DNA from: Chitinophagales bacterium
GTDB lineage: Bacteria > Bacteroidota > Bacteroidia > Chitinophagales > Saprospiraceae
Length of the DNA stretch: 64,000 nucleotides
Direction: 5' to 3'
NCBI GenBank assembly: GCA_013299105.1
Contig: JAAFJY010000003.1
Coordinates: forward strand, 248,001 to 312,000
In this document: in pieces, positions 1-64,000 of the stretch
Layout of the letters: each line of letters begins with the position of its first letter
Numbering within the stretch: position 1 is the stretch's first letter
Notes under the pieces: generated by a model
Told to the model about the DNA's origin: nothing
Seen by the model: the letters and a program-made list of their open reading frames with translations, nothing else
The model's database searches: none
Made by a program: the position numbers and the translations under genes

Positions 1-9
1 AAATGTGAT

Positions 10-620
10 ATGGAAATTAAGGAGTTACCTGTACCAAAGGGCTTGGTTTACGAAACCTTCAACAATAAGACTTATTACCGGAAACATTACCGGGCAGTTT
101 TGCAAGGCTCTAAAACCCTGGAAGAAATCAAGGGTCGGAGTATATTTCAGTCACTTATCGTCCAAGCCTTGGTGTTTTACCTCAAAAACACCTTGCCCAA
201 AGACCTGTATTGGGTGCCTACCAATGAAGCAGGCCTGCACTTGGAACGCCACGAAAACATGGCCAACGACATTGCGATTGTCGAAAAGAAATCCCTGGAA
301 AACCCACGATCCTTGCGCTATTACCAGCATCCACCCAAATTCGCCTTGGAAGTGGACATCAAAATCGAGCCCATCAGCACCGAAACCGAACCACCCACCG
401 ACATCAGCATGTCGTACATTGTTGACAAATCTCAACGCTTACTCGACTTCGGTACCGAAGGCGTGGTGTGGATCATGCCCGCAGCCAGCAGATTTATGTG
501 GCCTGCAGTACCCAAAACCTGGAGATTTTCACTTGGAATGACTGGGTTCCCTTGTTTGACGGCTACGGTTTTTGTTTGAAGGATATTTTGGTGGAGGAGG
601 GGATTTTGGAAGGGGAATGA
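10..620 (+). pseudogene. Uma2-family (DUF820) restriction-endonuclease-fold protein, frameshifted
   Basis: The frame from the ATG at 10 reads like a Uma2/DUF820 protein. This PD-(D/E)XK-fold family is greatly expanded in some Bacteroidota and cyanobacteria, and its physiological role is poorly known. Typical landmarks are visible: an acidic-hydrophobic strand (FALEVDIK) near residues 114-121 and the conserved segment LLDFGTEGVVWI near 143-154. After residue 158 or so the homologous reading moves to another frame. From about 483 it continues as SQQIYVACSTQNLEIFTWND and ends with a normal family-like C-terminus at the TGA at 618-620. A loss of one base around 480-486 explains this. The frame is open to the left edge of the window, so the true start could lie outside, although ATG at 10 fits the family. 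A sequencing error cannot be excluded. Confidence 0.72.
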
Positions 621-684
621 TCAAGACTTGCTGGTAAAATATCTGATCAAATCTGTTAATTCATCAAACTCTAAGGTACCCAAT

Positions 685-778
685 GGATGTAACTTCTGGA
701 TAGATTTCAGATGGAACAACGAGGGGTGCTCTTTACCCCAGACTGAAGTCCAGGGTTACACGATTTTAGATGTAATCC
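685..778 (-). repeat. Dispersed repeat R3, copy 1
   Basis: About 94 bp that reappears in reverse orientation at 14592-14680. Read on the minus strand, both copies contain the palindromic core CCCTGGACTTCAGTC-GGGGTAAA, flanked by ATCT(A/G)AAATC on both sides, and end with TCTATCCAGAAGTTRCATC. It does not code. It lies just downstream of the broken Uma2 gene. Confidence 0.75.
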
Positions 779-876
779 TGAGAAAATATAATGTTATTTT
801 ATTAAATTGAATTAACTATAAATTGGTATATTCATTATTTATATCGCCTTGCTGCAATAGAAATAGTATTAGTCAA

Positions 877-1301
877 GGGATATTTTCCAGCAATTCCCCG
901 TTTGGGTGTAATTCGTTGATTTTGTTGTTATAAAAACTGAGATGTTTGATTTTCGTCTCAAAATAAAAAGAGTGCCGCTCGTACAAGTCTCCGGACTTAT
1001 ACGGCTATATTTGCGTCTCTGACGCATGAAGGAGTCTTGGCGACTTCTACGCAATAGGTTGATAGTCAAATTTTTATTAAAAATTTGTCAAACGTCAGAG
1101 ACGTGTAAATATTGGTAAAAGTCTGGAGGCTTTTACCAGCGCTCCGCTCTATTTTCAACTTGGCACAGCCTCTTTGAGACCTCAACACTCGCTTTTAGTG
1201 CTAAAAACTGTGTTTTTGCTTTCCAAATTTTTGTCCTATTTTCACAAGGCTTTATTTGTCAGCAAAATATGGTCCAAAGCGGGAATTGCTGGATATTTTC
1301 G
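877..1301. repeat. Nested inverted-repeat element (R2 pair with outer ends)
   Basis: This non-coding stretch is built of nested inverted repeats. The outer ends are 877-905 and 1274-1301, which share CGGGGAATTGCTGG-like sequence in opposite orientation. The inner pair is 973-1027 and 1093-1149. These read GCCGCTCGTACAAGTCTCC and, inverted, GTCTGGAGGCTTTTACCAGC, each next to the palindrome CGTCAGAGACG. The same inner unit occurs twice more at 14377-14430 and 14776-14832. The rest of the 621-1381 gap holds the R3 copy and no other recognisable gene. It could be a decayed non-autonomous element. No transposase was found. Confidence 0.65.
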
Positions 1302-1381
1302 ATTAATGATTTACTTGATTTTAAGATTGAAACTGACAAAGCCGCTCTAAACTAAAGCCTGTAGATTACTTTACCACACTA

Positions 1382-1412
1382 TTTGTCAAGGAACCGCTTT
1401 TTCTTACCTTTG
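1382..1412 (+). promoter_or_regulatory. Bacteroidota-type sigma promoter for leuS
   Basis: TTTG at 1382-1385 and TACCTTTG at 1405-1412 are separated by exactly 19 bases. This matches the Bacteroidota housekeeping pattern (-33 TTTG, -7 TAnnTTTG). Transcription would begin about 65 bases before the leuS ATG at 1484. Confidence 0.7.
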
Positions 1413-1483
1413 ACCGCAATTCACAAAAACCAGGGAACTTTATGCCCCCCTGAGTAACGTTGTACCCGAACAAGACTGAGATC

Positions 1484-4360
1484 ATGGAATACCAACCACG
1501 CGAGATTGAACGAAAGTGGAAAGCCTACTGGGAAGAACACAAGGTTTACAAGGTCACTCACCAAAGTGACAAGCCCAAGTTTTATGTCCTCGATATGTTT
1601 CCTTACCCGTCTGGGGCGGGCTTGCACGTAGGGCACCCCCTCGGTTATGTCGCCTCTGACATCTACGCTCGTTACAAGCGCATGAGTGGGTTCAATGTCT
1701 TGCACCCCATGGGCTACGACGCCTTTGGTTTGCCTGCCGAACAATACGCCATCAGCACAGGAGTTCATCCCGCCAAGTCAACGGCAGAAAACATCCAGCG
1801 TTACCGCGAGCAGATGGACAACCTGGGCTTCAGCTACGATTGGGACCGCGAAGTGCAAACCTCCGACCCCAGCTACTACAAGTGGACCCAGTGGATTTTT
1901 GCGGAATTGTTTGCCCACTATTATGATGTGGACCAAAATAAAGCCCGCTCCATCAGCGATTTGACCGTTGCTTTTGCCCAAGCGGGCAGTGCAGGCGTCA
2001 ATGCATACCACAGCTACGAAGGCCAGTTCAGCGCCGCTGAATGGAATGCCATGAGTGCGGTGCAAAAAGACGAGGTCTTGATGAACTACCGCCTCGCTTA
2101 CCGCAAAGCTTCATACGTGAACTGGTGCGAAGCCTTGGGCACGGTTTTGGCCAACGACGAGGTCAAAGACGGTGTTTCGGAGCGGGGCGGCTACCCAGTG
2201 GAGCGCCGCGCCATGTTGCAATGGTCTTTGCGCATCACCGCCTACGCCGAGCGCCTGTTGAACGACCTGAACGACATCGACTGGTCGGACGCCATGAAGC
2301 GCATGCAGGGCAATTGGATTGGCCGCTCGGAAGGCGCGCAAATGTTTTTTGACATCGCCAATTCCGAGGCTAAAATCGAAATTTTCACTACCCGACCCGA
2401 TACGATTTTTGGGGCCACCTACATGGTTTTGGCCCCTGAACACGACTTGGTGCCCGGCTTGATCACGCCTGAGCAGGCCGCCCAAGTGGAGGAGTACTTG
2501 CATTATGTCAAATCCCGCACCGAGCGCGAGCGCATGGCCGAAGTGAAGGAAGTGACGGGTTGCTTTTTGGGCTCCTACGCCATCAACCCTTTCACCAATG
2601 AAAACATCCCGATCTGGATTGGCGAGTACGTGTTGAAAGACTACGGCACCGGGGCCATCATGGCCGTGCCTAGCGACGACGACCGCGACGACGCTTTCGC
2701 CCGCAAGTTTGGCCTCAAAATCGTGGACGTGGTGGACAAGTCCAAGTACCCAGGCTCGACCCGCCACGACAAGGAAGGCATCATCATCAATTCCGGCTTT
2801 CTCAATGGCCTGGAAGTGCCTGCGGCCATCGAAGAGATGTTGCAGCGCATCGAAAAAATGGGCTTGGGCAAACGCCGTGTGAACTACAAACTCCGCGATG
2901 CCTTGTTCAGCCGCCAACGCTATTGGGGCGAACCATTCCCGATCCAGTACGACCAGGAAGGCGTGTCTCATGCCTTGGATACCGCCCAATTGCCCTTGGA
3001 ATTGCCCGAAGTGGAGGATTTCAAGCCCAGCAGCGTAGGCTCGCCCTTGGCCAGGGCCGCCGATTGGGTGAATTTGCCCAATGGCTTCAAGCGCGAAACC
3101 GATACCATGCCGGGCTCAGCGGGTTCGTCTTGGTATTTCTTGCGCTACATGGATCCCCACAATGGGCAGGAATTTGCCAGCCAAGAGGCGGTAAACTACT
3201 GGCGCGAAGTCGATTTGTACATCGGCGGCACCGAGCACGCGGTGGGGCACTTGATGTACTCGCGCATGTGGCACAAGTTTTTGTACGACAAGGGCTTGGT
3301 ACCTAGCAAGGAACCTTTCAAAAAACTCATCAACCAGGGCATGATCCAAGGGGTGGTGGAAAGTGTGTTTTTGCAAAAAGAAAAAGTAAATGGCCAAAGC
3401 CGCTTCATTTGTCACTCAATGTTGGCTGAGGAAGAAGCCAAGGGTTTGAGTTTCTCCAAAATCCCGGTTTTGGTGGACTATGTCACGGATTATGGCTTGC
3501 CTTCTTCGCATTTGGACGCGGCTGGGGTACAAAAATTCATCGAATGGCGACCTGACTACCAAAATGCCATTTTTGAAGGTCCCGAAGCCATTTTCCAAAA
3601 TGGCACTGTCACGGCCAAGCCTGGCAAGTCGGGTGTATTGCAATTGGTGACCTTGTCGGAAGTGGGCAAAATGTCGAAGTCGATGTTCAACGTCATCAAC
3701 CCCGACGACGTGGTAGAGCAATACGGAGCCGACTGCTTCCGCATGTACGAGATGTTCCTCGGCCCCATTGAGCAGGCCAAACCCTGGGACACCAAGGGCA
3801 TCAGTGGGGTGTACAATTTCTTGCGCCGTTTTTGGGCCTTGTTTTACGACAAAACCCTCACTAATTTCAAGGTCAGCGACGAAGCACCGAGCAAGGCGGA
3901 ATATAAAATTTTGCACACCGCCATCAAAAAGATCAAAGAAGACATCGAGCGCTACTCCTTCAACACTTGTGTGAGTGCCTTCATGATTGCAGTGAATGAC
4001 TTGCAAAAAGCCAATTGCAACAAGCGCGAGGTGTTGGACGCCCTGACCCGCTTGATGGCCCCTTTTGCGCCCCACCAAGCCGAGGAATTGTGGCACTTGT
4101 TGGGCCACGATGGCTCGGTGCACCACGCCGATTTCCCGGTTTTGAACGAGGCTTTTTTGGTAGAAGACGTGATCGAATATCCCGTGCAGATCAACGGCAA
4201 ATTGCGCACCACCGCGCCTTTCCCCGCCGACGCCCAGCCTCAAACCCTGGAAAAAGCGGTGATGGAAATTGAAGCGGTGCAGAAATGGACAGAAGGCAAG
4301 GAGATCAAGAAGATCATTGTGGTGCCTAAGCGGATGATTAATATTGTGGTGGTGGGGTGA
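1484..4360 (+). CDS. leuS: Leucyl-tRNA synthetase
   Basis: Class I aminoacyl-tRNA synthetase of 958 residues that charges tRNA-Leu with leucine in the cytoplasm. The HIGH signature is HVGH at residues 48-51, inside YPSGAGLHVGHPLGY. The KMSKS loop is intact at 729-733. A CP1 editing domain is inserted between them, with the typical TTRPDTIFGATYMVLAPEHD. The length fits bacterial leucyl-tRNA synthetases, slightly long as is usual in Bacteroidota. A longer frame begins at a TTG at 1460, but the ATG at 1484 (MEYQPREIERKW) matches the family N-terminus and sits at a sensible distance from the promoter at 1382-1412. It is monocistronic, with no close downstream gene on the same strand. Confidence 0.97.
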   Translation: MEYQPREIERKWKAYWEEHKVYKVTHQSDKPKFYVLDMFPYPSGAGLHVGHPLGYVASDIYARYKRMSGFNVLHPMGYDAFGLPAEQYAISTGVHPAKSTAENIQRYREQMDNLGFSYDWDREVQTSDPSYYKWTQWIFAELFAHYYDVDQNKARSISDLTVAFAQAGSAGVNAYHSYEGQFSAAEWNAMSAVQKDEVLMNYRLAYRKASYVNWCEALGTVLANDEVKDGVSERGGYPVERRAMLQWSLRITAYAERLLNDLNDIDWSDAMKRMQGNWIGRSEGAQMFFDIANSEAKIEIFTTRPDTIFGATYMVLAPEHDLVPGLITPEQAAQVEEYLHYVKSRTERERMAEVKEVTGCFLGSYAINPFTNENIPIWIGEYVLKDYGTGAIMAVPSDDDRDDAFARKFGLKIVDVVDKSKYPGSTRHDKEGIIINSGFLNGLEVPAAIEEMLQRIEKMGLGKRRVNYKLRDALFSRQRYWGEPFPIQYDQEGVSHALDTAQLPLELPEVEDFKPSSVGSPLARAADWVNLPNGFKRETDTMPGSAGSSWYFLRYMDPHNGQEFASQEAVNYWREVDLYIGGTEHAVGHLMYSRMWHKFLYDKGLVPSKEPFKKLINQGMIQGVVESVFLQKEKVNGQSRFICHSMLAEEEAKGLSFSKIPVLVDYVTDYGLPSSHLDAAGVQKFIEWRPDYQNAIFEGPEAIFQNGTVTAKPGKSGVLQLVTLSEVGKMSKSMFNVINPDDVVEQYGADCFRMYEMFLGPIEQAKPWDTKGISGVYNFLRRFWALFYDKTLTNFKVSDEAPSKAEYKILHTAIKKIKEDIERYSFNTCVSAFMIAVNDLQKANCNKREVLDALTRLMAPFAPHQAEELWHLLGHDGSVHHADFPVLNEAFLVEDVIEYPVQINGKLRTTAPFPADAQPQTLEKAVMEIEAVQKWTEGKEIKKIIVVPKRMINIVVVG

Positions 4361-4383
4361 TGGGATTTTGGGTAATGTTCAGT

Positions 4384-4428
4384 ATGCCATACATGTCGAT
4401 CCACAGGAACGGCGTGTACGGCATACAT
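4384..4428 (+). terminator. Imperfect hairpin downstream of leuS
   Basis: GTATGCC at the left and GGCATAC at the right form seven base pairs, extended by three more after one mismatch, about 25 bases after the leuS stop. There is no clear T-run. It may act as a transcript end or may only be an inverted repeat. Confidence 0.35.
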
Positions 4429-4582
4429 GGGCATGAGTGTTCCTCCCCAAATCTCTATGGGTTATTTTAGCTTATAATCACAATCACTCCCCATCGAAGC
4501 TAATGTATAAGAATTTCCATTTTTTATGGCAGACTCGATGAGGGTCTTCGTTTTCATAAGAATTCTTGTGTCCCATAATACC

Positions 4583-4887
4583 TCATTTCCACCCCTCCAT
4601 ATTGCTTTTGCTCTCGAAGTTGTAAAGGGGGAAATAATCAAAATCGCGGCCTGTTTTTAGCTGATAGGCAGCCGATGCCACTGACAATAGGTGCTCGAAG
4701 TCAATCTGGGCAGACAGTTCATCGGGGTTTTTAGTACATTTTCAAAGTAAGCCCTTCCTTCAGCCACAGCTGCACACCTTACATACAGAAAATCGTCCAC
4801 CGAAAAATCGTCACCCCCGGATTGGTTACGATTTGGAGTTGCATCAAAGACTACAAAATTGGGTAAAAATGCAAAAAAATCCCTTTA
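4583..4887 (-). pseudogene. Decayed DUF4240-like gene fragment
   Basis: On the minus strand, 4887 to about 4732 reads RDFFAFLPNFVVFDATPNRN... followed by DDFLYVRCAAVAEGRAYF and ENVLKTP. The reading then jumps one base and continues as DELSAQIDFEHLLSVASAAY, QLKTGRDFDYFPLYNFESKS and NMEGWK before the stop at 4583-4585. Together this resembles the C-terminal half of DUF4240 proteins, a family of unknown function common in Bacteroidota. The shift lies in the homopolymer stretch at about 4724-4732, and the N-terminal half is missing. It reads as a pseudogene remnant, or as a real gene damaged at its 5' end with a sequencing error in the homopolymer. Confidence 0.6.
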
Positions 4888-5110
4888 TCCCTTGCCTTTT
4901 TAAAAACATTGTTTTATTTTTGAGTATATTTTTTGAGCATCTGCTCTTACCTTTCTATACGATTACCTTAAAACTATTTCTAGATCCTTTGGATAAAGTC
5001 GCGCCGTAGGAAGCGCTCATGGCCAATTGTTGTGCGTCATCACACAATGGTCGGGCTGTGCTTTCGTCTTGACTTTACCTTTTTTATCATTCAACCAATA
5101 ATTAATCAAC

Positions 5111-6040
5111 ATGTCAAACACCAAAAAAACACCAGAAAGCGAAGACCCTAATTACATCTTCGCCACCACCATGAAAAAGATGGCCAGGGAACGATTGAAG
5201 GATTTTTTTGACTTTTTTCGAAAAAGCGAAGCGGAAAAGTACGATTGGTCCAAGGGCTATACCTTTGACGATGAGGCCCTAAAAAAATATGTTAGTCCCA
5301 GCGATTTGGCTTTAGATGATCGTTTTTACCTCTTTGCAGCACTAACCCGCGCTGATGGTAGCCCAATTCGCATCATCATCAACACCATTTTCGATCTCAA
5401 AATTTTTCAAGTCAAGGTAGGGATTGCAGAAATACCCGACCTTAGTTTCCTGGATGAAGAGGATGAGGACGACTATGAAGACGACGAGGATGAAGACGAC
5501 GAAGACTTTGAAATGGAGCAATTGAAAGCCTTGGAGCTCTTTTCCAAAAACTTTAAAGCTGCCTTGAGAAGTGGTGACCTCAAGCCCCTGGACAATTCGC
5601 CCAACTGCATGCGTTGTGGCCGCTCAGACCTTCCGCTGACCATCACCCTGGAAGCAAGGACCATGAAAACAGAAAAAATTTGCCAGGTATGCATGCGCGA
5701 AGGTGGTCCTGATAACATTCCACAAAAACCCCAATCGGTCAAAGAACTCGACGAAGACATTGCCGAATACGAAAAAATGTCCAAAGACTTGGAGCAAATG
5801 ATCACCGCGTTTCCCGAACCAGACAACTTGAGCGGTGGCTTGTCTCAGTATGCCATGACACCATTGAGCGCTTACCGCACCGCCCAAGCGATTTTGGCAG
5901 AGCTCAAATCCAAGCGCATGATCGCCATGACCTCCTTGGACGAAGCCACCCGCTTGGAATACGAATTGAAAAAAGCTTTACTGGCTGAGGATTATGAAAA
6001 ATCTGCGGAGTTGCCGAAGAAATTGGATACGATTAAATGA
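5111..6040 (+). CDS. Zinc-finger and UVR-motif protein with acidic linker
   Basis: A 309-residue cytoplasmic protein. A very acidic run of Asp and Glu (about residues 115-137) divides it. Two CxxC pairs (C166/C169 and C191/C194) would make a zinc-binding site. The C-terminal 35 residues (SLDEATRLEYELKKALLAED and on) match the UvrB/UvrC coiled-coil (UVR) motif. A zinc finger followed by a UVR motif recalls McsA-type adaptor proteins, but the rest is not McsA, so the role is unknown. The start ATG follows a 220-bp leader that contains a small hairpin (TTGTG/CACAA near 5030). The stop codon lies in the first bases of the tandem repeat that follows. Confidence 0.75.
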   Translation: MSNTKKTPESEDPNYIFATTMKKMARERLKDFFDFFRKSEAEKYDWSKGYTFDDEALKKYVSPSDLALDDRFYLFAALTRADGSPIRIIINTIFDLKIFQVKVGIAEIPDLSFLDEEDEDDYEDDEDEDDEDFEMEQLKALELFSKNFKAALRSGDLKPLDNSPNCMRCGRSDLPLTITLEARTMKTEKICQVCMREGGPDNIPQKPQSVKELDEDIAEYEKMSKDLEQMITAFPEPDNLSGGLSQYAMTPLSAYRTAQAILAELKSKRMIAMTSLDEATRLEYELKKALLAEDYEKSAELPKKLDTIK

Positions 6041-6498
6041 GTTGTTGGTTATGAATGATGAGTTATGGGTGATGAGTTGGGGGCTCGTTGGCAAGTTTTG
6101 AGCTGGATTTGCATTGTTTTTACGGAGAAATAGGTACCAGCGGCGACAGTGGGTCATGAACGAAATAAGTGTCCATATTCATGGTACTTAATGTATGATT
6201 TTGGCTCGCCAATGCGTCAGGAGACGCAGATCAGGGCAGTCCCCGTCAGGAGACGTGGGACTAGCGATGAGTTGTTGGTTATGAATGATGAGTTATGGGT
6301 TATGAGTTGGGGCTCGCTGGCAAGTTTTGAGCTGGCATTTGCTTCGTTTTCACGGAGAGATTGTCACAGCGGCTTGCTCGCGAGTTATGAACGAAATAAG
6401 CATCCATATTCATAGTGCGGTAAGGTATGATTTTGGCTCGCCAATGCGTCAGGAGACGCGAATCAGGGCAGTCCCCGTCAGGAGACGTGGGACTAGCG
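6037..6498. repeat. Tandem duplication of a 230-bp non-coding unit
   Basis: Unit 1 is 6037-6266 and unit 2 is 6267-6498. Both start with ATGAGTTGTTGGTTATGAAT and end with CCGTCAGGAGACGTGGGACT plus AGCG. Each holds two palindromic cores of the form CGTCAGGAGACG. The units differ by scattered substitutions, more in the middle than at the ends. No plausible gene is encoded. The first unit overlaps the stop codon of the preceding gene. Confidence 0.85.
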
Positions 6499-6574
6499 GG
6501 AATGATTTGTTTTTTCGTTTACTTTGAAAGGTGTATTGAGAACTTACCCGCTGGATCTGCACAGTTTCTAGCTA

Positions 6575-6636
6575 TGGTTATGAATTATGAGTTATAAATT
6601 TTAACTCATAACTCATAACTCGTAACCCATAACTCA
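6575..6636. repeat. AGTTATGA-type simple repeat with hairpin
   Basis: Imperfect repeats of (A)GTTATGA and their complement run into the stop codon of the Tricorn-like gene. A ten-base-pair stem (6585-6594 with 6602-6611) could end that transcript. The same word recurs at 6045-6070, 6275-6310 and 63087-63110. Confidence 0.55.
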
Positions 6637-9600
6637 CTTGATCTCCTTCAACAGTGCCTCCACCGCTGCTTTCAACTGCTCGTCAGTGCCTTTTGCGGTG
6701 TAATCCAGGGAGTTGTCAAGAACGATATCGGGAACCGCTGGCCCCAACTCCTGGTTTTTGTCGGTCGTTTTGGTGAACCAGCCACGGAAGGGCAGGCGCA
6801 CAAAAGACCCATCGATCAGGCCCCGACCGCCAGTTGAAATCACCGAACCATTGGTGGCCTGGCCTACCAACTTGCCGATGCCCAGCGACTTGTAGGCATG
6901 GGAGAAAATCTCCGCGTTGGAATAACTGCCTTCGTTGCAAAGGGCAACCGAGGGTTTCATCCAAGCCGAAAAGACCAGGCGTTCGCCAGTAGGGTAGTAG
7001 TCGCGGAATTTTTTCTTGTCTTTTTCCAGGTCTTCGCTGGCACCACGAGGGATGGTATAAGCATGTTGTTTGTAATTCAAAACCGTCATCAGGTAATCCG
7101 CTGTTGAGCCGCCGCCGTTGAAACGCACGTCGATCACCAAGCCATCTTTGCCATAACCAGCAGCCATGAATTCACGCTCGGTTTCTTCAAAACTGCTCAT
7201 GTCCATGCCGCGAATGTGCAGGTAGCCCAAGCGGCCTTTCGACCATTCAGCTACGAGTTGTTTGCGCTTGTCTACCCACTCATCGTACAGGTTATCGCCT
7301 AGGCTGGCCGTGGGGCGGATCACCACTTCGCGGGTTTTGCCGTCGGCTCCTGTCACGTTGAGCAGCACTTTTTCGTTGACCAGGCTGTTGAGGTTTTCGT
7401 AAAAATTGGCGTTTTCTACGTAGGCAACCCCGTTTACTGCCGTAATCACGTCGCCCTCGAATAACTGACTGCCTTTTTTGGCCGCCGGGCTTTCAGGTAT
7501 AACGTGGTTCACTTTCATGCCATTGGCTTGTGGCATTAGCTCTGCGCCCAATAAGCCTGTGGCTTCTTGCTGGGTTTCGGCGCGATCGGGTGCGCTCAGG
7601 GCCATGTGCGAGGCGTTGATTTCACCGAGCAAGTAGTTGAACATGTCGCGGAAATCGTTGTTGGTCGAGGCATTGACGCAGCGTTCTTGGTATTTTTCTT
7701 TCAAGGCAGTCCAATCGTAGCCATGCATCTGAGGGTCGTAAAATCCGTCGCGGATGGTGCGCCAGGCTTCTTCAAAAATTTGCGAGCGTTCGGCTGGGTA
7801 GTCGATCTTCATTTTGGCCTGGAAGGGTAAGGGATCGCTGGTTCCCGCTTTGGCGTCAATCCTGGAAAAACCACCCATGCGGCCATAATAGATGTACTTG
7901 CCTTCCTTGTCGGCCAGCAAACCAAAGGGATTGCTGCCGCCCTTGGTGAGTTCTTTCAGTTCTTTGCCGTCCCATTTGATGCTGTACAGGTCGCGACCCC
8001 GCACCAAGCTGCTGGGGGCAGTATAAAAGAAGGTTTGTCCGTCCTTGGAAATGACCAAGCCCGTTTTATCGCCAGGTGAACTGGTCACTTGCACCACGCG
8101 TTCGTGGATGCCATCAAAGTCGATTTGGATGGGTTTGACTTCCGTTTTGGCACCTGCTTTTGGAGCTGGAGCGGCATCGGCAGGGCTGTCTTTTTCCTGC
8201 CAATCCTGGCTTACTTTTTCCCAGTCTTCTTTCTTTAGCCAGGCAAACCATACTTCCATGTTGCGGTTGCTGCGGGCCGAGATGAAGCCGAGTTTTGAAC
8301 CATCGGCGCTCCAAAATGGCTGCATATCGGTGCGTGGGTGCATCGACACGTTGACGGGAGGCTGGGAATTGTCAGCGGCGTGGATGAAGATCTCGTTGTT
8401 GAAGTACAAGTCACTCATCGAATAAGCCAACCACTTGTGGTCGGGGCTCCAGGCCACGCCATTTGCACCCGCCCAACCTTTTACCAATAATTTTTCGTTG
8501 CTGAATTGACCAGTGTTGCCCAAATCGGCCACGATCAGGTCGCCGCGTCCGCGTCGGAAAGCGATTTTTTTGCCGTCACCCGAAACTACCGGCTCTGATT
8601 CGTCCGCAGGGGTATTGGTCAGGCGGATCAATTCGTGCTTGAGCGATTTAAATGGATTGGGTTCGCTGCGGTCAGCTGAACGCAAAAAGAAAAATTCAAA
8701 ATTGCCATCGGCCCGGTCAGATGCAAATACCAGAGAAGTATCGCTCAACCAAACGGGGCCCATGTCGCGGTTAGGATGGTCGGAAACATTGACGCTGCGC
8801 GATTTTTCCTTGTCCACTTCTTTGATGAAAATTTCACCTCGCACGGCAAAGGCCATCAGTTTTCCGTTGGGAGAAATGGCCAATTCACTGCCGCCATTAC
8901 TCAAAGTTTTGCTTTCGCTGGGGTCAAAACGCTCGTCGGCGGCAATTTGCACGTCGATTTTGGTACCACTTCCTTTCCCCGTTTTCATCAGGTAAAGGCC
9001 CATGTCTTTTTCAAAAACCACCGTAGAGCCATCGGTAGAAAGGCTGAAGTGGCGGATGCCCTCGTCCTTGTATTGGGTCAATTGCTCAGGATTGCCCTGC
9101 AATTGCCCACTTTCGTTGATGTTGCAGCGATACAGGTTATAGGTTCCGCTGTTGGAGCTCAGGAAATAAAGGCTGCGATTGCCGCTCCAGCGGGGCATGA
9201 TGTCGTTGGTGGTAAACAAGGGGAGTTTGCTGTACTTTTTGTTTTTGGTGTCGTACAGCCAGATTTCCCGGTTGCCAGTGCCCCGGTAGTCTTCGCGAAA
9301 AACAGGATTGCTCATGCCGCGCACCAGGGCCACAAAGCGTCCATCGGGAGAATAAGCAGGGTCAAAAGCCTCGGTGTCCAAGAGGCGGGATTCCGTGCCG
9401 CCCGTGGCGTTGATGCCATAAATTTCAGGATGGCCGCCGATTTGACGAAACTCGCGCGAGGTCGCAAAAACCACTTGGTTGTTGGAGGCCCAACTCATCA
9501 CGTTGTCGCTGGCCGAATGATAAGTCAGGCGTTTTGGGTTGCCTCCTTCAGAAGGAACGACGAAAACATCGTTGTTGCCATAGCGGCTGCCTGAAAAAGC

Positions 9601-9831
9601 GATTTTTTTGCCATCAGGGCTGTAAATAGGCGTTCCTTCATAAGCCTCATGAATGGTGAGGCGGGTAGCTTTTCCGCCGGAGGAGGGCACGGTCCAGATG
9701 TCGCCCTGGAATGAAAAAGCCACTTGTGAGCCATCGTGGTTGGTCGATGGGTGGCGCAACAAAAGTTTGGATTGTCCCCAGCCTGTGTTAAAAGCCAGTG
9801 AAAGAATCAGTGCAATGACCAGTTTTTGCAT
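6634..9831 (-). CDS. Tricorn-type S41 peptidase, secreted
   Basis: A 1065-residue protein with a signal peptide (MQKLVIALILSLAFNTGWGQ). The first half is a WD40-like (PD40) beta-propeller region with repeated YSPDGKKIAFSG-like strands. A PDZ domain follows (about 755-840), then a C-terminal S41 protease domain. The probable nucleophile lies in NEGSYSNAEIFS, where the second Ser (about residue 971) aligns with Ser965 of archaeal Tricorn. The Asp that follows it in Tricorn is Asn here. It should trim peptides in the periplasm. The longest open frame starts at 10044, but its first 71 residues are not protein-like, and the Met at 9831 starts the signal peptide. It is divergent from sdaA, with a 224-bp shared control region. 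Confidence 0.9.
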   Translation of the reverse strand: MQKLVIALILSLAFNTGWGQSKLLLRHPSTNHDGSQVAFSFQGDIWTVPSSGGKATRLTIHEAYEGTPIYSPDGKKIAFSGSRYGNNDVFVVPSEGGNPKRLTYHSASDNVMSWASNNQVVFATSREFRQIGGHPEIYGINATGGTESRLLDTEAFDPAYSPDGRFVALVRGMSNPVFREDYRGTGNREIWLYDTKNKKYSKLPLFTTNDIMPRWSGNRSLYFLSSNSGTYNLYRCNINESGQLQGNPEQLTQYKDEGIRHFSLSTDGSTVVFEKDMGLYLMKTGKGSGTKIDVQIAADERFDPSESKTLSNGGSELAISPNGKLMAFAVRGEIFIKEVDKEKSRSVNVSDHPNRDMGPVWLSDTSLVFASDRADGNFEFFFLRSADRSEPNPFKSLKHELIRLTNTPADESEPVVSGDGKKIAFRRGRGDLIVADLGNTGQFSNEKLLVKGWAGANGVAWSPDHKWLAYSMSDLYFNNEIFIHAADNSQPPVNVSMHPRTDMQPFWSADGSKLGFISARSNRNMEVWFAWLKKEDWEKVSQDWQEKDSPADAAPAPKAGAKTEVKPIQIDFDGIHERVVQVTSSPGDKTGLVISKDGQTFFYTAPSSLVRGRDLYSIKWDGKELKELTKGGSNPFGLLADKEGKYIYYGRMGGFSRIDAKAGTSDPLPFQAKMKIDYPAERSQIFEEAWRTIRDGFYDPQMHGYDWTALKEKYQERCVNASTNNDFRDMFNYLLGEINASHMALSAPDRAETQQEATGLLGAELMPQANGMKVNHVIPESPAAKKGSQLFEGDVITAVNGVAYVENANFYENLNSLVNEKVLLNVTGADGKTREVVIRPTASLGDNLYDEWVDKRKQLVAEWSKGRLGYLHIRGMDMSSFEETEREFMAAGYGKDGLVIDVRFNGGGSTADYLMTVLNYKQHAYTIPRGASEDLEKDKKKFRDYYPTGERLVFSAWMKPSVALCNEGSYSNAEIFSHAYKSLGIGKLVGQATNGSVISTGGRGLIDGSFVRLPFRGWFTKTTDKNQELGPAVPDIVLDNSLDYTAKGTDEQLKAAVEALLKEIK

Positions 9832-10055
9832 AGTCGAAGTGAGTGTGTGGTAAATTACCCAGCTAAAGTAAAGTGTTGATAGTTTAAAAAGGCGGATTGC
9901 CGCTTGTTGAATCCATGTAAAAATGAGTTGTTGGGCTATTTCGGGGGGAGGAAAAGACATTTTTGGGCATTTGCTTGTCAAAAATCCCCTGATTTGGCCA
10001 AAATTCTTATATTCGACCTGCTCAACTTTACCATAAACCCACAAACCATCTAGTC

Positions 10056-11645
10056 ATGCAAACCTACCCAAGCATTTTCAACGACGTAATCGGCCCGGTG
10101 ATGCGGGGGCCATCCAGCTCTCATTGTGCGGCGGCTCTGCGCATCGGCAGGATTTGTCGTGATTTGATGGAAGAGGAGATCAATGAAGTACTGGTCGAAT
10201 TTGACCCCAATGGCTCTTTGGCCACCACCCACAAAGGCCAAGGCTCGGATATGGGCTTGTTCAGTGGTTTGCTGGGTTGGGAAGCGCACGACGAGCGGCT
10301 GATGCATTATTTGCAAGGCGTGGAGGAGGCTGGTATCAAAATTACCATTGAAATTCACCCCATTGCGGCCACCCATCCCAATACCTACAAACTGACTTTG
10401 AAAAATGCGCGGGAAACGCATACCCTCACTGCGCTTTCTACGGGTGGTGGAATGATTCAGGTGATCGAAATTGACGGTGCAGCGGTATTGATGGCGGGTG
10501 ATTATTACCAAACCCTGATCTACACCCAAGCGCCTGAGCAAATCGCTGATTTTTTGGAGCGCTCTTTTGTCTGCGATGAAATCAACATTCAGCGAGGGAC
10601 CCTGGATTTTGTAGAAGTCAAATCCAATCAGTTTTTGCCAGCCAACTTGCAGGAGGAACTGTTGAACCTGGATGCTGGATTAGTAGTCAAACAACTATCG
10701 CCCGTGCTGCCCGTTTTGGCCCGCAAAAACCTAAGCGTGCCTTTCATCACCGCAGAAGAAATGCTCGCCTACAACCAGGACAAAGACCTGTCGCTATGGG
10801 AATTGGCGGCTCACTACGAAAGCGCTCGTGGCAACATTTCCCAGCAGGAGGTCTTTGAAAAGATGCGTGCAATTGTCAAAATCATGCAAAATGCGATTGA
10901 AATCGGCATCAATGGCACTTCTTACGCCGACCGCATCCTGGGCCCTCAATCGGTCAATTTCAAAGCCCAAATCAAAAAGAAAACCCTGGTAGAAGGGGAT
11001 GTTTTGAACAACGTAATCCTGTTCACCTCGGCCATGATGGAGGTGAAAAGTTCGATGGGCGTGATCGTGGCTGCACCAACGGCTGGTTCCTGCGGGGCCT
11101 TGCCTGGCGCAGTGATTGGCACGGCAACTACCCTGAAATTGACCGAGGACGACATGGTGAAGGCGATGTTGGCAGCGGGTATCATTGGTGTTTTCATCGC
11201 CGCTCATGCCACTTTTGCTGCCGAAGTAGGGGGCTGCATGGCTGAGTGTGGGTCGGGTTCGGGCATGGCCGCAGCTGGGTTGGTGGTCTTGAAAAATGGA
11301 ACCCTCAATCAAGCGCTAACCGCTGCTTCGATGACCTTGCAAGCTTCCTTGGGCATGATTTGTGACATGATTGCTGACCGGGTTGAAGCCCCTTGCTTGA
11401 ACCGTAACGTGATGGCGGCCTCTACGGCCATTTCCTGCGCCAACATGGCCCTGGCCGATTATGACCAGGTCATTCCCCTGGATGAAGTCATCGAAACCAT
11501 GAAAAAAGTGGGCGACGCTATTCCGAATACCTTGCGCTGCACGGGTCTGGGTGGTCTGGCGATCACCAAAACCGCCAAGCAAATCGAGGCCAGGCTGGCC
11601 CAGCAAGAAGCCGAAGCAAGCAAGACCTTTTTCAAGGTTTGTTGA
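10056..11645 (+). CDS. sdaA: L-serine ammonia-lyase, iron-sulfur type
   Basis: Deaminates L-serine to pyruvate and ammonia in the cytoplasm using a [4Fe-4S] cluster. The 529-residue chain fuses the beta domain (SIFNDVIGPVMRGPSSSHCA at the N-terminus) to the alpha domain. Cluster and active-site cysteines are visible in TAGSCGALPG (C346), GGCMAECGSGSG (C394, C398) and VEAPCLNRN (C447). The chain ends with Cys as its very last residue (FFKVC, C529), as in the Legionella enzyme, where the terminal Cys occupies the active site as a cluster ligand. The short spacing to the next gene (56 bp) allows co-transcription with the secreted propeller protein, though the functions look unrelated. Confidence 0.95.
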   Translation: MQTYPSIFNDVIGPVMRGPSSSHCAAALRIGRICRDLMEEEINEVLVEFDPNGSLATTHKGQGSDMGLFSGLLGWEAHDERLMHYLQGVEEAGIKITIEIHPIAATHPNTYKLTLKNARETHTLTALSTGGGMIQVIEIDGAAVLMAGDYYQTLIYTQAPEQIADFLERSFVCDEINIQRGTLDFVEVKSNQFLPANLQEELLNLDAGLVVKQLSPVLPVLARKNLSVPFITAEEMLAYNQDKDLSLWELAAHYESARGNISQQEVFEKMRAIVKIMQNAIEIGINGTSYADRILGPQSVNFKAQIKKKTLVEGDVLNNVILFTSAMMEVKSSMGVIVAAPTAGSCGALPGAVIGTATTLKLTEDDMVKAMLAAGIIGVFIAAHATFAAEVGGCMAECGSGSGMAAAGLVVLKNGTLNQALTAASMTLQASLGMICDMIADRVEAPCLNRNVMAASTAISCANMALADYDQVIPLDEVIETMKKVGDAIPNTLRCTGLGGLAITKTAKQIEARLAQQEAEASKTFFKVC

Positions 11646-11700
11646 TGGCAGTTTTCATACTTTTCGCCAAAATGCGGACAGCGTAACTTTTACAAGCAAA

Positions 11701-14325
11701 ATGATGAGGTCTAATCAACTTGGATACAGCAAGGCACTTGTTTTATTGCTCACGGTGACAACGCTGGGTTTTTCACAACAACCTGTTTCACCGCTTGTGC
11801 AATCTTTTGAGGTGTATTCGGCGATGAAAAAAAACACGCCCTATAAGCTGGAATGGATTTCGCTTGGCCCCACCGTCAACTCCGCACGGGCTGATGTGGT
11901 GCAAGTGGATGCAACCCACCCTGGTACCATGTACGTTGGTTTTGGCTCCGGTGGTATTTGGAAAACGGTCAACCATGGATTAAACTGGCAATCAATTTTT
12001 GATGAACAGCCTGCCTTGGGCATTGGAGATTTTGAACTGGCCCCGTCCAATCCATCCATTGTCTATTTGGGAACGGGTGAGCATTTGAAAAAACCAAGGA
12101 ATTTCACCCTGCCCGGTACTGGCATGTACAAATCTGAAGATGGCGGAAAAACCTGGAAACACATCGGCTTGGAAGATTCCTGGTCGATTGCCGAAATAGC
12201 GATTCATCCCACAAATCCTAATATTGTACTGGTATGTGTGGTGGGTCATTTGTGGTCCACGAACAAAAATCGCGGAATCTACCGAACCATTGATGGTGGA
12301 AAGACCTGGCAACAGGTCCTGAAGATCAATGAGCAGACCGGAGCCAACGACGTGGTCATTGCCCCCAGCAACCCAAATATTGTGTATGCAAGTATGTGGG
12401 AAGTAAACCCCGGCGTAAGTGGAAAAAATAGCGGCATCTACAAAAGCACAGACGCTGGAAAAACCTGGACGCCGCTGAAGATGGGTCTGCCTGCGGGTGA
12501 AAAAGTGGGGCGGATCGGAGTGGCTGTTTCGCACACCAATCCCAACAAAGCTTACGCCCTGATTGATAACCTCAATAACAAACGTGACGAAACCGCCGAA
12601 TTGTATAAAACGGAGGATGGTGGAGCACATTGGGTAAAAACCCATGCCCAGGCATTCAAGCTTTTCCCAGGAATTGGCTGGTATTTCACCGATGTGTACC
12701 TAAACCCCAAAAACGATGAAGAAGTCTATTGCCTTGGGGTGCGGCTTGCCCATAGCGCTGATGGGGGCAAAACATTCGATTTCGTAGGTGGAAAAGTCAT
12801 GCATGCCACCAAAAGCCAGGCCCAAGGACTGCACCTCGATCAATGTGAACTATGGATTAATCCCCAAAACCCCAATCACCTGGCTTTGGGTAATGATGGT
12901 GGGTTTTATGTGAGCTACGACAAAGGACTTACCTGGATGCATTACAACAACATCCCAACTGGAGAATTTTATGACCTTACCATTGATCCAAGCACGAACC
13001 TGGTTTATGGGGGCACTCAAGATGACGCCACTGTATATGGACCAGCGGCTGAAATCAATACCAATTTTCCAGACCCCTGGGAATATTTGTGGATCGACCC
13101 TTGGGATGGCGGTGATGGTTGCGTTACGCAAGTTGACCCCCGTGATAGCCGCATCGTTTATTACAGTATGCAACATGGTGCTGCTCAACGCTTGGATCGG
13201 CGCGTGGATTCGGTCGTCTCAATCCAACCGACCCTGCCCCTGGAATTGAAAGATACCCTGCGATTCAATTACATTACCCCCTATTTTATTTCGCCCCACC
13301 AGCATGAAACACTGTACCACGGTGGGAATTTTATTTTTAAAAGTACGGATCGGGGTGATTCCTGGAAAGTAATCAGCCCCAACTTGTCAAAATCTTCCGA
13401 TCAGCAAAAGCGATCTTTTGCACTTGGGGCCATAGCAGAATCAACAATTGCACAAGGCCTACTTTACGCAGGTACCGATAAAGGTGCGTTTTGGGTTTCA
13501 AAAGACGACGGGAAAAATTGGACGGAAAACGTCCAGGGGCTCGCCAATAATTACATCCGAAGTATCTGCCCCTCGCGATTTTCAAAAGAGCGGGTTTACC
13601 TGACCATGACTGGCCTCAACTATGATGACCTGCATCGCTATGTGTACCTTTCGGAGGATGATGGTAAAAACTGGAAAAACATCTCGGAAGGCTTGCCCGA
13701 CGAACCCGTAAATGTAATTTTGGAAGACCCAAAGGATGAAAACCTCCTGTATGTGGGGACGATTCGAGGTGTATTTATCTCAGTCGATCGCGGAAAGACT
13801 TGGTCCTACCTCGGAAAGAACATGCCATGTGCAGCAATTGCAGATTTGGAAATCAATGAAACCACCCAAGATCTGCTGGTGGCCACCCACGGTAGAGGCA
13901 TCTACAAAGTAAACCTCAGTCCTATTTATGAGCTGCGGAAATTAGCCCAATCCGATCAAGAGCAGTTTTTCTCCATCCCGCAGGTTCAATTGCCCTGGAA
14001 AAATTCCTTGGGAGGTGAAACAGATTATCGAACGCTTGAGAAAGTCCCGATTTCATGTTGGTTGGCCGAACCAAAGCAGCTTACCCTGTCGCTTACGGAC
14101 CAGGAAGGGAAGCAATTATGGACTTATACCTTTGCAGGTGAAAAAGGCTTGAATCAATACCGCTGGGACTTGATTGTGCAAAAAGTAAAGAGTGATTACG
14201 CTTACTTCATCCATTACGACAAGTTCCTCACGGAGGGCACTTATCGAATGAACCTCACTGCAAAGAACCTTGCCCTTACCCAGCTTTTGGTAGCGGTAGA
14301 AAGCACCTCGCCTTATACGCGATAG
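11701..14325 (+). CDS. Secreted BNR/VPS10-like beta-propeller protein
   Basis: An 874-residue exported protein. The start is ATG at 11701, followed by a signal peptide ending near TTLGFSQQ. A longer frame from 11551 runs back into sdaA. Many Asp-box (BNR) repeats are visible, such as YKSEDGGKTWKHI, YRTIDGGKTWQQV, YKSTDAGKTWTPL and VSKDDGKNWTENV, spaced about 50-100 residues apart across residues 60-720. They form one or two beta-propellers of the sortilin/VPS10 or photosystem-stability-factor-like type. The last 120 residues look like a beta-sandwich. There are no sialidase catalytic residues that I can identify. Such proteins are often annotated as glycosyl hydrolases, but an enzymatic role is not shown here. 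Confidence 0.85.
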   Translation: MMRSNQLGYSKALVLLLTVTTLGFSQQPVSPLVQSFEVYSAMKKNTPYKLEWISLGPTVNSARADVVQVDATHPGTMYVGFGSGGIWKTVNHGLNWQSIFDEQPALGIGDFELAPSNPSIVYLGTGEHLKKPRNFTLPGTGMYKSEDGGKTWKHIGLEDSWSIAEIAIHPTNPNIVLVCVVGHLWSTNKNRGIYRTIDGGKTWQQVLKINEQTGANDVVIAPSNPNIVYASMWEVNPGVSGKNSGIYKSTDAGKTWTPLKMGLPAGEKVGRIGVAVSHTNPNKAYALIDNLNNKRDETAELYKTEDGGAHWVKTHAQAFKLFPGIGWYFTDVYLNPKNDEEVYCLGVRLAHSADGGKTFDFVGGKVMHATKSQAQGLHLDQCELWINPQNPNHLALGNDGGFYVSYDKGLTWMHYNNIPTGEFYDLTIDPSTNLVYGGTQDDATVYGPAAEINTNFPDPWEYLWIDPWDGGDGCVTQVDPRDSRIVYYSMQHGAAQRLDRRVDSVVSIQPTLPLELKDTLRFNYITPYFISPHQHETLYHGGNFIFKSTDRGDSWKVISPNLSKSSDQQKRSFALGAIAESTIAQGLLYAGTDKGAFWVSKDDGKNWTENVQGLANNYIRSICPSRFSKERVYLTMTGLNYDDLHRYVYLSEDDGKNWKNISEGLPDEPVNVILEDPKDENLLYVGTIRGVFISVDRGKTWSYLGKNMPCAAIADLEINETTQDLLVATHGRGIYKVNLSPIYELRKLAQSDQEQFFSIPQVQLPWKNSLGGETDYRTLEKVPISCWLAEPKQLTLSLTDQEGKQLWTYTFAGEKGLNQYRWDLIVQKVKSDYAYFIHYDKFLTEGTYRMNLTAKNLALTQLLVAVESTSPYTR

Positions 14326-14376
14326 GGGGGAGTTATTGGAAAATTTAGGCAGTTTAGATTTAATCACTTTCCAAGT

Positions 14377-14832
14377 GGCCGCTCGTACAAGTTTCCAAAC
14401 TTGTACGTCTATTACTGCGTCTCTGACGCATCGAAGACGCGATCATTGTTTGCAGAAGAGTTTAAAGTGAGACAGGATTTCCCATGTAGATTCCAGCTTT
14501 AGGTTTATATGCCAATTATTTCATAGGAAAACCGCCTGAACAAGTATGATCAAGAATTACAATTTGCTGATTTCCAAATAGAAACCCCCAAACACATCTG
14601 AAATCGTGTAACCCTGGACTTCAGTCCGGGGTAAAAAATCCCCCTTAATCCCATCTAAAATCTATCCAGAAGTTGCATCAAAGGTCAGTTGAGGGCCACA
14701 TGGGAAATTGCTGGAAGTGAAAGTGATTTATTTGCATTGTTTTGACAATCAATTTTTTATAAGTAAATCATGTCACGTCAGAGACGTGCAAATAATGGTA
14801 CAAGTCTGGAGACTTGTACCAGCGCACCGCTC
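14377..14832. repeat. R2 inverted-repeat pair enclosing R3 copy 2
   Basis: The R2 unit at 14377-14430 and its inverted copy at 14776-14832 share the GCCGCTCGTACAAG-type arm and the CGTCAGAGACG palindrome with the element at 973-1149. The copy of R3 at 14592-14680 lies between them. A short GGGAAATTGCTGGA at 14702-14715 matches the outer end of the first element. So the same building blocks occur at two loci in different order. Nothing else is visible in the gap 14326-14885. Confidence 0.7.
14592..14680 (+). repeat. Dispersed repeat R3, copy 2
   Basis: Second copy of the 685-778 unit, in the opposite orientation, with the palindromic core CCTGGACTTCAGTCCGGGGT. It lies between the two R2 arms. 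Confidence 0.75.
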
Positions 14833-14885
14833 CCTTTGGTGCCAGCTAAGGCAAGCGTTTACCCTATTCAAATTAGCTAATACCA

Positions 14886-17339
14886 TCACTTCCCAAGCGG
14901 AACCAACTCATAACGCTGGCCTTTGACCGTAGCAAAAGTGATCAGCCCAGGCTCTGGGCTGGTGATTTTCAGCTTTTTGTCCATACTCTTCAAGGCAAGG
15001 TTGGCACGCAGGTGACAGGTTTTTCCTGCTTTTGAAAGGATGCTCACTTTGGTGATTTTGCCACCGACCCAGGTAAAGTCCAGTTCAAAACCTTCGCGGG
15101 CGCAAACTCCTTTGAAATTGCCCTCGTTCCAATCGCTAGGCAAGGCAGGCAACAATTCGATGTACCCTTCGTGTGATTGGACCAGCAGTTCCGAGATGCC
15201 AGCTGTCATGCCGTGCGATCCGTCCACTTGCATGGGCGTATAGCATTTGGCAAAAAGCTGCGGGTAACATTGCTCCTTGAGGTAGCCCTTGAATATTTTA
15301 TCGGCCCGATTACCATCTTTCAAGCGAGCCCATAGGCCCACTTTCCAGGCCCGCGACCAGCCGGTGCCGCCATCTTCCCTTTGTTCCAATACCGCTTTGC
15401 AGGCATTTATCATTTCTGGTGTTTTCACAGGCGAAAGCACATTGCCGGGATACAAACCATACAAATGAGAAAAGTGCCGGTGTTTTTCTTCCAATTGTCC
15501 CCAATCGTCAGCCCATTCCTGCAGGGCTCCGTCTTTGCCTATTTGCGGAGGAGCCAGTTTTTTTCTGGCCGCTTCTACTTTATTGGCAAAATCGGCATCG
15601 GCATTCAGGAGTTTGCAGGCTTGGCCGTAAGCCGTGAAAAGGTCATTCAAAATCTGCATGTCGATGGATGAACCCGCACAAATCGTGGTGCCAGGAATGA
15701 AACTTCCCGTCACTTCGTCAAAGTACCGTTCGTTGCCGGGGCTGCGTGGAAAATTTTCGGGCGAAGTTGAGGGGTTCGTCACCAGCCATTTGCCATTGGG
15801 GTGTGGAATGAGGAAATCCATGAAAAACTCAACCGAACCTTTCATCAAGGGGTACAATTCTCGCAACAATTGCTGGTCTTGCGTATATTGGTAATGCTCC
15901 CACAATCCATTCAACAGCCAGGCCCCGCCCACTGTAAATGTTCCCCAACTCGGCCCATCCATCGGTGCCGCTACCCGCCACAGGTCCGTGTTTTGGTGAA
16001 AAACCCAGCCCTTTGCGCCATAATGCTCGCGGGCCACTTGGCTGCCTTGGTCGGTTAATTCTTTGACCATTTGCAGCAAGGGTTGGATGCATTCATCGAG
16101 ATTGGCCGAGGCAGTGGCCCAATAGTTCATCTCGGTGTTGATGTTCGTAGTGTATTTTGAATCCCAGGCCGGATTCATGTCATTGTTCCAAATGCCTTGC
16201 AGATTGGCGGGTTGCGTACCGGGACGAGAAGCGCCGATCAGGATGTATCGGCCAAATTGGTAACTCAAAGCTGCCAGGGCTGGATCAGGCGTTTCCTGGA
16301 TTTTCACCATGCGTTCATCGGTGGGTAGAAGGGAGTTGTTGGTGCTGGGCAAACGCAAGGTTGTTCTCGAAAAGAGCTGCTGGTGATCCTTGATGTGCGC
16401 ACTTTTGAGGTCGGAATAAGACTTTTGTGAAATGCCTTGTAAAGAATTTTTGACCCTCGCTGACGCATCCCCACTGACGTCCTGGTAATTCACAAAATTG
16501 GTGGCAGCCGCTAGGTAAATTGTCACAGCGTTGGCATTGGATACCCGCATCAGGTAGCCATCTATTTTCATCGTTCCGCCTTCTGGGATCACTTTGGCAC
16601 GGGCTTCGTACCTCAATTTGCCCTCTACACCCAGGTAATCAGCCGATTTTCCGTTCAAAGTGAGTAGATCGGGCGCTGCACCATTCATTTGGAAATAGTC
16701 GGTACCATAGTTGGAGTGGGCCTGGTTGCGTACGCCCCGCAGGTTGGCGGTAAACGAGATGCTGCCCGGAACGTTGCAAGTGATGCGGATGGCAATGACC
16801 TGATCGGGGTAGGATGAAAAAATCTCCTGTTTGTACCGCTTCCCATCCACTACGAATTCCACTCCGCTGATGCCAGTTTCCAGGTCCAGCCAGCGCTTGT
16901 AATCGCTATGGTCTTTGCCAAAATCGTAACGCAAATGAAGGTTACCTGTGGACTGGTACTTCTGTTGCTCAACGGGATAACCCATGAGGTGGCGACCAAA
17001 AAGATTGTGGGCATCCAGCATTTTTTCGGCGAAAACGAGTTGCTGGACTTCTTTTAAAACCGCATGACCACCTTTTTTGACGGTAGAATAAGGCCCACCT
17101 GACCAGTATGTCTCCTCATTGAATTGGAAAACCGCCTCCTGCACACCCCCATACACCATTGCTCCCAAGCGTCCGTTGCCCACTGGCAAGGCTTCTTCCC
17201 ATTTGGCTGCTGGTTTGGAGAGCCAGATCATCGTTGCAGGATTGATTTGCTTGGGATCGAATGAGGATAGCTGTTTTTCCTGGCTCCATGCGGTAACGTG
17301 CGTAATGAAGACCAATACGAGGATCAAGGTGTGTTTCAT
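14886..17339 (-). CDS. Glycoside hydrolase family 95 (alpha-L-fucosidase type), secreted
   Basis: An 817-residue enzyme with a signal peptide (MKHTLILVLVFITHVTAWSQ). The N-terminal beta-sandwich domain begins at AAKWEEALPVGNGRLGAMVYG, which is characteristic of GH95. The central (alpha/alpha)6 barrel contains TTNINTEMNYW, the N-x-N segment that holds the two catalytic asparagines of the bifidobacterial 1,2-alpha-fucosidase. The C-terminus has the usual beta domain ending in LLPALPSDWNEGNFKGVCAR. The predicted reaction is hydrolysis of terminal alpha-linked fucose, or of L-galactose in some family members, from plant or host glycans. The length is typical. It is divergent from the aspartic protease gene, with about 100 bp between the starts. 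Confidence 0.93.
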   Translation of the reverse strand: MKHTLILVLVFITHVTAWSQEKQLSSFDPKQINPATMIWLSKPAAKWEEALPVGNGRLGAMVYGGVQEAVFQFNEETYWSGGPYSTVKKGGHAVLKEVQQLVFAEKMLDAHNLFGRHLMGYPVEQQKYQSTGNLHLRYDFGKDHSDYKRWLDLETGISGVEFVVDGKRYKQEIFSSYPDQVIAIRITCNVPGSISFTANLRGVRNQAHSNYGTDYFQMNGAAPDLLTLNGKSADYLGVEGKLRYEARAKVIPEGGTMKIDGYLMRVSNANAVTIYLAAATNFVNYQDVSGDASARVKNSLQGISQKSYSDLKSAHIKDHQQLFSRTTLRLPSTNNSLLPTDERMVKIQETPDPALAALSYQFGRYILIGASRPGTQPANLQGIWNNDMNPAWDSKYTTNINTEMNYWATASANLDECIQPLLQMVKELTDQGSQVAREHYGAKGWVFHQNTDLWRVAAPMDGPSWGTFTVGGAWLLNGLWEHYQYTQDQQLLRELYPLMKGSVEFFMDFLIPHPNGKWLVTNPSTSPENFPRSPGNERYFDEVTGSFIPGTTICAGSSIDMQILNDLFTAYGQACKLLNADADFANKVEAARKKLAPPQIGKDGALQEWADDWGQLEEKHRHFSHLYGLYPGNVLSPVKTPEMINACKAVLEQREDGGTGWSRAWKVGLWARLKDGNRADKIFKGYLKEQCYPQLFAKCYTPMQVDGSHGMTAGISELLVQSHEGYIELLPALPSDWNEGNFKGVCAREGFELDFTWVGGKITKVSILSKAGKTCHLRANLALKSMDKKLKITSPEPGLITFATVKGQRYELVPLGK

Positions 17340-17442
17340 CGGCGAGATTTATCAACACAAAGTACTCATTTTCGCTGAACAAATCATACCACATTGTACT
17401 TTAAACCAAGGTGTGGCAAACTATCCTGCTACATCGGTTACT

Positions 17443-18636
17443 ATGAAATGGATAAATTCACTGATTTTGCTCTTGGTTTGGGCTGTTGGGCTCCCGGCCC
17501 AGGGTCTGCTCAACCAGGGAGCGGAATTCCAAGCGCCATTCTGTGATACCATACCTTTTGAGTGGGTACAAGGCAAAATGCTGATCAGTGTTGAAATCGA
17601 CCAAAAGCCTCGCCTATTCATGCTCGATACGGGTGCGCCAACCATGATTTTTGAAAGCTTGAAAAACGAAATTGGCGCAAAATACTTGGATAATCAGGAG
17701 ATCCGCGACGCCGTGGGCGGCACCGAAGCATTGGACCTGGTGGAGCTCAAATCCTTCAAAATAGGACGTATCGAATTTAGGGATGTACCAGCCATGCAAG
17801 TGTATGATGACTTGGCAGGCATGCTAAAATGCTGGGGCGTGGTAGGCATGATTGGCAGCAATGCGCTAAGAAATTGTATCCTGAAAATTGACTGGAAAGC
17901 CCGGCATTTGATCTTGAGCAATGAGTTGAAATACCTAAATCTAAGTCAGGCCTCAGCGACGCCACTCCACTTGGATGAGGAGCAAAGTCAACCCTTTTTG
18001 GAGCTTTCCTTGGGCAATGGTGAACTAATTATTGCCAATTTTGACACAGGTGATGAAAGCGTTTTTTGCATCTCCAAAGAAGATGCAGCTTTCACGCTCA
18101 GTAATAAAATGGCGCGGGTGAAAAACATTGGACATGGAAAGCAAACCATGTCACTCACCGAATCACAGCAGGATCAATGGTTTGAGGAGCTCGTTTTTGA
18201 CAGCTTGAGCATTGGCGATAGCCATTTTTTGAAATTCAGCTCAGTGGCTGATGAAGAGCAAAGTTTCAGTAGGGTGGGCATTGGTTTGGGCGAATATGGC
18301 ATGATCACCTTGGATTACTTGAACGGGCAATTCTATTTTCAAGGCTACGAAAAAAAGGCCCAGACTCCAATTGTCGACAAGGAGATGGGCTTTGCCATTT
18401 ACCCTGCTGAGGGCCATTATGAAATCGGCGTGGTCTGGCGAAATTCTCCCGCCGGGCGATTAGGAATGAAAAGTGGTGGGAAAATATTGAAAATAGAAGA
18501 CCAGGATTTTTCTAAAAGAACGCCTGACCTGGATTGCCAGTTGATCATGGGGCGGTTTACTGAAAAAGCAGAAATCAGGCTCCAATACCAGGACGAAAAC
18601 GGGGTGGTCAGAGAAGTAGTGCTTGCTGAGGAGTGA
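17443..18636 (+). CDS. Secreted two-lobe aspartic protease with C-terminal PDZ domain
   Basis: A 397-residue exported protein with a signal peptide (MKWINSLILLLVWAVGLPAQ). It carries two retropepsin-like catalytic triplets: D62-T-G in FMLDTGAPT and D201-T-G in ANFDTGDES. One chain may therefore form the two-lobed active site itself, in the way pepsin does. The last 80 residues (NSPAGRLGMKSGGKILKIED and on) form a PDZ domain. The start was set at 17443. The longer frame from 17119 overlaps the GH95 gene and lacks a signal peptide. Its substrate is unknown. Confidence 0.85.
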   Translation: MKWINSLILLLVWAVGLPAQGLLNQGAEFQAPFCDTIPFEWVQGKMLISVEIDQKPRLFMLDTGAPTMIFESLKNEIGAKYLDNQEIRDAVGGTEALDLVELKSFKIGRIEFRDVPAMQVYDDLAGMLKCWGVVGMIGSNALRNCILKIDWKARHLILSNELKYLNLSQASATPLHLDEEQSQPFLELSLGNGELIIANFDTGDESVFCISKEDAAFTLSNKMARVKNIGHGKQTMSLTESQQDQWFEELVFDSLSIGDSHFLKFSSVADEEQSFSRVGIGLGEYGMITLDYLNGQFYFQGYEKKAQTPIVDKEMGFAIYPAEGHYEIGVVWRNSPAGRLGMKSGGKILKIEDQDFSKRTPDLDCQLIMGRFTEKAEIRLQYQDENGVVREVVLAEE

Positions 18637-18654
18637 AAAAAGGCAGGCTTTTTT
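18636..18654 (+). terminator. Short A/T-flanked hairpin terminator
   Basis: AAAAAAG, a five-base loop and CTTTTTT fall directly on the stop codon of the aspartic protease gene. Confidence 0.5.
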
Positions 18655-18775
18655 AGGCTCTAGAAATACTGAATTGAGCGATAATCCTCAAAAATTGGTC
18701 GAATAAAGTGCGTGAACGAGCTTGATATCCCCGACTATTGCAGGGCCTTTCCGTTCAAATGAAGCACACCAAGCT

Positions 18776-19672
18776 ATGAAAGCAGTAATTTATGAAAACT
18801 ATGGAGGACCTGAAGTGCTCCAAATTAAAGAAGTAGCAAAGCCTAAACCCAAACCTGAGGAAATCCTCATCAAAGTACAGGCTACCAGTGTGACTGCTGG
18901 CGACTGGCGCTTGCGCAAGGCAGACCCTTTTCTGGCGCGAATTTTCAACGGCTTATTTCGCCCCCGGAAAATCAAAATCCTGGGTTTTGAAGTAGCAGGG
19001 GTCGTGGAAGAAGTGGGGGAAGCAGTCCAATCTTTCAAAAAAGGGGATGCAGTTTTTGCTTCTTGCGGTTTGAGTTTTGGCGGCTATGCCGAGTACAAAT
19101 GTTTACCTGAAAATGGGTTGGTGGCATTGAAACCTTCGAACATGAGCTTTGCAGAGGCCGCTACAGTACCCGTCGGTGCCCTCACCGCTTTGGGTTTTTT
19201 GCAAAAGGTGAACATGAAGCCAGGGAACGAAATATTGATTTACGGTGCTTCGGGCAGCGTGGGTACTTTTGCAATTCAGTTGGCCAAACATTATGGTGCC
19301 AAAGTTACAGCGGTATGCAGCACCGCCAACATAGACTTGGTAAAGTCACTTGGGGCGGATGTGGTAATCGATTATACCAAACAGGATTTTGCCCAATTGG
19401 ACATCAATTTTGATGTGGTTTTTGATGCAGTTGGAAAAACGTCAAAAAGGCTTTGCAAGCCTTTGCTTAAACCCACTGGGGAATTCATCACCGTCAAAAG
19501 TTCGCCCAAGAATCAGGAACAGGATTTGTTGTATTTGAAAGAATTGATCGAAGCTGAAAAGTTGAACACGGTTATTGATCGCACTTACACCCTGGATGAA
19601 ATTCGGGAGGCGCATGTTTACGTGGAAAGCTTTCGGAAAAAGGGGAATGTGTCGGTGATTGTAGCACAATGA
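18776..19672 (+). CDS. Medium-chain (zinc-independent) NAD(P)-dependent oxidoreductase
   Basis: A 298-residue MDR-superfamily enzyme of the quinone-oxidoreductase type. The GroES-like N-terminus starts at MKAVIYENYGGPEVLQIKEV. The nucleotide-binding motif is IYGASGSVGTFAIQLAKHYG. No structural zinc cysteines are present. The chain is short, as in several NAD(P)-dependent alcohol dehydrogenase-like members of the Bacteroidota. The frame upstream of 18776 adds 18 residues that do not fit the family. It is convergent with the M16 peptidase gene, and a shared hairpin terminator lies between them. The substrate cannot be read from the sequence. Confidence 0.88.
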   Translation: MKAVIYENYGGPEVLQIKEVAKPKPKPEEILIKVQATSVTAGDWRLRKADPFLARIFNGLFRPRKIKILGFEVAGVVEEVGEAVQSFKKGDAVFASCGLSFGGYAEYKCLPENGLVALKPSNMSFAEAATVPVGALTALGFLQKVNMKPGNEILIYGASGSVGTFAIQLAKHYGAKVTAVCSTANIDLVKSLGADVVIDYTKQDFAQLDINFDVVFDAVGKTSKRLCKPLLKPTGEFITVKSSPKNQEQDLLYLKELIEAEKLNTVIDRTYTLDEIREAHVYVESFRKKGNVSVIVAQ

Positions 19673-19694
19673 GCATACCTGAAAAGCACACTTA

Positions 19695-19735
19695 GCTTCC
19701 CTGAAATTGACCTTTCAAACCAATTTCAGGGAAGC
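19695..19735. terminator. Bidirectional hairpin terminator
   Basis: A perfect 15-base-pair stem (19695-19709 with 19721-19735) and an 11-base loop lie between two convergent genes. Confidence 0.8.
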
Positions 19736-19746
19736 CACAATCTCAT

Positions 19747-22623
19747 TCAATACCCAAATACCTGCTCCATGCTCAATTCTTCAAAATTACCAAACTGAGC
19801 CAGGTAATCCAAGTCAACTCCTTCTTTGCTACCCAGTACCACAAAGGTGTAGTTGCGCCCTTTCACATATTGTTCCTGAAACTCCAGAAGCCTTTGTGGG
19901 GTCAGGTTTTGCAGCATTTCGTAGGAATCGCGGCGGGTATCGTGCGACAAGCCCGTGTCCAGGGAGGCGCGCAAACTGGAATAGATGCGGGACGGCACCA
20001 CACGATCAGTTTCGATGCTTTTCAACATCGACTGTCGGGCATTTTCGATTTGAGAATCTACCACTGGCATGTTTTCCAGCAAATCTAGTAAAGTAGGTAT
20101 GGCATCGGAAAGTTTATCTGGTTGTGTGCCCACATAGGCTTGCAGGTAGTGCGGATGCTGTAGTTTGCGCGGTGAGCTGTAATATGCATAGGTAGAATAA
20201 GCCAAAGCCTTTGACTCACGAATCTCCTGGAATACGATGCTGGAAAGCCCCAAGCCAAAGTACTCGTTGTACACATCCGCCATCAAATCTTCGTACAAGT
20301 TGAATTGGGGAGTACCCTTAGACAAAAGCATCACATCGCATTGCACCATCGGATGGTCGAGGAACAAAACCCGGTTTTCAGTGGTATCCAGGAAATTGAA
20401 CTTGCGGGCTGGAGCTGGTTTTTTGAACGCAGTAGGCGTTTGATGAAGCTTTTCGATCAAAGCAGCAATTTCACGCGCAGGTTTTTGACCATAATAATAA
20501 ACAACATGCTCATAGTCTCTCAAGTCCTTGATGCGTTGCACCAATTCTTCGGGGGTAGTTTCCTTGAGTTCTACTTCGCTCAAGCGGTCAAAGAAAGGTG
20601 ATTCGGTGCCATAACGCGCATAACTGCCCATTGCAGTGCGGAAGATGTAGTTGCGGTCTTGTTTGGAATTGGCCCTGCGGGTCAGGATGTCTTCAATTTC
20701 GGTTTGCAAGGTTTCTGCATTGGGCTCTAGCTCTGCCCAGATGTGTTCGAGTAACTGGATGCTCTGTTCAACCTTATCCTCCAAACCTGTGATCGAAATG
20801 TAAGTGCGTTCATCGTCATTGTTGAAGTCAATGGTCACGCCTAAGCGATAAATCTCTTTTTGCAGCTCAGTATTGCTGTATTTAGAAGTACCCAGGTAGC
20901 TGAAATACTGAAGTGCCAGGGCTAATTTCCGATCGTGATTTTTCCCCAGTTCAAAAATATACTCCAAGCGAAAAATGGGGTTGCTGGGATTGTAAACATA
21001 GTCAAACTTTAGCCCATTCGATAAAACTTGGGTTTGTATCGCTGTTTCATAATCGACAAATACGGGCTCAATTCCAGGCACTTCTTCTGCTAAGAACGCT
21101 TGAGCAAAATCCGAAACTGCATCGCGGTTGAGCTCCACCGCAGTGATGGGCGGCTTTTCAACTTTGATGACCGTGGGGTCATCGCCTTGAAGTTTGTGAA
21201 CCTCCACGTAGTTGTTTTGCAGGTGGGTTCGTACAAACTCAAAAATTTGATCTTTGGTGATGTTAGATATTTCCTCCAAACGGTTGCCGTAACGCTCCCA
21301 AGGCAGGCCCAGAATGAAGGCCGAGGTCATTGCCCCAACCCTTGCATCATTGGACTCAATGCTATGCAATTGGCCCAATTTATAGTCCAGGATAACCCCT
21401 TCTAGCAACCAATCTTCCAATTCACCGTTTCGCAAGCGATCCAATTCTCCCAAGAGCAAGTCGCGCAATTCATCCAGGCTTTGCCCTTGACGCGGCTTGC
21501 CAGACAGCCCAAAAGCGCCATAATCGTGATAAGACCAGGCCCAGGCGCTGGCTTCCAATGCCTTTTGTTGCTGGTTGATGTTCAAGTCGATGAAACCGGC
21601 TTGTTGGTTGTACAAGAGGTGGACCACCAATTGGCCAATCAAAGAATCCTGAGATTTTGCTGGTCCCAAACGCCATGCCAAGGTCAGGCTATCGGTTTCC
21701 TGGCCATAAACCAGCATTTTTTGAGGCGTATTGAGTGGGGACTCCTCTTCGTAATTAAATGGGGGGACTGGTTTGGTCTCATAAGTTCCAAAATAACGTT
21801 CAGCCAATGCGACAATCTCATCAGGATCGAAATCACCAGCCATAACGATGGCCATGTTATTGGGCACATAATAAGTTTGGAAGTACCTCTGGATATTGAC
21901 TTGTGATGGATTGCGCAAGTGTTCAGCCGAACCAATGGTGGTTTGAGTGCCATAGGGGTGATTGGGGTACAAACCCTTACGGATCGCAGTGAAGATCTTG
22001 CGGCTATCGCTATCCTGGCCGATGTTGAATTCTTCGTAAACGGTTTCCAGCTCGGTATGAAACAGGCGCAAAGCCATCATGCGGAAGCGCTCAGATTCCA
22101 GGCGCATCCAACGTTCTACTTCATTGGATGGAATGTCGTTGACATACACAGTTTGTTCTACCCAGGTATAAGCATTGGTAGCCTGTGCTCCAATTTGGCT
22201 CAGGAGTTTGTCATATTCACTGGGTGCGGCTAGTTTGGCAGCTTCAAACGAAATCTCGTCGATTTTTTTATAAATCTCAGCACGTTGGTCCTCGCTGGTA
22301 GCCTGACGGTGGCGCTCGTACAAGTCTGAGATTTGCTCCAGTAGTACTTTTTCATTTTCCCAATCCAAGGTGCCAATTTTACTGGTACCCTTAAATAGCA
22401 TGTGCTCCATGTAGTGGGCCAGGCCAGTGGTATCCGCTGGGTCTTGTTTGGATCCGGCCCGTACAGCAATATTTGTGAAAATACGGGGTTCGTTTTTGTT
22501 GACGCTTAAAAACAATTGCAACCCATTGGGTAGGGTATATTGCAGCACGTTCATCAAATCGTTGGGTACCGTCTTATAGTCGTAGCGCATTTTAGCGTCG
22601 ATCATATTGTTTACTTTTTGCAT
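19747..22623 (-). CDS. M16 family (pitrilysin-type) metallopeptidase
   Basis: A 958-residue zinc peptidase with four M16 domains in one chain. The inverted zinc motif HxxEH is H70-Y-M-E73-H74, and the third ligand is expected in the conserved segment ELETVYEEFN about 100 residues later. The first domain shows GLAHYMEHMLFKGT, as in insulin-degrading enzyme and pitrilysin. There is no signal peptide, so it probably acts in the cytoplasm, unlike many M16 proteins of this phylum, which are periplasmic. The start at 22623 is followed by other Met codons (residues 7 and 12), so the exact start is uncertain. A MITE-like repeat lies 38 bp upstream of this start. Confidence 0.93.
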   Translation of the reverse strand: MQKVNNMIDAKMRYDYKTVPNDLMNVLQYTLPNGLQLFLSVNKNEPRIFTNIAVRAGSKQDPADTTGLAHYMEHMLFKGTSKIGTLDWENEKVLLEQISDLYERHRQATSEDQRAEIYKKIDEISFEAAKLAAPSEYDKLLSQIGAQATNAYTWVEQTVYVNDIPSNEVERWMRLESERFRMMALRLFHTELETVYEEFNIGQDSDSRKIFTAIRKGLYPNHPYGTQTTIGSAEHLRNPSQVNIQRYFQTYYVPNNMAIVMAGDFDPDEIVALAERYFGTYETKPVPPFNYEEESPLNTPQKMLVYGQETDSLTLAWRLGPAKSQDSLIGQLVVHLLYNQQAGFIDLNINQQQKALEASAWAWSYHDYGAFGLSGKPRQGQSLDELRDLLLGELDRLRNGELEDWLLEGVILDYKLGQLHSIESNDARVGAMTSAFILGLPWERYGNRLEEISNITKDQIFEFVRTHLQNNYVEVHKLQGDDPTVIKVEKPPITAVELNRDAVSDFAQAFLAEEVPGIEPVFVDYETAIQTQVLSNGLKFDYVYNPSNPIFRLEYIFELGKNHDRKLALALQYFSYLGTSKYSNTELQKEIYRLGVTIDFNNDDERTYISITGLEDKVEQSIQLLEHIWAELEPNAETLQTEIEDILTRRANSKQDRNYIFRTAMGSYARYGTESPFFDRLSEVELKETTPEELVQRIKDLRDYEHVVYYYGQKPAREIAALIEKLHQTPTAFKKPAPARKFNFLDTTENRVLFLDHPMVQCDVMLLSKGTPQFNLYEDLMADVYNEYFGLGLSSIVFQEIRESKALAYSTYAYYSSPRKLQHPHYLQAYVGTQPDKLSDAIPTLLDLLENMPVVDSQIENARQSMLKSIETDRVVPSRIYSSLRASLDTGLSHDTRRDSYEMLQNLTPQRLLEFQEQYVKGRNYTFVVLGSKEGVDLDYLAQFGNFEELSMEQVFGY

Positions 22624-22660
22624 AGTGAAACCACGGGGTTGTTTTGAAATAAGGGAATGT

Positions 22661-22786
22661 AAAAATAAGATAAACGAGTTTGGGTTCAGTGAAAAATAAA
22701 AACAACTGGACGAAAGGAAGTTGTTTTTCTTTTTTTGCTAAACCTCAGAAGCAAAATTACTTACCTTATTTTAGCTCAGATACTAA
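22661..22786 (+). repeat. MITE-like element family M1, copy A
   Basis: The most diverged of four copies in this window (others at 52131, 58533 and 63504). The arms AAAATAAG...GTTTGGGTTCAGTGAAAAA and CTTTTTTTGCTAAACCTC...CTTATTTTAGCTCAGATACT form one long imperfect hairpin. It sits in the leader of the M16 peptidase gene. The rest of the gap up to 23102 shows no gene. Confidence 0.75.
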
Positions 22787-23102
22787 ATGCATTTTTCAAG
22801 GAAAAAGTTGAAAAAGCAGCTTTTGAGCTTAGGTGGAATATGTTACACAGGCCTCTATGAGGATGTTTAAATTCAGGATTGCAGTCGAATTGATGCAAAA
22901 TTAGCAAACACTGTGCCAAAATTATCAAAACCAGCTGAAAAAAGTCAAAAAGACAGGTTTAGAAAGCAACAGCAGGTTTTTGCAAAAAATAAATGGAATG
23001 TTGGTGATTAACTTCTGGCTTTTGAATACCTTTCTTGCCTACATCAGCGCCGGCCCGTAATTATCTTTTTGAGATGGGGAGGTCTAGCACAACAACACCA
23101 AA

Positions 23103-24848
23103 ATGAGTATTCAAATCAAAGAAGAGCCCAAACAATACGATGTGGTCATCGTAGGATCGGGCGCAGGCGGCGGCATGGCGGCATATACGCTGGCTAAGGC
23201 TGGTGCTAAAGTTTGTCTTTTGGAAGCAGGCGGATATTACGATCCGGCTGATCCACAATATGTTACGCAATTAAAAGCACCCTGGGAATCGCCTCGTCGG
23301 GGTGCGGGGACTACCCGTGCATTTGGCGATTTTGATGCAGCCTGGGGTGGCTGGCAAATCGACGGAGAGCCTTACACGACCGTCAAAGGCACTGAGTTTC
23401 ACTGGTTCCGTTCGCGCATGTTGGGAGGGCGCACCAACCACTGGGGGCGTATTTCTTTGCGTTTTGGGCCCGATGATTTCCGCCGTGGCAGCTTGAGTGG
23501 TATTGGCGACGACTGGCCGATCACTTATGACGACATGAAGCCGTATTACGATAAGGTCGATCGCTTGATCGGTATTTTTGGTTCGGTTGAAAATTTTCCC
23601 AACGAGCCAGATGGGATATTTTTACCTCCACCTAAGCCACGTTTGCACGAATTGATGATCCAAAAAGCGGCCAAGGGGATCGGTATTCCAGTGATTCCTT
23701 CACGATTGTCAATTTTGACCCAAAAGATCAATGACGAACGGGGCGTATGTTTTTATTGCCACCAGTGCAATCGGGGCTGTGTAGCCTATGCAGATTTCTC
23801 TTCCTCAAGTGTTTTGGTCATTCCAGCCTTAAAAACTGGGAACCTGACCCTACAAAACCATGCGATGGTACGCGAGGTGCTGACCGACCCACAGACAGGC
23901 CTCTGCACAGGTGTGTCTTATGTAGATACCCGCACTCGTGAAGAGATCCAAGTCAAAGCCAAGGTCGTGGTTTTGGCAGCCTCTGCTTGTGAATCGGCTC
24001 GCTTGTTGCTCAATTCCAAGTCGGGGCGTTTTCCACAGGGCTTGGCCAATAGCAGTGGTGTCATCGGTAAATACCTCAATGATTCAACAGGTGCGGGCCG
24101 CCAGGGCTTCATTCCAGCTTTAATGAACCGCAAGCGGTACAATGAAGACGGGGTAGGGGGCATGCACGTGTACACTCCTTGGTGGCTCAATAACAACAAG
24201 CTCGACTTCGCGCGGGGTTACCACATTGAATATGGCGGCGGCATGAACATGCCTGGCTATGGCTTCGGCATGGGCATGCAAAACATGAACGGTAAATATG
24301 CCTACGCCGATGGCAATACCCATCCAGCTGGGGGCTATGGCTCAAGGTTGAAAGAAGATGCACGTCGCTTTTTTGGTGCTTACGTTGGCTTTGCCGGGCG
24401 CGGTGAACCCATCCCACTAGAAAGCAATTACTGCGAAATTGATCCCGATAAGGTCGATAAGTATGGCATCCCTGTGCTGCGCTTCCATTACAAATGGTCG
24501 GATCACGAGATCAAACAGGCCAAGCACATGCAAGAAACCTTTGCTCAAATCATCGACGCAATGGGTGGCACGCCAGTGGGAGACTTCAAGCCCAGCGCTG
24601 AAAATAATTATGGTTTGGCCGCTCCAGGTCAGATCATCCATGAAATTGGGACGGTGCGCATGGGCAAAAATTCTGGCAAATCGGCCCTCAATGAATGGCA
24701 GCAGGCGCACGATGTGAAAAACCTCTTCGTGGTGGATGCAGCGCCATTCGTATCGCAAGGCGACAAAAACGTGACCTGGACCATCCTGGCCTCGGCCATG
24801 CGCACCTCGGAATACATCATTGACCAGGTGAAAGCCAATAAACTCTAA
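23103..24848 (+). CDS. GMC oxidoreductase, gluconate/sugar dehydrogenase large-subunit type
   Basis: A 581-residue FAD enzyme of the glucose-methanol-choline family. The dinucleotide fold is VVIVGSGAGGGMAAYTLAKA near residue 14. The C-terminal signature is FVVDAAPFVSQGDKNVTWTI. A four-cysteine cluster at C216, C219, C222 and C226 (CFYCHQCNRGC) is in the region where FAD-dependent glucose dehydrogenases bind a 3Fe-4S cluster, so electron transfer out of the flavin is likely. It is followed 12 bp later by the small-subunit gene, with which it should form a membrane or periplasmic sugar or alcohol dehydrogenase. It has no own signal peptide. Export would ride on the Tat signal of the partner. 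The substrate is unknown. Confidence 0.9.
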   Translation: MSIQIKEEPKQYDVVIVGSGAGGGMAAYTLAKAGAKVCLLEAGGYYDPADPQYVTQLKAPWESPRRGAGTTRAFGDFDAAWGGWQIDGEPYTTVKGTEFHWFRSRMLGGRTNHWGRISLRFGPDDFRRGSLSGIGDDWPITYDDMKPYYDKVDRLIGIFGSVENFPNEPDGIFLPPPKPRLHELMIQKAAKGIGIPVIPSRLSILTQKINDERGVCFYCHQCNRGCVAYADFSSSSVLVIPALKTGNLTLQNHAMVREVLTDPQTGLCTGVSYVDTRTREEIQVKAKVVVLAASACESARLLLNSKSGRFPQGLANSSGVIGKYLNDSTGAGRQGFIPALMNRKRYNEDGVGGMHVYTPWWLNNNKLDFARGYHIEYGGGMNMPGYGFGMGMQNMNGKYAYADGNTHPAGGYGSRLKEDARRFFGAYVGFAGRGEPIPLESNYCEIDPDKVDKYGIPVLRFHYKWSDHEIKQAKHMQETFAQIIDAMGGTPVGDFKPSAENNYGLAAPGQIIHEIGTVRMGKNSGKSALNEWQQAHDVKNLFVVDAAPFVSQGDKNVTWTILASAMRTSEYIIDQVKANKL

Positions 24849-24860
24849 ATCAAAGCAACC

Positions 24861-25487
24861 ATGAAAAGACGTGACGTACTCAAAAACATCGCCCTGACCT
24901 CGGTAGGTGTTGCAACGGCAGCCACTGGTGCCAAAGCCGACCCCGCTTTGAATGAAGAAGAATTATCGGCCAAAAAGAAGAAAAAATCACCCCTCGCTGG
25001 CCGCACCCAAGCGGAAGCCGACCGCGACGCCAAGCTGCTGAGTGAGACCTTCTTTACCCCCGCTGAAATGGCCACCATTACCATTCTGTGTGACATTATC
25101 CTGCCCGCTGATGCAACCTCGGGTAGTGCTTCACAAGCAGGTGTGCCCGCCTTTATCGAGTTCATTGCCAAAGACATGCCACAGCAGCAAACTCCCTTGC
25201 GCGGGGGCTTGATGTGGTTGGAAAACCAGTCCAGAAAACGGTTTGGGGCAGGATTTGCGGCCATCAGCCCAGCCCAGCGCATCCAAATCGTGGAGGACAT
25301 CGCCTATCCCGAAAAGGCTACCCCAGCCATGAAGCAGGGGACAGCTTTTTTCAACCTGATGCGCGACTTGACCATGACGGGATTTTATACCACTGAAATG
25401 GGATTCAAAGATCTGGGCTATATCGGCAACCAACCCAATGTATGGCAAGGTGTGCCGGAGGAGGTGTTGAAGCAATTTGGGTTTTGA
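24861..25487 (+). CDS. Gluconate 2-dehydrogenase subunit 3 family protein
   Basis: A 208-residue small subunit of a sugar dehydrogenase. It starts MKRRDVLKNIALTSVGVATA, a twin-arginine export signal of the Bacteroidota type, followed by a lysine-rich stretch (SAKKKKKS). The body (FFTPAEMATITILCDIILPA) matches the gluconate 2-dehydrogenase subunit 3 family, which is needed for maturation and export of the flavoprotein partner. It is translated in an operon with the GMC subunit (12 bp gap) and closed by a strong terminator. No cytochrome c subunit follows, so the electron acceptor is encoded elsewhere or differs. Confidence 0.9.
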   Translation: MKRRDVLKNIALTSVGVATAATGAKADPALNEEELSAKKKKKSPLAGRTQAEADRDAKLLSETFFTPAEMATITILCDIILPADATSGSASQAGVPAFIEFIAKDMPQQQTPLRGGLMWLENQSRKRFGAGFAAISPAQRIQIVEDIAYPEKATPAMKQGTAFFNLMRDLTMTGFYTTEMGFKDLGYIGNQPNVWQGVPEEVLKQFGF

Positions 25488-25511
25488 AGTGGATCAGTTG
25501 CACAAATAATG

Positions 25512-25553
25512 ACGAGCCGGGCAGATCAAATTACCCGGCTCGTTTGCTTTTTC
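25512..25553 (+). terminator. Rho-independent terminator of the GMC operon
   Basis: ACGAGCCGGG, a 12-base loop and CCCGGCTCGT form a perfect ten-base-pair GC-rich stem followed by TTGCTTTTTC, 24 bp after the stop codon. Confidence 0.9.
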
Positions 25554-25602
25554 GTGAAATTGTTCATTTCTCAGCACAATGGTAAAACCCGTGGTTTGTA
25601 TC

Positions 25603-26079
25603 TCAAGCCAATGCCCTCCTCAAAAAACTAACCCAAGGGCTCCATTTTGTCGTTTTTTGAAGGACAGAAAACTGATTTTCCACCTTGTCAAAAGCGTCTT
25701 CGATGTAGGCATCGTGCAGCCACCGAATGGCCAATAGCCATTTTATAGTGGCCGAGTTCTGGGTGTGCATGTCAATGATGTGGGTCAGTGATGTCTTGTT
25801 GGCCTCTAGTTCCTGTAATTCAAATTGGTGATAGCCATTGAAACCATCCACTGTGAAACGAAACTTGATGAAATGTTCAGGATCATAGGCTTCTACAAAA
25901 TAAGTGATCATGGCATGGCCACCTTTTGAGCCTACTCGCAAACCCTGGTCCAATTTCATCCGAGGCCACTTGTCAGTTGCCAGCATTTGGTCATTTTCAC
26001 TGGCCAAGGTTTTGAATAACTTGACTATTTGAGCTTTAGGCTGAGCGATTATCCTTGTGTGGACGTTAATCACTTTCAT
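25603..26079 (-). CDS. SRPBCC (START-like) family protein
   Basis: A 158-residue protein beginning MKVINVHTRIIAQPKAQIVK, a beta strand and helix typical of polyketide-cyclase/START-like lipid-cavity proteins. Later strands such as HAMITYFVEAYDPEHFIKFR and a C-terminal helix fit that fold. The longer frame to 26118 adds 13 residues close to the terminator hairpin of the next gene and is less likely. The ligand is unknown. It stands alone between two terminators. Confidence 0.65.
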   Translation of the reverse strand: MKVINVHTRIIAQPKAQIVKLFKTLASENDQMLATDKWPRMKLDQGLRVGSKGGHAMITYFVEAYDPEHFIKFRFTVDGFNGYHQFELQELEANKTSLTHIIDMHTQNSATIKWLLAIRWLHDAYIEDAFDKVENQFSVLQKTTKWSPWVSFLRRALA

Positions 26080-26121
26080 ATTAGTAGGCTTAAAAGCTTT
26101 TTCTATTCGATTTACCATTAT

Positions 26122-26173
26122 AAAACCAACAAGCCCCCATCACAGTTTAGCATGATGGGGGCTTGTTGGTTTT
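26122..26173 (-). terminator. Very strong hairpin terminator of the 2207-aa secreted protein gene
   Basis: A perfect 20-base-pair stem (26122-26141 with 26154-26173) with a 12-base loop. The stem ends in AAAA/TTTT on both sides. It is placed 10 bp after the stop codon of the large minus-strand gene. Confidence 0.9.
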
Positions 26174-26182
26174 TATTTCAGC

Positions 26183-29100
26183 TTACTTGATCAAAGCCAC
26201 ATCTCCCGTAATCTTACGGGCACCAGGTCCAAGATCGTCCTCGAAAGTAACATCAAGGAAATACAGGTAAACCCCTTCGGGCGCTTTTTTTCCTTTGGAC
26301 CTGCCATCCCAGGCTTGGGTTTGGTCACTGGTCTCAAACACGAGATTGCCCCAACGGTCGAAGATTCGAAACAAGTAAGAGGTAATCTTTACATCCTGGT
26401 CAAGCAGGGGGCGGAAGTCGTCATTGACTTGATCCAGGTTGGGTGAAAATGCATTTGGAACGTAAGCTTTGAAATATGCACATTCACGGAAACTTACGTT
26501 CACGGTGTCACTAAATTTGCAAAGGCCATTTTCAGCCAACAACCAGAATTGTTTATCGGTCTCGTTTTTATTCAAAGGCAAAGCTCTAATACCCGTTCCC
26601 GTTGACCAAGTCAGTTTGATGGATTCAGGCAAGCGGGGTTGAGGCTCCAACAAGTAAATGCGGTCGTCGCAGGCAATGGTATCTTTACCCAAGCTGAATT
26701 TTGGCGTTTCGCGGTAAACCACGGTAATGGTATCCGCAAAACGACAATTGCTTTCAATCACATTGGCAATGTACTGGCCTGCTTTGTTTACTTGTAGGGT
26801 TCCACCCGTGCTGTTGTCGCTCCAACGGATGGCATCAGGGCTGAGTGGCACGCGCAAGGTCAGGGTAGCATTGTCACACAAAGTGGTGTCGCGACCCAGA
26901 TTAAAACGAGGCAGCGGATTGTAGCCCACTTGTAGGCTATCCGCAGAGCGGCAGCGACCATTGCGCGCTTCCAGGCTATACAAACCTGCCTGAGAGATCA
27001 AAAACTGATTGTTGGTACTGCCATCTTGCCAGCGGAAAGTAGCCCCAGGGGCATTGATGGAGAGGCGCAGCTGTTGTCCTTCGCAGAGCATGGTGTCGCG
27101 ACCAAAGAGCCTGCGGGGTAAGTTGACTACCCTAACATTCACCGAGTCACGTTTGCTACAGCCATTTAGTGTAACTTCCAGCCAGTACAAACCCGCTTGT
27201 GTAACCTGTCGGGTAGCAGTACTGACATTGTCATTCCAGCGATAAGAGGCTCCGTTTACAGTGCCATTCAAAGCCAGAATTTCACCGTCGCAAAGGCTGG
27301 AGTCGCGGCCCAAGTTAAAACTGGGGATAGGGTTGAAAGTCAAGCGCAGGGTATCGCGGCGGAAACAGTTGTTTAAGCTTACTTCAACCGAATAGCTGCC
27401 CGTTTGGCGGGCCAAAAATTCACCACTGGTGCTGCCATCCTGCCAACGGTAGGCCGCTCCAGTTTGGGTCACGTTCAAAGCGATGGTTTCTCCTTGACAG
27501 GCTCCTCGGTCCAGGCCAAGGTTGAGGACTGGGCTGGGGTTGAACAAGACCCTTCTTTCGTCGGTAAAAGAGCAACTGCCCACTGTCACGGTCAAGGAAT
27601 AAGTTCCGCTGGTGTTCACGTTGATGAAAGGGCTGGTTTCGTTGGTGCTCCAACGATAAGCGGCACCAGCTAGCGTAGAACCAACTCTGAAACTTTGCCC
27701 GGAACAAAGGGCCGTATCCAGACCGAGTTCAAAACGGGGCAAAGGTACAAAATTGACCCTCACTGTATCGCGCTTCGAACATGCATTACTCGTCACTTCC
27801 ACTGAATAAGTGCCATTTTGGGTTACAGCCAGAGTACTTCCGGTGCTACTGTCGCTCCAGCGGTAGGTAGCGGCGCCAGTTTGGGCGGCACTGAGTGTTA
27901 CGGGCTGGCCTTGGCAAGGGCTTTGGTCATTGCCGAGGTTTACAACGGGGAGGGGTTTAAATATGACATTGATATCGTCCATGAACGTACACCCGTTGCG
28001 GTTGGAGGTAAGGGTGTAGGTTCCCGAGGCATTGACTCCGCGTGAAGCGGTAGTTGCTCCATTGTCCCAACGATAAGTCACGCCATTTACCGGAGTAGTG
28101 CCAATGTTTAAGCTCAAATCAGCACAAAGCGAGGTGTCTCTACCAAGTGTAAATCGCGGTGCAGGAGAGAAATTGATCTGACTCGAATCCCTCAAAGTAC
28201 AGCCGTTGACGGTCACATCCACAAAATACAGGCCAGCCCTGGTCACCATGTACCGGGCAGCCGTATTCCCATCTTGCCAACGGTAGCTGGCATTGGGCAG
28301 CGAAACGTCCAGGGTCGTTGATTCGCCTTCGCACAATCCACGCACTGATGGGAGGTTAAAGACCGGAACAGGGTTGAAATTGATGGTCCGCGAATCATTG
28401 AAAGCGCAACCTCGATCGGTTACGGTCACCCCCACCAAAGCCGAACCCCCGCTGACAGTGATGCTTGAAGTAGTGGCCCCGCTGCTCCAACGGTAAGTCA
28501 AGCCTGGGGTACTGTTGACGACCATTAGTTGCAGGCTTTGCCCGGTGCACAAGGCCGTATCAGGGCCTAAGTTAAAGCGGGGTAACGCAATATTAATTAA
28601 ACGAATGGTATCGGTTTCGGTACAACCATTTTTGGTCACATCCACCCAATACCTGCCGGGCTGGCTGGCATTGATTGAGCGGGTAGGGGAGTTGTCGCTC
28701 CAACGGTACACTGCATTGTCGACATTTGCGGTCAGGGTTACGCGACCGCCTTCGCACACGACGGTGTCGCGGCCTAGATTGAGTCCAATGCTGGGGTTGT
28801 AAGTCACCCTTACCGTATCTTTGGCGCTACAGCGGCCTTCAAAAACTTGTACGGAATAAAGTCCCGCCTGGCGAACGACTAGTACAGTATCGGTAGAATT
28901 GTCGTTCCACAGAATCCTGGTACCAGGACGACTGCTTACCCGCAGTCGATGGATTTGGCCGACGCATTTGGTAATGTCCGGGCCCAGATTGACGCTGTTT
29001 TGGTTGTCGAGGATGCTAATATTTATGGAGTCGCTGCTGATACAGCCACTCAGTTCCATGGTGACTTTGTATTTACCTGCCTTGGTTACGATCAGGGTAT

Positions 29101-32100
29101 CCGCAGTAGAGCCGTCGCTCCAGCGGAAAGTGGCACCCACTAATTTGCCCTGATTGGCTCGCAGAATGATGCGTTCGCCAGCACACAAGGTGGTGTCATT
29201 GGGCAAATTTGGGTTAAAATCGCGGGGTTGGAGCACATTAACGGTATCCCGCAATACACAATTGTTGCCATAAGTAATAGACACACGAATTTGGCCGCTG
29301 GTACTCACATTTAGTGTGCTTGAGGTGCTGTTGTTGCTCCAAACATAGCGCTCACCAGGGCTGAATGTATTGGCGTTCAGGGTAATGCTATTGCCTTTGC
29401 AAAGCACTACATCGGGGCCCAGTACGCCCACTTTTACGGTTTGTGGCGCTCGTTCAAAGATCCAATTTTGGTTACTGTTGCCGATGTTGGTACTGTTGTT
29501 TCCAGCAAAAAAGCGCACAGTGCCTGCACCAATCTGGTCGCGCATTTGCACAAAATCGGCCAAAACGGATCCGCTGTTCATGTTTACAGTAGCCTTGCTT
29601 CCCGCTAAAGTAGATGTCAATGAAATCGGGCTACAGTTGTTGCCAATAACCCGCCAGAATTTGGTCACCGTTTGGTTGCGTTGGTGATCAAGCTGGTAGG
29701 TTTTGCCCGCCGCCATAATCAAGGTATCAAAAGTATTCACTCCTCGGATAATGCCATTACCGCGGAATTCAACGTGAACGAAATTTGCTTTCGGTTCGAG
29801 ATTTTGCCCAAAAGCCAGATAAGGTGCTGTACCAATTTCGCCAGTACCAGAAATGTTGGAAAACAAAACTTTGTTCAGATTACCTCCTCCGTAAAGGTAT
29901 AAGAAGCTTTGATCGCCCATCAACTCCAGTGTAGAGGTTCCAGGTTCAATGGTGAGGCCAGTGGAAGAACTGAAATTGGGCACATTGTTTTGTCCATTGT
30001 TGATGATTTTCCAATAACTGCTGCCCATTTGTAGTTTCCTGGTATTTCCAGTGATCCATCCCGTGTAACCGTAATCCAAAGTAACGTTAAAATTATTGGA
30101 ATTAAAGGTTCCATTGACATGGGTAAGGTAGGCAGCTTGTAAATCATCTTTCAAAGTCCAAACCCCACCACCGTCAATATTGATGTTAAAGATTTTTTTA
30201 CCCGCTGTGGTGATCATGTTGTCCGTCCTTTCTCCTCTCAAATACACATTAGAGCCATTGACCGTCATCGCATTAGACAAGGTCATGGAACCAAAAATGT
30301 TTAAATACCAAAAGTTGTAGATTGGAGTATTGGTTACACCTGTCCAAGTCATGTTCTTGCAATAAGTGATGCTGAATGTTGCATTGACAGATTGATTAGG
30401 TCCACTGAACGAACGGCTGTCAAAAATCACATCGTCAATCGGCGTAGGAGGACACTCGCCTCCTGGCCCACCTGAACTCAAAGACCAATTGGTTCGAGCA
30501 TTCCAAGTGCCACTGCCTCCCACCCAAAACAGGGTTCGGCCTGTGCCACTGTTGAAAGTGATCCCTTGGTTGTTTCCTAGGTCAAATGAACTGTTCGCCG
30601 TTGTGACCCCAGCCCCAATCCTTCGAATATCACGGATTGCAAAACGGCTTAAGTTCAAATTGCGGGTGGTTTCCAAATAAGCTGGGAAATTGTCCGTCTG
30701 AGAACGGAAATTAACCAAACCTTCGCAATTATTTGGTGAAAGTATTTCATTGACCGTTAATGTGTCGCTGTGGCTTTGGCTCGAAGCGATGTTAAAATTG
30801 TAATTTAACTGCCTAAGTTCTAAAACATTGACTTCATGTCTGGAGTAAAAATAGATATCGGTGTTTGCGGTTATCGTATCGTATTTTACCCGGGCAGCTC
30901 GAAAATCCCAATGAGAAAGACTACCTGTACCACCTCTGAAGTTAATACGATTGTAAGTAAGTCCAGCTCTGCCTTGTTTTGTAAGGCTGCCGTAAATGTT
31001 GAAATCAATAAGTGAATTTCCTGCGTCAAAAGCGAGGTTATCGGCATGGAGCCTCCAAGTGATGAAAAATAAGTCAATGGTCCTTAGGTACCACTTGGTA
31101 TTACCCAGGGTCAATTTGCGGGGCGTAGCAGCCTCACTGAGCATGTTGAAACAAGCTACCTGCTGGCTATTGGTGTTGAAATCGCCCTGTTTGAATAAAA
31201 AGTCCCGTTTAATCGACAAACTATCGGCCAAGCTCCAAGTGCCAGAGCCATCCATGATCAGGTTTTTGCGAAACACTTGCCCGGCAGAAGTAACGATGTT
31301 GCCCGTATTCGCACCTTCCAGGTACACATCCCCTTCAAATTGGTATTGCATGTTGCGGATGAAGGTCAAAGAACCAAAGATGTGCAGGTTTTTGTCCATC
31401 GCACCAGCCAGGATCGGATTGCCTGTGGCCCCGGTCCAGGTCATGTTGCGACAATAGGCATTTTCTACATTGAGGTTTACCCGTCCGGCAGGGGCTCCAA
31501 ACGAATTGGCATCAAAAAAAACATTGTCGGCAGCAGTTGGCAAACAAGCACCACCTGGCCCTCCACTGGTAAAAGACCAGTGCATCACATCGTCCCAAGA
31601 GCCGGAACCAGCTACCCAGAATAAGGCATTGTTGGCTTTGGGTACTACTGTCCAGCCGCTGCTATTACCCAAATCAGCCCCATTGAAAGCTACAAAACGA
31701 GCGCCACCTGTGCCTGCAAGGTCTTTGAAAGAGAAAAAATTGGCTTTGATCGAGTCCGCTGGAGCACGCAAAGTAGCCTGGGCACCCGATTGAGAAGAAA
31801 ACATTTGGATAGGAGCTTGACAGGTCCCCAATGCGGTGAGTCTTCTGATGTTGTAGGTGAGGCCATTTTGCAAGCTGTACGTTTTCCCAGGCCCGAGTAC
31901 GAGGTCATCGAAGTTCAGTTGACCCCTGATTTCGCCATCGTTACGGATTTCAAGACGGGTCAAGTTAAGGGTACTGCCCTGGTCGACAGCTATTTGGCTT
32001 TTGCCCAAGGTGGCGGCAAACAATACCGTGCCAAGTGCATGCGTCTGCCCACCATAATACCGCATTAAGGTATTGGGTGAGGTCAATTCGATTCTACCGG

Positions 32101-32806
32101 TACCCGGAACGGTTGTTAAATTGGCAGTCCCATTGATTTCGACGGCTCCGCGTGTTCTGAAATCAATATTTATACGCTGGAAAGGCAAACCTGTTACCAC
32201 CACTGCACCGCTGCTCAGGTCAAACCTGGTGGCACCTACACTAGTTATCCAAAAATGCTCACAAGTCAAGGTTTGTCCATTGATTACCAGGCCACCAGCG
32301 GCCAGGGTCACCATGGTATCCGTACTCATTGGCGAAACGAGGGTCCATTGCCCGCCAATGCCATTGAAATTGACCAACTTGCGAAAGTTTTTGCCCCTGG
32401 TATCCACTTCATTGCCAGCGGCACCCGACAAAAAATTGACCTCGCCCCTAAAATTCCAGGTCATGTTATCGATGAAACGAAGTGAACCGTACACGTTCAG
32501 TACGTTAGCTGCCCCACTTACAATGGATGGGTTATTGGTCGCCCCAGTCCAATTCATGTCCAAGCAAAAAATAGTCTCATTGTCAACTGTAATAGTTTGG
32601 TTTGGACCATTGAAAGACTGGGCATCAAAAAATACCCGGTCACTTGCACCAGGCACCACACTGTGTTTCACCCCACCACCTGAGGTAGTGGCCCAGTGAG
32701 TAATATCAGACCAGTTGCCACTGCCGTTTACCCAATAGTAATCGGCGGCAAGAATAGTTGAATAGGCAAGTAGGCACAAAGCTAGCGTTAGAAGGGGCCG
32801 GAGCAT
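26183..32806 (-). CDS. Giant type IX-secreted modular surface protein
   Basis: A 2207-residue protein with a signal peptide (MLRPLLTLALCLLAYSTILA). Three long modules of about 370 residues follow, each opening with a WVNGSGNWSD-like motif (YYWVNGSGNW, LFWVAGSGSW, LFWVGGSGTW) and then MTWTGATGNP-like strands. Next come 14 short modules of about 70 residues, each with a GRDTxLC...YRWSDGST...V...GC...D pattern that suggests Ig-like or PKD-like domains with paired cysteines. The last 90 residues (VPNAFSPNLDQVNDDF and FRIFDRWGNLVFE) are a type IX secretion type B sorting domain. It should be carried across the outer membrane and left on the cell surface or in the matrix, perhaps as an adhesin. The ligand is unknown. 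Confidence 0.92.
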   Translation of the reverse strand: MLRPLLTLALCLLAYSTILAADYYWVNGSGNWSDITHWATTSGGGVKHSVVPGASDRVFFDAQSFNGPNQTITVDNETIFCLDMNWTGATNNPSIVSGAANVLNVYGSLRFIDNMTWNFRGEVNFLSGAAGNEVDTRGKNFRKLVNFNGIGGQWTLVSPMSTDTMVTLAAGGLVINGQTLTCEHFWITSVGATRFDLSSGAVVVTGLPFQRINIDFRTRGAVEINGTANLTTVPGTGRIELTSPNTLMRYYGGQTHALGTVLFAATLGKSQIAVDQGSTLNLTRLEIRNDGEIRGQLNFDDLVLGPGKTYSLQNGLTYNIRRLTALGTCQAPIQMFSSQSGAQATLRAPADSIKANFFSFKDLAGTGGARFVAFNGADLGNSSGWTVVPKANNALFWVAGSGSWDDVMHWSFTSGGPGGACLPTAADNVFFDANSFGAPAGRVNLNVENAYCRNMTWTGATGNPILAGAMDKNLHIFGSLTFIRNMQYQFEGDVYLEGANTGNIVTSAGQVFRKNLIMDGSGTWSLADSLSIKRDFLFKQGDFNTNSQQVACFNMLSEAATPRKLTLGNTKWYLRTIDLFFITWRLHADNLAFDAGNSLIDFNIYGSLTKQGRAGLTYNRINFRGGTGSLSHWDFRAARVKYDTITANTDIYFYSRHEVNVLELRQLNYNFNIASSQSHSDTLTVNEILSPNNCEGLVNFRSQTDNFPAYLETTRNLNLSRFAIRDIRRIGAGVTTANSSFDLGNNQGITFNSGTGRTLFWVGGSGTWNARTNWSLSSGGPGGECPPTPIDDVIFDSRSFSGPNQSVNATFSITYCKNMTWTGVTNTPIYNFWYLNIFGSMTLSNAMTVNGSNVYLRGERTDNMITTAGKKIFNINIDGGGVWTLKDDLQAAYLTHVNGTFNSNNFNVTLDYGYTGWITGNTRKLQMGSSYWKIINNGQNNVPNFSSSTGLTIEPGTSTLELMGDQSFLYLYGGGNLNKVLFSNISGTGEIGTAPYLAFGQNLEPKANFVHVEFRGNGIIRGVNTFDTLIMAAGKTYQLDHQRNQTVTKFWRVIGNNCSPISLTSTLAGSKATVNMNSGSVLADFVQMRDQIGAGTVRFFAGNNSTNIGNSNQNWIFERAPQTVKVGVLGPDVVLCKGNSITLNANTFSPGERYVWSNNSTSSTLNVSTSGQIRVSITYGNNCVLRDTVNVLQPRDFNPNLPNDTTLCAGERIILRANQGKLVGATFRWSDGSTADTLIVTKAGKYKVTMELSGCISSDSINISILDNQNSVNLGPDITKCVGQIHRLRVSSRPGTRILWNDNSTDTVLVVRQAGLYSVQVFEGRCSAKDTVRVTYNPSIGLNLGRDTVVCEGGRVTLTANVDNAVYRWSDNSPTRSINASQPGRYWVDVTKNGCTETDTIRLINIALPRFNLGPDTALCTGQSLQLMVVNSTPGLTYRWSSGATTSSITVSGGSALVGVTVTDRGCAFNDSRTINFNPVPVFNLPSVRGLCEGESTTLDVSLPNASYRWQDGNTAARYMVTRAGLYFVDVTVNGCTLRDSSQINFSPAPRFTLGRDTSLCADLSLNIGTTPVNGVTYRWDNGATTASRGVNASGTYTLTSNRNGCTFMDDINVIFKPLPVVNLGNDQSPCQGQPVTLSAAQTGAATYRWSDSSTGSTLAVTQNGTYSVEVTSNACSKRDTVRVNFVPLPRFELGLDTALCSGQSFRVGSTLAGAAYRWSTNETSPFINVNTSGTYSLTVTVGSCSFTDERRVLFNPSPVLNLGLDRGACQGETIALNVTQTGAAYRWQDGSTSGEFLARQTGSYSVEVSLNNCFRRDTLRLTFNPIPSFNLGRDSSLCDGEILALNGTVNGASYRWNDNVSTATRQVTQAGLYWLEVTLNGCSKRDSVNVRVVNLPRRLFGRDTMLCEGQQLRLSINAPGATFRWQDGSTNNQFLISQAGLYSLEARNGRCRSADSLQVGYNPLPRFNLGRDTTLCDNATLTLRVPLSPDAIRWSDNSTGGTLQVNKAGQYIANVIESNCRFADTITVVYRETPKFSLGKDTIACDDRIYLLEPQPRLPESIKLTWSTGTGIRALPLNKNETDKQFWLLAENGLCKFSDTVNVSFRECAYFKAYVPNAFSPNLDQVNDDFRPLLDQDVKITSYLFRIFDRWGNLVFETSDQTQAWDGRSKGKKAPEGVYLYFLDVTFEDDLGPGARKITGDVALIK

Positions 32807-33168
32807 GGGTTTTTGGATTTATGAGTTTACTGAAAAACAAAATTAGGGTGCAAACACGGGTTTTATCCGTGTCAAACGATTAATTAACAAAGGTTTATTT
32901 TTTGCAGGTGGCCAAAAATAGACCCAAGTTGTAGCAATTTACAGTAAGTGCGAAGAAACATTGTCGAAAAGTATCCCGATTTTATGCGTTACAGCAACTT
33001 TTTTCATTGAATTTGGAAAAAATCTACTGCAAATGATAAGAAGGCAGAGTGCGATTGATGGCAAAAAGTGCGACCGGGCTGCTTGTTGAGGTAAGAATTT
33101 CAATATGCGCAAAGGTAGTAAAATTGTTGAAATTTAGAAGTATGTCATGCTGTTCAAAGCAACTTTGT
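32807..33168. other. Intergenic region without recognised gene
   Basis: A 362-bp AT-rich gap upstream of the giant surface-protein gene. On the minus strand TAATTTTG, near 32840, fits a -7 element, but no matching -33 element is at the right distance. A small hairpin ACACGG/CCGTGT lies near 32852-32870. Nothing else was seen. Confidence 0.5.
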
Positions 33169-34605
33169 TCAAAACCAGCGCTCTTTCCAGCGCAAAATGC
33201 GGTTCAACATACCCATCCAAGCTGGGGTGTTGGGCATTGTGCCGGGCGATTCTGCAGCTTCAGTGCCTTCTGCCGTGCCAGTTTTTGCAGTGTAAAGGTC
33301 TTCAAAAATCTTGCGTACGTTTTTCTCCACCATGCCCCTCATGGGCAAGCGAGACAAGATGCCGTACATGGCAGCTTCGCCTTGGGCTACCAAATTTGGA
33401 TTGGCTTTGGCCGTAGCAATGGCTTCTTTTAAATCGCTCAAATATTGCCCGATGACTGGCAAATTGTGCCGCATCACAGTAAGGTGAATTGAATTGGGCA
33501 GGTGTTGACGATCCAAGACCCAGCCTTTTTCGATCAGTAAATCGGCTACTACAAAAATATCGGGCTTATTTCGATGGGTACAGTAAGCCAGGATATTCAT
33601 GGCGGGATGCCCAATGATCTGCACTTCGGGGATGCCCTCCAAGCCCATTTTGAGCCTATCGACCCCTTCCATGATTTCACGGGCCAAATCGAGGTAGCGG
33701 TTTTGCCCCAAGTGCTGCATCGCCGTCCAAGCCGCTGCAATGGGGCCACCTGAGCGGGAGCCCATCAAAGTCGAGGAAGCATACACCCCACCAGCCCACT
33801 CGGTACTGACAAAGAACTGGTGCCGCAGGTAGTCCATTTTGGAAAACAAAAGCACCGAAGCCCCTTTGGCCCCGTAGCCAAACTTGTGCGCATCTGCCGA
33901 CATGGAAGTGACCCCAGGTACCCTAAAATCCCAGGCGGGCATCGAATAGCCTAACTTTTCGACCCAAGGCAGCATGAATCCCCCAACGCAGGCATCCACA
34001 TGCAAGGGCAATTGGTGTTTTTGGGCCAAAACTGCAATCTCCTGCACCGGATCAAGGATGCCATGTGGGTAAGAAGGGGCCGATGCGACAATCAAGATGG
34101 TATTCTTGTTGACTAACTTGGCCATTTCTGCGGGCTGCGCTGCTTGGTTTTCATCGACTTTAGCCCTGCGAATTTTGATGTTCAAAATATGGGCCGCTTT
34201 TTCAAACGCCGGATGAGTGGTGCTGGACATCACCAATTCCGGATGTTGAACCTGAGGCCGATTTTTGCGAGCCCACTCCCGGTAAGTATAAACACAAAGA
34301 AAAATACTCTCCGTCCCCCCCGAAGTCATGGTGCCACATACCGATTCAGGGCCATTCAACAGGTTTTTGCTCATGGCGATCACCTCTTGCTCCATTCGCT
34401 GCAAACTGGCAAAAGTAAAGGGACTGATGTAGTTTTCGGTCAAAAAACTGCGGTAAGCTTCTTCCACCAAGGTCTTGTGCTCCTCATCCACGGAGTACAT
34501 CATGCTCCAGATGCGGCCAGTTTTCCAAGCAATGTCGCTATCGTGAAAAGCCTGTAGATCGCTCAAGATTTCAGCTTTGTCGCGTCCCCGCGCTGGAATT
34601 TGCAT
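33169..34605 (-). CDS. Sphingosine-1-phosphate-lyase-like PLP-dependent enzyme
   Basis: A 478-residue group II PLP decarboxylase-fold enzyme. The cofactor lysine is K241 in SADAHKFGYGAKGASV. The preceding HVDACVGGFMLPW and PGVTSMSADAHKFGYG closely resemble the eukaryotic and bacterial sphingosine-1-phosphate lyases rather than glutamate decarboxylases. The N-terminal membrane anchor of the eukaryotic enzyme is absent, as in bacterial forms. The predicted reaction is cleavage of a phosphorylated long-chain base to an aldehyde and phosphoethanolamine. This would make sense in a phylum that makes its own sphingolipids, but amino-acid decarboxylation cannot be excluded. The C-terminal 30 residues are variable. 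Confidence 0.8.
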   Translation of the reverse strand: MQIPARGRDKAEILSDLQAFHDSDIAWKTGRIWSMMYSVDEEHKTLVEEAYRSFLTENYISPFTFASLQRMEQEVIAMSKNLLNGPESVCGTMTSGGTESIFLCVYTYREWARKNRPQVQHPELVMSSTTHPAFEKAAHILNIKIRRAKVDENQAAQPAEMAKLVNKNTILIVASAPSYPHGILDPVQEIAVLAQKHQLPLHVDACVGGFMLPWVEKLGYSMPAWDFRVPGVTSMSADAHKFGYGAKGASVLLFSKMDYLRHQFFVSTEWAGGVYASSTLMGSRSGGPIAAAWTAMQHLGQNRYLDLAREIMEGVDRLKMGLEGIPEVQIIGHPAMNILAYCTHRNKPDIFVVADLLIEKGWVLDRQHLPNSIHLTVMRHNLPVIGQYLSDLKEAIATAKANPNLVAQGEAAMYGILSRLPMRGMVEKNVRKIFEDLYTAKTGTAEGTEAAESPGTMPNTPAWMGMLNRILRWKERWF

Positions 34606-34620
34606 GGTGTGAGTTTGTAA

Positions 34621-34676
34621 GGTTGAGGAGTTGAGAAGTAATTGAAAAGTTGAAGGGTTGAAATGTTGAAAAGTTG
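34621..34676 (+). repeat. GTTGAA-type simple repeat
   Basis: Imperfect repeats of GGTTGAGGAG, TTGAAAAG and GGTTGAAATG lie upstream of the lyase-like gene. Similar stretches lie at 44557-44585 (complement) and 60353-60410. Confidence 0.6.
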
Positions 34677-34712
34677 TCGTAAGACATAAAGTTTCAACTA
34701 TTTTTTAAATTT

Positions 34713-34832
34713 AATTAACCATTAACCATTAACCATTAACCATTAACCATTAACCATTAACCATTAACCATTAACCATTAACCATTAACCATTAACCATT
34801 AACCATTAACCATTAACCATTAACCATTAACC
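34713..34832. repeat. Heptanucleotide array (ATTAACC), about 17 units
   Basis: About 17 perfect head-to-tail copies of ATTAACC fill the space between the lyase-like gene and the stop codon of the 779-aa secreted protein gene, ending two bases before that stop codon. Arrays like this change length by slippage. A few related units (ATGGTTA) occur at 52780-52800. Confidence 0.95.
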
Positions 34833-34834
34833 AC

Positions 34835-37174
34835 TTATCGGATCAAATTCAGTTCACCCATAAAGGTTCGTTTTTCTCCATCAATGAATTCCACCATCGC
34901 TTTGTAAGCCAAGACCTGCGGGGCTATTTTTTTGCTCCGGGTGGTACCATCCCAACTTGGTTTTTTGCCTTGACTGCCGTCAAAACTATACAACAATTCA
35001 CCCCAGCGGTCGAAAATTTGCAGGTACAAAACCCGCTCAACGGCTCGGCTGGGGAATACCTCAAAACTGTCATTTTGCTTGTCGTCGTTGGGGCTAAAAG
35101 CGGTAGGAATGTAAATCCGGTAACTTTTGTTGACGTTGATGCGCATGGTGGCGGTGGCGAAGCAGCCTAGTTCATCCTTGCCCGATAAAGTAATTTCACC
35201 TTTCTGCGTGATGCGACTCAAATTGAATTCGGGACAAGTAGTACAAGTATTCGGATAAGAAGATTTCCAGTTGAAGTTGGCGATGGGGCGATTCCCTATG
35301 GCACTAATGTACAAGGAGTCGCCCAATTGCAAGCTGGTATCTTTGGGCAGCTTAATGGTGAATCGGCTGGGTTCGGCGAGGGTCAAGTCGCGACCGATTT
35401 TACAGCCCGTTTGATCCTCCACGCTGATGCGGTACTTACCCGCCGCAAGTTGCCTGAAAACCGAATCACGCAAAGCCTGCGAATCGCCTACTTTGAACCA
35501 ATAAGTAGGGTCGCCCCCGCGTGCACGCAAGCGAATTTCCCCATTTTTGTCGCCAAAGCAAGTGGGTGAAGTACTGCTGGCTTCCAATTCGAGCTTGAAA
35601 ACCTGGATGCTGTCCACTTTTTGGCAGCCCTTGCTATCGCTTACATTCACCTGGTACCAACCCGCCTGATTCAATGGAATGCTTGTCCCCGTTTCACCAT
35701 TGCTCCAGCGAATGTTGAAAGGGCCATCGCCACCTTCGATTTTTACTTCTGCGCGGCCCGTTTGCTCATCGCCACAAGGTTGCTTGAGCACTTTGGCGCT
35801 AGTTTGGAACGCTGGAGGGGCTTGCAGTTCAAACTTTTTTTCAAAACTGCACCCATTGCCCGTTTCGGTGATGGTAGTGAAGTAAGTGCCGGGGCCCAAT
35901 TGCGCAATACTTGCCCCAGTATCCCCTGTACTCCAGGCGTAAGTCAGGTTGTTGGCCCCTACCAGGGTAATTCGCCCATCGTTCAAACCCGCACAAGTAG
36001 GTGCTTTTAAATCGGTAGTGATGGAGGGCTCTGGAAAACTACGGGCCAGGAAAGAATCGCGAAACACACAACTGCGGTCGCGTGCTTCGAGGTAGTAATA
36101 CCCTGCTTGTTTGGCCAAAACCTCTGGGGTAGTAGAGACCTGGGGGCCATTTTTACCAAAAGTCCATTTGAAGGACTGGAAATTCTCGTCGATGGTTTTG
36201 ACCGTTTGTCCGGCGCTGCCACAAAAGCGCACTTCGTCCACATCAAGCAGCTCGCGGGTGAAGCGATCGGGAATTTCATACTCAAAACTGAAGGAACAGC
36301 TTTCGTTCAAACTATTGAGGGGGGTCACTTGCACGGTGTATTTGCTGCCCGGCGTGGGCTTGGTGAGGTTGATGCTGCGGCCAGTTGCCCCCGTGCTCCA
36401 GCGGTAGGTGGCAAAACCATCCGGCGCGTTGAGGGTGATCGTGGTGTCCAAACCAGGGCAAAAATAGCTGGGTTTGATGGTTGGGCTGATGCACTCGGCA
36501 TCGAGATAAGCATAACCATAGTGCAAACCCTCGGTGCAATCAAAAGTGGTGAATTGGATGGTCACTACCTGCCCGACGTAATCCCGGAGGTCGATGGCCG
36601 CGTTGGTCCAGGGGCGGTAACGAATGTCGCCCTGGTTTTTGAAGCCAGGAATATTGGAGGCTGCGGCCACCCGATAATAACCACAAGAAGTCTGTTTGCT
36701 GCGCCCATCCAAAACCTGTACCTCAAATTTAGGCTGTTGCACGGGTTTGTGGTTGGGGTCTTGCATGACCACCGCAAATTTGTAGATGAAAAGGGAATTG
36801 TCTTTGGTAACTAAAAAAGAAGTCTTGATGCGCTCGTATTGGCTTCCCGCCGAGCTATTGCCCAAGCGCAGGGCATAGTTGCCCAAGGATACTTGAGGAA
36901 TCACCTCATCGCGCACCAGGAAATCGCGGCCCATTTCCAAGCGAACGATAGTATGACGTTGAGGGGAGAAACCTTGCTTGGTATCCCTGAATCTCAAGGC
37001 TCCAAAAAAATTGGTTTCGGTGGTGCCAAACTCGCCTTGCCAACCAGTGAAATTGCCGAGCTCAAAGCCAATGTTTTTGCAATCATTGAGCGCTTGAGCG
37101 TTGCTACGGTCAAATTGGAAGAGGAAAAAGACGGCAAAAAGCGCCCAAGAACAGGGTGTCAGCGCTGGTTTCAT
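34835..37174 (-). CDS. Type IX-secreted protein with SprB-like repeats
   Basis: A 779-residue exported protein. ATG at 37174 begins the signal peptide MKPALTPCSWALFAVFFLFQ. The open frame 24 bp longer starts at a TTG that lies inside a -7-like element (TATTTTTG, minus strand, 37203-37196), so it is probably promoter. The N-terminal 230 residues resemble a jelly-roll carbohydrate-binding-type domain (CKNIGFELGNFTGWQG). Three SprB-type repeats (for example PTCAGLNDGRITLVG, PCGDEQTGRAEVKIEGGDG, PTCFGDKNGEIRLRARGGD) lie around residues 385-600. The last 90 residues are a type B sorting domain (YIPTAFSPNDDKQND, IFDRWGELLYSFDG). It should be surface-exposed, as SprB is in gliding bacteria. Confidence 0.9.
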   Translation of the reverse strand: MKPALTPCSWALFAVFFLFQFDRSNAQALNDCKNIGFELGNFTGWQGEFGTTETNFFGALRFRDTKQGFSPQRHTIVRLEMGRDFLVRDEVIPQVSLGNYALRLGNSSAGSQYERIKTSFLVTKDNSLFIYKFAVVMQDPNHKPVQQPKFEVQVLDGRSKQTSCGYYRVAAASNIPGFKNQGDIRYRPWTNAAIDLRDYVGQVVTIQFTTFDCTEGLHYGYAYLDAECISPTIKPSYFCPGLDTTITLNAPDGFATYRWSTGATGRSINLTKPTPGSKYTVQVTPLNSLNESCSFSFEYEIPDRFTRELLDVDEVRFCGSAGQTVKTIDENFQSFKWTFGKNGPQVSTTPEVLAKQAGYYYLEARDRSCVFRDSFLARSFPEPSITTDLKAPTCAGLNDGRITLVGANNLTYAWSTGDTGASIAQLGPGTYFTTITETGNGCSFEKKFELQAPPAFQTSAKVLKQPCGDEQTGRAEVKIEGGDGPFNIRWSNGETGTSIPLNQAGWYQVNVSDSKGCQKVDSIQVFKLELEASSTSPTCFGDKNGEIRLRARGGDPTYWFKVGDSQALRDSVFRQLAAGKYRISVEDQTGCKIGRDLTLAEPSRFTIKLPKDTSLQLGDSLYISAIGNRPIANFNWKSSYPNTCTTCPEFNLSRITQKGEITLSGKDELGCFATATMRINVNKSYRIYIPTAFSPNDDKQNDSFEVFPSRAVERVLYLQIFDRWGELLYSFDGSQGKKPSWDGTTRSKKIAPQVLAYKAMVEFIDGEKRTFMGELNLIR

Positions 37175-37485
37175 AGGTTTTCTGCATAGTTTGATCAAAA
37201 ATAGGGTGGCGTAACGGAGCGAAAAAATTTAGCTCAAAAACAAAAAGGATTGTACGCCAAAAGAATAAATGGCCGTCTTTAGCTGCAAGATAATGATTAG
37301 TGAGTAAAATCCAAGTCTTAGCATTTCTATAACTTATGTTAAAGTTTGGGCTGGATATGGTTAAAACCGATTTTGAGAATGGGGGTAGGCACAAACAGTT
37401 GTTATCTTGGTAGAGATTGTTTTGCAATACCAGCGACAATTGAGAACCTAACTGAACCATTTCACTTTGTAAAAACCTTTCACTC
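37175..37485. other. Divergent intergenic region
   Basis: 311 bp between two divergent genes. A likely -7 element for the leftward gene is TATTTTTG at 37203-37196 (minus strand). No convincing promoter for the rightward lipoprotein gene and no RNA gene were recognised. Confidence 0.45.
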
Positions 37486-37950
37486 ATGAAACGCTTGCCC
37501 ACCTTATTGACTGTTCTTGCGGGGTTTTGTTTATTGGCCCTCAGTGCGTGCTCTGATGCAGAGTTGCTTGAGCGCAGAGAAGACCGCCTGCTAGGGACCT
37601 GGATTTTCGACAAAGCTTTTTTTCGGGAAAATGGCGATTTGTTTCGCGACAACATCTCCGGCGACTTTGAGGGTGATATCCTTCAATTCAATCCCGATTA
37701 CACTTGTGTCTATGATGATCGCTTGAGCAATAAAGTCTATTACGGCACTTGGGGTGTTTTCCTCGACCGCGACAATTTTGACGGCGAAAATGACATCGAA
37801 TACTACCTCGACATCAACATCGAAGACGAAAGGCGCAGGCCCTACTTCTCCTTTAGCAGCGGCATTGAGTTCCTGACTTTCGAACGCCTGACCTTTGTGG
37901 CGCAAAACCGGGCTGGCGAGTTTCGCTTTCGCATGAGTAAGTTGAGGTAG
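37486..37950 (+). CDS. Small lipoprotein, lipocalin-like
   Basis: A 154-residue protein with a lipoprotein signal: LLALSACSD, with the lipid-bearing Cys at residue 22. The mature part begins with RLLGTWIFDKAFF and alternates strands (ILQFNPDYTCVYDD, VYYGTWGVFLDRD, FLTFERLTFVAQN), a pattern seen in lipocalin-like lipoproteins of Bacteroidota. It is anchored in the inner or outer membrane and its ligand is unknown. Its stop codon is only nine bases from the stop of the convergent AAA/nuclease gene. Confidence 0.7.
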   Translation: MKRLPTLLTVLAGFCLLALSACSDAELLERREDRLLGTWIFDKAFFRENGDLFRDNISGDFEGDILQFNPDYTCVYDDRLSNKVYYGTWGVFLDRDNFDGENDIEYYLDINIEDERRRPYFSFSSGIEFLTFERLTFVAQNRAGEFRFRMSKLR

Positions 37951-37959
37951 GCTGGCCAG

Positions 37960-39504
37960 CTAGGCCATTTCTTCCATTTTCCACTCGTCAATGGTGCGGC
38001 TTTGGCTGGAGAAATTGATGCCTACACCAATCACGGGCTTATTTTTGTGCCAAAAAGCTTCGTAATAAGCCTTTTTGCGGATTTGTTGAAGGGCAAGATC
38101 CGCACTTTGGTCCAATTTGAATTCAAAGATGTAAATATTGTTTCCTGTTTCCACCAAAGCATCCAAGCGGCCGCTGCTGTTGGGCACTTCGCTGTACACC
38201 GACAATCCCATGTAGGAGAAAATCAGGTGTACCGCTGCATGGTAAAACTTTTCAGGATATTTTTCATATTCCTGATAAGGGATGGATTTAAAAAGACCAG
38301 TGAGGATTCTGATGACTTCTTCCACGTTTTGTTGGCGGAGCAGGGTTTCTAGTTTGAAAACCAACAGGGAGCTATCGCCGTACGGCAAGCCCAAATAGGA
38401 ATCAATTAAGTTGCCATTCATAGAATCTTCGACTTCACGATTGGGATAATCGAGGTGAAAAAAGCCGAATTCATCTCTAAATTTAATCGTTAAGTAACCC
38501 GTTTGGTACATTAGGCCATAAGGGTTTAGGTTCTCAAGCTCAAAGGTGTCAAAGCTTTTCTTGGATTGAGGCTCAAGTTTTAAGCTGTAGTATCCTTTTT
38601 CTTTAAGTAGGTTAATCAAAAACCTGGGCGTGCCAGTTTCAAACCAATAATTTTCAAATTTTTTAAAGCTGAAAAAGGAGTTGATCGAAACTGGGTTGTA
38701 AACCGTTTCAGCGTTTTCTTCAAAGCGGTAGCCATTGTACCACAAGCGCAATTGATCAAGTAGTTCTTGTCGGTCGAGTTTTAAAGCATGGCTGCATTCG
38801 TCGATGTGCTCTGCAAAGTTGTCTTCGAGTTCTTTTTGGGTATAGCCCAGCATTGTTGCATAAGCTGGGTGCATGGTCAGGTCGGTGAGATTGTTGAGGC
38901 CCGAAAAAATGCCTACTTTGGAAAACTTACTTACTCCAGTGATAAAAACCAGTTCGAGTAGGTGGTCATTTTTTTTCAAGACCGAAAAGAAATCTTTAAG
39001 TAGTTCTCGATTGTTTAGTGCTTTTGCTTGTTCAGTTCCCAAAAATTGAGTGATTGGTGCATCGTATTCGTCAATCAGTACTACAACTTTATTTTTTTTG
39101 GCAACATGGATCAGTAATTGCTCAAATTTTGTGCTGACTGATGCTTCTTTAACTGGAAATTGAAAAGCTTGATAGGCCATGTCCATCAAATAATTCAATC
39201 CATATTCAAGTCCTTTCTCCTGAACTCCTATACCCGTAAAATTTAGGTGGATAACCGGATGGGTACGCTCCCAATTCCATTTTGAGGCTATCGAAAGTCC
39301 GGAGAAGAGCTCCTTGTTTCCATTGTATAGTTCTTTTAGTATCGATAAAGTGATGGATTTGCCAAACCTGCGCGGACGTGCAAGAAACAAATACCTTCCA
39401 AGAGGCTTTAAATCTGCGAAGAAGTGAGTTTTATCCACATACAAATAATTTCCCTCAATGATTTCCCGAAAACTCTGTAACCCCAGGGGCAAAAGTTTGG
39501 CCAT
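37960..39504 (-). CDS. AAA-ATPase-like / PD-(D/E)XK nuclease-family protein, paralogue 1
   Basis: A 514-residue protein of the AAA-ATPase-like (PF09820) plus PD-(D/E)XK (DUF1703-type) architecture. The P-loop variant is RPRRFGKSITLS (K49). Walker B is VVVLIDEYDAP, and a sensor-like segment is LVFITGVSKFSKVG. The C-terminal nuclease-like motif is GRLDALVE...YIFEFKL (Asp and Glu-x-Lys). The family is strongly expanded in Bacteroidetes and anaerobes, and its function is not established. The two paralogues to the right share most of their sequence: from 38341 to 38920 the DNA is identical to 39976-40555. It is probably transcribed with them. Confidence 0.88.
   Translation of the reverse strand: MAKLLPLGLQSFREIIEGNYLYVDKTHFFADLKPLGRYLFLARPRRFGKSITLSILKELYNGNKELFSGLSIASKWNWERTHPVIHLNFTGIGVQEKGLEYGLNYLMDMAYQAFQFPVKEASVSTKFEQLLIHVAKKNKVVVLIDEYDAPITQFLGTEQAKALNNRELLKDFFSVLKKNDHLLELVFITGVSKFSKVGIFSGLNNLTDLTMHPAYATMLGYTQKELEDNFAEHIDECSHALKLDRQELLDQLRLWYNGYRFEENAETVYNPVSINSFFSFKKFENYWFETGTPRFLINLLKEKGYYSLKLEPQSKKSFDTFELENLNPYGLMYQTGYLTIKFRDEFGFFHLDYPNREVEDSMNGNLIDSYLGLPYGDSSLLVFKLETLLRQQNVEEVIRILTGLFKSIPYQEYEKYPEKFYHAAVHLIFSYMGLSVYSEVPNSSGRLDALVETGNNIYIFEFKLDQSADLALQQIRKKAYYEAFWHKNKPVIGVGINFSSQSRTIDEWKMEEMA
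38341..38920. repeat. 580-bp stretch identical to 39976-40555
   Basis: By eye no mismatch is seen over 580 bp between paralogues 1 and 2, while their 5' halves differ strongly and their 3' ends show scattered substitutions. This indicates recent gene conversion or unequal exchange. Confidence 0.85.
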
Positions 39505-39594
39505 GCTTTATTGATTTCCTACAAAGATAACAATTTTGTAAAAGCTTATGCTGCTCAACTTTCACTCTTAGAGACTGCTTTATAACATGGCCCG

Positions 39595-41139
39595 CTAGAC
39601 CATTTCTTCCATTTTCCACTCGTCGATGGTGCGGCTTTGGCTGGAGAAATTGATGCCTACACCGATCACTGGCTTGTTTTTGTGCCAAAAAGCTTCGTAA
39701 TAAGCCTTTTTACGGATTTGTTGAAGGGCAATATCCGCACTTTGGTCCAATTTGAATTCAAAGATGTAAATATTGTTTCCAGTTTCCACCAAAGCATCCA
39801 AGCGGCCGCTGCTGTTGGGCACTTCGCTGTACACCGACAATCCCATGTAGGAGAAAATCAGGTGTACTGCTGCATGGTAAAACTTTTCAGGGTATTTTTC
39901 GTATTCCTGATAAGGGATGGATTTGAAGATCCCAGTAAGGATTTTGATGACTTCTTCCACGTTTTGTTCGCGGAGCAGGGTTTCTAGTTTGAAAACCAAC
40001 AGGGAGCTATCGCCGTACGGCAAGCCCAAATAGGAATCAATTAAGTTGCCATTCATAGAATCTTCGACTTCACGATTGGGATAATCGAGGTGAAAAAAGC
40101 CGAATTCATCTCTAAATTTAATCGTTAAGTAACCCGTTTGGTACATTAGGCCATAAGGGTTTAGGTTCTCAAGCTCAAAGGTGTCAAAGCTTTTCTTGGA
40201 TTGAGGCTCAAGTTTTAAGCTGTAGTATCCTTTTTCTTTAAGTAGGTTAATCAAAAACCTGGGCGTGCCAGTTTCAAACCAATAATTTTCAAATTTTTTA
40301 AAGCTGAAAAAGGAGTTGATCGAAACTGGGTTGTAAACCGTTTCAGCGTTTTCTTCAAAGCGGTAGCCATTGTACCACAAGCGCAATTGATCAAGTAGTT
40401 CTTGTCGGTCGAGTTTTAAAGCATGGCTGCATTCGTCGATGTGCTCTGCAAAGTTGTCTTCGAGTTCTTTTTGGGTATAGCCCAGCATTGTTGCATAAGC
40501 TGGGTGCATGGTCAGGTCGGTGAGATTGTTGAGGCCCGAAAAAATGCCTACTTTAGTGAACTTGCTCACGCCAGTGATGAAGACTAACTCAATTGAAGAG
40601 TCCAGCTCCTTGATTACCGAAAAAAAACTCTTCAAATAATCTCGATTTTCTTCCGCTTTCTTTGTGTTGTTTCCTAAAAAATGAATAATAGGTGCATCGT
40701 ATTCATCAACCAATACCACCACCTTATGCACTTTCCCAAGTTCACGAATCAGGACACGAAACTGGTCTCTGGCTGTTTCTTCAACTAAATTTACTCCTAA
40801 TTCACTACTCGCCTCCAACATCCGATTTCGCAATGCTTTTTCAAGCCCTAACTGTTCGAAGTTGACGTCGCGGAGTGAAAAATGAATAACCGGGTGAATC
40901 TTGTCCCAGTCCCAACGAGATTCGATCCAAAGTCCAGCGAATAGTTCTTTACTACCACTATAAAGCGCTTTAATTGTTGACAAAGTGATAGATTTTCCAA
41001 ACCTTCGAGGGCGAGAAAGGAAGAAAAAACGGCCAAAAGATTTGAAGTCAACAAAAAATTGGGTCTTATCAACATAGATGTATCCACCTGAGATAATATC
41101 CCTGAAATTCTGTAGCCCCAGTGGCAAAAATTTGGCCAT
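39595..41139 (-). CDS. AAA-ATPase-like / PD-(D/E)XK nuclease-family protein, paralogue 2
   Basis: A 514-residue protein that is a chimera of its neighbours. The N-terminal 200 residues (FLSRPRRFGKSITLS, ELFAGLWIESRWDWDKIHPV) resemble paralogue 3. The rest, from TGVSKFTKVGIFSGLNNLTD onward, is almost identical to paralogue 1. P-loop, Walker B (VVVLVDEYDAP) and the GRLD/EFK nuclease motif are intact. The Met at 41139 starts the conserved MAKFLPLGLQ. The frame extends 12 codons further upstream, to 41175. The gap to paralogue 1 is 90 bp and to paralogue 3 it is 57 bp, which suggests a single transcript. Confidence 0.87.
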   Translation of the reverse strand: MAKFLPLGLQNFRDIISGGYIYVDKTQFFVDFKSFGRFFFLSRPRRFGKSITLSTIKALYSGSKELFAGLWIESRWDWDKIHPVIHFSLRDVNFEQLGLEKALRNRMLEASSELGVNLVEETARDQFRVLIRELGKVHKVVVLVDEYDAPIIHFLGNNTKKAEENRDYLKSFFSVIKELDSSIELVFITGVSKFTKVGIFSGLNNLTDLTMHPAYATMLGYTQKELEDNFAEHIDECSHALKLDRQELLDQLRLWYNGYRFEENAETVYNPVSINSFFSFKKFENYWFETGTPRFLINLLKEKGYYSLKLEPQSKKSFDTFELENLNPYGLMYQTGYLTIKFRDEFGFFHLDYPNREVEDSMNGNLIDSYLGLPYGDSSLLVFKLETLLREQNVEEVIKILTGIFKSIPYQEYEKYPEKFYHAAVHLIFSYMGLSVYSEVPNSSGRLDALVETGNNIYIFEFKLDQSADIALQQIRKKAYYEAFWHKNKPVIGVGINFSSQSRTIDEWKMEEMV

Positions 41140-41196
41140 TATTCGCTGATTTAATGCAAAAGTAAATAACTTCAAGGAAGCTTAAAAACAATAAGT

Positions 41197-42741
41197 TCAG
41201 GCCATTTCTTCCATCTTCCACTCGTCGATGGTGCGGTTTTGGCTGGAGAAATTGATGCCTACACCAATCACGGGCTTATTTTTGTGCCAAAAAGCTTCGT
41301 AATAAGCCTTTTTACGGATTTGTTGAAGGGCAAGATCCGCACTTTGGTCCAATTTGAATTCAAAGATGTAAATATTGTTTCCAGTTTCCACCAAAGCATC
41401 CAAGCGGCCGCTGCTGTTGGGCACTTCGCTGTACACCGACAATCCCATGTAGGAGAAAATCAGGTGTACTGCTGCATGGTAAAACTTTTCAGGGTATTTT
41501 TCGTATTCCTGATAAGGGATGGATTTGAAAAGGCCTGTGAGGATTTTGATGACTTCTTCCACGTTTTGTTGGCGGAGCAGGGTTTCTATTTTGAAAACAA
41601 CAGGGGCCCCATTTCCATGAATTAAACCAGTGTAGGACTCCAAAAGACTAGCTTTCATGGATATTTCAACTTCATGATTGGGGTAATCCAAGTGATAAAA
41701 ACCAAATTCATCTCTTGACTTTATGGTAAGGTAGCCAGCTTGATAGGAGAGACCAAGGGGGTTGAGGTTGTCTAATTCAAAAGCATCAAAACTTTCTTCA
41801 CTCTGAGGCTCTAATTCAAAACGATAGAGTCCTTGTTGTCTTAGTATGTCCACCAGAAACTTAGGCGTACCAGTTGCAAACCAAAAGTTTTTGAATTTTT
41901 TAAAGTTGAAAAAAGAATTGATCGAAACTGGGTTGTAAACGGTTTCTGCATTTTCTTCAAATCTATATCCATTGTACCACCAACGCATTTTTTCCATTAA
42001 TTCAGGCCTGGAAAGTTTAAGCGCTTGGGCACAGTCGTCGATATATTCCGCAAAATTATCCTCCAATTCCTTTTGGGTAAAGCCCAGCATGGTCGCGAAA
42101 GCGGGGTGCATGGTAAGGTCTGTTAGGTTGTTCAAGCCGGAAAAAATTCCCACCTTAGAAAACTTGCTTACCCCCGTGATGAGCACAAACTCCAGGTTGG
42201 CATCCATTTCCTTGAGCACTGAAAAAAAGCTCTTCAAGTTATCGCGGTTTTCAGTAGCCTGATCCAGGTCTTTTCCCAGGTAATGAATGATGGGGGAGTC
42301 GTATTCATCGATCAAGACGACCACTTTTTTTTCTTTGCCCAATTCCCTGATCAGGAAACGGAATTGTTCCTGAGCGGTGTCTTCCTCTTGTTTGACTCCA
42401 AACGAATGGCTTGTTTCAAGTATGCGCTTGAGCAGTGCTTTTTCCAACCCCAAGCGCTCGAAATTAATGTCACGGAGAGACAAATGGATAACTGGATGCG
42501 TCTTCTCCCAATCCCAACGAGACTCGATCCAAAGCCCGGCAAAAAGCGCTTTGCTACCCCTGTAAAGCTCATTTAGAATGGATAAAGTGATCGACTTACC
42601 AAATCGGCGAGGGCGAGAAAGAAAATAAGCACTGGGCGCTGAAACCAGGTCAAAAATATGCTGAGTCTTGTCAATGTAAACAAGATCAAGTTCCCGAATC
42701 TTCCTAAAATCCTGTAAGCCCAGTGGCAATTTCTTAGCCAT
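41197..42741 (-). CDS. AAA-ATPase-like / PD-(D/E)XK nuclease-family protein, paralogue 3
   Basis: A 514-residue member and the first of the three in transcription order. The C-terminal 130 residues are nearly identical to the other two at DNA level (41200-41590). The middle (KLSRPELMEKMRWWYNGYRF) and N-terminal parts are clearly diverged. P-loop (RPRRFGKSITLS), Walker B (VVVLIDEYDSP) and nuclease motif are intact, so all three copies look functional. The upstream sequence carries TTTCCTACAAAGATA, which is also found upstream of paralogue 1, so a shared control element is possible. Confidence 0.87.
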   Translation of the reverse strand: MAKKLPLGLQDFRKIRELDLVYIDKTQHIFDLVSAPSAYFLSRPRRFGKSITLSILNELYRGSKALFAGLWIESRWDWEKTHPVIHLSLRDINFERLGLEKALLKRILETSHSFGVKQEEDTAQEQFRFLIRELGKEKKVVVLIDEYDSPIIHYLGKDLDQATENRDNLKSFFSVLKEMDANLEFVLITGVSKFSKVGIFSGLNNLTDLTMHPAFATMLGFTQKELEDNFAEYIDDCAQALKLSRPELMEKMRWWYNGYRFEENAETVYNPVSINSFFNFKKFKNFWFATGTPKFLVDILRQQGLYRFELEPQSEESFDAFELDNLNPLGLSYQAGYLTIKSRDEFGFYHLDYPNHEVEISMKASLLESYTGLIHGNGAPVVFKIETLLRQQNVEEVIKILTGLFKSIPYQEYEKYPEKFYHAAVHLIFSYMGLSVYSEVPNSSGRLDALVETGNNIYIFEFKLDQSADLALQQIRKKAYYEAFWHKNKPVIGVGINFSSQNRTIDEWKMEEMA

Positions 42742-42794
42742 TCCAAACTGATTTCCTACAAAGATAGCACTTTTTCAGGATTCGATCAAGCACT

Positions 42795-43301
42795 TCACCC
42801 CTTCACCGCCACCGGAATGCCGCTCACCATCAAGGTTACTTTTTGGGCTTTGCTGGCCAGGTACTGGTTCACCCAACCCTGCAAATCGGTGAATTTGCGG
42901 CCAATATCGGTATCGGCGTGCAAACCCATGCCCAGTTCATTGCTCACAAAAAGGATCAATTCTTTCTTTTCGGCGAGGGCGTCGATTTCGCTTTTGGCGT
43001 ACTCCAGACACTTTTCAATGTCTTGCTTCTCGTCGGAGAAATAATTGGTGATCCAGAGGGTGGCACAGTCGATCACGGTAGCTTTGCCTTGCAAGTCGAG
43101 TTTTGACAGGTCTTTTTCCTCCTCAATGGCGGTCCAGCGATCATCGCGGTCGAGTTGGTGGCGTTTGATTCGCAAGGCAAAGTCATCGTCCCAACTGCGG
43201 GCGGTGGCTATGTACAAAGGAGTATCGCTATGCTGCAAGGCAACTTCCTGCGCAAATCGGCTTTTCCCGCTGCGGGTTCCGCCAGTTATCATCCAAATCA
43301 T
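42795..43301 (-). CDS. cobU: Adenosylcobinamide kinase / adenosylcobinamide-phosphate guanylyltransferase
   Basis: A 168-residue bifunctional enzyme of the nucleotide-loop assembly branch of cobalamin synthesis. It phosphorylates adenosylcobinamide and then transfers GMP. The P-loop is GGTRSGKS at residues 7-14. The conserved ALRIKRHQLDRDDRW segment holds the histidine that carries the GMP intermediate. ELGMGLHADTDIGRKFTDLQ near the C-terminus is characteristic. It is the last gene of a probable unit with the DUF6580 gene and cobC (26 and 51 bp gaps). No cobS or cobT is in the window, and I saw no cobalamin riboswitch. Confidence 0.95.
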   Translation of the reverse strand: MIWMITGGTRSGKSRFAQEVALQHSDTPLYIATARSWDDDFALRIKRHQLDRDDRWTAIEEEKDLSKLDLQGKATVIDCATLWITNYFSDEKQDIEKCLEYAKSEIDALAEKKELILFVSNELGMGLHADTDIGRKFTDLQGWVNQYLASKAQKVTLMVSGIPVAVKG

Positions 43302-43327
43302 TGAAAGGAGGGTTTTAGGGCCTGGGT

Positions 43328-43924
43328 TTATTGACGAATCGCCAATACCGGAAAGCGCGTTTTGGCCAATTCAAATCCGCCGAACATCAAAGCGCTGTAA
43401 AACAAGGTTCCAGTCAGGAAATTTTTCATGTAAGGCAAACCCTGCGCATAACATTGTAACAAAGCATCCCAAGTGCGGGCGAAAGGCTGACCCGTGCGCA
43501 AATCCAGGCCCAAGGGGCTGAAAAAAGACATGGTATCTGATAAAATCCAGTGTCCAAGCGATGCGATTAAGGCTGCCAACAGCACATTGCCTACGGTGAT
43601 TTTTTGCAAAAACTGCTTGCCATACCATACAATCAAGGCAAAAACGGCATAAACACCCATCCAACCTTGGTACATCAAGCCATATTTTCCATCGAACAGA
43701 ACGCCATTGATGATCAAGTCAGACAATAACAGCGACAGCAAAGCCACCACAAATGCCTTCCAGGGTTTGCTAAAATAGGCACCGCCAAAAAGTGCCATCG
43801 CACCAATGGGGGTAAGGTTAGTCATCGGGCCCAATTGTGCGGCATTCAATACCCGCACCAAGCTGGCCGCTAAAATAATCAGCAACAAAGTCAAAATACG
43901 CGGATTGAGGCGTTGAGTATCCAT
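43328..43924 (-). CDS. DUF6580 family membrane protein, possible cobamide-pathway transporter component
   Basis: A 198-residue integral membrane protein with five or six hydrophobic segments (for example ILTLLLIILAASLVRVL, AFVVALLSLLLSDLIING, MGVYAVFALIVWYGKQFL, VLLAALIASLGHWIL). The conserved LTPIGAMALFGGAYF near residue 35 is typical of DUF6580. Its layout resembles substrate-binding (S) components of ECF-type vitamin uptake systems. Its position between cobC and cobU suggests uptake of a cobalamin precursor, but this is inference. The Met at 43924 was chosen over the longer frame, which begins at a TTG at 43972. Confidence 0.75.
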   Translation of the reverse strand: MDTQRLNPRILTLLLIILAASLVRVLNAAQLGPMTNLTPIGAMALFGGAYFSKPWKAFVVALLSLLLSDLIINGVLFDGKYGLMYQGWMGVYAVFALIVWYGKQFLQKITVGNVLLAALIASLGHWILSDTMSFFSPLGLDLRTGQPFARTWDALLQCYAQGLPYMKNFLTGTLFYSALMFGGFELAKTRFPVLAIRQ

Positions 43925-43975
43925 TATTGTGGTAGTTTTCAAGTTGAGTAGCACAGGTACCACCCCATGCAACCC

Positions 43976-44548
43976 TTATGTCAAATTGTGAAAACGCAAT
44001 TTCCAAAGGCCATGCTTGAATGTCAAGCGGGTGATGGAACCATAATCGAGGTCCAACTGGAAAGCGTTCGACAAAGGTAAGTTTATTAAGTGACAGAGCA
44101 AACCCCGAATTACCCCGGCGTGCGTAATTAATGCGAGGTTTTCCACATTATTTTGTACAATTGTTTGTAAAAACTGGACCGAACGACTTTGAACTTCCAG
44201 AAAATTTTCTCCTCCTGGTGGGCGAATGTTCACAAAATCGGCCATCCAGGGATCCAGTTCGGCTGGCGGAATTTCCCCCCAAGTCTTGCCCTCCCAGGCA
44301 CCGAAATCCATTTCCCAAAGTTCAGGGGCGAGTGTAAAACTTGGGCTCAGGTGTTGTACCAACAATTGGCAGCGCTGGGCCGGACTGCTGATAAAATGAA
44401 AATTTTCAAATGAAATGTACTGATTCAACAGGATTTTTACTTTGTTAATGTCGGCTTCGAAAGTATTTGCCAGCCCCACATCACTCTGCCCATAACAAGC
44501 CCCAGGTTTTACATCCACCGCAGTGTGCCGAATCAAGTACAAGTTCAT
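43976..44548 (-). CDS. cobC: Alpha-ribazole phosphatase-like histidine phosphatase
   Basis: A 190-residue histidine-phosphatase-superfamily enzyme. The catalytic His is in YLIRHTAVDVKPGACYGQSD, with acidic partners in ELWEMDFGAWEGKTWGE and the second His in LALITHAGVIRG. The YGQSDVGL sequence is the usual CobC signature. It should remove phosphate from alpha-ribazole 5'-phosphate or adenosylcobalamin 5'-phosphate. It is co-oriented with the DUF6580 gene and cobU, which supports the role. Confidence 0.88.
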   Translation of the reverse strand: MNLYLIRHTAVDVKPGACYGQSDVGLANTFEADINKVKILLNQYISFENFHFISSPAQRCQLLVQHLSPSFTLAPELWEMDFGAWEGKTWGEIPPAELDPWMADFVNIRPPGGENFLEVQSRSVQFLQTIVQNNVENLALITHAGVIRGLLCHLINLPLSNAFQLDLDYGSITRLTFKHGLWKLRFHNLT

Positions 44549-44556
44549 ATTCTCTT

Positions 44557-44585
44557 AAACTTTTCAACTTTTCAACTTTTCAACT
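44557..44585 (-). repeat. ACTTTTCA simple repeat
   Basis: Three copies of ACTTTTCA lie between cobC and the lipoprotein gene. This is the complement of the GTTGAAAAG words at 34640-34675 and 60380-60405. Confidence 0.6.
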
Positions 44586-44597
44586 ATCAGCAATCAC

Positions 44598-45110
44598 TCA
44601 TTTGCACAAAATGGTGATTCGATCAGTTTTGATCTTGTTGCTCAGGTGCCCTTTCTCATCTTTGAGTTGAATCAAAAAAGAAAGCGTGTCACTAGGAAAG
44701 TCGCGCCTGACGAAGCAAACCGTATTGGCGCGTTTATCCAGGCAGCAGAACGAACCCGTTGAACTCTCATTGGTCAATTTGATGCTGATTTCGCCTTGTA
44801 GCGCTTCTCCGGCCCCCAATTGTGGGATGGGTGAAATGGCAAAAGGCAGCGGAATATCCGTTCTGCTATCCGTGACGTACAAATTCTCTTCTTTAGTACT
44901 GCCCAAATCCCCATCGCCGTCAGTGAACGCAAAGCGTATTTCAATGGTATCGGGTTTACCAGTAAAACTTCCGTTCTGATCAATTTGATTTTTACTGATA
45001 CCCATGTACCTGATAATCGGTTCAATAGGGTATTCTGGAGGGTTGGCACAGGTCCACAAACCCATTGACAGTAAAAGCAAAAGCAGTGGGGTGAAAATCT
45101 TTCTTAGCAT
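44598..45110 (-). CDS. Lipoprotein of unknown function
   Basis: A 170-residue protein with a lipoprotein signal (LLLLSMGLWTCANPP, Cys at 21). The mature part has a calcium-loop-like TDGDGDLGSTKEEN, which might bind Ca2+, and strands typical of small beta-sandwich lipoproteins. Two adjacent cysteines occur in GSFCCLDKRANTVCFVRR. It lies 49 bp upstream of cobC on the same strand and may head that transcript. It is divergent from the LuxE-like gene with no spare bases between the two frames. Confidence 0.65.
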   Translation of the reverse strand: MLRKIFTPLLLLLLSMGLWTCANPPEYPIEPIIRYMGISKNQIDQNGSFTGKPDTIEIRFAFTDGDGDLGSTKEENLYVTDSRTDIPLPFAISPIPQLGAGEALQGEISIKLTNESSTGSFCCLDKRANTVCFVRRDFPSDTLSFLIQLKDEKGHLSNKIKTDRITILCK

Positions 45111-46193
45111 TTGTATTATTTTTGTGATAAAGTAGCTTTTGACAAGGCTCCCTTTTCAAACCAAAAAATAGGACTTTTTTTGCAAAGCAAGGAACATTTT
45201 ACGTCAGCCAGGCAGCAATTGTTGCAAAAAATTGGATCAGTAGACGCCAATGGCTTTACCGAGCTGGCTTTGGAGCTCTTTCAATTCCAGGCCACATACA
45301 ATGATTTGTACCGTCAATACCTTGAAATACTCAAGATTGAGCCTTCCTGTATTGAACAGATTGAGGACATCCCTTGTTTACCCATCTCCTTGTTTAAAAA
45401 GTACGAAATCAAAACCGGGGATTGGCAGCCAGCCCTGATTTTTAGCAGCAGCGGCACCACCGGCTTGCAAACCAGTCGGCATTTGCTGCGCGATGAAGAG
45501 TGGTACATCCGAAATGCTCGTCGTGGATTCAAAACTTTTTACGGCCCTTGCAGTGATTATTGTTTCCTGGCACTTTTGCCAGCTTACTTGGAACGCAGTG
45601 GTTCGTCTTTGGTTTTCATGGCGCAGGATTTTATCCAGCAATCGAAGCATAACTTGAGCGGATTTTTTCTGAACGAATTAGACGATTTGCGCCAACGCTT
45701 GGCATATTGTCAGAAAAAACGGGTCCCAACTGTGCTTTTGGGCGTTAGTTTTGCCCTTTGGGACTTGGCCGAAGCAGGAGGTATCAATTTCCCTGAACTC
45801 GTCGTGATGGAAACGGGTGGCATGAAAGGTCGCCGGGAAGAAATCACCCGCGAGGAATTGCACCAAATCCTATGTAAAGGCCTGGGCGTGGCTAAAATCC
45901 ACTCAGAATATGGCATGACCGAGTTGTTGTCACAAGCTTATTCAAAAGGCGAGGGGCACTTTTTTCCCGCACCCACCATGCGTATTATGCTGCGCGAAAC
46001 CAATGACCCTTTTGGTAAGGTACCATTGGGAAAAACTGGGGTGGTCAACATCATCGATCTGGCCAATATTGATTCCATCGCCTTCATTGCCACCGATGAC
46101 TTGGGAAAAACACATACCGACGGCAGTTTTGAAATCCTGGGTCGCCTGGACGCAAGTGATGTGAGAGGCTGTAATTTATTGGTGGAGTCTTAA
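45111..46193 (+). CDS. LuxE/PaaK-like acyl-protein synthetase family protein
   Basis: A member of the adenylate-forming superfamily related to LuxE. The body starts NGFTELALELFQFQATYNDL, then IFSSSGTTGLQTSRH (nucleotide-binding SSGTTG loop) and the acidic ATP-contact segment SEYGMTELLSQAYS. The end is ATDDLGKT...GRLDASDVRGCNL. It should activate an acyl group and pass it to a protein or CoA. The substrate is unknown. There is no ATG in frame after the upstream stop codon, and the first start is TTG at 45111. The family N-terminus begins near residue 37, so TTG at 45219 is an alternative. The two genes that follow may be co-transcribed. Confidence 0.78.
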   Translation: MYYFCDKVAFDKAPFSNQKIGLFLQSKEHFTSARQQLLQKIGSVDANGFTELALELFQFQATYNDLYRQYLEILKIEPSCIEQIEDIPCLPISLFKKYEIKTGDWQPALIFSSSGTTGLQTSRHLLRDEEWYIRNARRGFKTFYGPCSDYCFLALLPAYLERSGSSLVFMAQDFIQQSKHNLSGFFLNELDDLRQRLAYCQKKRVPTVLLGVSFALWDLAEAGGINFPELVVMETGGMKGRREEITREELHQILCKGLGVAKIHSEYGMTELLSQAYSKGEGHFFPAPTMRIMLRETNDPFGKVPLGKTGVVNIIDLANIDSIAFIATDDLGKTHTDGSFEILGRLDASDVRGCNLLVES

Positions 46194-46216
46194 CAAACAC
46201 CCTAAAACACACATGC

Positions 46217-47269
46217 ATGTCTGAATTTCTACTTTATGGTGCTTATGGCTATACTGGCCAATTGATCATCGAAGAAGCACTTGCCCAAGGGCTGAAACCG
46301 ATCCTTGCTGGCCGCCAAGCCGCCAAATTGCAAGCCCTAGCCGAACAATACCAATTGCCCTACTTGGCTTTTGCGCTAGATGACCAGGCTGCCTTGGAAG
46401 CCGCTTTGAAACAAGTAAAAGTAGTGCTCCACGCTGCGGGCCCTTTCAGCCAAACTGCTGAGCCCATGTTGCAAGCTTGCTTGAAAATGGGGGTGCATTA
46501 CCTTGATATCACGGGCGAGATTGCCGTATTTGAGCGTTGCGCCAGTTTGGATGCCGCTGCCCGTCAGGCCGGAATCATGGTCATGCCCGGCACGGGGTTC
46601 GATGTGGTGCCTACCGATTGCATGGCCTTGTTCTTGAAAAATCAAATGCCCGATGCTCAAAACTTGCGGCTCGCATTCGGTGGGGTAGGAGGGCAGATTT
46701 CGCACGGTACGGCCATGACCATGGCTCAAGGTCTAGGTGAAGGTGGGGCCATGCGCAAGAATGGTAAAATTGTAAAAGTCCCCCTTGGCCACGCGGGCAT
46801 GCAGCTCGATTTTCCTCAAAAATCGCTTTTTGTAATGGCCATTCCCTGGGGGGATGTTTCAACTGCTTTTTACACCACAGGCATTCCCAATATTGAAACT
46901 TTTACAGCCGTACCTCAAAGTAGCTATAACATGATGCGCTGGCAAAGCTTGTTCAACTGGCTCTTGCGCAAAGAATGGGTGCGCAGGTACGTGAGAAAAC
47001 GCATTGACCAGCGCCCAGCTGGTCCTGACAAAGTTCGTCGTAAAAAGGCTTATACCTTGGTTTGGGGCGAAGTGAAAAATGCAAAAGGGGAGCCAATCCG
47101 TGCCTGGATCAAAACCGAAGAAGCTTACAATCTTACTGCCGAAGCCAGCGTCAACATCACCAAAAAGGTCTTGGATGGGCAGGTCTATCCAGGGTTTAAA
47201 ACCCCTGCTGGTGCTTATGGAGCTGATCTGGTGATGGAGCTTCGTAGCGTGAGTAGGTCGATTTTTTGA
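46217..47269 (+). CDS. Saccharopine-dehydrogenase-like (trans-acting enoyl reductase type) oxidoreductase
   Basis: A 350-residue protein. The N-terminal Rossmann fold is FLLYGAYGYTGQLIIEEALA, followed by VVLHAAGPFSQTAEPMLQAC and HYLDITGEIAVFERCASLDA, which are the conserved blocks of the saccharopine dehydrogenase/trans-acting enoyl reductase family. GTGFDVVPTDCMALFLK is also typical. The true substrate cannot be read. Members act on enoyl lipids in mycobacteria. It lies 23 bp after the LuxE-like gene, so a joint role in acyl metabolism is possible. Confidence 0.85.
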   Translation: MSEFLLYGAYGYTGQLIIEEALAQGLKPILAGRQAAKLQALAEQYQLPYLAFALDDQAALEAALKQVKVVLHAAGPFSQTAEPMLQACLKMGVHYLDITGEIAVFERCASLDAAARQAGIMVMPGTGFDVVPTDCMALFLKNQMPDAQNLRLAFGGVGGQISHGTAMTMAQGLGEGGAMRKNGKIVKVPLGHAGMQLDFPQKSLFVMAIPWGDVSTAFYTTGIPNIETFTAVPQSSYNMMRWQSLFNWLLRKEWVRRYVRKRIDQRPAGPDKVRRKKAYTLVWGEVKNAKGEPIRAWIKTEEAYNLTAEASVNITKKVLDGQVYPGFKTPAGAYGADLVMELRSVSRSIF

Positions 47270-47341
47270 GCAAATTGGGCCGAAGTTTTGCAACCTAAGT
47301 CGCAGATATTTGTTCGGTAAAATTGTTTAATAAGCCAATTC

Positions 47342-47980
47342 ATGCCTGCAACTTATCTAGCACAGTTTCCATTGCAAATCGTGGTTTTTCCTGGCGAAAA
47401 ACTGAACCTGCATATTTTTGAACCACGTTACCGACAACTCATCCGGGAATGTGAAGATACAGGCATCTCTTTTGGTATCCCCTGCTACCTGAACCAGCAA
47501 GTGATGCCAATTGGAACGGAAATCCATTTGGAACGAATTGCAGTGGAAAACGCTGATGGTACAATGGACATCCATACCCATGCACAAGGATTGTACCGCA
47601 TCGAACAGTTCATCAATCCGATGCCCGATCGCTTGTACGCTGGGGCTAAAATTCAGCGCCTTGAACATGACACGGAAGGTAATTTAGGCAGTAGTGAGCG
47701 GATTTTGGAATACATGCAGGAGCTATTCGAGTTGTTGAGCATTGAAAAAGAGTTGCCAAAGCGGGCCAGCGCTTTGCAAGTTTTTGACATTGCCCATTAC
47801 GCAGGCTTGCCCAGAGAAAAAGAGTACGAATTATTAACGATGAATTTTGAGGCGCAACGTCAAGAGTTCTTGATAGCCCACTTGGAAAACTTCCTGCCGC
47901 AAGTAAAGGAAATGAGTGCTTTGCAGGAAAAAGTCAGGTTGAATGGGCACTTCAAACAACTGAAGCCGCCGTATTTTTGA
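47342..47980 (+). CDS. Lon N-terminal substrate-binding domain protein
   Basis: A 212-residue protein consisting of the Lon protease N-terminal domain alone. It has no ATPase or protease part. The conserved start is LAQFPLQIVVFPGEKLNLHI, followed by FEPRYRQLIREC and GIPCYLNQQ. Such stand-alone proteins are common in bacteria and are thought to bind peptides. It is 72 bp downstream of the reductase gene on the same strand. Confidence 0.85.
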   Translation: MPATYLAQFPLQIVVFPGEKLNLHIFEPRYRQLIRECEDTGISFGIPCYLNQQVMPIGTEIHLERIAVENADGTMDIHTHAQGLYRIEQFINPMPDRLYAGAKIQRLEHDTEGNLGSSERILEYMQELFELLSIEKELPKRASALQVFDIAHYAGLPREKEYELLTMNFEAQRQEFLIAHLENFLPQVKEMSALQEKVRLNGHFKQLKPPYF

Positions 47981-48303
47981 AGTATAATAAAAGTGCCACA
48001 CAGATAACAAGGGATATTTTGAGACCCTCGAAAAAGCACGAATAAGGTAGTCATCGTTGTTCGGTAATCCTCTTGTCCCCGGAGGGAATCGCGACAAGTC
48101 AAGCGACTGAGGCCCGCCCTAGTTCCATGAATCTCCCCCTAATTTGTTTAAATTGTTAGAGTCAAAATAATGGTGCTACCTGCGTGGCGCTAGCACAAAT
48201 GTAAGTAAAGCTAAACTAAAGATGCAAGTACTTGAACGTTAAATTTCCAGCACTTGTCTTGAATTATCCAAACCGCAGAATTTTGTCGATTGAATTGAAC
48301 TAT
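47981..48303. other. Intergenic region between convergent genes
   Basis: 323 bp. A GC-rich stretch at 48070-48118 contains a weak stem CTTGTC/GACAAG and looks like a dispersed palindromic sequence rather than a tRNA. The remainder is AT-rich, with no gene recognised. Confidence 0.4.
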
Positions 48304-49425
48304 TTACTTTGCTTCTGAAAAATCGGCATTCATCCGCTCATTCAAGGTATTTGAAAGGCGTTTGATGACAACAGTAGCTATCGAAATACCGCAGAAAACC
48401 AGACCCAAAACGAAAAGCGGCCAAGGCTGCGCAACTCCTTTGCCATAGGTGCAGACGCTCAAGATGAGAAGTGTGGAAAAGGGCAACGACAAGGCCACAA
48501 AATTCAAGGCCAAGCCAGGATCGAAGGTGAAATGAGGATTGTGTTGGTCCCCACTACTCTCCATTGCATGTACGCTGGAAACATGGGCAAAAGGCCAAAA
48601 ACTAGCCGCACTTTGTGGGAAAACAATGGCCAGCATCGCCGCTTCAGGCGAAAGTTGTGGAAAGAGGGCCAGAAACAAAGCACTCAACAAAAAAGTAAGC
48701 CCAGCCCGCAAGCATAGAATATTGCCAATGAGTTTGAGTTGTGTCCAGTTGAGCTGGACCGAAATCCCGATGAACAACAAAACCAAAGGTGTCATCATGG
48801 CGCTTATTTTCAACACAATGTCTTGGCTGAATGCAGGTAAATTATCCAGGTGCCAACCCAAACTCATACAAACCAGTGCTCCGATCAACACCAGGTTGAC
48901 AGGCTCGTTCAAGAGGCTTTTGCCAAGGTCTTTCAGTTTTGCTTTTTGCGAAACATTCTGTTCCGGATGTGAATGGTAATACCAACGCATAGCCAGCAAG
49001 TAAAGCAAAATCAGCACAAAAATTTTGTTGCCCAAGTCGCCCAAAGCTGCCCAGGCCACTGGTTGCTCGCCCAAATACTCGCTGACAATGGGAAAGCACG
49101 ACAACCCAGGGGCCAAAGAAGGAACCATCATCAAGAGGCTGCGAAATGCCGGGCTGTTGCGCTCAATCCCCAACATGGGCAACAACAAGCAGCTCATTCC
49201 CAGGAGCAAGAGGTTGAAAACCAGGGCTAAAATCGGCAAGGCAATCAGCTCCCTGCTCAACTCGGTTTTCAGCAAGGCTACAAATATAGTAGCGGGCAAG
49301 GCCAGGCTTAGGATCAAGGTCTTGATGCCATTCAACTGCTCTTTGCCTTTGATTTTCGACTTTAAAAAATAGCCAATGGCGATCAAAACCAGCAGCGACA
49401 AGGCTTTTTGTAAAGCGAGGCTCAT
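48304..49425 (-). CDS. AEC-family transporter (auxin efflux carrier-like permease)
   Basis: A 373-residue inner-membrane permease with about ten hydrophobic helices. The N-terminus MSLALQKALSLLVLIAIGYF, the repeat arrangement in two halves and the central hydrophilic stretch (YYHSHPEQNVSQKAKLKDLG) fit the auxin efflux carrier (AEC) family of organic anion or malate carriers. The conserved SAMMTPLVLLFIGISVQLN begins the second half. The substrate is unknown. Its promoter region faces the end of the aminotransferase gene. Confidence 0.85.
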   Translation of the reverse strand: MSLALQKALSLLVLIAIGYFLKSKIKGKEQLNGIKTLILSLALPATIFVALLKTELSRELIALPILALVFNLLLLGMSCLLLPMLGIERNSPAFRSLLMMVPSLAPGLSCFPIVSEYLGEQPVAWAALGDLGNKIFVLILLYLLAMRWYYHSHPEQNVSQKAKLKDLGKSLLNEPVNLVLIGALVCMSLGWHLDNLPAFSQDIVLKISAMMTPLVLLFIGISVQLNWTQLKLIGNILCLRAGLTFLLSALFLALFPQLSPEAAMLAIVFPQSAASFWPFAHVSSVHAMESSGDQHNPHFTFDPGLALNFVALSLPFSTLLILSVCTYGKGVAQPWPLFVLGLVFCGISIATVVIKRLSNTLNERMNADFSEAK

Positions 49426-49469
49426 TTTATTGCTTTAGTTGAACTTTTATGAACTTTGTCAAAGCGAAT

Positions 49470-49492
49470 GGGGGCGATCATGAATCGCCCCC
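49470..49492 (-). terminator. Hairpin between aminotransferase and AEC genes
   Basis: GGGGGCGAT, a five-base loop and ATCGCCCCC form a perfect nine-base-pair stem downstream of the aminotransferase stop codon. No T-run follows, so the strength is uncertain. Confidence 0.65.
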
Positions 49493-49533
49493 GAAGGCTA
49501 TCGGATTTGCAGAAAACGGCTGGTTTAAGCTCC

Positions 49534-50715
49534 CTAAGCCATAACCTTTTTGAGGCTTTCTGTGAAAAGCTTCAACTCGTCTTTTAAGCCGACGGATACC
49601 CGGCAGTAAGTTTTGCCATCGATCAGGAAAGAGCGTACCGCTACCCCCGAATCGTACATTTTTTGCAAGAAAGCCTTGCCCTCCATTTCGATCGGAAACA
49701 AGATGAAGCTGGTGTAGGAAGGCACATAGTTGATGCCCATTTTCTTCAATTCCTGGTAGAGGTACTCGCGGCCTTCGGCGGTCCACTTGCGTGAATTGGC
49801 GTGGAATTCGGCGTCTTGAATGCTGGCAATCGCGGCGTTTACCGAAGTGATGCACATGCCCATATTGCCACGTACCATGTCTTCTATTTTTTTCAAGGTA
49901 CTAGGCAACGCCACGATGTAGCCTACGCGCAAGCCAGCCATCGCGTTGATTTTGCTGAAAGTACGGGCTACGATCACATTTTTGCCCTTGGCCACGAGGT
50001 CCACCATGCTGGAAGCCATCGCATCGTCGAGGTATTCGAGGTAAGCTTCATCTACAAAAACGGGGACCTTGCTGGATACCTTTTCGCAAAAACTGCGCAA
50101 GGCTTTGGCCTCGGTGATGCTGCCTGTTGGGTTGTTGGGGTTGCAAACGTAGATCAACTTGGTGTTGGCGTCGATGGCACTTTCCATGCCAGCTAGGTCG
50201 TGCGACCAGTCTTTTTTCAAAGGCACATTTTTCCAACTTGCTTTGAAGGACTTGGCCGTATTGACCAGAGACATGTAAGCTGGATCAGCAGAAACAATAT
50301 TGCCACCATTGATGAAATGGGTGATGGCGGTTTTTTCCAACAAATCGGTCGAACCAGGGCCCATCATGATGTAGTCTTCTGATACTCCTTCGCGTTCGGC
50401 GATCAGTTTGCGCAGCGTAGCAGCCTCACCGTGGGCGTAGCGGTTGCCTTGCATGGCCGTTTCCATGATGGCCAAGCGGGTTTTGGCGGAAGGGCCAAAA
50501 GGATTCTCATTGGCATTCAGGCGAGCCACTTGTGCAGGCGGATTGAGCGGCAGTTGGAAATCGAGCTCTTGCAAGCGGCTTTGTGCAGCCCATTGTATAT
50601 TTTGCTCAGTGGAAAAGTCTCCCCGACCAATGGCAGCGGGCAACACCGCAGCACCGGAAGCCAGGGTCAAAGAAGAGCGCAGCCAGTCCCGGCGGCTGAA
50701 TGTAGCATTTTTCAT
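49534..50715 (-). CDS. Tat-exported class I/II PLP aminotransferase (HisC-like)
   Basis: A 393-residue aminotransferase of fold type I that resembles histidinol-phosphate aminotransferase: ARLNANENPFGPSAKTR at the N-terminus of the domain, YVCNPNNPTGSI, VFVDEAYLEYLDD, and the cofactor lysine in ARTFSKINAMAGLRVGY. In front is a twin-arginine signal, MKNATFSRRDWLRSSLTLAS, so it is probably folded in the cytoplasm and exported with its PLP. The frame upstream of 50715 adds 18 residues before this signal and is not used. It is not in a his operon. The role is likely periplasmic modification of an amino acid or amino sugar. Confidence 0.88.
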   Translation of the reverse strand: MKNATFSRRDWLRSSLTLASGAAVLPAAIGRGDFSTEQNIQWAAQSRLQELDFQLPLNPPAQVARLNANENPFGPSAKTRLAIMETAMQGNRYAHGEAATLRKLIAEREGVSEDYIMMGPGSTDLLEKTAITHFINGGNIVSADPAYMSLVNTAKSFKASWKNVPLKKDWSHDLAGMESAIDANTKLIYVCNPNNPTGSITEAKALRSFCEKVSSKVPVFVDEAYLEYLDDAMASSMVDLVAKGKNVIVARTFSKINAMAGLRVGYIVALPSTLKKIEDMVRGNMGMCITSVNAAIASIQDAEFHANSRKWTAEGREYLYQELKKMGINYVPSYTSFILFPIEMEGKAFLQKMYDSGVAVRSFLIDGKTYCRVSVGLKDELKLFTESLKKVMA

Positions 50716-50957
50716 GATCAGTATATGTGGTGGATGAAAAGTTGAATACATATGCGTCAATTGATGCACAGCAATTCTGGAGGCTCATTGGCCTGTTTAA
50801 CCACAAAATTGAAAGGACTGAATCAGGAAAAAAGAATAAAATTCAAAACTGCATCAGACAAAGATTGACATTTTTTGGCAGATTACAAGCTGGTTTTTAT
50901 CAGAAGTTTAAATTCCAGACAAAATTTCGACACTTACTTTTAATGTGAAATTAAAAT

Positions 50958-51000
50958 AAAAAAAGCAGACGAAATCCAATATTAATTTCGCCCGCTTTTA
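50958..51000 (-). terminator. Terminator of ctlX
   Basis: AAAAGCAGACGAAAT and ATTTCGCCCGCTTTT form a stem with two weak pairs, ending in A/T runs, about 45 bp beyond the ctlX stop codon. The rest of the 50716-51044 gap shows no gene. Confidence 0.75.
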
Positions 51001-51044
51001 GCTGAAAACAAATACTGTTGCTTTCTTTCCAACTTTTAAACGCT

Positions 51045-51986
51045 TCAATTTGTCAATTTCCGCTCTAAGAACACCTCTGCCATCATACATCGCGCACTTC
51101 CCCCGCCATAAGTCTCGATGGTTGGAATGGGGCTGTACAAAATAGTCGTATGTATTTCGATTTTGGCGATTTGGGCTAGGGTCAATGACTGGTAAGCTTG
51201 CTCAGACATGACCAAAAAGGTTTTACCCTCAGTATTCCTGACTTGTAGCATATTGCCGGCAAAGGACATCATTTGGGCGATACTCAGTTCGATCACTTCT
51301 TTATGTGTAGCGTCAAAATGGGCCAAGACCTTGGCTTTATCGGCGGGGTCTGGAATAGTGTCTAACACGATCACTACAAAAGTCTCGCCCAGGGCCATCA
51401 TTACATTGGTGTGGTAAATGTCTTGTCCTTGTCCGTCCACGCTGTGAAAAAGCACTGGCAGGTAGTCCGTGACCTGACAAAACTCCTCGATCAAATCGAC
51501 ATCGGTTCGCGGGCTCAGGCAGGCGTACACCAAATGGTTGGAGCGGTCTAAGATCATGCTGCCGGTACCTTCCAGGAACTTATTTTGGGCTTCGTGCCCC
51601 TCCATGCGTACATGTTGGCTGATTTGGAACTGCTCTTTAAAACTTTGGAGCACGTCTTCGCGTCGCTCCAGGCGGCGTTTAGCGGCCTGCATGGGGTAAG
51701 TGATGATGGTACCATCTTGGTGAAAAGTGACCCAATTGTTGGGGAAAACTGCGTCAGGGGTCCGCGGTTCAGGTTGGTCTTCAACTACGATCACATTGAT
51801 ACCTGCTGTGCGCAAACGGCCCACCATTTCGTCGAATTCGCCTTGGGCTTTTTCGGCAATTTGCTCGGCGCTCAAGCTACTGTCGTTGCGTTGAAAAGCA
51901 TTGGAAGCAGCGGTCTCTTCATTGAACCCGAAGCTGGCTGGACGCACCATCATAATGGTATCCGTGGTTTGTTGAATGGCGGACAT
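51045..51986 (-). CDS. ctlX: CtlX-type citrulline/arginine-family amidinohydrolase
   Basis: A 313-residue guanidino-group-modifying enzyme of the CtlX group. Landmarks are MMVRPASFGFNEETAASNAF at the start, then RTPDAVFPNNWVTFHQDG with the substrate-binding acid. The segment VDGQGQDIYHTNVMMALGE holds the catalytic His. Close to the end, GGGSARCMMAEVF carries the nucleophile Cys (about residue 300). It should hydrolyse citrulline or a related guanidino or ureido compound. It is monocistronic. The longer frame from 52025 adds 13 residues that do not fit the family. Confidence 0.9.
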   Translation of the reverse strand: MSAIQQTTDTIMMVRPASFGFNEETAASNAFQRNDSSLSAEQIAEKAQGEFDEMVGRLRTAGINVIVVEDQPEPRTPDAVFPNNWVTFHQDGTIITYPMQAAKRRLERREDVLQSFKEQFQISQHVRMEGHEAQNKFLEGTGSMILDRSNHLVYACLSPRTDVDLIEEFCQVTDYLPVLFHSVDGQGQDIYHTNVMMALGETFVVIVLDTIPDPADKAKVLAHFDATHKEVIELSIAQMMSFAGNMLQVRNTEGKTFLVMSEQAYQSLTLAQIAKIEIHTTILYSPIPTIETYGGGSARCMMAEVFLERKLTN

Positions 51987-52130
51987 AATTTGGTTTTGTG
52001 GCGCAAATATACAGGGCAAGTACATTTTACCTAATAAATTCTCAAGCTCAAATTCAAACCCTGGTCGACACTTTACTGTTCTTGATCTTAAAAGCGAGCA
52101 TACTTACTGCTAATCCTTTATTTTTGTCAG

Positions 52131-52269
52131 TAAGTATTTGAGCTAAAATAAACTGAACGTATTTGCTTTTGAGGTTTAGCAAAAAAAGAACACAACTTAC
52201 TTTCATCCAGTTGCTTATCTTTTTTCACTAAACCCAAATCCGTCCACCTTATTTTTTTACGCTCCCTAA
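52131..52269 (-). repeat. MITE-like element family M1, copy B
   Basis: Inverted copy that ends 18 bp before the Spo0M-like gene. Its right end GTCCACCTTATTTTTTTACG and left end TAAGTATTTGAGCTAAAATA pair over about 60 bp per arm. Confidence 0.85.
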
Positions 52270-52287
52270 CTCGAGTAAATTTTGTAC

Positions 52288-52752
52288 ATGATCAACAAAG
52301 TAAAAAAATGGCTGGGCATCGAAGGCATCAAGCTGGAAATCCTGCTTCCCGATGAAATCCAATCCTCCGATGGTTTTGTTACGGGATTGGTGCGTTTTCA
52401 GACCCAGCATACCCAAACCGTGACCCAGTTAAAAATGGTTTTCATTGAGCGCTATTCCCGCGGTCGCGGCAAAGAGAAACGCGTGGACGAATACGAACTA
52501 GGCTACCTCGATTTTCGCGAACCCTTTGAAGTACCCGCCGGGCAGGAAGTCGAAGTGGAATTCACCTTGCCATTCAGCCTGGTACAATCCGAAATGGACG
52601 AAATGGCGAGTTCCAATTTCCTCTTGGGTGGGGTTGTCAATGCTGCCAAGAAAATGAGCGCCATCAAATCTGAATTCCGGGTAGAAGCCGAAGCCAAAGT
52701 CAAAGGCACTGCCCTTAATCCCTTTGACAAAAAGCCGATTGTGTTGAAGTAG
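52288..52752 (+). CDS. Spo0M-like (arrestin-fold) protein
   Basis: A 154-residue protein that starts MINKVKKWLGIEGIKLEILL and continues with arrestin-like strands (GFVTGLVRFQTQHTQTVTQL, EVEVEFTLPFSL). It fits the Spo0M family, which is found also in non-sporulating bacteria, where its function is not settled. A TTG two codons upstream is ignored. The gene begins directly after the MITE-like copy B, whose sequence may provide its promoter. Confidence 0.7.
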   Translation: MINKVKKWLGIEGIKLEILLPDEIQSSDGFVTGLVRFQTQHTQTVTQLKMVFIERYSRGRGKEKRVDEYELGYLDFREPFEVPAGQEVEVEFTLPFSLVQSEMDEMASSNFLLGGVVNAAKKMSAIKSEFRVEAEAKVKGTALNPFDKKPIVLK

Positions 52753-52775
52753 AGACAAGGCATGCCTTGTCTTTT
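52753..52775 (+). terminator. Terminator of the Spo0M-like gene
   Basis: AGACAAGGCATGCCTTGTCT is a perfect ten-base-pair palindrome followed by TTTT and starts at the stop codon. The bases beyond (52780-52800) hold a few ATGGTTA units. Confidence 0.75.
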
Positions 52776-52847
52776 CAATTATTAATGGTTAATGGTTAGT
52801 TGTTAATTTTTGTGACTTGACCCTGCATATGCTGATTAAGAATAGAA

Positions 52848-53312
52848 CTATTGGCATTCCGGCTCCAGAAAACCTTGCTCAAAGCTCCATTTCCGGCAAC
52901 CTTTCCTTGCCATTGCTTCCATGTTGGCCGCCACATCAGGCGCTTGCAAGCGCTGGCGATAAATTTTTGCCAACAAAAATGCATTTTTCCGCATTTGCCC
53001 TGCGCTACAATCATCCTTGCTCAAACTGAACATCAGGGTCTCGACGGCCAGCGTGGTTTTGCCCGTTTCCAGAGCCAATTGAGCCAGAGAATGGGCATAC
53101 AAGCTGTTTTCTGGCCCGGATTGTGGGAAGTTTTGTCGAAATTTGGCATAGGCTTTGCTCAATTTCATGGCATGGGGCCAGTTTTTATCCCTTTCCCATT
53201 TTTGCTCCAGGCGTTCGATTTTGTTTTGTAACAATTGTTCTTTGCTGCATCCACCAAAAAGCAGCATAAAAAATACGCTGGTGGTGAACCTAAACGGCAA
53301 AGCGATGTTCAT
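52848..53312 (-). CDS. Lipoprotein with TPR-like helices
   Basis: A 154-residue protein. MNIALPFRFTTSVFFMLLFG followed by GCSKEQ is a lipoprotein signal with Cys at residue 22. The mature part is helical and alanine/leucine-rich (NSLYAHSLAQLALETGKTTL and AVETLMFSL), which suggests two or three TPR-like repeats. Function unknown. Longer frames (to 53357 or 53447) would overlap the divergent photolyase start and lack the signal. It is divergent from phrB, with 66 bp between them. Confidence 0.62.
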   Translation of the reverse strand: MNIALPFRFTTSVFFMLLFGGCSKEQLLQNKIERLEQKWERDKNWPHAMKLSKAYAKFRQNFPQSGPENSLYAHSLAQLALETGKTTLAVETLMFSLSKDDCSAGQMRKNAFLLAKIYRQRLQAPDVAANMEAMARKGCRKWSFEQGFLEPECQ

Positions 53313-53378
53313 GCTCCATACCAAATAAAACCTAGTGGAGGGAGTGTAAGTAAACATGCTTCCTTTATTTTTTGGGCT

Positions 53379-54716
53379 ATGCAAAAAATCAGTATTTGTT
53401 GGTTGCGCCGCGATTTGCGGCTCCGAGACCAAGCGGCTTTGTACCATGCGTTGAAGGGCGAATACCCTGTTTTGCCTTTGTTTATTTTCGACCTCAATAT
53501 ACTAGAGAAACTACTAGACCGTAGTGATCCAAGGCTTACTTTTTTGCATGAAGCGATCAACGCGCTACAAGAAGAATTAAAATCTCTGGGTAGTGCTATG
53601 GTAGTGAAACATGGTCGACCAGCTGAAATTTGGGCCGAACTGCTTCGGACGCATTCCATTGCCGCCGTTTACACCAACCACGATTATGAGCCCTACGCCT
53701 TGGAGCGGGATGGAGCTATCCGACAACTTTTACAGGAAAAAGCGATCCCATTTCACACTTGCAAAGACCAGGTGATTTTCGAAAAAACCGAAGTATGCAA
53801 GGCTGATGGCAGCCCCTACACGGTTTTTACGCCTTATTCCAGGGTTTGGAAAGCCAAACTGGCCTCCCAAATGGATACTTTGCCCGATGGCAGCCCCGTT
53901 TCGTTTTACCTCAAGCCATATCCCAACGAAACCTATTTTGATCATTTTTTGAAGATTAGCCCTCAAGCAGTGCCTACGCTGGAGGAAATGGGTTTTCAAA
54001 GGAGCAATATAGAAATACCTTCCACCAGCGTATCCCAGGGTTTGATCAAAAATTACGATAAGACCCGTGATTTTCCCGCCGTTTTGGGCACTTCTCGCTT
54101 GGGAATCCATTTTCGTTTTGGCACGATCAGCATTCGCGAAAAGGCATTGAAAGCTGGCCCTTTGAACGAAACATACTTGAACGAACTGATCTGGCGCGAT
54201 TTTTATGCCCAAATCCTGGCCAATTTTCCGCACGTGGCCAAGGGGGCTTTCCGCCCGGAATACGACCAGATCGAATGGCGCAACGACCCGGCTGAATTCG
54301 AGAAATGGTGTCAGGGTAAAACGGGCTACCCGATCGTGGACGCGGGCATGCGCGAGCTCAACGCCACTGGCTATATGCACAACCGTGTGCGCATGATCAC
54401 TGCCAGTTTTTTGAGCAAACACTTGCTGATCGACTGGCGCTGGGGTGAGGCGTATTTTGCCGAAAAACTACTGGATTTCGATTTAGCCAGCAACAATGGT
54501 GGTTGGCAATGGGCCGCAGGTTGTGGCACCGACGCAGCGCCCTATTTCCGGATTTTTAGCCCTGCGGCACAACAAGATAAGTTCGACAAGGAGGGCAAAT
54601 ACATCCGTCGCTGGGTGCCTGAATATGGCACTGCGGCCTACTCCAAGCCCATTGTAGATCACGCTTTTGCCCGCGAGCGTTGCCTGGCTACTTACAAGGC
54701 GGCTTTAAAAGGGTAA
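53379..54716 (+). CDS. phrB: Deoxyribodipyrimidine photolyase
   Basis: A 445-residue cryptochrome/photolyase-family enzyme that repairs UV-induced pyrimidine dimers with light energy. The N-terminal antenna domain starts ISICWLRRDLRLRDQAALYH. The FAD domain carries the usual blocks NELIWRDFYAQILANFPHV, GYPIVDAGMRELNATGYMHN and LASNNGGWQWAAGCGTDAAP followed by YFRIFSPAAQQDKFD. Start at 53379: the frame reaches back to 53235, but it would overlap the neighbouring lipoprotein gene. The last 100 bases are duplicated at 59641-59740. The present 3' end differs from that copy only in the final codons (ends LKG instead of LKGEG). Confidence 0.95.
   Translation: MQKISICWLRRDLRLRDQAALYHALKGEYPVLPLFIFDLNILEKLLDRSDPRLTFLHEAINALQEELKSLGSAMVVKHGRPAEIWAELLRTHSIAAVYTNHDYEPYALERDGAIRQLLQEKAIPFHTCKDQVIFEKTEVCKADGSPYTVFTPYSRVWKAKLASQMDTLPDGSPVSFYLKPYPNETYFDHFLKISPQAVPTLEEMGFQRSNIEIPSTSVSQGLIKNYDKTRDFPAVLGTSRLGIHFRFGTISIREKALKAGPLNETYLNELIWRDFYAQILANFPHVAKGAFRPEYDQIEWRNDPAEFEKWCQGKTGYPIVDAGMRELNATGYMHNRVRMITASFLSKHLLIDWRWGEAYFAEKLLDFDLASNNGGWQWAAGCGTDAAPYFRIFSPAAQQDKFDKEGKYIRRWVPEYGTAAYSKPIVDHAFARERCLATYKAALKG
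54610..54709 (+). repeat. 100-bp direct repeat, left copy (3' end of phrB)
   Basis: Identical to 59641-59740 except for one base (G at 54677, A at 59708, a synonymous change). The two copies bracket 4.93 kb. Confidence 0.95.
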
Positions 54717-54736
54717 GGCCTTTGTGCTAATTGAAA

Positions 54737-57013
54737 TTATGTTGTTATAAGATTCGCCTTTGCTAACTGGCTCCTTCGAAAGGCTTGTGTCGAGATTGTT
54801 TGTTGGAAAGCCAAACGGGCCATAAGGTAACTCAGCGTCGATTCTGCACCTTGGTTCATGTTGACCTGCGTTTCCTCCAAGCCATCGTAACAACCACCAG
54901 TACAGGGATTGTAAATGATTTGATGAAGGTGGTTGCGCCCTAAAAACCAGTCGAAAGCGATTTCCATTTTTTTCTGATAGTTATCTTCGCCAAATACTTC
55001 GTGGAAGAGCCGCAAGGCCGATATAGTATAGGCTACATCAAGGGGTTGTTCACCATAGTCTGATTTTTCATTCCCTTTTTGCATCCAGCCACGGTTAGAA
55101 ATGACTTTGATGCCTTCTTCATTGAAAGTGTGTTTGAGCAAAAAATTGAATGATTGGTAGGCAATATCTTTATAAGCTACTTCACCGCAAATTAAGTAGG
55201 TGCATAGCATGGCTTCGGGTAAAATACTGTTGCCATAGGTGAGGTACGGTTCATACCAATGCCAGCCATCGACTGATTCGTTTCGGTACAATTTTGTCAA
55301 TCGTTTGGCGAACGTCTCTAATACTTTTTTGCATCTTACTGATGGCAGTTCCTGGAAGTAATAAAATAAACCCTTGATACTGAAGGCCATGGCGCGCGGC
55401 GAGTACATGTTTTCTATATGCGAAAATGCTTTTACAAGCAGTTTCTCCGCTTGAAGGGCTAAGTCGACAGGCAAGATATCGCGTTTAGCAATCAGATAGC
55501 CCAAAGCCCAAATTGCACGCCCGTTGGAATCTTCTAAATTGACTTCTGCATTTTGGTTTGTAAATTCTTGCTCAACGTTAACATAGTTTAAAAAAGAACC
55601 GTCGGGTTGTTGGCAATATTCAATGAAATTCAAGTATGTTTTGATGTATAACAATTCTCTTTTGCCCAAATGCTGTTCAAAATGCATACATATTGCGATT
55701 AATGCACGGGCATTGTCGTCGAGGGTGTAACCTGACGAGAGATCCGGGTGGTTGATTTTTGCAAACTGAATCATGCCGAAGGAAGTGGTCATTTTTTTGA
55801 CATGGCTCAGGTTAATGTCCGGTGGAGCGTAATGCAATTCGATGTTTCGGGGGTCAAGCTGTTGGAACAAGTTGGCGTGTTCGACTGCTGCATTTTCCCA
55901 GGCGGCAAAAATGACACGTTGTAAGCCATTGTTAATCATGCTATTGCGCAATGCACGATTGCCTAACAAGCAATTTGTGGCGGCACTGAGTTGTGGTGAA
56001 TTCTGAAAGTCAATGAGGATGCCTGCATCGTCCCTTAACAACTCACGTGCATGAGGAATAGGGGTGGAAATAATGGCACAAGCACAACTTACTGCGTAAG
56101 AAAAAGTACCACTTACTGCTTGATTGGGATCCTTAGACGTGAACAAATAAATGTCAGTCATTTGCAGATATTCCAACAATTCGGGGAGTGGTAAATAGGC
56201 GTTGATGAATTTCACATGGTTTTCGAGCGACAACTCCGCCACCTTTGCTTCCAACATGCGGCGGTACAGCTCGCCTTCTTGTCGCAAGACCGTGGGATGG
56301 GTTTTTCCAATGGCCAAGAACAAAACTTCGGGGTGAGAGGCTACAATCTTCGGTAAGGCGTTCAATGTCGTTTCGATACTTTTTCCAGAACTGATCAAAC
56401 CAAAGGTGGACAGTACTTTTCGGCCGCTCAATCCGTATTTTTTTTTCAGGAAAGTTTTGCCCAAATGCGGCACCAAGTGAACGCCGTGGGCAATGACCTT
56501 GATTTTTTCGGTTGGAACATCGTATTCATCAGCGAGGATTTGCGCGGCGTTATTGGTCATTACGACTACCGCTTCGCAGGCCGCTGCGATCGCGCCGATC
56601 TTCCTTGTCAAGGTCTCATCTACTTTGGGCAATACAGTATGAAAAGCAATGACCAGCGGTTTGTGAATGCTTTTTAAAAAATTTAAAAAATCTATCTCGC
56701 TGATCGGTTCAAAGAATCCGAATTCGTGTTGAAGCAACACAATCTTAATTCGTTCGTCGGTATTGATGGTCTCTGCCAAATGCAAATACGCCTCGGGGTC
56801 GGAGGTGTCGAGTACCTCTCGGACCTCGGGAGGGTAAGTGTGTTTTTCTTGGGCCATTTCCAAGGCACAAACGCTGAAGCCAAAAGAGGGGGCGAATTTG
56901 TCTCGTAAGGCTTTTAAAAGGTCTTGCGAAAAAGTTGCTATTCCACATTCACGAGGGGGATACGAACTGATCAGGAGAATTTCAGGAGCAAGCAGATCGG
57001 AATGGTTTGTCAT
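54737..57013 (-). CDS. Glycosyltransferase family 4 with C-terminal alpha/alpha-barrel-like domain
   Basis: A 758-residue cytoplasmic protein. Residues 1-370 form a GT-B type glycosyltransferase: ILLISSYPPRECGIATFSQD, FGLISSGKSIETTLNALPKI for donor binding, and YLFTSKDPNQAVSGTFSYAV. Residues 390-740 are a helix-rich part (GYTLDDNARALIAICMHFEQ, DSNGRAIWALGYLI, EQPLDVAYTISALRLFHEVF) that resembles a glycosidase-type toroid. It lies directly upstream, in genome order, of a GH130 gene with an 85-bp gap. Such pairs recur in Bacteroidota and are likely to build or remodel a mannose-type glycan, but the acceptor is unknown. Confidence 0.85.
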   Translation of the reverse strand: MTNHSDLLAPEILLISSYPPRECGIATFSQDLLKALRDKFAPSFGFSVCALEMAQEKHTYPPEVREVLDTSDPEAYLHLAETINTDERIKIVLLQHEFGFFEPISEIDFLNFLKSIHKPLVIAFHTVLPKVDETLTRKIGAIAAACEAVVVMTNNAAQILADEYDVPTEKIKVIAHGVHLVPHLGKTFLKKKYGLSGRKVLSTFGLISSGKSIETTLNALPKIVASHPEVLFLAIGKTHPTVLRQEGELYRRMLEAKVAELSLENHVKFINAYLPLPELLEYLQMTDIYLFTSKDPNQAVSGTFSYAVSCACAIISTPIPHARELLRDDAGILIDFQNSPQLSAATNCLLGNRALRNSMINNGLQRVIFAAWENAAVEHANLFQQLDPRNIELHYAPPDINLSHVKKMTTSFGMIQFAKINHPDLSSGYTLDDNARALIAICMHFEQHLGKRELLYIKTYLNFIEYCQQPDGSFLNYVNVEQEFTNQNAEVNLEDSNGRAIWALGYLIAKRDILPVDLALQAEKLLVKAFSHIENMYSPRAMAFSIKGLFYYFQELPSVRCKKVLETFAKRLTKLYRNESVDGWHWYEPYLTYGNSILPEAMLCTYLICGEVAYKDIAYQSFNFLLKHTFNEEGIKVISNRGWMQKGNEKSDYGEQPLDVAYTISALRLFHEVFGEDNYQKKMEIAFDWFLGRNHLHQIIYNPCTGGCYDGLEETQVNMNQGAESTLSYLMARLAFQQTISTQAFRRSQLAKANLITT

Positions 57014-57097
57014 AATTAGAAAATGTGTTAAAAACGGAAATTAAAGTGCTATCGCCTGCCCATGAAAGATCTTTGATGCCAGAGAGGGCAATGAATG

Positions 57098-58129
57098 TCA
57101 AATCTTGATTTGGGCGAGTAATTCTGCTACCAAATCGGACAAGCGCATGGAAGCACAGGCAATTTGTTGATCGGCGGCACCGTAATAAATGTAGAGGGTA
57201 TCACCAAACAAGGCTGCGCCACTCGGAAAACACACGTTGTTGACTTCCCCGTGGATCTCGTATTCCTTGTCTGGCGAAAAAAGCGGCTTTGGTAAGCGAG
57301 CAAGCTCAATGGCTGGGTTCTTCAAGTCCAACAAAGCCGCACAGGCTACATATTTGTACCCATCTGAAGTATCGTGAACGCCGTGGTAAATGATCAACCA
57401 ACCGTGTTGGGTTTCGATGGGTGGGCAACCGGCACCGAGGTAACTGATTTCATGGCGATGTTGAGGCTCCAAAAGCAAATGTTCTTGGAAATGCAGGAAA
57501 TAGTCTTCCCAAAAAGCGCCATTTAATTCAGAGAGGTCATGTACTGCTGTGATCTGGATGTCGGGTTTGATCCGGTGCAGGAAATAAAATTTTCCATCAA
57601 TCCTACGGGGAAAAAAAACCAGATTTTTGTCCCATATCAAACTTTTTTTGTGTTTATCCCGTCGGTCTGTATGGGGAACGTTGTATCGATTGTACTTTTC
57701 GTTGAGTGGGGTCTTACTTTCTGCCAAGTGTTTGAAATCGTTATAGACCATTCGGGGCGTAAGGATCCCTTTTTTCTCAAAGTAGGGCAATTCTTCTGTG
57801 ATCGCATAGGCACCAAGTGCATTAACGCCGTCGAATGCGGTGTAAGTCAGGTAATACCATCCATCGATTTTTACCAAACGTGGATCTTCCACGCCTTGCG
57901 ACTCATAATCTCCCTGCGGAAAAAGCACGGGCTGTTCGTAGCGTTCAACCACGGTAAGCGGCCCTTCCAAACGGCAATAGCCGATTGTAGAATAATTGCC
58001 TTTACGCACCGCACGGTAAAAAAGGTGGAGGGTATTGCCTTCGCAAATAACGGCGGGGTTCAATACTCCGGCGTTTTCAAAACCGAAATCGGTTTTTTCG
58101 AGGATGACCCCGTGTTTGGTTACGTCCAT
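57098..58129 (-). CDS. Glycoside hydrolase family 130 (mannoside phosphorylase type)
   Basis: A 343-residue five-bladed propeller enzyme. GVLNPAVICEGNTLHLFYRA opens the fold, and the conserved GVEDPRLVKIDGWYYLTYTA contains the residues around the proton donor. LGAGCPPIETQHGWLIIYHG is also typical of GH130. It should act by phosphorolysis or hydrolysis on beta-mannosides. There is no signal peptide, so it works in the cytoplasm with the neighbouring glycosyltransferase. It has been misnamed in databases as a pesticidal crystal protein. It is transcribed just before the glycosyltransferase. Confidence 0.85.
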   Translation of the reverse strand: MDVTKHGVILEKTDFGFENAGVLNPAVICEGNTLHLFYRAVRKGNYSTIGYCRLEGPLTVVERYEQPVLFPQGDYESQGVEDPRLVKIDGWYYLTYTAFDGVNALGAYAITEELPYFEKKGILTPRMVYNDFKHLAESKTPLNEKYNRYNVPHTDRRDKHKKSLIWDKNLVFFPRRIDGKFYFLHRIKPDIQITAVHDLSELNGAFWEDYFLHFQEHLLLEPQHRHEISYLGAGCPPIETQHGWLIIYHGVHDTSDGYKYVACAALLDLKNPAIELARLPKPLFSPDKEYEIHGEVNNVCFPSGAALFGDTLYIYYGAADQQIACASMRLSDLVAELLAQIKI

Positions 58130-58209
58130 TTTGGTTTAAATCGGAACACAGGTCACTTTAAATATTGGAGGTAAGCTTTTCAGCCTCACCACGGATTCTA
58201 AAACGCTGG

Positions 58210-58389
58210 TTAATCTTTTTTACCCTTGCTTTTCTTAGGATCGGCTTTGGGAAGAAAAACATCTAGGGAGTGGTTTTTATCTAATTCACTTTTGCCTTCG
58301 GATTTATATGCAGATGTGGCTTTGATTTTACCCGCAGATCGGTCAGCAGGTGCTTTTTTGTGGTTTTTACTTCCTTTGTCTTTGCTCAT
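58210..58389 (-). CDS. Small lysine-rich protein of unknown function
   Basis: A 59-residue basic protein, MSKDKGSKNHKKAPADRSAG and on, ending in PKKSKGKKD. Lys makes up about a quarter of the residues, and there is no hydrophobic core. It may be disordered or bind nucleic acid. It lies 80 bp from the GH130 start on the same strand, and a frame to 58500 has no support upstream of the Met at 58389. Confidence 0.55.
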   Translation of the reverse strand: MSKDKGSKNHKKAPADRSAGKIKATSAYKSEGKSELDKNHSLDVFLPKADPKKSKGKKD

Positions 58390-58532
58390 TTTTGTGAATT
58401 TTATGATTGTCCTGCCAGTCCCTTTTGTTAAGAATAAGGTGAAGCATAAACAGAATCTTGTGCAAAGATCGGGGTAAAAAGGCTTGGAACTCTTACACAA
58501 TCCCTGAAAAAAATTACAGGATTCACAGGTGC

Positions 58533-58670
58533 TTAGGGAGCGTAAAAAAATAAGGTGGACGGATTTGGGGTTAGTGAAAAAAGAAAAGCAACTGACTGGA
58601 AGGATTTGTATTCTTTTTTGCTAAACCTAAAAAGCAAATATGTCCACCTTATTTTAGCTCAAATACTTAG
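58533..58670 (+). repeat. MITE-like element family M1, copy C
   Basis: The best-preserved copy. TTAGGGAGCGTAAAAAAATA at the left and TTTTAGCTCAAATACTTAG at the right carry the inner arms AAGGTGGAC/GTCCACCTT. Its right end directly touches the second repeat family. Confidence 0.9.
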
Positions 58671-58998
58671 TGACAAGCCACGAATAAACCTTTCCAATTC
58701 GCAACTGTATACTTTATAGATTATGCCCTCGCTGTGCGAGGCCATTTTTAGCACGCGGATAAAATTAGGTGTGAGTGTGTTTGTTTGGGTGTGAGTGTGT
58801 GTGAACCCCGTTTCCAATTAGGTAAAGTCGATAGATTCTGATCGAAGCCCCACACTCGAACTCACACTTACACACGACACACCCATTCTTGCGGATTTCC
58901 AGCATGACGTTGACCATGACGTTGACCATGATGTTGACAGCATGATCTGATCAGGAATCATAAAAATTGGAAACGTTTATTTTTGAACCGTTACTTAG
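58667..58998. repeat. Terminal-inverted-repeat element family M2, copy 1
   Basis: Ends: TTAGTGACAAGCCACGAATA...TTTCCAATT at the left and AATTGGAAACGTTTATTTTT...GTTACTTAG at the right pair imperfectly over about 33 bp. Inside are a GTGTGAGTGTGT/ACACACTCACAC-like hairpin (58783-58887) and three copies of CATGACGTTGAC (58903-58938). The right end supplies the stop codon of the AraC-type gene. A second, shorter copy lies at 63123-63310. Confidence 0.8.
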
Positions 58999-59555
58999 AT
59001 TCCTTCAAGTCCGGACAAGCGTTTGATTTTCAATTTTTTAAAATGAGAAGGTGTCAAGCCAGTTACTTTTTTAAATTGGTTGGACAAGTGCGCTGCGCTG
59101 CTGTAATTGAGCAAATATGAAATTTCAGTCAGGTTTAACTCACCATATAGGATCAATTCCTTCACCCGTTCTATTTTGTGGGCAATGATAAAGTGCTCAA
59201 TGGTTGTTCCCACCACTTCCGAAAATAAGTTGGAAAGGTAGGTGTAATCGTAGTGCAATTTTTCGGCGAGGTGATTGGAAAAATTTATTTTGAGTGGTGA
59301 TTCGGCGTGATGCACCCTTTCGATGATTTCGGTTTTGATGCGCTCAATCAGGATTGCCTTTTTATCGTCCATGAGTTCCAGGCCCGACTTTCGCAGCGTT
59401 TGCTGGAGTTGCTTAACTTGTTCTGCTGATAGGTCTTGTAAAAGTTCTACCTCACCCAATTCCACAATGGCATGTGGAAACCCCATATCTTTTAACGCCG
59501 CTTTTACAACCATTTTGCAGCGCAGGCTTACCATGTATTTGATGTATATTTTCAC
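58995..59555 (-). CDS. Small AraC-type transcription regulator with HMA-like N-terminus
   Basis: A 186-residue regulator. Two helix-turn-helix units lie in the C-terminal 100 residues (HYDYTYLSNLFSEVVGTTIE, LTEISYLLNYSSAAHLSNQF, KKVTGLTPSHFKK). The N-terminal 60 residues (VKIYIKYMVSLRCKMVVKAA) resemble the heavy-metal-associated fold seen in this subgroup, although only one of the two metal cysteines is present. No ATG fits the family start, so GTG at 59555 was chosen. ATG at 59534 is the alternative. The stop codon is formed by the end of the M2 repeat. The target genes are unknown. Confidence 0.82.
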   Translation of the reverse strand: MKIYIKYMVSLRCKMVVKAALKDMGFPHAIVELGEVELLQDLSAEQVKQLQQTLRKSGLELMDDKKAILIERIKTEIIERVHHAESPLKINFSNHLAEKLHYDYTYLSNLFSEVVGTTIEHFIIAHKIERVKELILYGELNLTEISYLLNYSSAAHLSNQFKKVTGLTPSHFKKLKIKRLSGLEGI

Positions 59556-59640
59556 TATTAGATCAGAACAGGGGAGAAGGCCAAAAGGTTTTAGCCCTGC
59601 GCTGCATTGTCGGGTAGGGGAGGCAAAGAACTTGTATTGA

Positions 59641-59753
59641 GCTGGGTGCCTGAATATGGCACTGCGGCCTACTCCAAGCCCATTGTAGATCACGCTTTTG
59701 CCCGCGAACGTTGCCTGGCTACTTACAAGGCGGCTTTAAAGGGGGAGGGTTAG
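59641..59753 (+). pseudogene. Detached 3' end of a photolyase gene
   Basis: This stretch reads WVPEYGTAAYSKPIVDHAFA, RERCLATYKAALKGEG and a stop at 59751-59753. It equals the last 33 codons of phrB, with one synonymous change, but ends two codons later. It has no start and nothing photolyase-like precedes it. Its stop overlaps the coaE stop by 18 bp, so it probably marks the original 3' end of phrB next to coaE, before 4.9 kb came to lie between them. Confidence 0.92.
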
Positions 59754-60329
59754 CACCTGCCGATGAATCTCATAAACCTGCTGGATCAGTGAATGTTCCC
59801 CATCGTTGTGGATGAGGAAATCGGCCCTTTTGATTTTTTCTTCCTCCGGCATTTGCTGGGCGATCCGCTTCTCAACTGCCTCTCGCTCCACTTGGTCACG
59901 TGCCATCACACGTGCGATTCTCACTTCCAGCGGTGCCGTGACCACGATGATTTTATCTAGGGTCTTGTAACTGCCACTTTCGTACAACAAGGCAGCTTCC
60001 TTTAAAGTGTAAGGGCTGTTTTGTTCGGCTTGCCATTTCAGGCCATCTTTTCCTACTGCGGGATGGACTAGGGCATTGAGTTGGGCCAACAAATCGGGCT
60101 GGCCAAAAGCAAGGGTGCTGATCAATTGGCGGTTCAGGCTGCCGTCTTCCAGGTAAGCTTCTGCTCCAAAAAGGGCTTTGATGCCCGCAATCAAGTCCGG
60201 GTCCTGGATCATGAGCCACCTGGCCCGCTCATCGGCATAGTAAATGGGGATGCCAAGAGCTGAAAAAATGTGACAAACAGTGGTTTTCCCGCTGCCGATT
60301 CCTCCGGTGATGCCTAGGTGTAGGGACAT
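59736..60329 (-). CDS. coaE: Dephospho-CoA kinase
   Basis: A 197-residue P-loop kinase that phosphorylates the 3'-hydroxyl of dephospho-CoA, the last step of coenzyme A synthesis. The P-loop is GITGGIGSGKTT at residues 6-17. GIPIYYADERARWLM is the conserved CoA-binding region, and RDQVEREAVEKRIAQQMPEE the usual C-terminal block. Its last codons overlap the photolyase remnant on the other strand. Confidence 0.96.
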   Translation of the reverse strand: MSLHLGITGGIGSGKTTVCHIFSALGIPIYYADERARWLMIQDPDLIAGIKALFGAEAYLEDGSLNRQLISTLAFGQPDLLAQLNALVHPAVGKDGLKWQAEQNSPYTLKEAALLYESGSYKTLDKIIVVTAPLEVRIARVMARDQVEREAVEKRIAQQMPEEEKIKRADFLIHNDGEHSLIQQVYEIHRQVLTLPL

Positions 60330-60352
60330 ATGGTCAGTATATTTGTGGGGTG

Positions 60353-60410
60353 GAGTTGAGAAGAAGTTGAGATGAAGTTGAAAGGTTGAAATGTTGAAGG
60401 GTTGAAAAGT
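60353..60410 (+). repeat. GTTGAA-type simple repeat
   Basis: Imperfect repeats of GTTGAGA, GTTGAAAG and GGTTGAAATG lie upstream of coaE, similar to 34621-34676. Confidence 0.6.
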
Positions 60411-60580
60411 AGGGATTTCAATTGATTCTTCCGACTGGACGCTGGTTCACGGTCTCTTGACCGGAACCACCATCCACGCCTTTTTAACACATAAACGAAA
60501 TCCTACTCAAAACCACGACAACCAAAGTCTTTACGCCCCGTAATATCCTATTTTTTGGCCACAATTTTACCTCAAAGCCG

Positions 60581-61408
60581 ATGCAATTCTTGCGATTTTT
60601 TGCTCAAGTGCTGCTCGTTTTCCTGCTCACCGCCATCAGCCAGGTAGGTGGCTTGATTTACCTTTTGCACCTGATTTTTTGGCGGGTTTTGGCAAAAAAA
60701 CTAGAAAATGGCTGGCAAAAATGGCTGCTCAGGTGGAGTAGTTTTGTGCTGTTTTATGGCTTGTTTTGCGCTTTTGTGGTGCCACTATTGGCGAGCATTA
60801 CTGGTCGGGTGCCCTTGCCCCTTGGGAAAAACGGGCTACTGCTGCCCTTGCATTTCGGTACCGTCATTCTGAATCGGCATTACGTCAAGCCTGCTTTGAA
60901 AACGGCAGCGACCGAGGCTGTACTTGCCTTGCAAAAGCGATTTCCAGGCACCCAAGTCAACTATTTGGATGCCAATTTTCCTTTTTTTGATGAGTTTCCG
61001 TTGTTGCCCCACCTGAGTCATGACGATGGTGAAAAGCTGGACCTGGCTTTTTTGTACCTCGATGCAAAAACAGGTTTGCCGTCCACTCAAGCCCCATCTC
61101 CAATCGGCTACGGCGCGTGCGAAGGCCCCTTGCCCCATGAAAACAACATGCCCAAAACCTGCCAACAAAAGGGCCATTGGCAGTACAACCTTTTGCCAAG
61201 ACTGGTTTCACAACGCAAGAAAAAAGCCTACCTTTTCGACGAAATCCGCACCAAGGCTTTGGTTCAAGCCTTCGTTCAGCACCCTCAAATCCGCAAAATC
61301 TTCATCGAGCCGCACTTGAAATCGCGCTTGGGCTTCAACGCTTCCAAGGTCCGTTTTCACGGCTGCCAGGCAGTGAGGCACGATGACCATTTGCATGTGG
61401 AGCTGTGA
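60581..61408 (+). CDS. Membrane-anchored MepA-like (LAS family) zinc peptidase
   Basis: A 275-residue protein not matching a named family at first sight. Two N-terminal hydrophobic segments (about residues 3-36 and 48-72) anchor it. The outer part holds H144, H147, D154 and, near the C-terminus, H267, H270, H272 (PHLSHDDGEKLD and RHDDHLHVEL). The spacings H-x2-H-x6-D and H-x2-H-x-H are the same as in the murein endopeptidase MepA (H110, H113, D120, H206, H209, H211). A zinc-dependent cell-wall endopeptidase role is therefore likely. The position of the active domain implies action in the periplasm. The four cysteines are scattered. It is a single gene with about 250 bp of leader. Confidence 0.7.
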   Translation: MQFLRFFAQVLLVFLLTAISQVGGLIYLLHLIFWRVLAKKLENGWQKWLLRWSSFVLFYGLFCAFVVPLLASITGRVPLPLGKNGLLLPLHFGTVILNRHYVKPALKTAATEAVLALQKRFPGTQVNYLDANFPFFDEFPLLPHLSHDDGEKLDLAFLYLDAKTGLPSTQAPSPIGYGACEGPLPHENNMPKTCQQKGHWQYNLLPRLVSQRKKKAYLFDEIRTKALVQAFVQHPQIRKIFIEPHLKSRLGFNASKVRFHGCQAVRHDDHLHVEL

Positions 61409-61731
61409 AGGGGAGGCGTGTTCTATCTTTTCGAGCTTTAGTGTTTTTGGCCGACATTGAGGATTTTTAGTGAAGGGCTTGTTTTTGTTACTTTGAAATC
61501 TTGAGTTCGTAAGGCAGGCTCAATAATCTAGCGCAACAGGGGCGGAGTTTTGCATGTTGTGAGGAGATTATCCCCAAATCTCCACCCAATTGGAACTCCC
61601 TGCCCAAAATTCCCCAGGCACAAATCACCGCAAAAGGATAATTTCGCGGCAACGTGTAAAGGATTCAAGATCAATAAAAAACCAACAACAATGCCTGGGG
61701 TCTACCAGCTAAACTCCAAAACCCAAGCCAA
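61409..61731. other. Intergenic region between convergent genes
   Basis: 323 bp. Small open frames here have no family features and overlap the helicase gene. No hairpin terminator was evident. Confidence 0.4.
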
Positions 61732-63063
61732 CTATGCTACTCGCAATACCTCAATTTTATACTTGGCTCCTTTCATTTTTTCACCTTGAATCTTTTCCAA
61801 CACCGTGCCGACCGAGCCTTTTTTCACCGCCACGAACGACATGTAATCCAACAATTCAATTTTACCAATCTCCTCTTTTTGCAATTCTCCTTTTTTGGAT
61901 AAAAACCCCACGATGTCCGTTTTGCTCAACTTGTCCTTTTTGCCTCCACTGATGTACAGCGTGACCCACTCCGCAAGTGGTGGCGGTGGTACGTTTTCAG
62001 GCAAATCAAACAGTGGTGGCATGCCTGGGAGGTATGCTGGCAGGTTTTTATCTGGATTGAGGATCAAAAAAGCCGTACCCTCGTTGTGCATTCGGGCCGT
62101 TCGTCCATTGCGATGGTCAAAATCCGCGCCTTGATAGGGAAATTCAAAATGGATGACATTTCTGATTTCGGGGATGTCAAGTCCCCTGGCTGCTAGGTCA
62201 GATGCGACCAAAACCACTGTGCTGCTGTTGCGAAACTGCACCAGGGCTTTTTCGCGGTCCAACTGTTCCATTCCACCATGAAAAAAAGAGCTTTGCAGCC
62301 CCAAATCGTTCAGCCCGCGCACCACGCGTTCGGTGGATTCGCGTTGGTTGCAAAAAATCAAAGTCTGGGCATTCCCTAAGGCACAAAGCAATTGATAAAG
62401 CGTCTGAATGCGGTCATTGTTTTTGACCAAAACGGCTTTGACCAGCAAGCCATCAGTAGATTTGTCCTCAGTACTTGTATAATCCAACACAATGGGCGCA
62501 ACGATGCCCGTAAATTTTGGAATGCTTTGCTCATTGCTGGCCGAAACAAGGATTCTTTTTTCCAAATGAGGAATTTCTTCGATGATTTGGGCCATTTGTT
62601 CCTGAAAACCCATCGACAAGCACTTGTCAAATTCATCTAAAACCAGCATGTGCAGGTTTTCCAATCCAAAAGACTTGCGGTGCAAGTGTTCAATGATGCG
62701 CCCAGGCGTTCCGACCAATAGTGCGGGTGCTTGGCTTAGGTTGCGGATTTCAGTTTGAATCGGGTGGCCGCCGTAACAAGTATTGACTTTGTAGCCCGTC
62801 CCCATTTTTTGCCATACCCGCTCAATTTGAATGGCCAATTCGCGGGTGGGCGACAACACCAAGCACTGCACCCCAGTCTGGTCGGGCCGCAACAGGTTTA
62901 GGATCGGCAGCAGAAAAGCCAGGGTTTTGCCTGACCCGGTAGGGGCCAAGAGGATGAGGTTGGGCTCGGTTGGAATATTTTCCAAAGCCTGTTCCTGCAT
63001 TTCGTTCAGGGAATGAATACCCAGGTTGGCAAGGGTAGTTGACAGTGACAGTTGTGTTTGCAT
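61732..63063 (-). CDS. DbpA-type DEAD-box RNA helicase
   Basis: A 443-residue ATP-dependent RNA helicase. Motifs in order: Q-motif region near residue 20, APTGSGKT (I), PTRELAIQ (Ia), GTPGR (Ib), DEFD (II, instead of DEAD), SAS (III, instead of SAT), FCNQRES (IV), HRNGRTAR (VI, instead of HRIGRTAR). The last 75 residues (VTLYISGGKKDKLSKTDIVG and on) match the DbpA RNA-binding domain that targets 23S rRNA. A role in large-subunit assembly is likely. The start is the ATG at 63063. The longer frame starts at a TTG. Confidence 0.9.
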   Translation of the reverse strand: MQTQLSLSTTLANLGIHSLNEMQEQALENIPTEPNLILLAPTGSGKTLAFLLPILNLLRPDQTGVQCLVLSPTRELAIQIERVWQKMGTGYKVNTCYGGHPIQTEIRNLSQAPALLVGTPGRIIEHLHRKSFGLENLHMLVLDEFDKCLSMGFQEQMAQIIEEIPHLEKRILVSASNEQSIPKFTGIVAPIVLDYTSTEDKSTDGLLVKAVLVKNNDRIQTLYQLLCALGNAQTLIFCNQRESTERVVRGLNDLGLQSSFFHGGMEQLDREKALVQFRNSSTVVLVASDLAARGLDIPEIRNVIHFEFPYQGADFDHRNGRTARMHNEGTAFLILNPDKNLPAYLPGMPPLFDLPENVPPPPLAEWVTLYISGGKKDKLSKTDIVGFLSKKGELQKEEIGKIELLDYMSFVAVKKGSVGTVLEKIQGEKMKGAKYKIEVLRVA

Positions 63064-63122
63064 GGGGTGCAAGATAGGGATTTTAGTTATGAGTTATGAA
63101 TTATGAGTTGGGGGCTCGCTGG

Positions 63123-63310
63123 TAAGTGACAAGCCACGAATAAACCTTGCCAAATCGCAACTGCGTACTTTATTAACGATGTCCTCGCTGCGCGAGGCTA
63201 TTTTTGGAACACGGATGACACGGATTAAGCGGATTTACACGGATTTCCAGCATGACGTTGACCATGACAATTAAAAAATTGGTAAGGCTTATTTTTGAAC
63301 CGTTACTAAG
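63123..63310. repeat. Terminal-inverted-repeat element family M2, copy 2
   Basis: A shorter copy of 58667-58998, with the same ends (TAAGTGACAAGCCACGAATA and ATTTTTGAACCGTTACTAAG) and one CATGACGTTGAC unit. It lacks the GTGT hairpin and instead carries ACACGGAT-type short repeats. Confidence 0.8.
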
Positions 63311-63503
63311 CTTTTACCAATTCAAAACCAAACCGTGTTAATGAGTGCTAAAGATTCCCAGAAAACGCCCCAGCTAGCCTCCTTAATCATGTGCCGCATC
63401 TCTTATGTAGGCTGTCGAAAATCTGGGCTCTTATTTGGCTTCAAGTGTTGCTTCAAAACGAGTTTGTTTTGGTCATCAAGGTCTAAGACTTTTTTGAGTT
63501 ATG

Positions 63504-63654
63504 TAAGGGTGCATAAAAAAATAAGGTGGATAGGTTTGGGTTTAGTGAAAAAAGGTCACTACCAGTTTAAACAAGTGGATGAAAGGAAGTTGTGTTCTTT
63601 TTTGCTAAACCTCAAAAACAAAGATGTCCATCTTATTTTAGCTCAAATACTAAG
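63504..63654 (+). repeat. MITE-like element family M1, copy D
   Basis: The longest copy. The arms AAAAAAATAAGGTGGA and TCCATCTTATTTTAGCTC are intact, and the loop has about 12 extra bases (CACTACCAGTTTAAA region). Between M2 copy 2 and this copy (63311-63503) no gene was recognised. Confidence 0.85.
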
Positions 63655-63728
63655 TCAAAAATTCAGGCTTCGCAAATCCAAAATTCACCTTAAGTTTATA
63701 TCTAGGCCAACGGGCCCCCAGCTAGTTT

Positions 63729-64000
63729 CTACGCATCTTCCCCCCGAAAATACAAGCTTTCAATCTTGGCATGAATGGTGTAAATCGATTGCAAAGTCTT
63801 GTTGATGAAAGGCTGTAACTCGCCTTCTACTTGCTCATAATCCAGCTTACTGAATTCGCTCAACATTTCTTTGATCATGGCTTTGGGTTGTCCTTGTGCA
63901 GTATCGTTGTCGGTACCCAAGTGCTTGAGGAAATAGCGGATTTGTTGCAAGTTAAAATGGATGGAACGAGGTGATAATTCATTGAAAACCAAAAATTCGA
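63729..64000 (-). CDS. Alpha-E domain-containing protein, C-terminal part
   Basis: The frame is open to the right edge of the window and ends at 63729, so only the last 90 residues are present. NFLVFNELSPRSIHFNLQQI and the following helices match the C-terminal half of alpha-E (DUF403) proteins. These are often encoded beside a circularly permuted ATP-grasp gene and a transglutaminase-like gene. Those neighbours would lie beyond the window. The apparent start at 63992 is an internal TTG codon. Confidence 0.72.
   Translation of the reverse strand, partial: EFLVFNELSPRSIHFNLQQIRYFLKHLGTDNDTAQGQPKAMIKEMLSEFSKLDYEQVEGELQPFINKTLQSIYTIHAKIESLYFRGEDA

What the first reader, a model, noticed from the sequence alone, without database searches (positions are those of the whole stretch)
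37960..42741. Three tandem AAA/PD-(D/E)XK genes with mosaic sequence exchange
Paralogues 1 and 2 are identical over 580 bp (38341-38920 and 39976-40555), while the N-terminal half of paralogue 2 resembles paralogue 3. All three share a nearly identical C-terminal nuclease region. All catalytic motifs are intact. So recombination shuffles diverged ATPase and recognition halves onto a shared nuclease end. That pattern is known for systems under diversifying selection, but the role of this family is not established.
Basis: partly seen in the sequence, partly recalled or inferred. Interest (0 to 1): 0.62.

Follow-up and report, generated by a model that had tools for sequence, protein, structure and literature searches.

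The report
Mosaic nuclease genes with swappable segment
Three neighbouring copies of a multi-copy bacterial gene that joins an ATP-driven switch to a DNA-cutting domain have overwritten parts of one another, and in related genes the piece most clearly exchanged is a short two-helix segment inside the switch, which may set what each copy recognises.

Summary
Observation confirmed. Three intact 514-aa genes (37960-42741, minus strand) of the DUF1703 family (PF09820 ATPase + PF08011 PD-(D/E)XK nuclease) share a 585-bp identical block (genes 1-2) and near-identical nuclease ends. Silent-site difference is 0.69-0.99 elsewhere, 0.00 in the block and 0.11-0.18 at the ends: gene conversion. The genome has 54 PF09820 matches. 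Recombination among DUF1703 paralogues is already published (Cardinium), so the mosaic itself is not new. 'Diverged halves on a shared nuclease end' is only partly right: I count a clearly homogenised end in 6 of 13 arrays. The more consistent feature is smaller: residues ~91-130, two helices between strand 2 and the Walker B strand, are the most divergent window, or within 0.01 of it, in all six sets examined. In one other Bacteroidota genus this segment has two discrete alleles, found in several species and unlinked from their flanks (different-allele pairs pS/pN 0.75/0.40; flanks 0.43/0.05 and 0.53/0.06). The predicted fold is NLR/STAND-like plus nuclease, with no separate sensor recognised. 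Best reading: a single-gene conflict protein whose specificity lies in this segment. Function is untested, and neighbouring genes show no defence-island signal.

The parts
37960..39504 (-). gene 1 (W1), 514 aa, DUF1703 ATPase-nuclease
   Evidence: PF09820 residues 6-200, E 1.2e-55; PF08011 residues 417-508, E 7.6e-18
39595..41139 (-). gene 2 (W2), 514 aa, DUF1703 ATPase-nuclease
   Evidence: PF09820 E 1.6e-53; PF08011 E 7.6e-18
41197..42741 (-). gene 3 (W3), 514 aa, DUF1703 ATPase-nuclease
   Evidence: PF09820 E 7e-56; PF08011 E 1.1e-17
38335..38919 (-). 585-bp block identical to gene 2 (gene 1 copy; residues 196-390)
39970..40554 (-). 585-bp block identical to gene 1 (gene 2 copy)
37963..38334 (-). 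homogenised nuclease end of gene 1 (residues 391-514)
   Evidence: pS 0.18 to W2, 0.14 to W3
39598..39969 (-). homogenised nuclease end of gene 2 (residues 391-514)
   Evidence: pS 0.11 to W3
41200..41571 (-). homogenised nuclease end of gene 3 (residues 391-514)
39115..39234 (-). variable two-helix segment of gene 1 (residues ~91-130)
   Evidence: lowest-identity stretch; helices 99-113 and 123-135 in the gene 3 model
40750..40869 (-). variable two-helix segment of gene 2 (residues ~91-130)
42352..42471 (-). variable two-helix segment of gene 3 (residues ~91-130)
39522..39529 (-). TAnnTTTG box, 25 nt before the ATG of gene 1 (promoter-like; the motif as a Bacteroidota -7 element is recalled)
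   Evidence: found near the start in only 23 of 45 copies
41157..41164 (-). TAnnTTTG box, 25 nt before the ATG of gene 2
42759..42766 (-). TAnnTTTG box, 25 nt before the ATG of gene 3

Best explanation
The three genes are a tandem array of a large family of single-gene conflict proteins. Each protein is an NLR/STAND-like ATP switch (residues ~3-364) with a PD-(D/E)XK nuclease effector at its C-terminus (~391-514). Shown by sequence: copies exchange sequence by gene conversion, and in related genes a ~40-residue two-helix segment inside the nucleotide-binding domain (residues ~91-130) exists as old, strongly diverged versions set by recombination into otherwise similar genes. Inferred: the segment carries specificity, so that each copy recognises its own trigger (most likely a component of phage or another mobile element); recognition opens the ADP-bound closed state, the protein assembles with ATP, and the nuclease end is switched on. 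On this reading conversion keeps backbone and nuclease interchangeable while selection keeps the segments different.
For: Block-wise collapse of silent difference beyond codon shuffles. Two discrete segment alleles in 41 copies of 17 genomes of one genus, 5 genomes holding both; segment identity uncorrelated with flank identity (r 0.11); the only window of 41 scored that separates fully; allele independent of three other blocks (Fisher p 0.52, 0.73, 1.0); segment pS equals flank pS for same-allele pairs (0.45 against 0.43 and 0.51) but is 0.75 for different-allele pairs with flanks at 0.43 and 0.53, which relaxed constraint alone does not explain. Segment most divergent, or within 0.01 of it, in six sets. 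Fold: Z 16.5 and 15.4 to archaeal ATPases 2qen and 2fna, 15.2 to NLR RPP1, 13.5 to CED-4, 11.1 to Avs3; nuclease domain Z 10.7 to CidB, 7.7 to EcoRV. Catalytic residues conserved in 77 members. Patchy occurrence (37 of 392 genomes), copy number 2 to 54 within the genus, relatives on plasmids and viral contigs.
Against: No functional data. No PADLOC model fits and there is no visible excess of defence families beside 20 copies compared with 20 control regions. Foldseek itself ranks ORC/Cdc6 subunits first, with low TM-scores; Z values above 13 for the NLRs do not prove STAND function. Some tandem pairs have a conserved segment (G023, G375-C46, L121). Within alleles the segment is under purifying constraint (pN/pS 0.10/0.45), and positive selection was not shown. 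In the W array the segment is divergent but not flanked by homogenised DNA on both sides, so the cassette reading comes from relatives. No sensor domain of a known kind was found.
Confidence: 0.4

Rival explanations
1. Assembly code: the variable segment is an interface that lets each paralogue assemble only with its own kind, so that dozens of copies in one cell do not activate one another. It does not sense the trigger.
For: The segment lies in the nucleotide-binding domain, which in STAND proteins forms the assembly (recalled); up to 54 matches in one genome; discrete alleles fit a matching code.
Against: Two alleles shared by many copies of one genome (5 and 6 in G322) would insulate few copies. 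No structure of an assembly.
Confidence: 0.2
2. Neutral mosaic: ordinary gene conversion among multi-copy genes, where homology-dependent exchange cannot cross a weakly constrained, diverged surface segment. The segment has no special role.
For: Conversion needs homology, so a diverged island maintains itself; variable residues also occur elsewhere (361-400). Recombination without homogenisation is described for Cardinium DUF1703 (PMC6387759).
Against: Two sharply discrete alleles held in several species, with within-allele constraint like the flanks; recurrence in other phyla.
Confidence: 0.25
3. Selfish gene: the genes spread and persist as mobile or addictive elements, and the nuclease promotes their own spread; host defence is not involved.
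For: Dispersed single copies among housekeeping genes, plasmid and viral-contig relatives, fragments, nuclease domain; a DUF1703 homologue is reported as part of the Medea factor of Tribolium (stated in PMC6387759, section 14).
Against: No transposase or repeat structure seen around the array; no immunity partner beside it. Dispersed pairs do not define a precise mobile unit.
Confidence: 0.12
4. Assembly artefact: the 585-bp identity arises from collapse or mis-joining of repeats.
For: Draft genome in 77 contigs; the repeat is longer than a short read. No reads were available.
Against: The copies keep separate differences outside the block. Other genomes show block-wise mosaics, and both segment alleles occur in genomes with a single match (e.g. 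G083 and G137 A, G063 and G156 B), where no paralogue could be confused.
Confidence: 0.05

Closest known systems
DUF1703 family (PF09820 + PF08011) and its expansion in Cardinium cCpun (PMC6387759: passages and section 14 read; PMC1913061: passages read)
   Same: Same two domains and motifs; large paralogue sets; intragenic recombination between paralogues already reported
   Different: Cardinium report: no apparent homogenisation and, in the text read, no region singled out (its supplement was not seen); here array-wise homogenised blocks and a defined variable segment
STAND/NLR proteins and archaeal 'ATPase_2' proteins (2qen, 2fna, RPP1, CED-4, Avs3)
   Same: Predicted fold of residues ~3-364
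   Different: Effector at the C-terminus, no repeat sensor recognised by Pfam; variability lies inside the nucleotide-binding domain
DGR-diversified STAND targets of multicellular bacteria (PMC10907252: outline and section 12 read)
   Same: Proposed antigen sensors on STAND NTPases with directed diversity
   Different: There a CLec domain is mutated by reverse transcription; here whole segment alleles are exchanged between gene copies; no search for a reverse transcriptase near the array was made beyond the ten neighbours
Wolbachia CidB/CinB nucleases
   Same: Best structural match of the nuclease domain (Z 10.7 and 9.9)
   Different: One nuclease domain with an ATPase, and no partner gene in the array
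Type I restriction hsdS target-recognition shuffling (recalled)
   Same: Conserved frame with exchanged recognition parts
   Different: No inverted repeats in 35000-45000 at the settings used; no methylase among the ten neighbours scanned; exchanged part is ~40 residues inside the ATPase domain

Membership tests
DUF1703 (PF09820 + PF08011) | N-terminal PF09820 and C-terminal PF08011 above the curated cut-offs | tested here: met
   181.9-189.6 bits (cut-off 26.1) and 64.3-64.9 bits (cut-off 25.5) in the three proteins
PD-(D/E)XK nuclease superfamily | Core fold with D...(D/E)xK | tested here: met
   D448, E461 invariant and K463 nearly so in 77 members; model aligns with CidB/CinB and EcoRV
PD-(D/E)XK nuclease superfamily | Nuclease activity | not testable with these tools
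   needs an assay
STAND NTPase | P-loop domain plus helical and winged-helix parts (NOD fold) | tested here: met
   2qen Z 16.5, 4.0 A, 285 residues, model 3-364; RPP1 Z 15.2; predicted model, pLDDT 90.4; a shared fold shows no function
STAND NTPase | Separate sensor domain (repeats) beside the NOD | tested here: inconclusive
   Pfam finds only the ATPase and nuclease; residues ~365-390 and the variable segment remain unassigned
STAND NTPase | Ligand-driven ATP-dependent assembly | not testable with these tools
   needs biochemistry
Avs (antiviral STAND) | Match to a known antiviral STAND model | tested here: not met
   the only PADLOC match is Cas4_II at E 0.009, for the nuclease part
RADAR (RdrA/RdrB) | RdrA ATPase next to an RdrB deaminase | tested here: not met
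   no deaminase among the ten neighbours scanned; PF09820 is listed for RdrA in PMC10952713 (one passage); RdrA itself was not compared
Wolbachia-type CI factors | Two-gene operon with two nuclease domains in the B protein | tested here: not met
   one PDDEXK_9 per protein; 57 and 90 nt between the genes, no partner gene

The most novel reading that the evidence does not exclude
DUF1703 proteins are minimal single-gene NLR-like nucleases whose recognition code is a ~40-residue two-helix cassette inside the nucleotide-binding domain. Recombination deals the cassette among dozens of paralogues, and selection keeps old cassette alleles alive across species, giving bacteria of several phyla a combinatorial repertoire comparable in logic to plant NLR clusters or fungal allorecognition genes.
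Probability: 0.3. Interest if true: 0.85.

Novelty: new variant of a known kind. Interest (0 to 1): 0.6.

Why it matters
The papers seen call the role of this widespread multi-copy family unknown. A mapped, discrete, exchangeable segment makes the question directly testable: nature already offers copies that are near-identical except for it (pS 0.08 and 0.03 outside, 0.66 inside). If the segment sets recognition, bacterial NLR-like proteins would have a second way to diversify, inside the switch domain and not in an added sensor.

Tried and rejected
Defence island: 110 neighbours of 20 copies against 105 proteins from 20 control regions of the same genome matched 150 and 146 PADLOC families at E 1e-5. 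The tool counts families, not proteins, so this is a coarse test; it shows no excess. The neighbours include housekeeping genes (alanyl-tRNA synthetase, glycine cleavage P-protein, enolase).

Direction of conversion: W2 and W3 are sisters in the N region (UFboot 78), which would make W2 donor and W1 recipient. The AU test does not reject W1+W2 there (p 0.37); in the middle, W2+W3 without W1 is rejected (p 0.0001). Direction is left open.

Homogenised nuclease end as a general rule: rejected. Of 13 arrays of at least 65% nt identity (my tally), C-end pS is at most half the mean of the two middle regions in 6 (W, C56, G023, L121, G375-C57, G375-C46) and not in 7 (C6, borderline; C49, C34, L130, G322, G247, G395). 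Two pairs under 65% (L099, L091) were left out. In L121 and G395 the genes are not adjacent (about 4.6 and 5.6 kb apart).

Variable segment, results against: in G433 window 361-400 is lower (0.329 against 0.331), and in the 41-copy genus 361-400 has the same mean (0.65). One search saw few genes: 8 of 43 matches in G430, 8 distinct of 16 in G431 (one listed twice), 6 distinct of 29 in G432 (one listed twice; its pairs involve only 3 distinct genes), 6 of 7 in G433. In one search, 7 of 48 windows gave no two clusters, and two windows near the end tie because partial genes were given a default distance.

Rows dropped: of 54 PF09820 matches, 45 genes of at least 480 aa found with a profile of the three window proteins were used; fragments, a 433-aa gene and two more distant open frames (L049, L051) were not.

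Precise mobile unit: three dispersed pairs share only the ORF plus 11-13 nt after the stop and 13-20 nt before the start, or less, but at that divergence neutral flanks would not align; no claim. A second neighbour search for an empty site found nothing in 4 genomes. CobU beside the array was found in 0 of 39 relatives by that search. No solved structure by sequence (best E 0.88). Neither segment allele resembles a segment outside its genus above 0.44 identity among the proteins compared.

Papers: PMC6387759 passages and section 14; PMC1913061 passages; PMC10952713 one passage; PMC10907252 outline and section 12; others search listings only. That the variable segment is not in print rests on searches in this library alone, which lacks most subscription journals, and the supplement of PMC6387759 was not seen.
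Full report
Setting. The window is C23:248001-312000 of a 7.67-Mb draft genome (77 contigs, 99.99% complete). A same-genus genome has a contig of 8,371,686 bp, which I recall as the chromosome of Haliscomenobacter hydrossis DSM 1100; the genus is therefore probably Haliscomenobacter, by recall and not by test. The three genes lie head to tail on the minus strand with 90 and 57 nt between them. Each has a TAnnTTTG box 25 nt before its ATG. GC is 41.6% in the array and 47.2% in the window. Neighbours are a decarboxylase, a CHU_C-tagged protein with SprB repeat, CobU, DUF6580, a histidine phosphatase and a LuxE-like protein, not defence genes.

Mosaic. W1 and W2 are identical for 585 bp (38335-38919 and 39970-40554), residues 196-390. 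Codon shuffles do not reach this (0 of 2000). Silent-site p-distances (Nei-Gojobori): W1-W2 0.73-0.81 in residues 1-195, 0.00 in 196-390, 0.18 in 391-513; W2-W3 0.69-0.83 in 1-390 and 0.11 in 391-513; W1-W3 0.70-0.99 and 0.14. The 79 non-tandem pairs of this genome with at least 65% identity average 0.68-0.76 in each region, 0.71 at the C-end, so the near-identity of the ends is not explained by protein constraint. Region trees of 18 genes: W2+W3 in the N region (UFboot 78), all three together in the middle (100), with W1 and W2 identical. The AU test cannot settle the N region (p 0.37) but rejects W2+W3 without W1 in the middle (p 0.0001).

Family. PF09820 rings 54 times here. I used 45 full-length genes. 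Same-genus genomes have 2, 9, 27 and 4 matches. In a Bacteroidota sample 37 of 392 genomes have a match, 30 above the curated cut-off. 62 plasmid records match (39 over at least 80% of the query), and 13 viral-contig loci. The closest same-genus protein is 63% identical to W3. The gene at 44598 and its LuxE-like neighbour are conserved in three same-genus genomes. No DUF1703 or CobU gene is found on the array side within 12.8 kb in G002 and 4.4 kb in G004; the G003 contig ends about 0.7 kb past the gene and says nothing.

What is known. Knizewski et al. (PMC1913061, passages) assigned the AAA+ and nuclease domains and noted the unusual Walker A motif. Siozios et al. (PMC6387759, section 14) found 25 paralogues in Cardinium cCpun, intragenic recombination by several methods, no apparent homogenisation, and a role still unknown. 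Mosaic exchange in this family is therefore known.

What is added. Divergence is concentrated. Among 87 dependent pairs of this genome, the lowest 20-codon window is 101-120 in 42 and 121-140 in 14; among 97 pairs, 101-140 has the lowest mean amino-acid identity of 25 windows, 0.47. In other Bacteroidota, two genes can be nearly identical on both sides and unlike within: L178_646 and L178_2457 of G322 have pS/pN 0.08/0.01, 0.66/0.39 and 0.03/0.00 in residues 41-90, 91-130 and 141-190. From that genus I compared 41 copies of 17 genomes (40 distinct proteins). The segment has two forms, 15 A and 26 B; five genomes hold both. Of 820 pairs none has segment identity of 0.55-0.60, with 393 below and 427 above. 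The correlation with flank identity is 0.11. Only 91-125, of 41 windows scored, separates fully into two clusters. Allele and other block types are independent. Same-allele pairs (430) have segment pS 0.45, like the flanks; different-allele pairs (390) have 0.75 with unchanged flanks. These are old alleles set by recombination into shared backbones, not a merely relaxed site. In Desulfamplus, Leucothrix and Parabeggiatoa 101-140 is again the lowest of 25 windows, and in a chlamydial genome it is second by 0.002 (small and partly duplicated samples).

Where it sits. The model of W3 (77 sequences, pLDDT 90.4, pTM 0.88) puts the segment in helices 99-113 and 123-135, between strand 84-88 and the Walker B strand 140-145. 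Foldseek ranks ORC/Cdc6 subunits first with low TM-scores. VIA-align of the same list ranks archaeal ATPases 2qen (Z 16.5, 4.0 A, 285 residues) and 2fna (15.4), plant NLRs (12.6-15.2 for RPP1, G10, WRR4A, Roq1, NRC4 and Sr35), CED-4 (13.3-13.5) and Avs3 (11.1). The nuclease domain alone (pLDDT 81.9) has no Foldseek match at E 0.001; VIA-align puts CidB/CinB first (Z 10.7, 9.9) and EcoRV next (7.7).

Reading. Shown: intact domains, exchange between copies, old segment alleles on shared backbones. Inferred: STAND-like switching, nuclease effector, segment as recognition or assembly code, a mobile-element trigger. Against: no defence model fits, no defence-family excess near 20 copies, no positive selection shown, exceptions among tandem pairs. 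The homogenised nuclease end is common (6 of 13 arrays) but not a rule.

Noticed in passing
42795-44548: CobU, DUF6580 and histidine-phosphatase genes beside the array; CobU was found in 0 of 39 relatives searched, only in this genome, so the array sits in a variable stretch.
   Followed up: partly
L038 (C4:161768) and L033 (C1:127562), same genome: Two dispersed copies share 1331 identical nt and about 90% identity over ~2.5 kb including upstream DNA, which looks like a recent segmental duplication.
   Followed up: no
L047, L031, L046, L048 (same genome): Fragments and a TAG-interrupted copy of the family beside the full-length ones, as in birth and death of copies.
   Followed up: no
G430 (Desulfamplus magnetovallimortis), C1:170970-180714 and C2:370952-377562: 43 PF09820 matches with dense clusters of whole and broken copies, another very large expansion outside Bacteroidota.
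   Followed up: partly
nuclease domain, residues 378-514: Best structural match is the nuclease of Wolbachia CidB/CinB; PMC6387759 notes a DUF1703 homologue in the Medea factor of Tribolium. A deeper relation is untested.
   Followed up: partly
34838-37198 and 26186-32806: Large proteins with CHU_C (type IX secretion) domains, the first with an SprB repeat.
   Followed up: no
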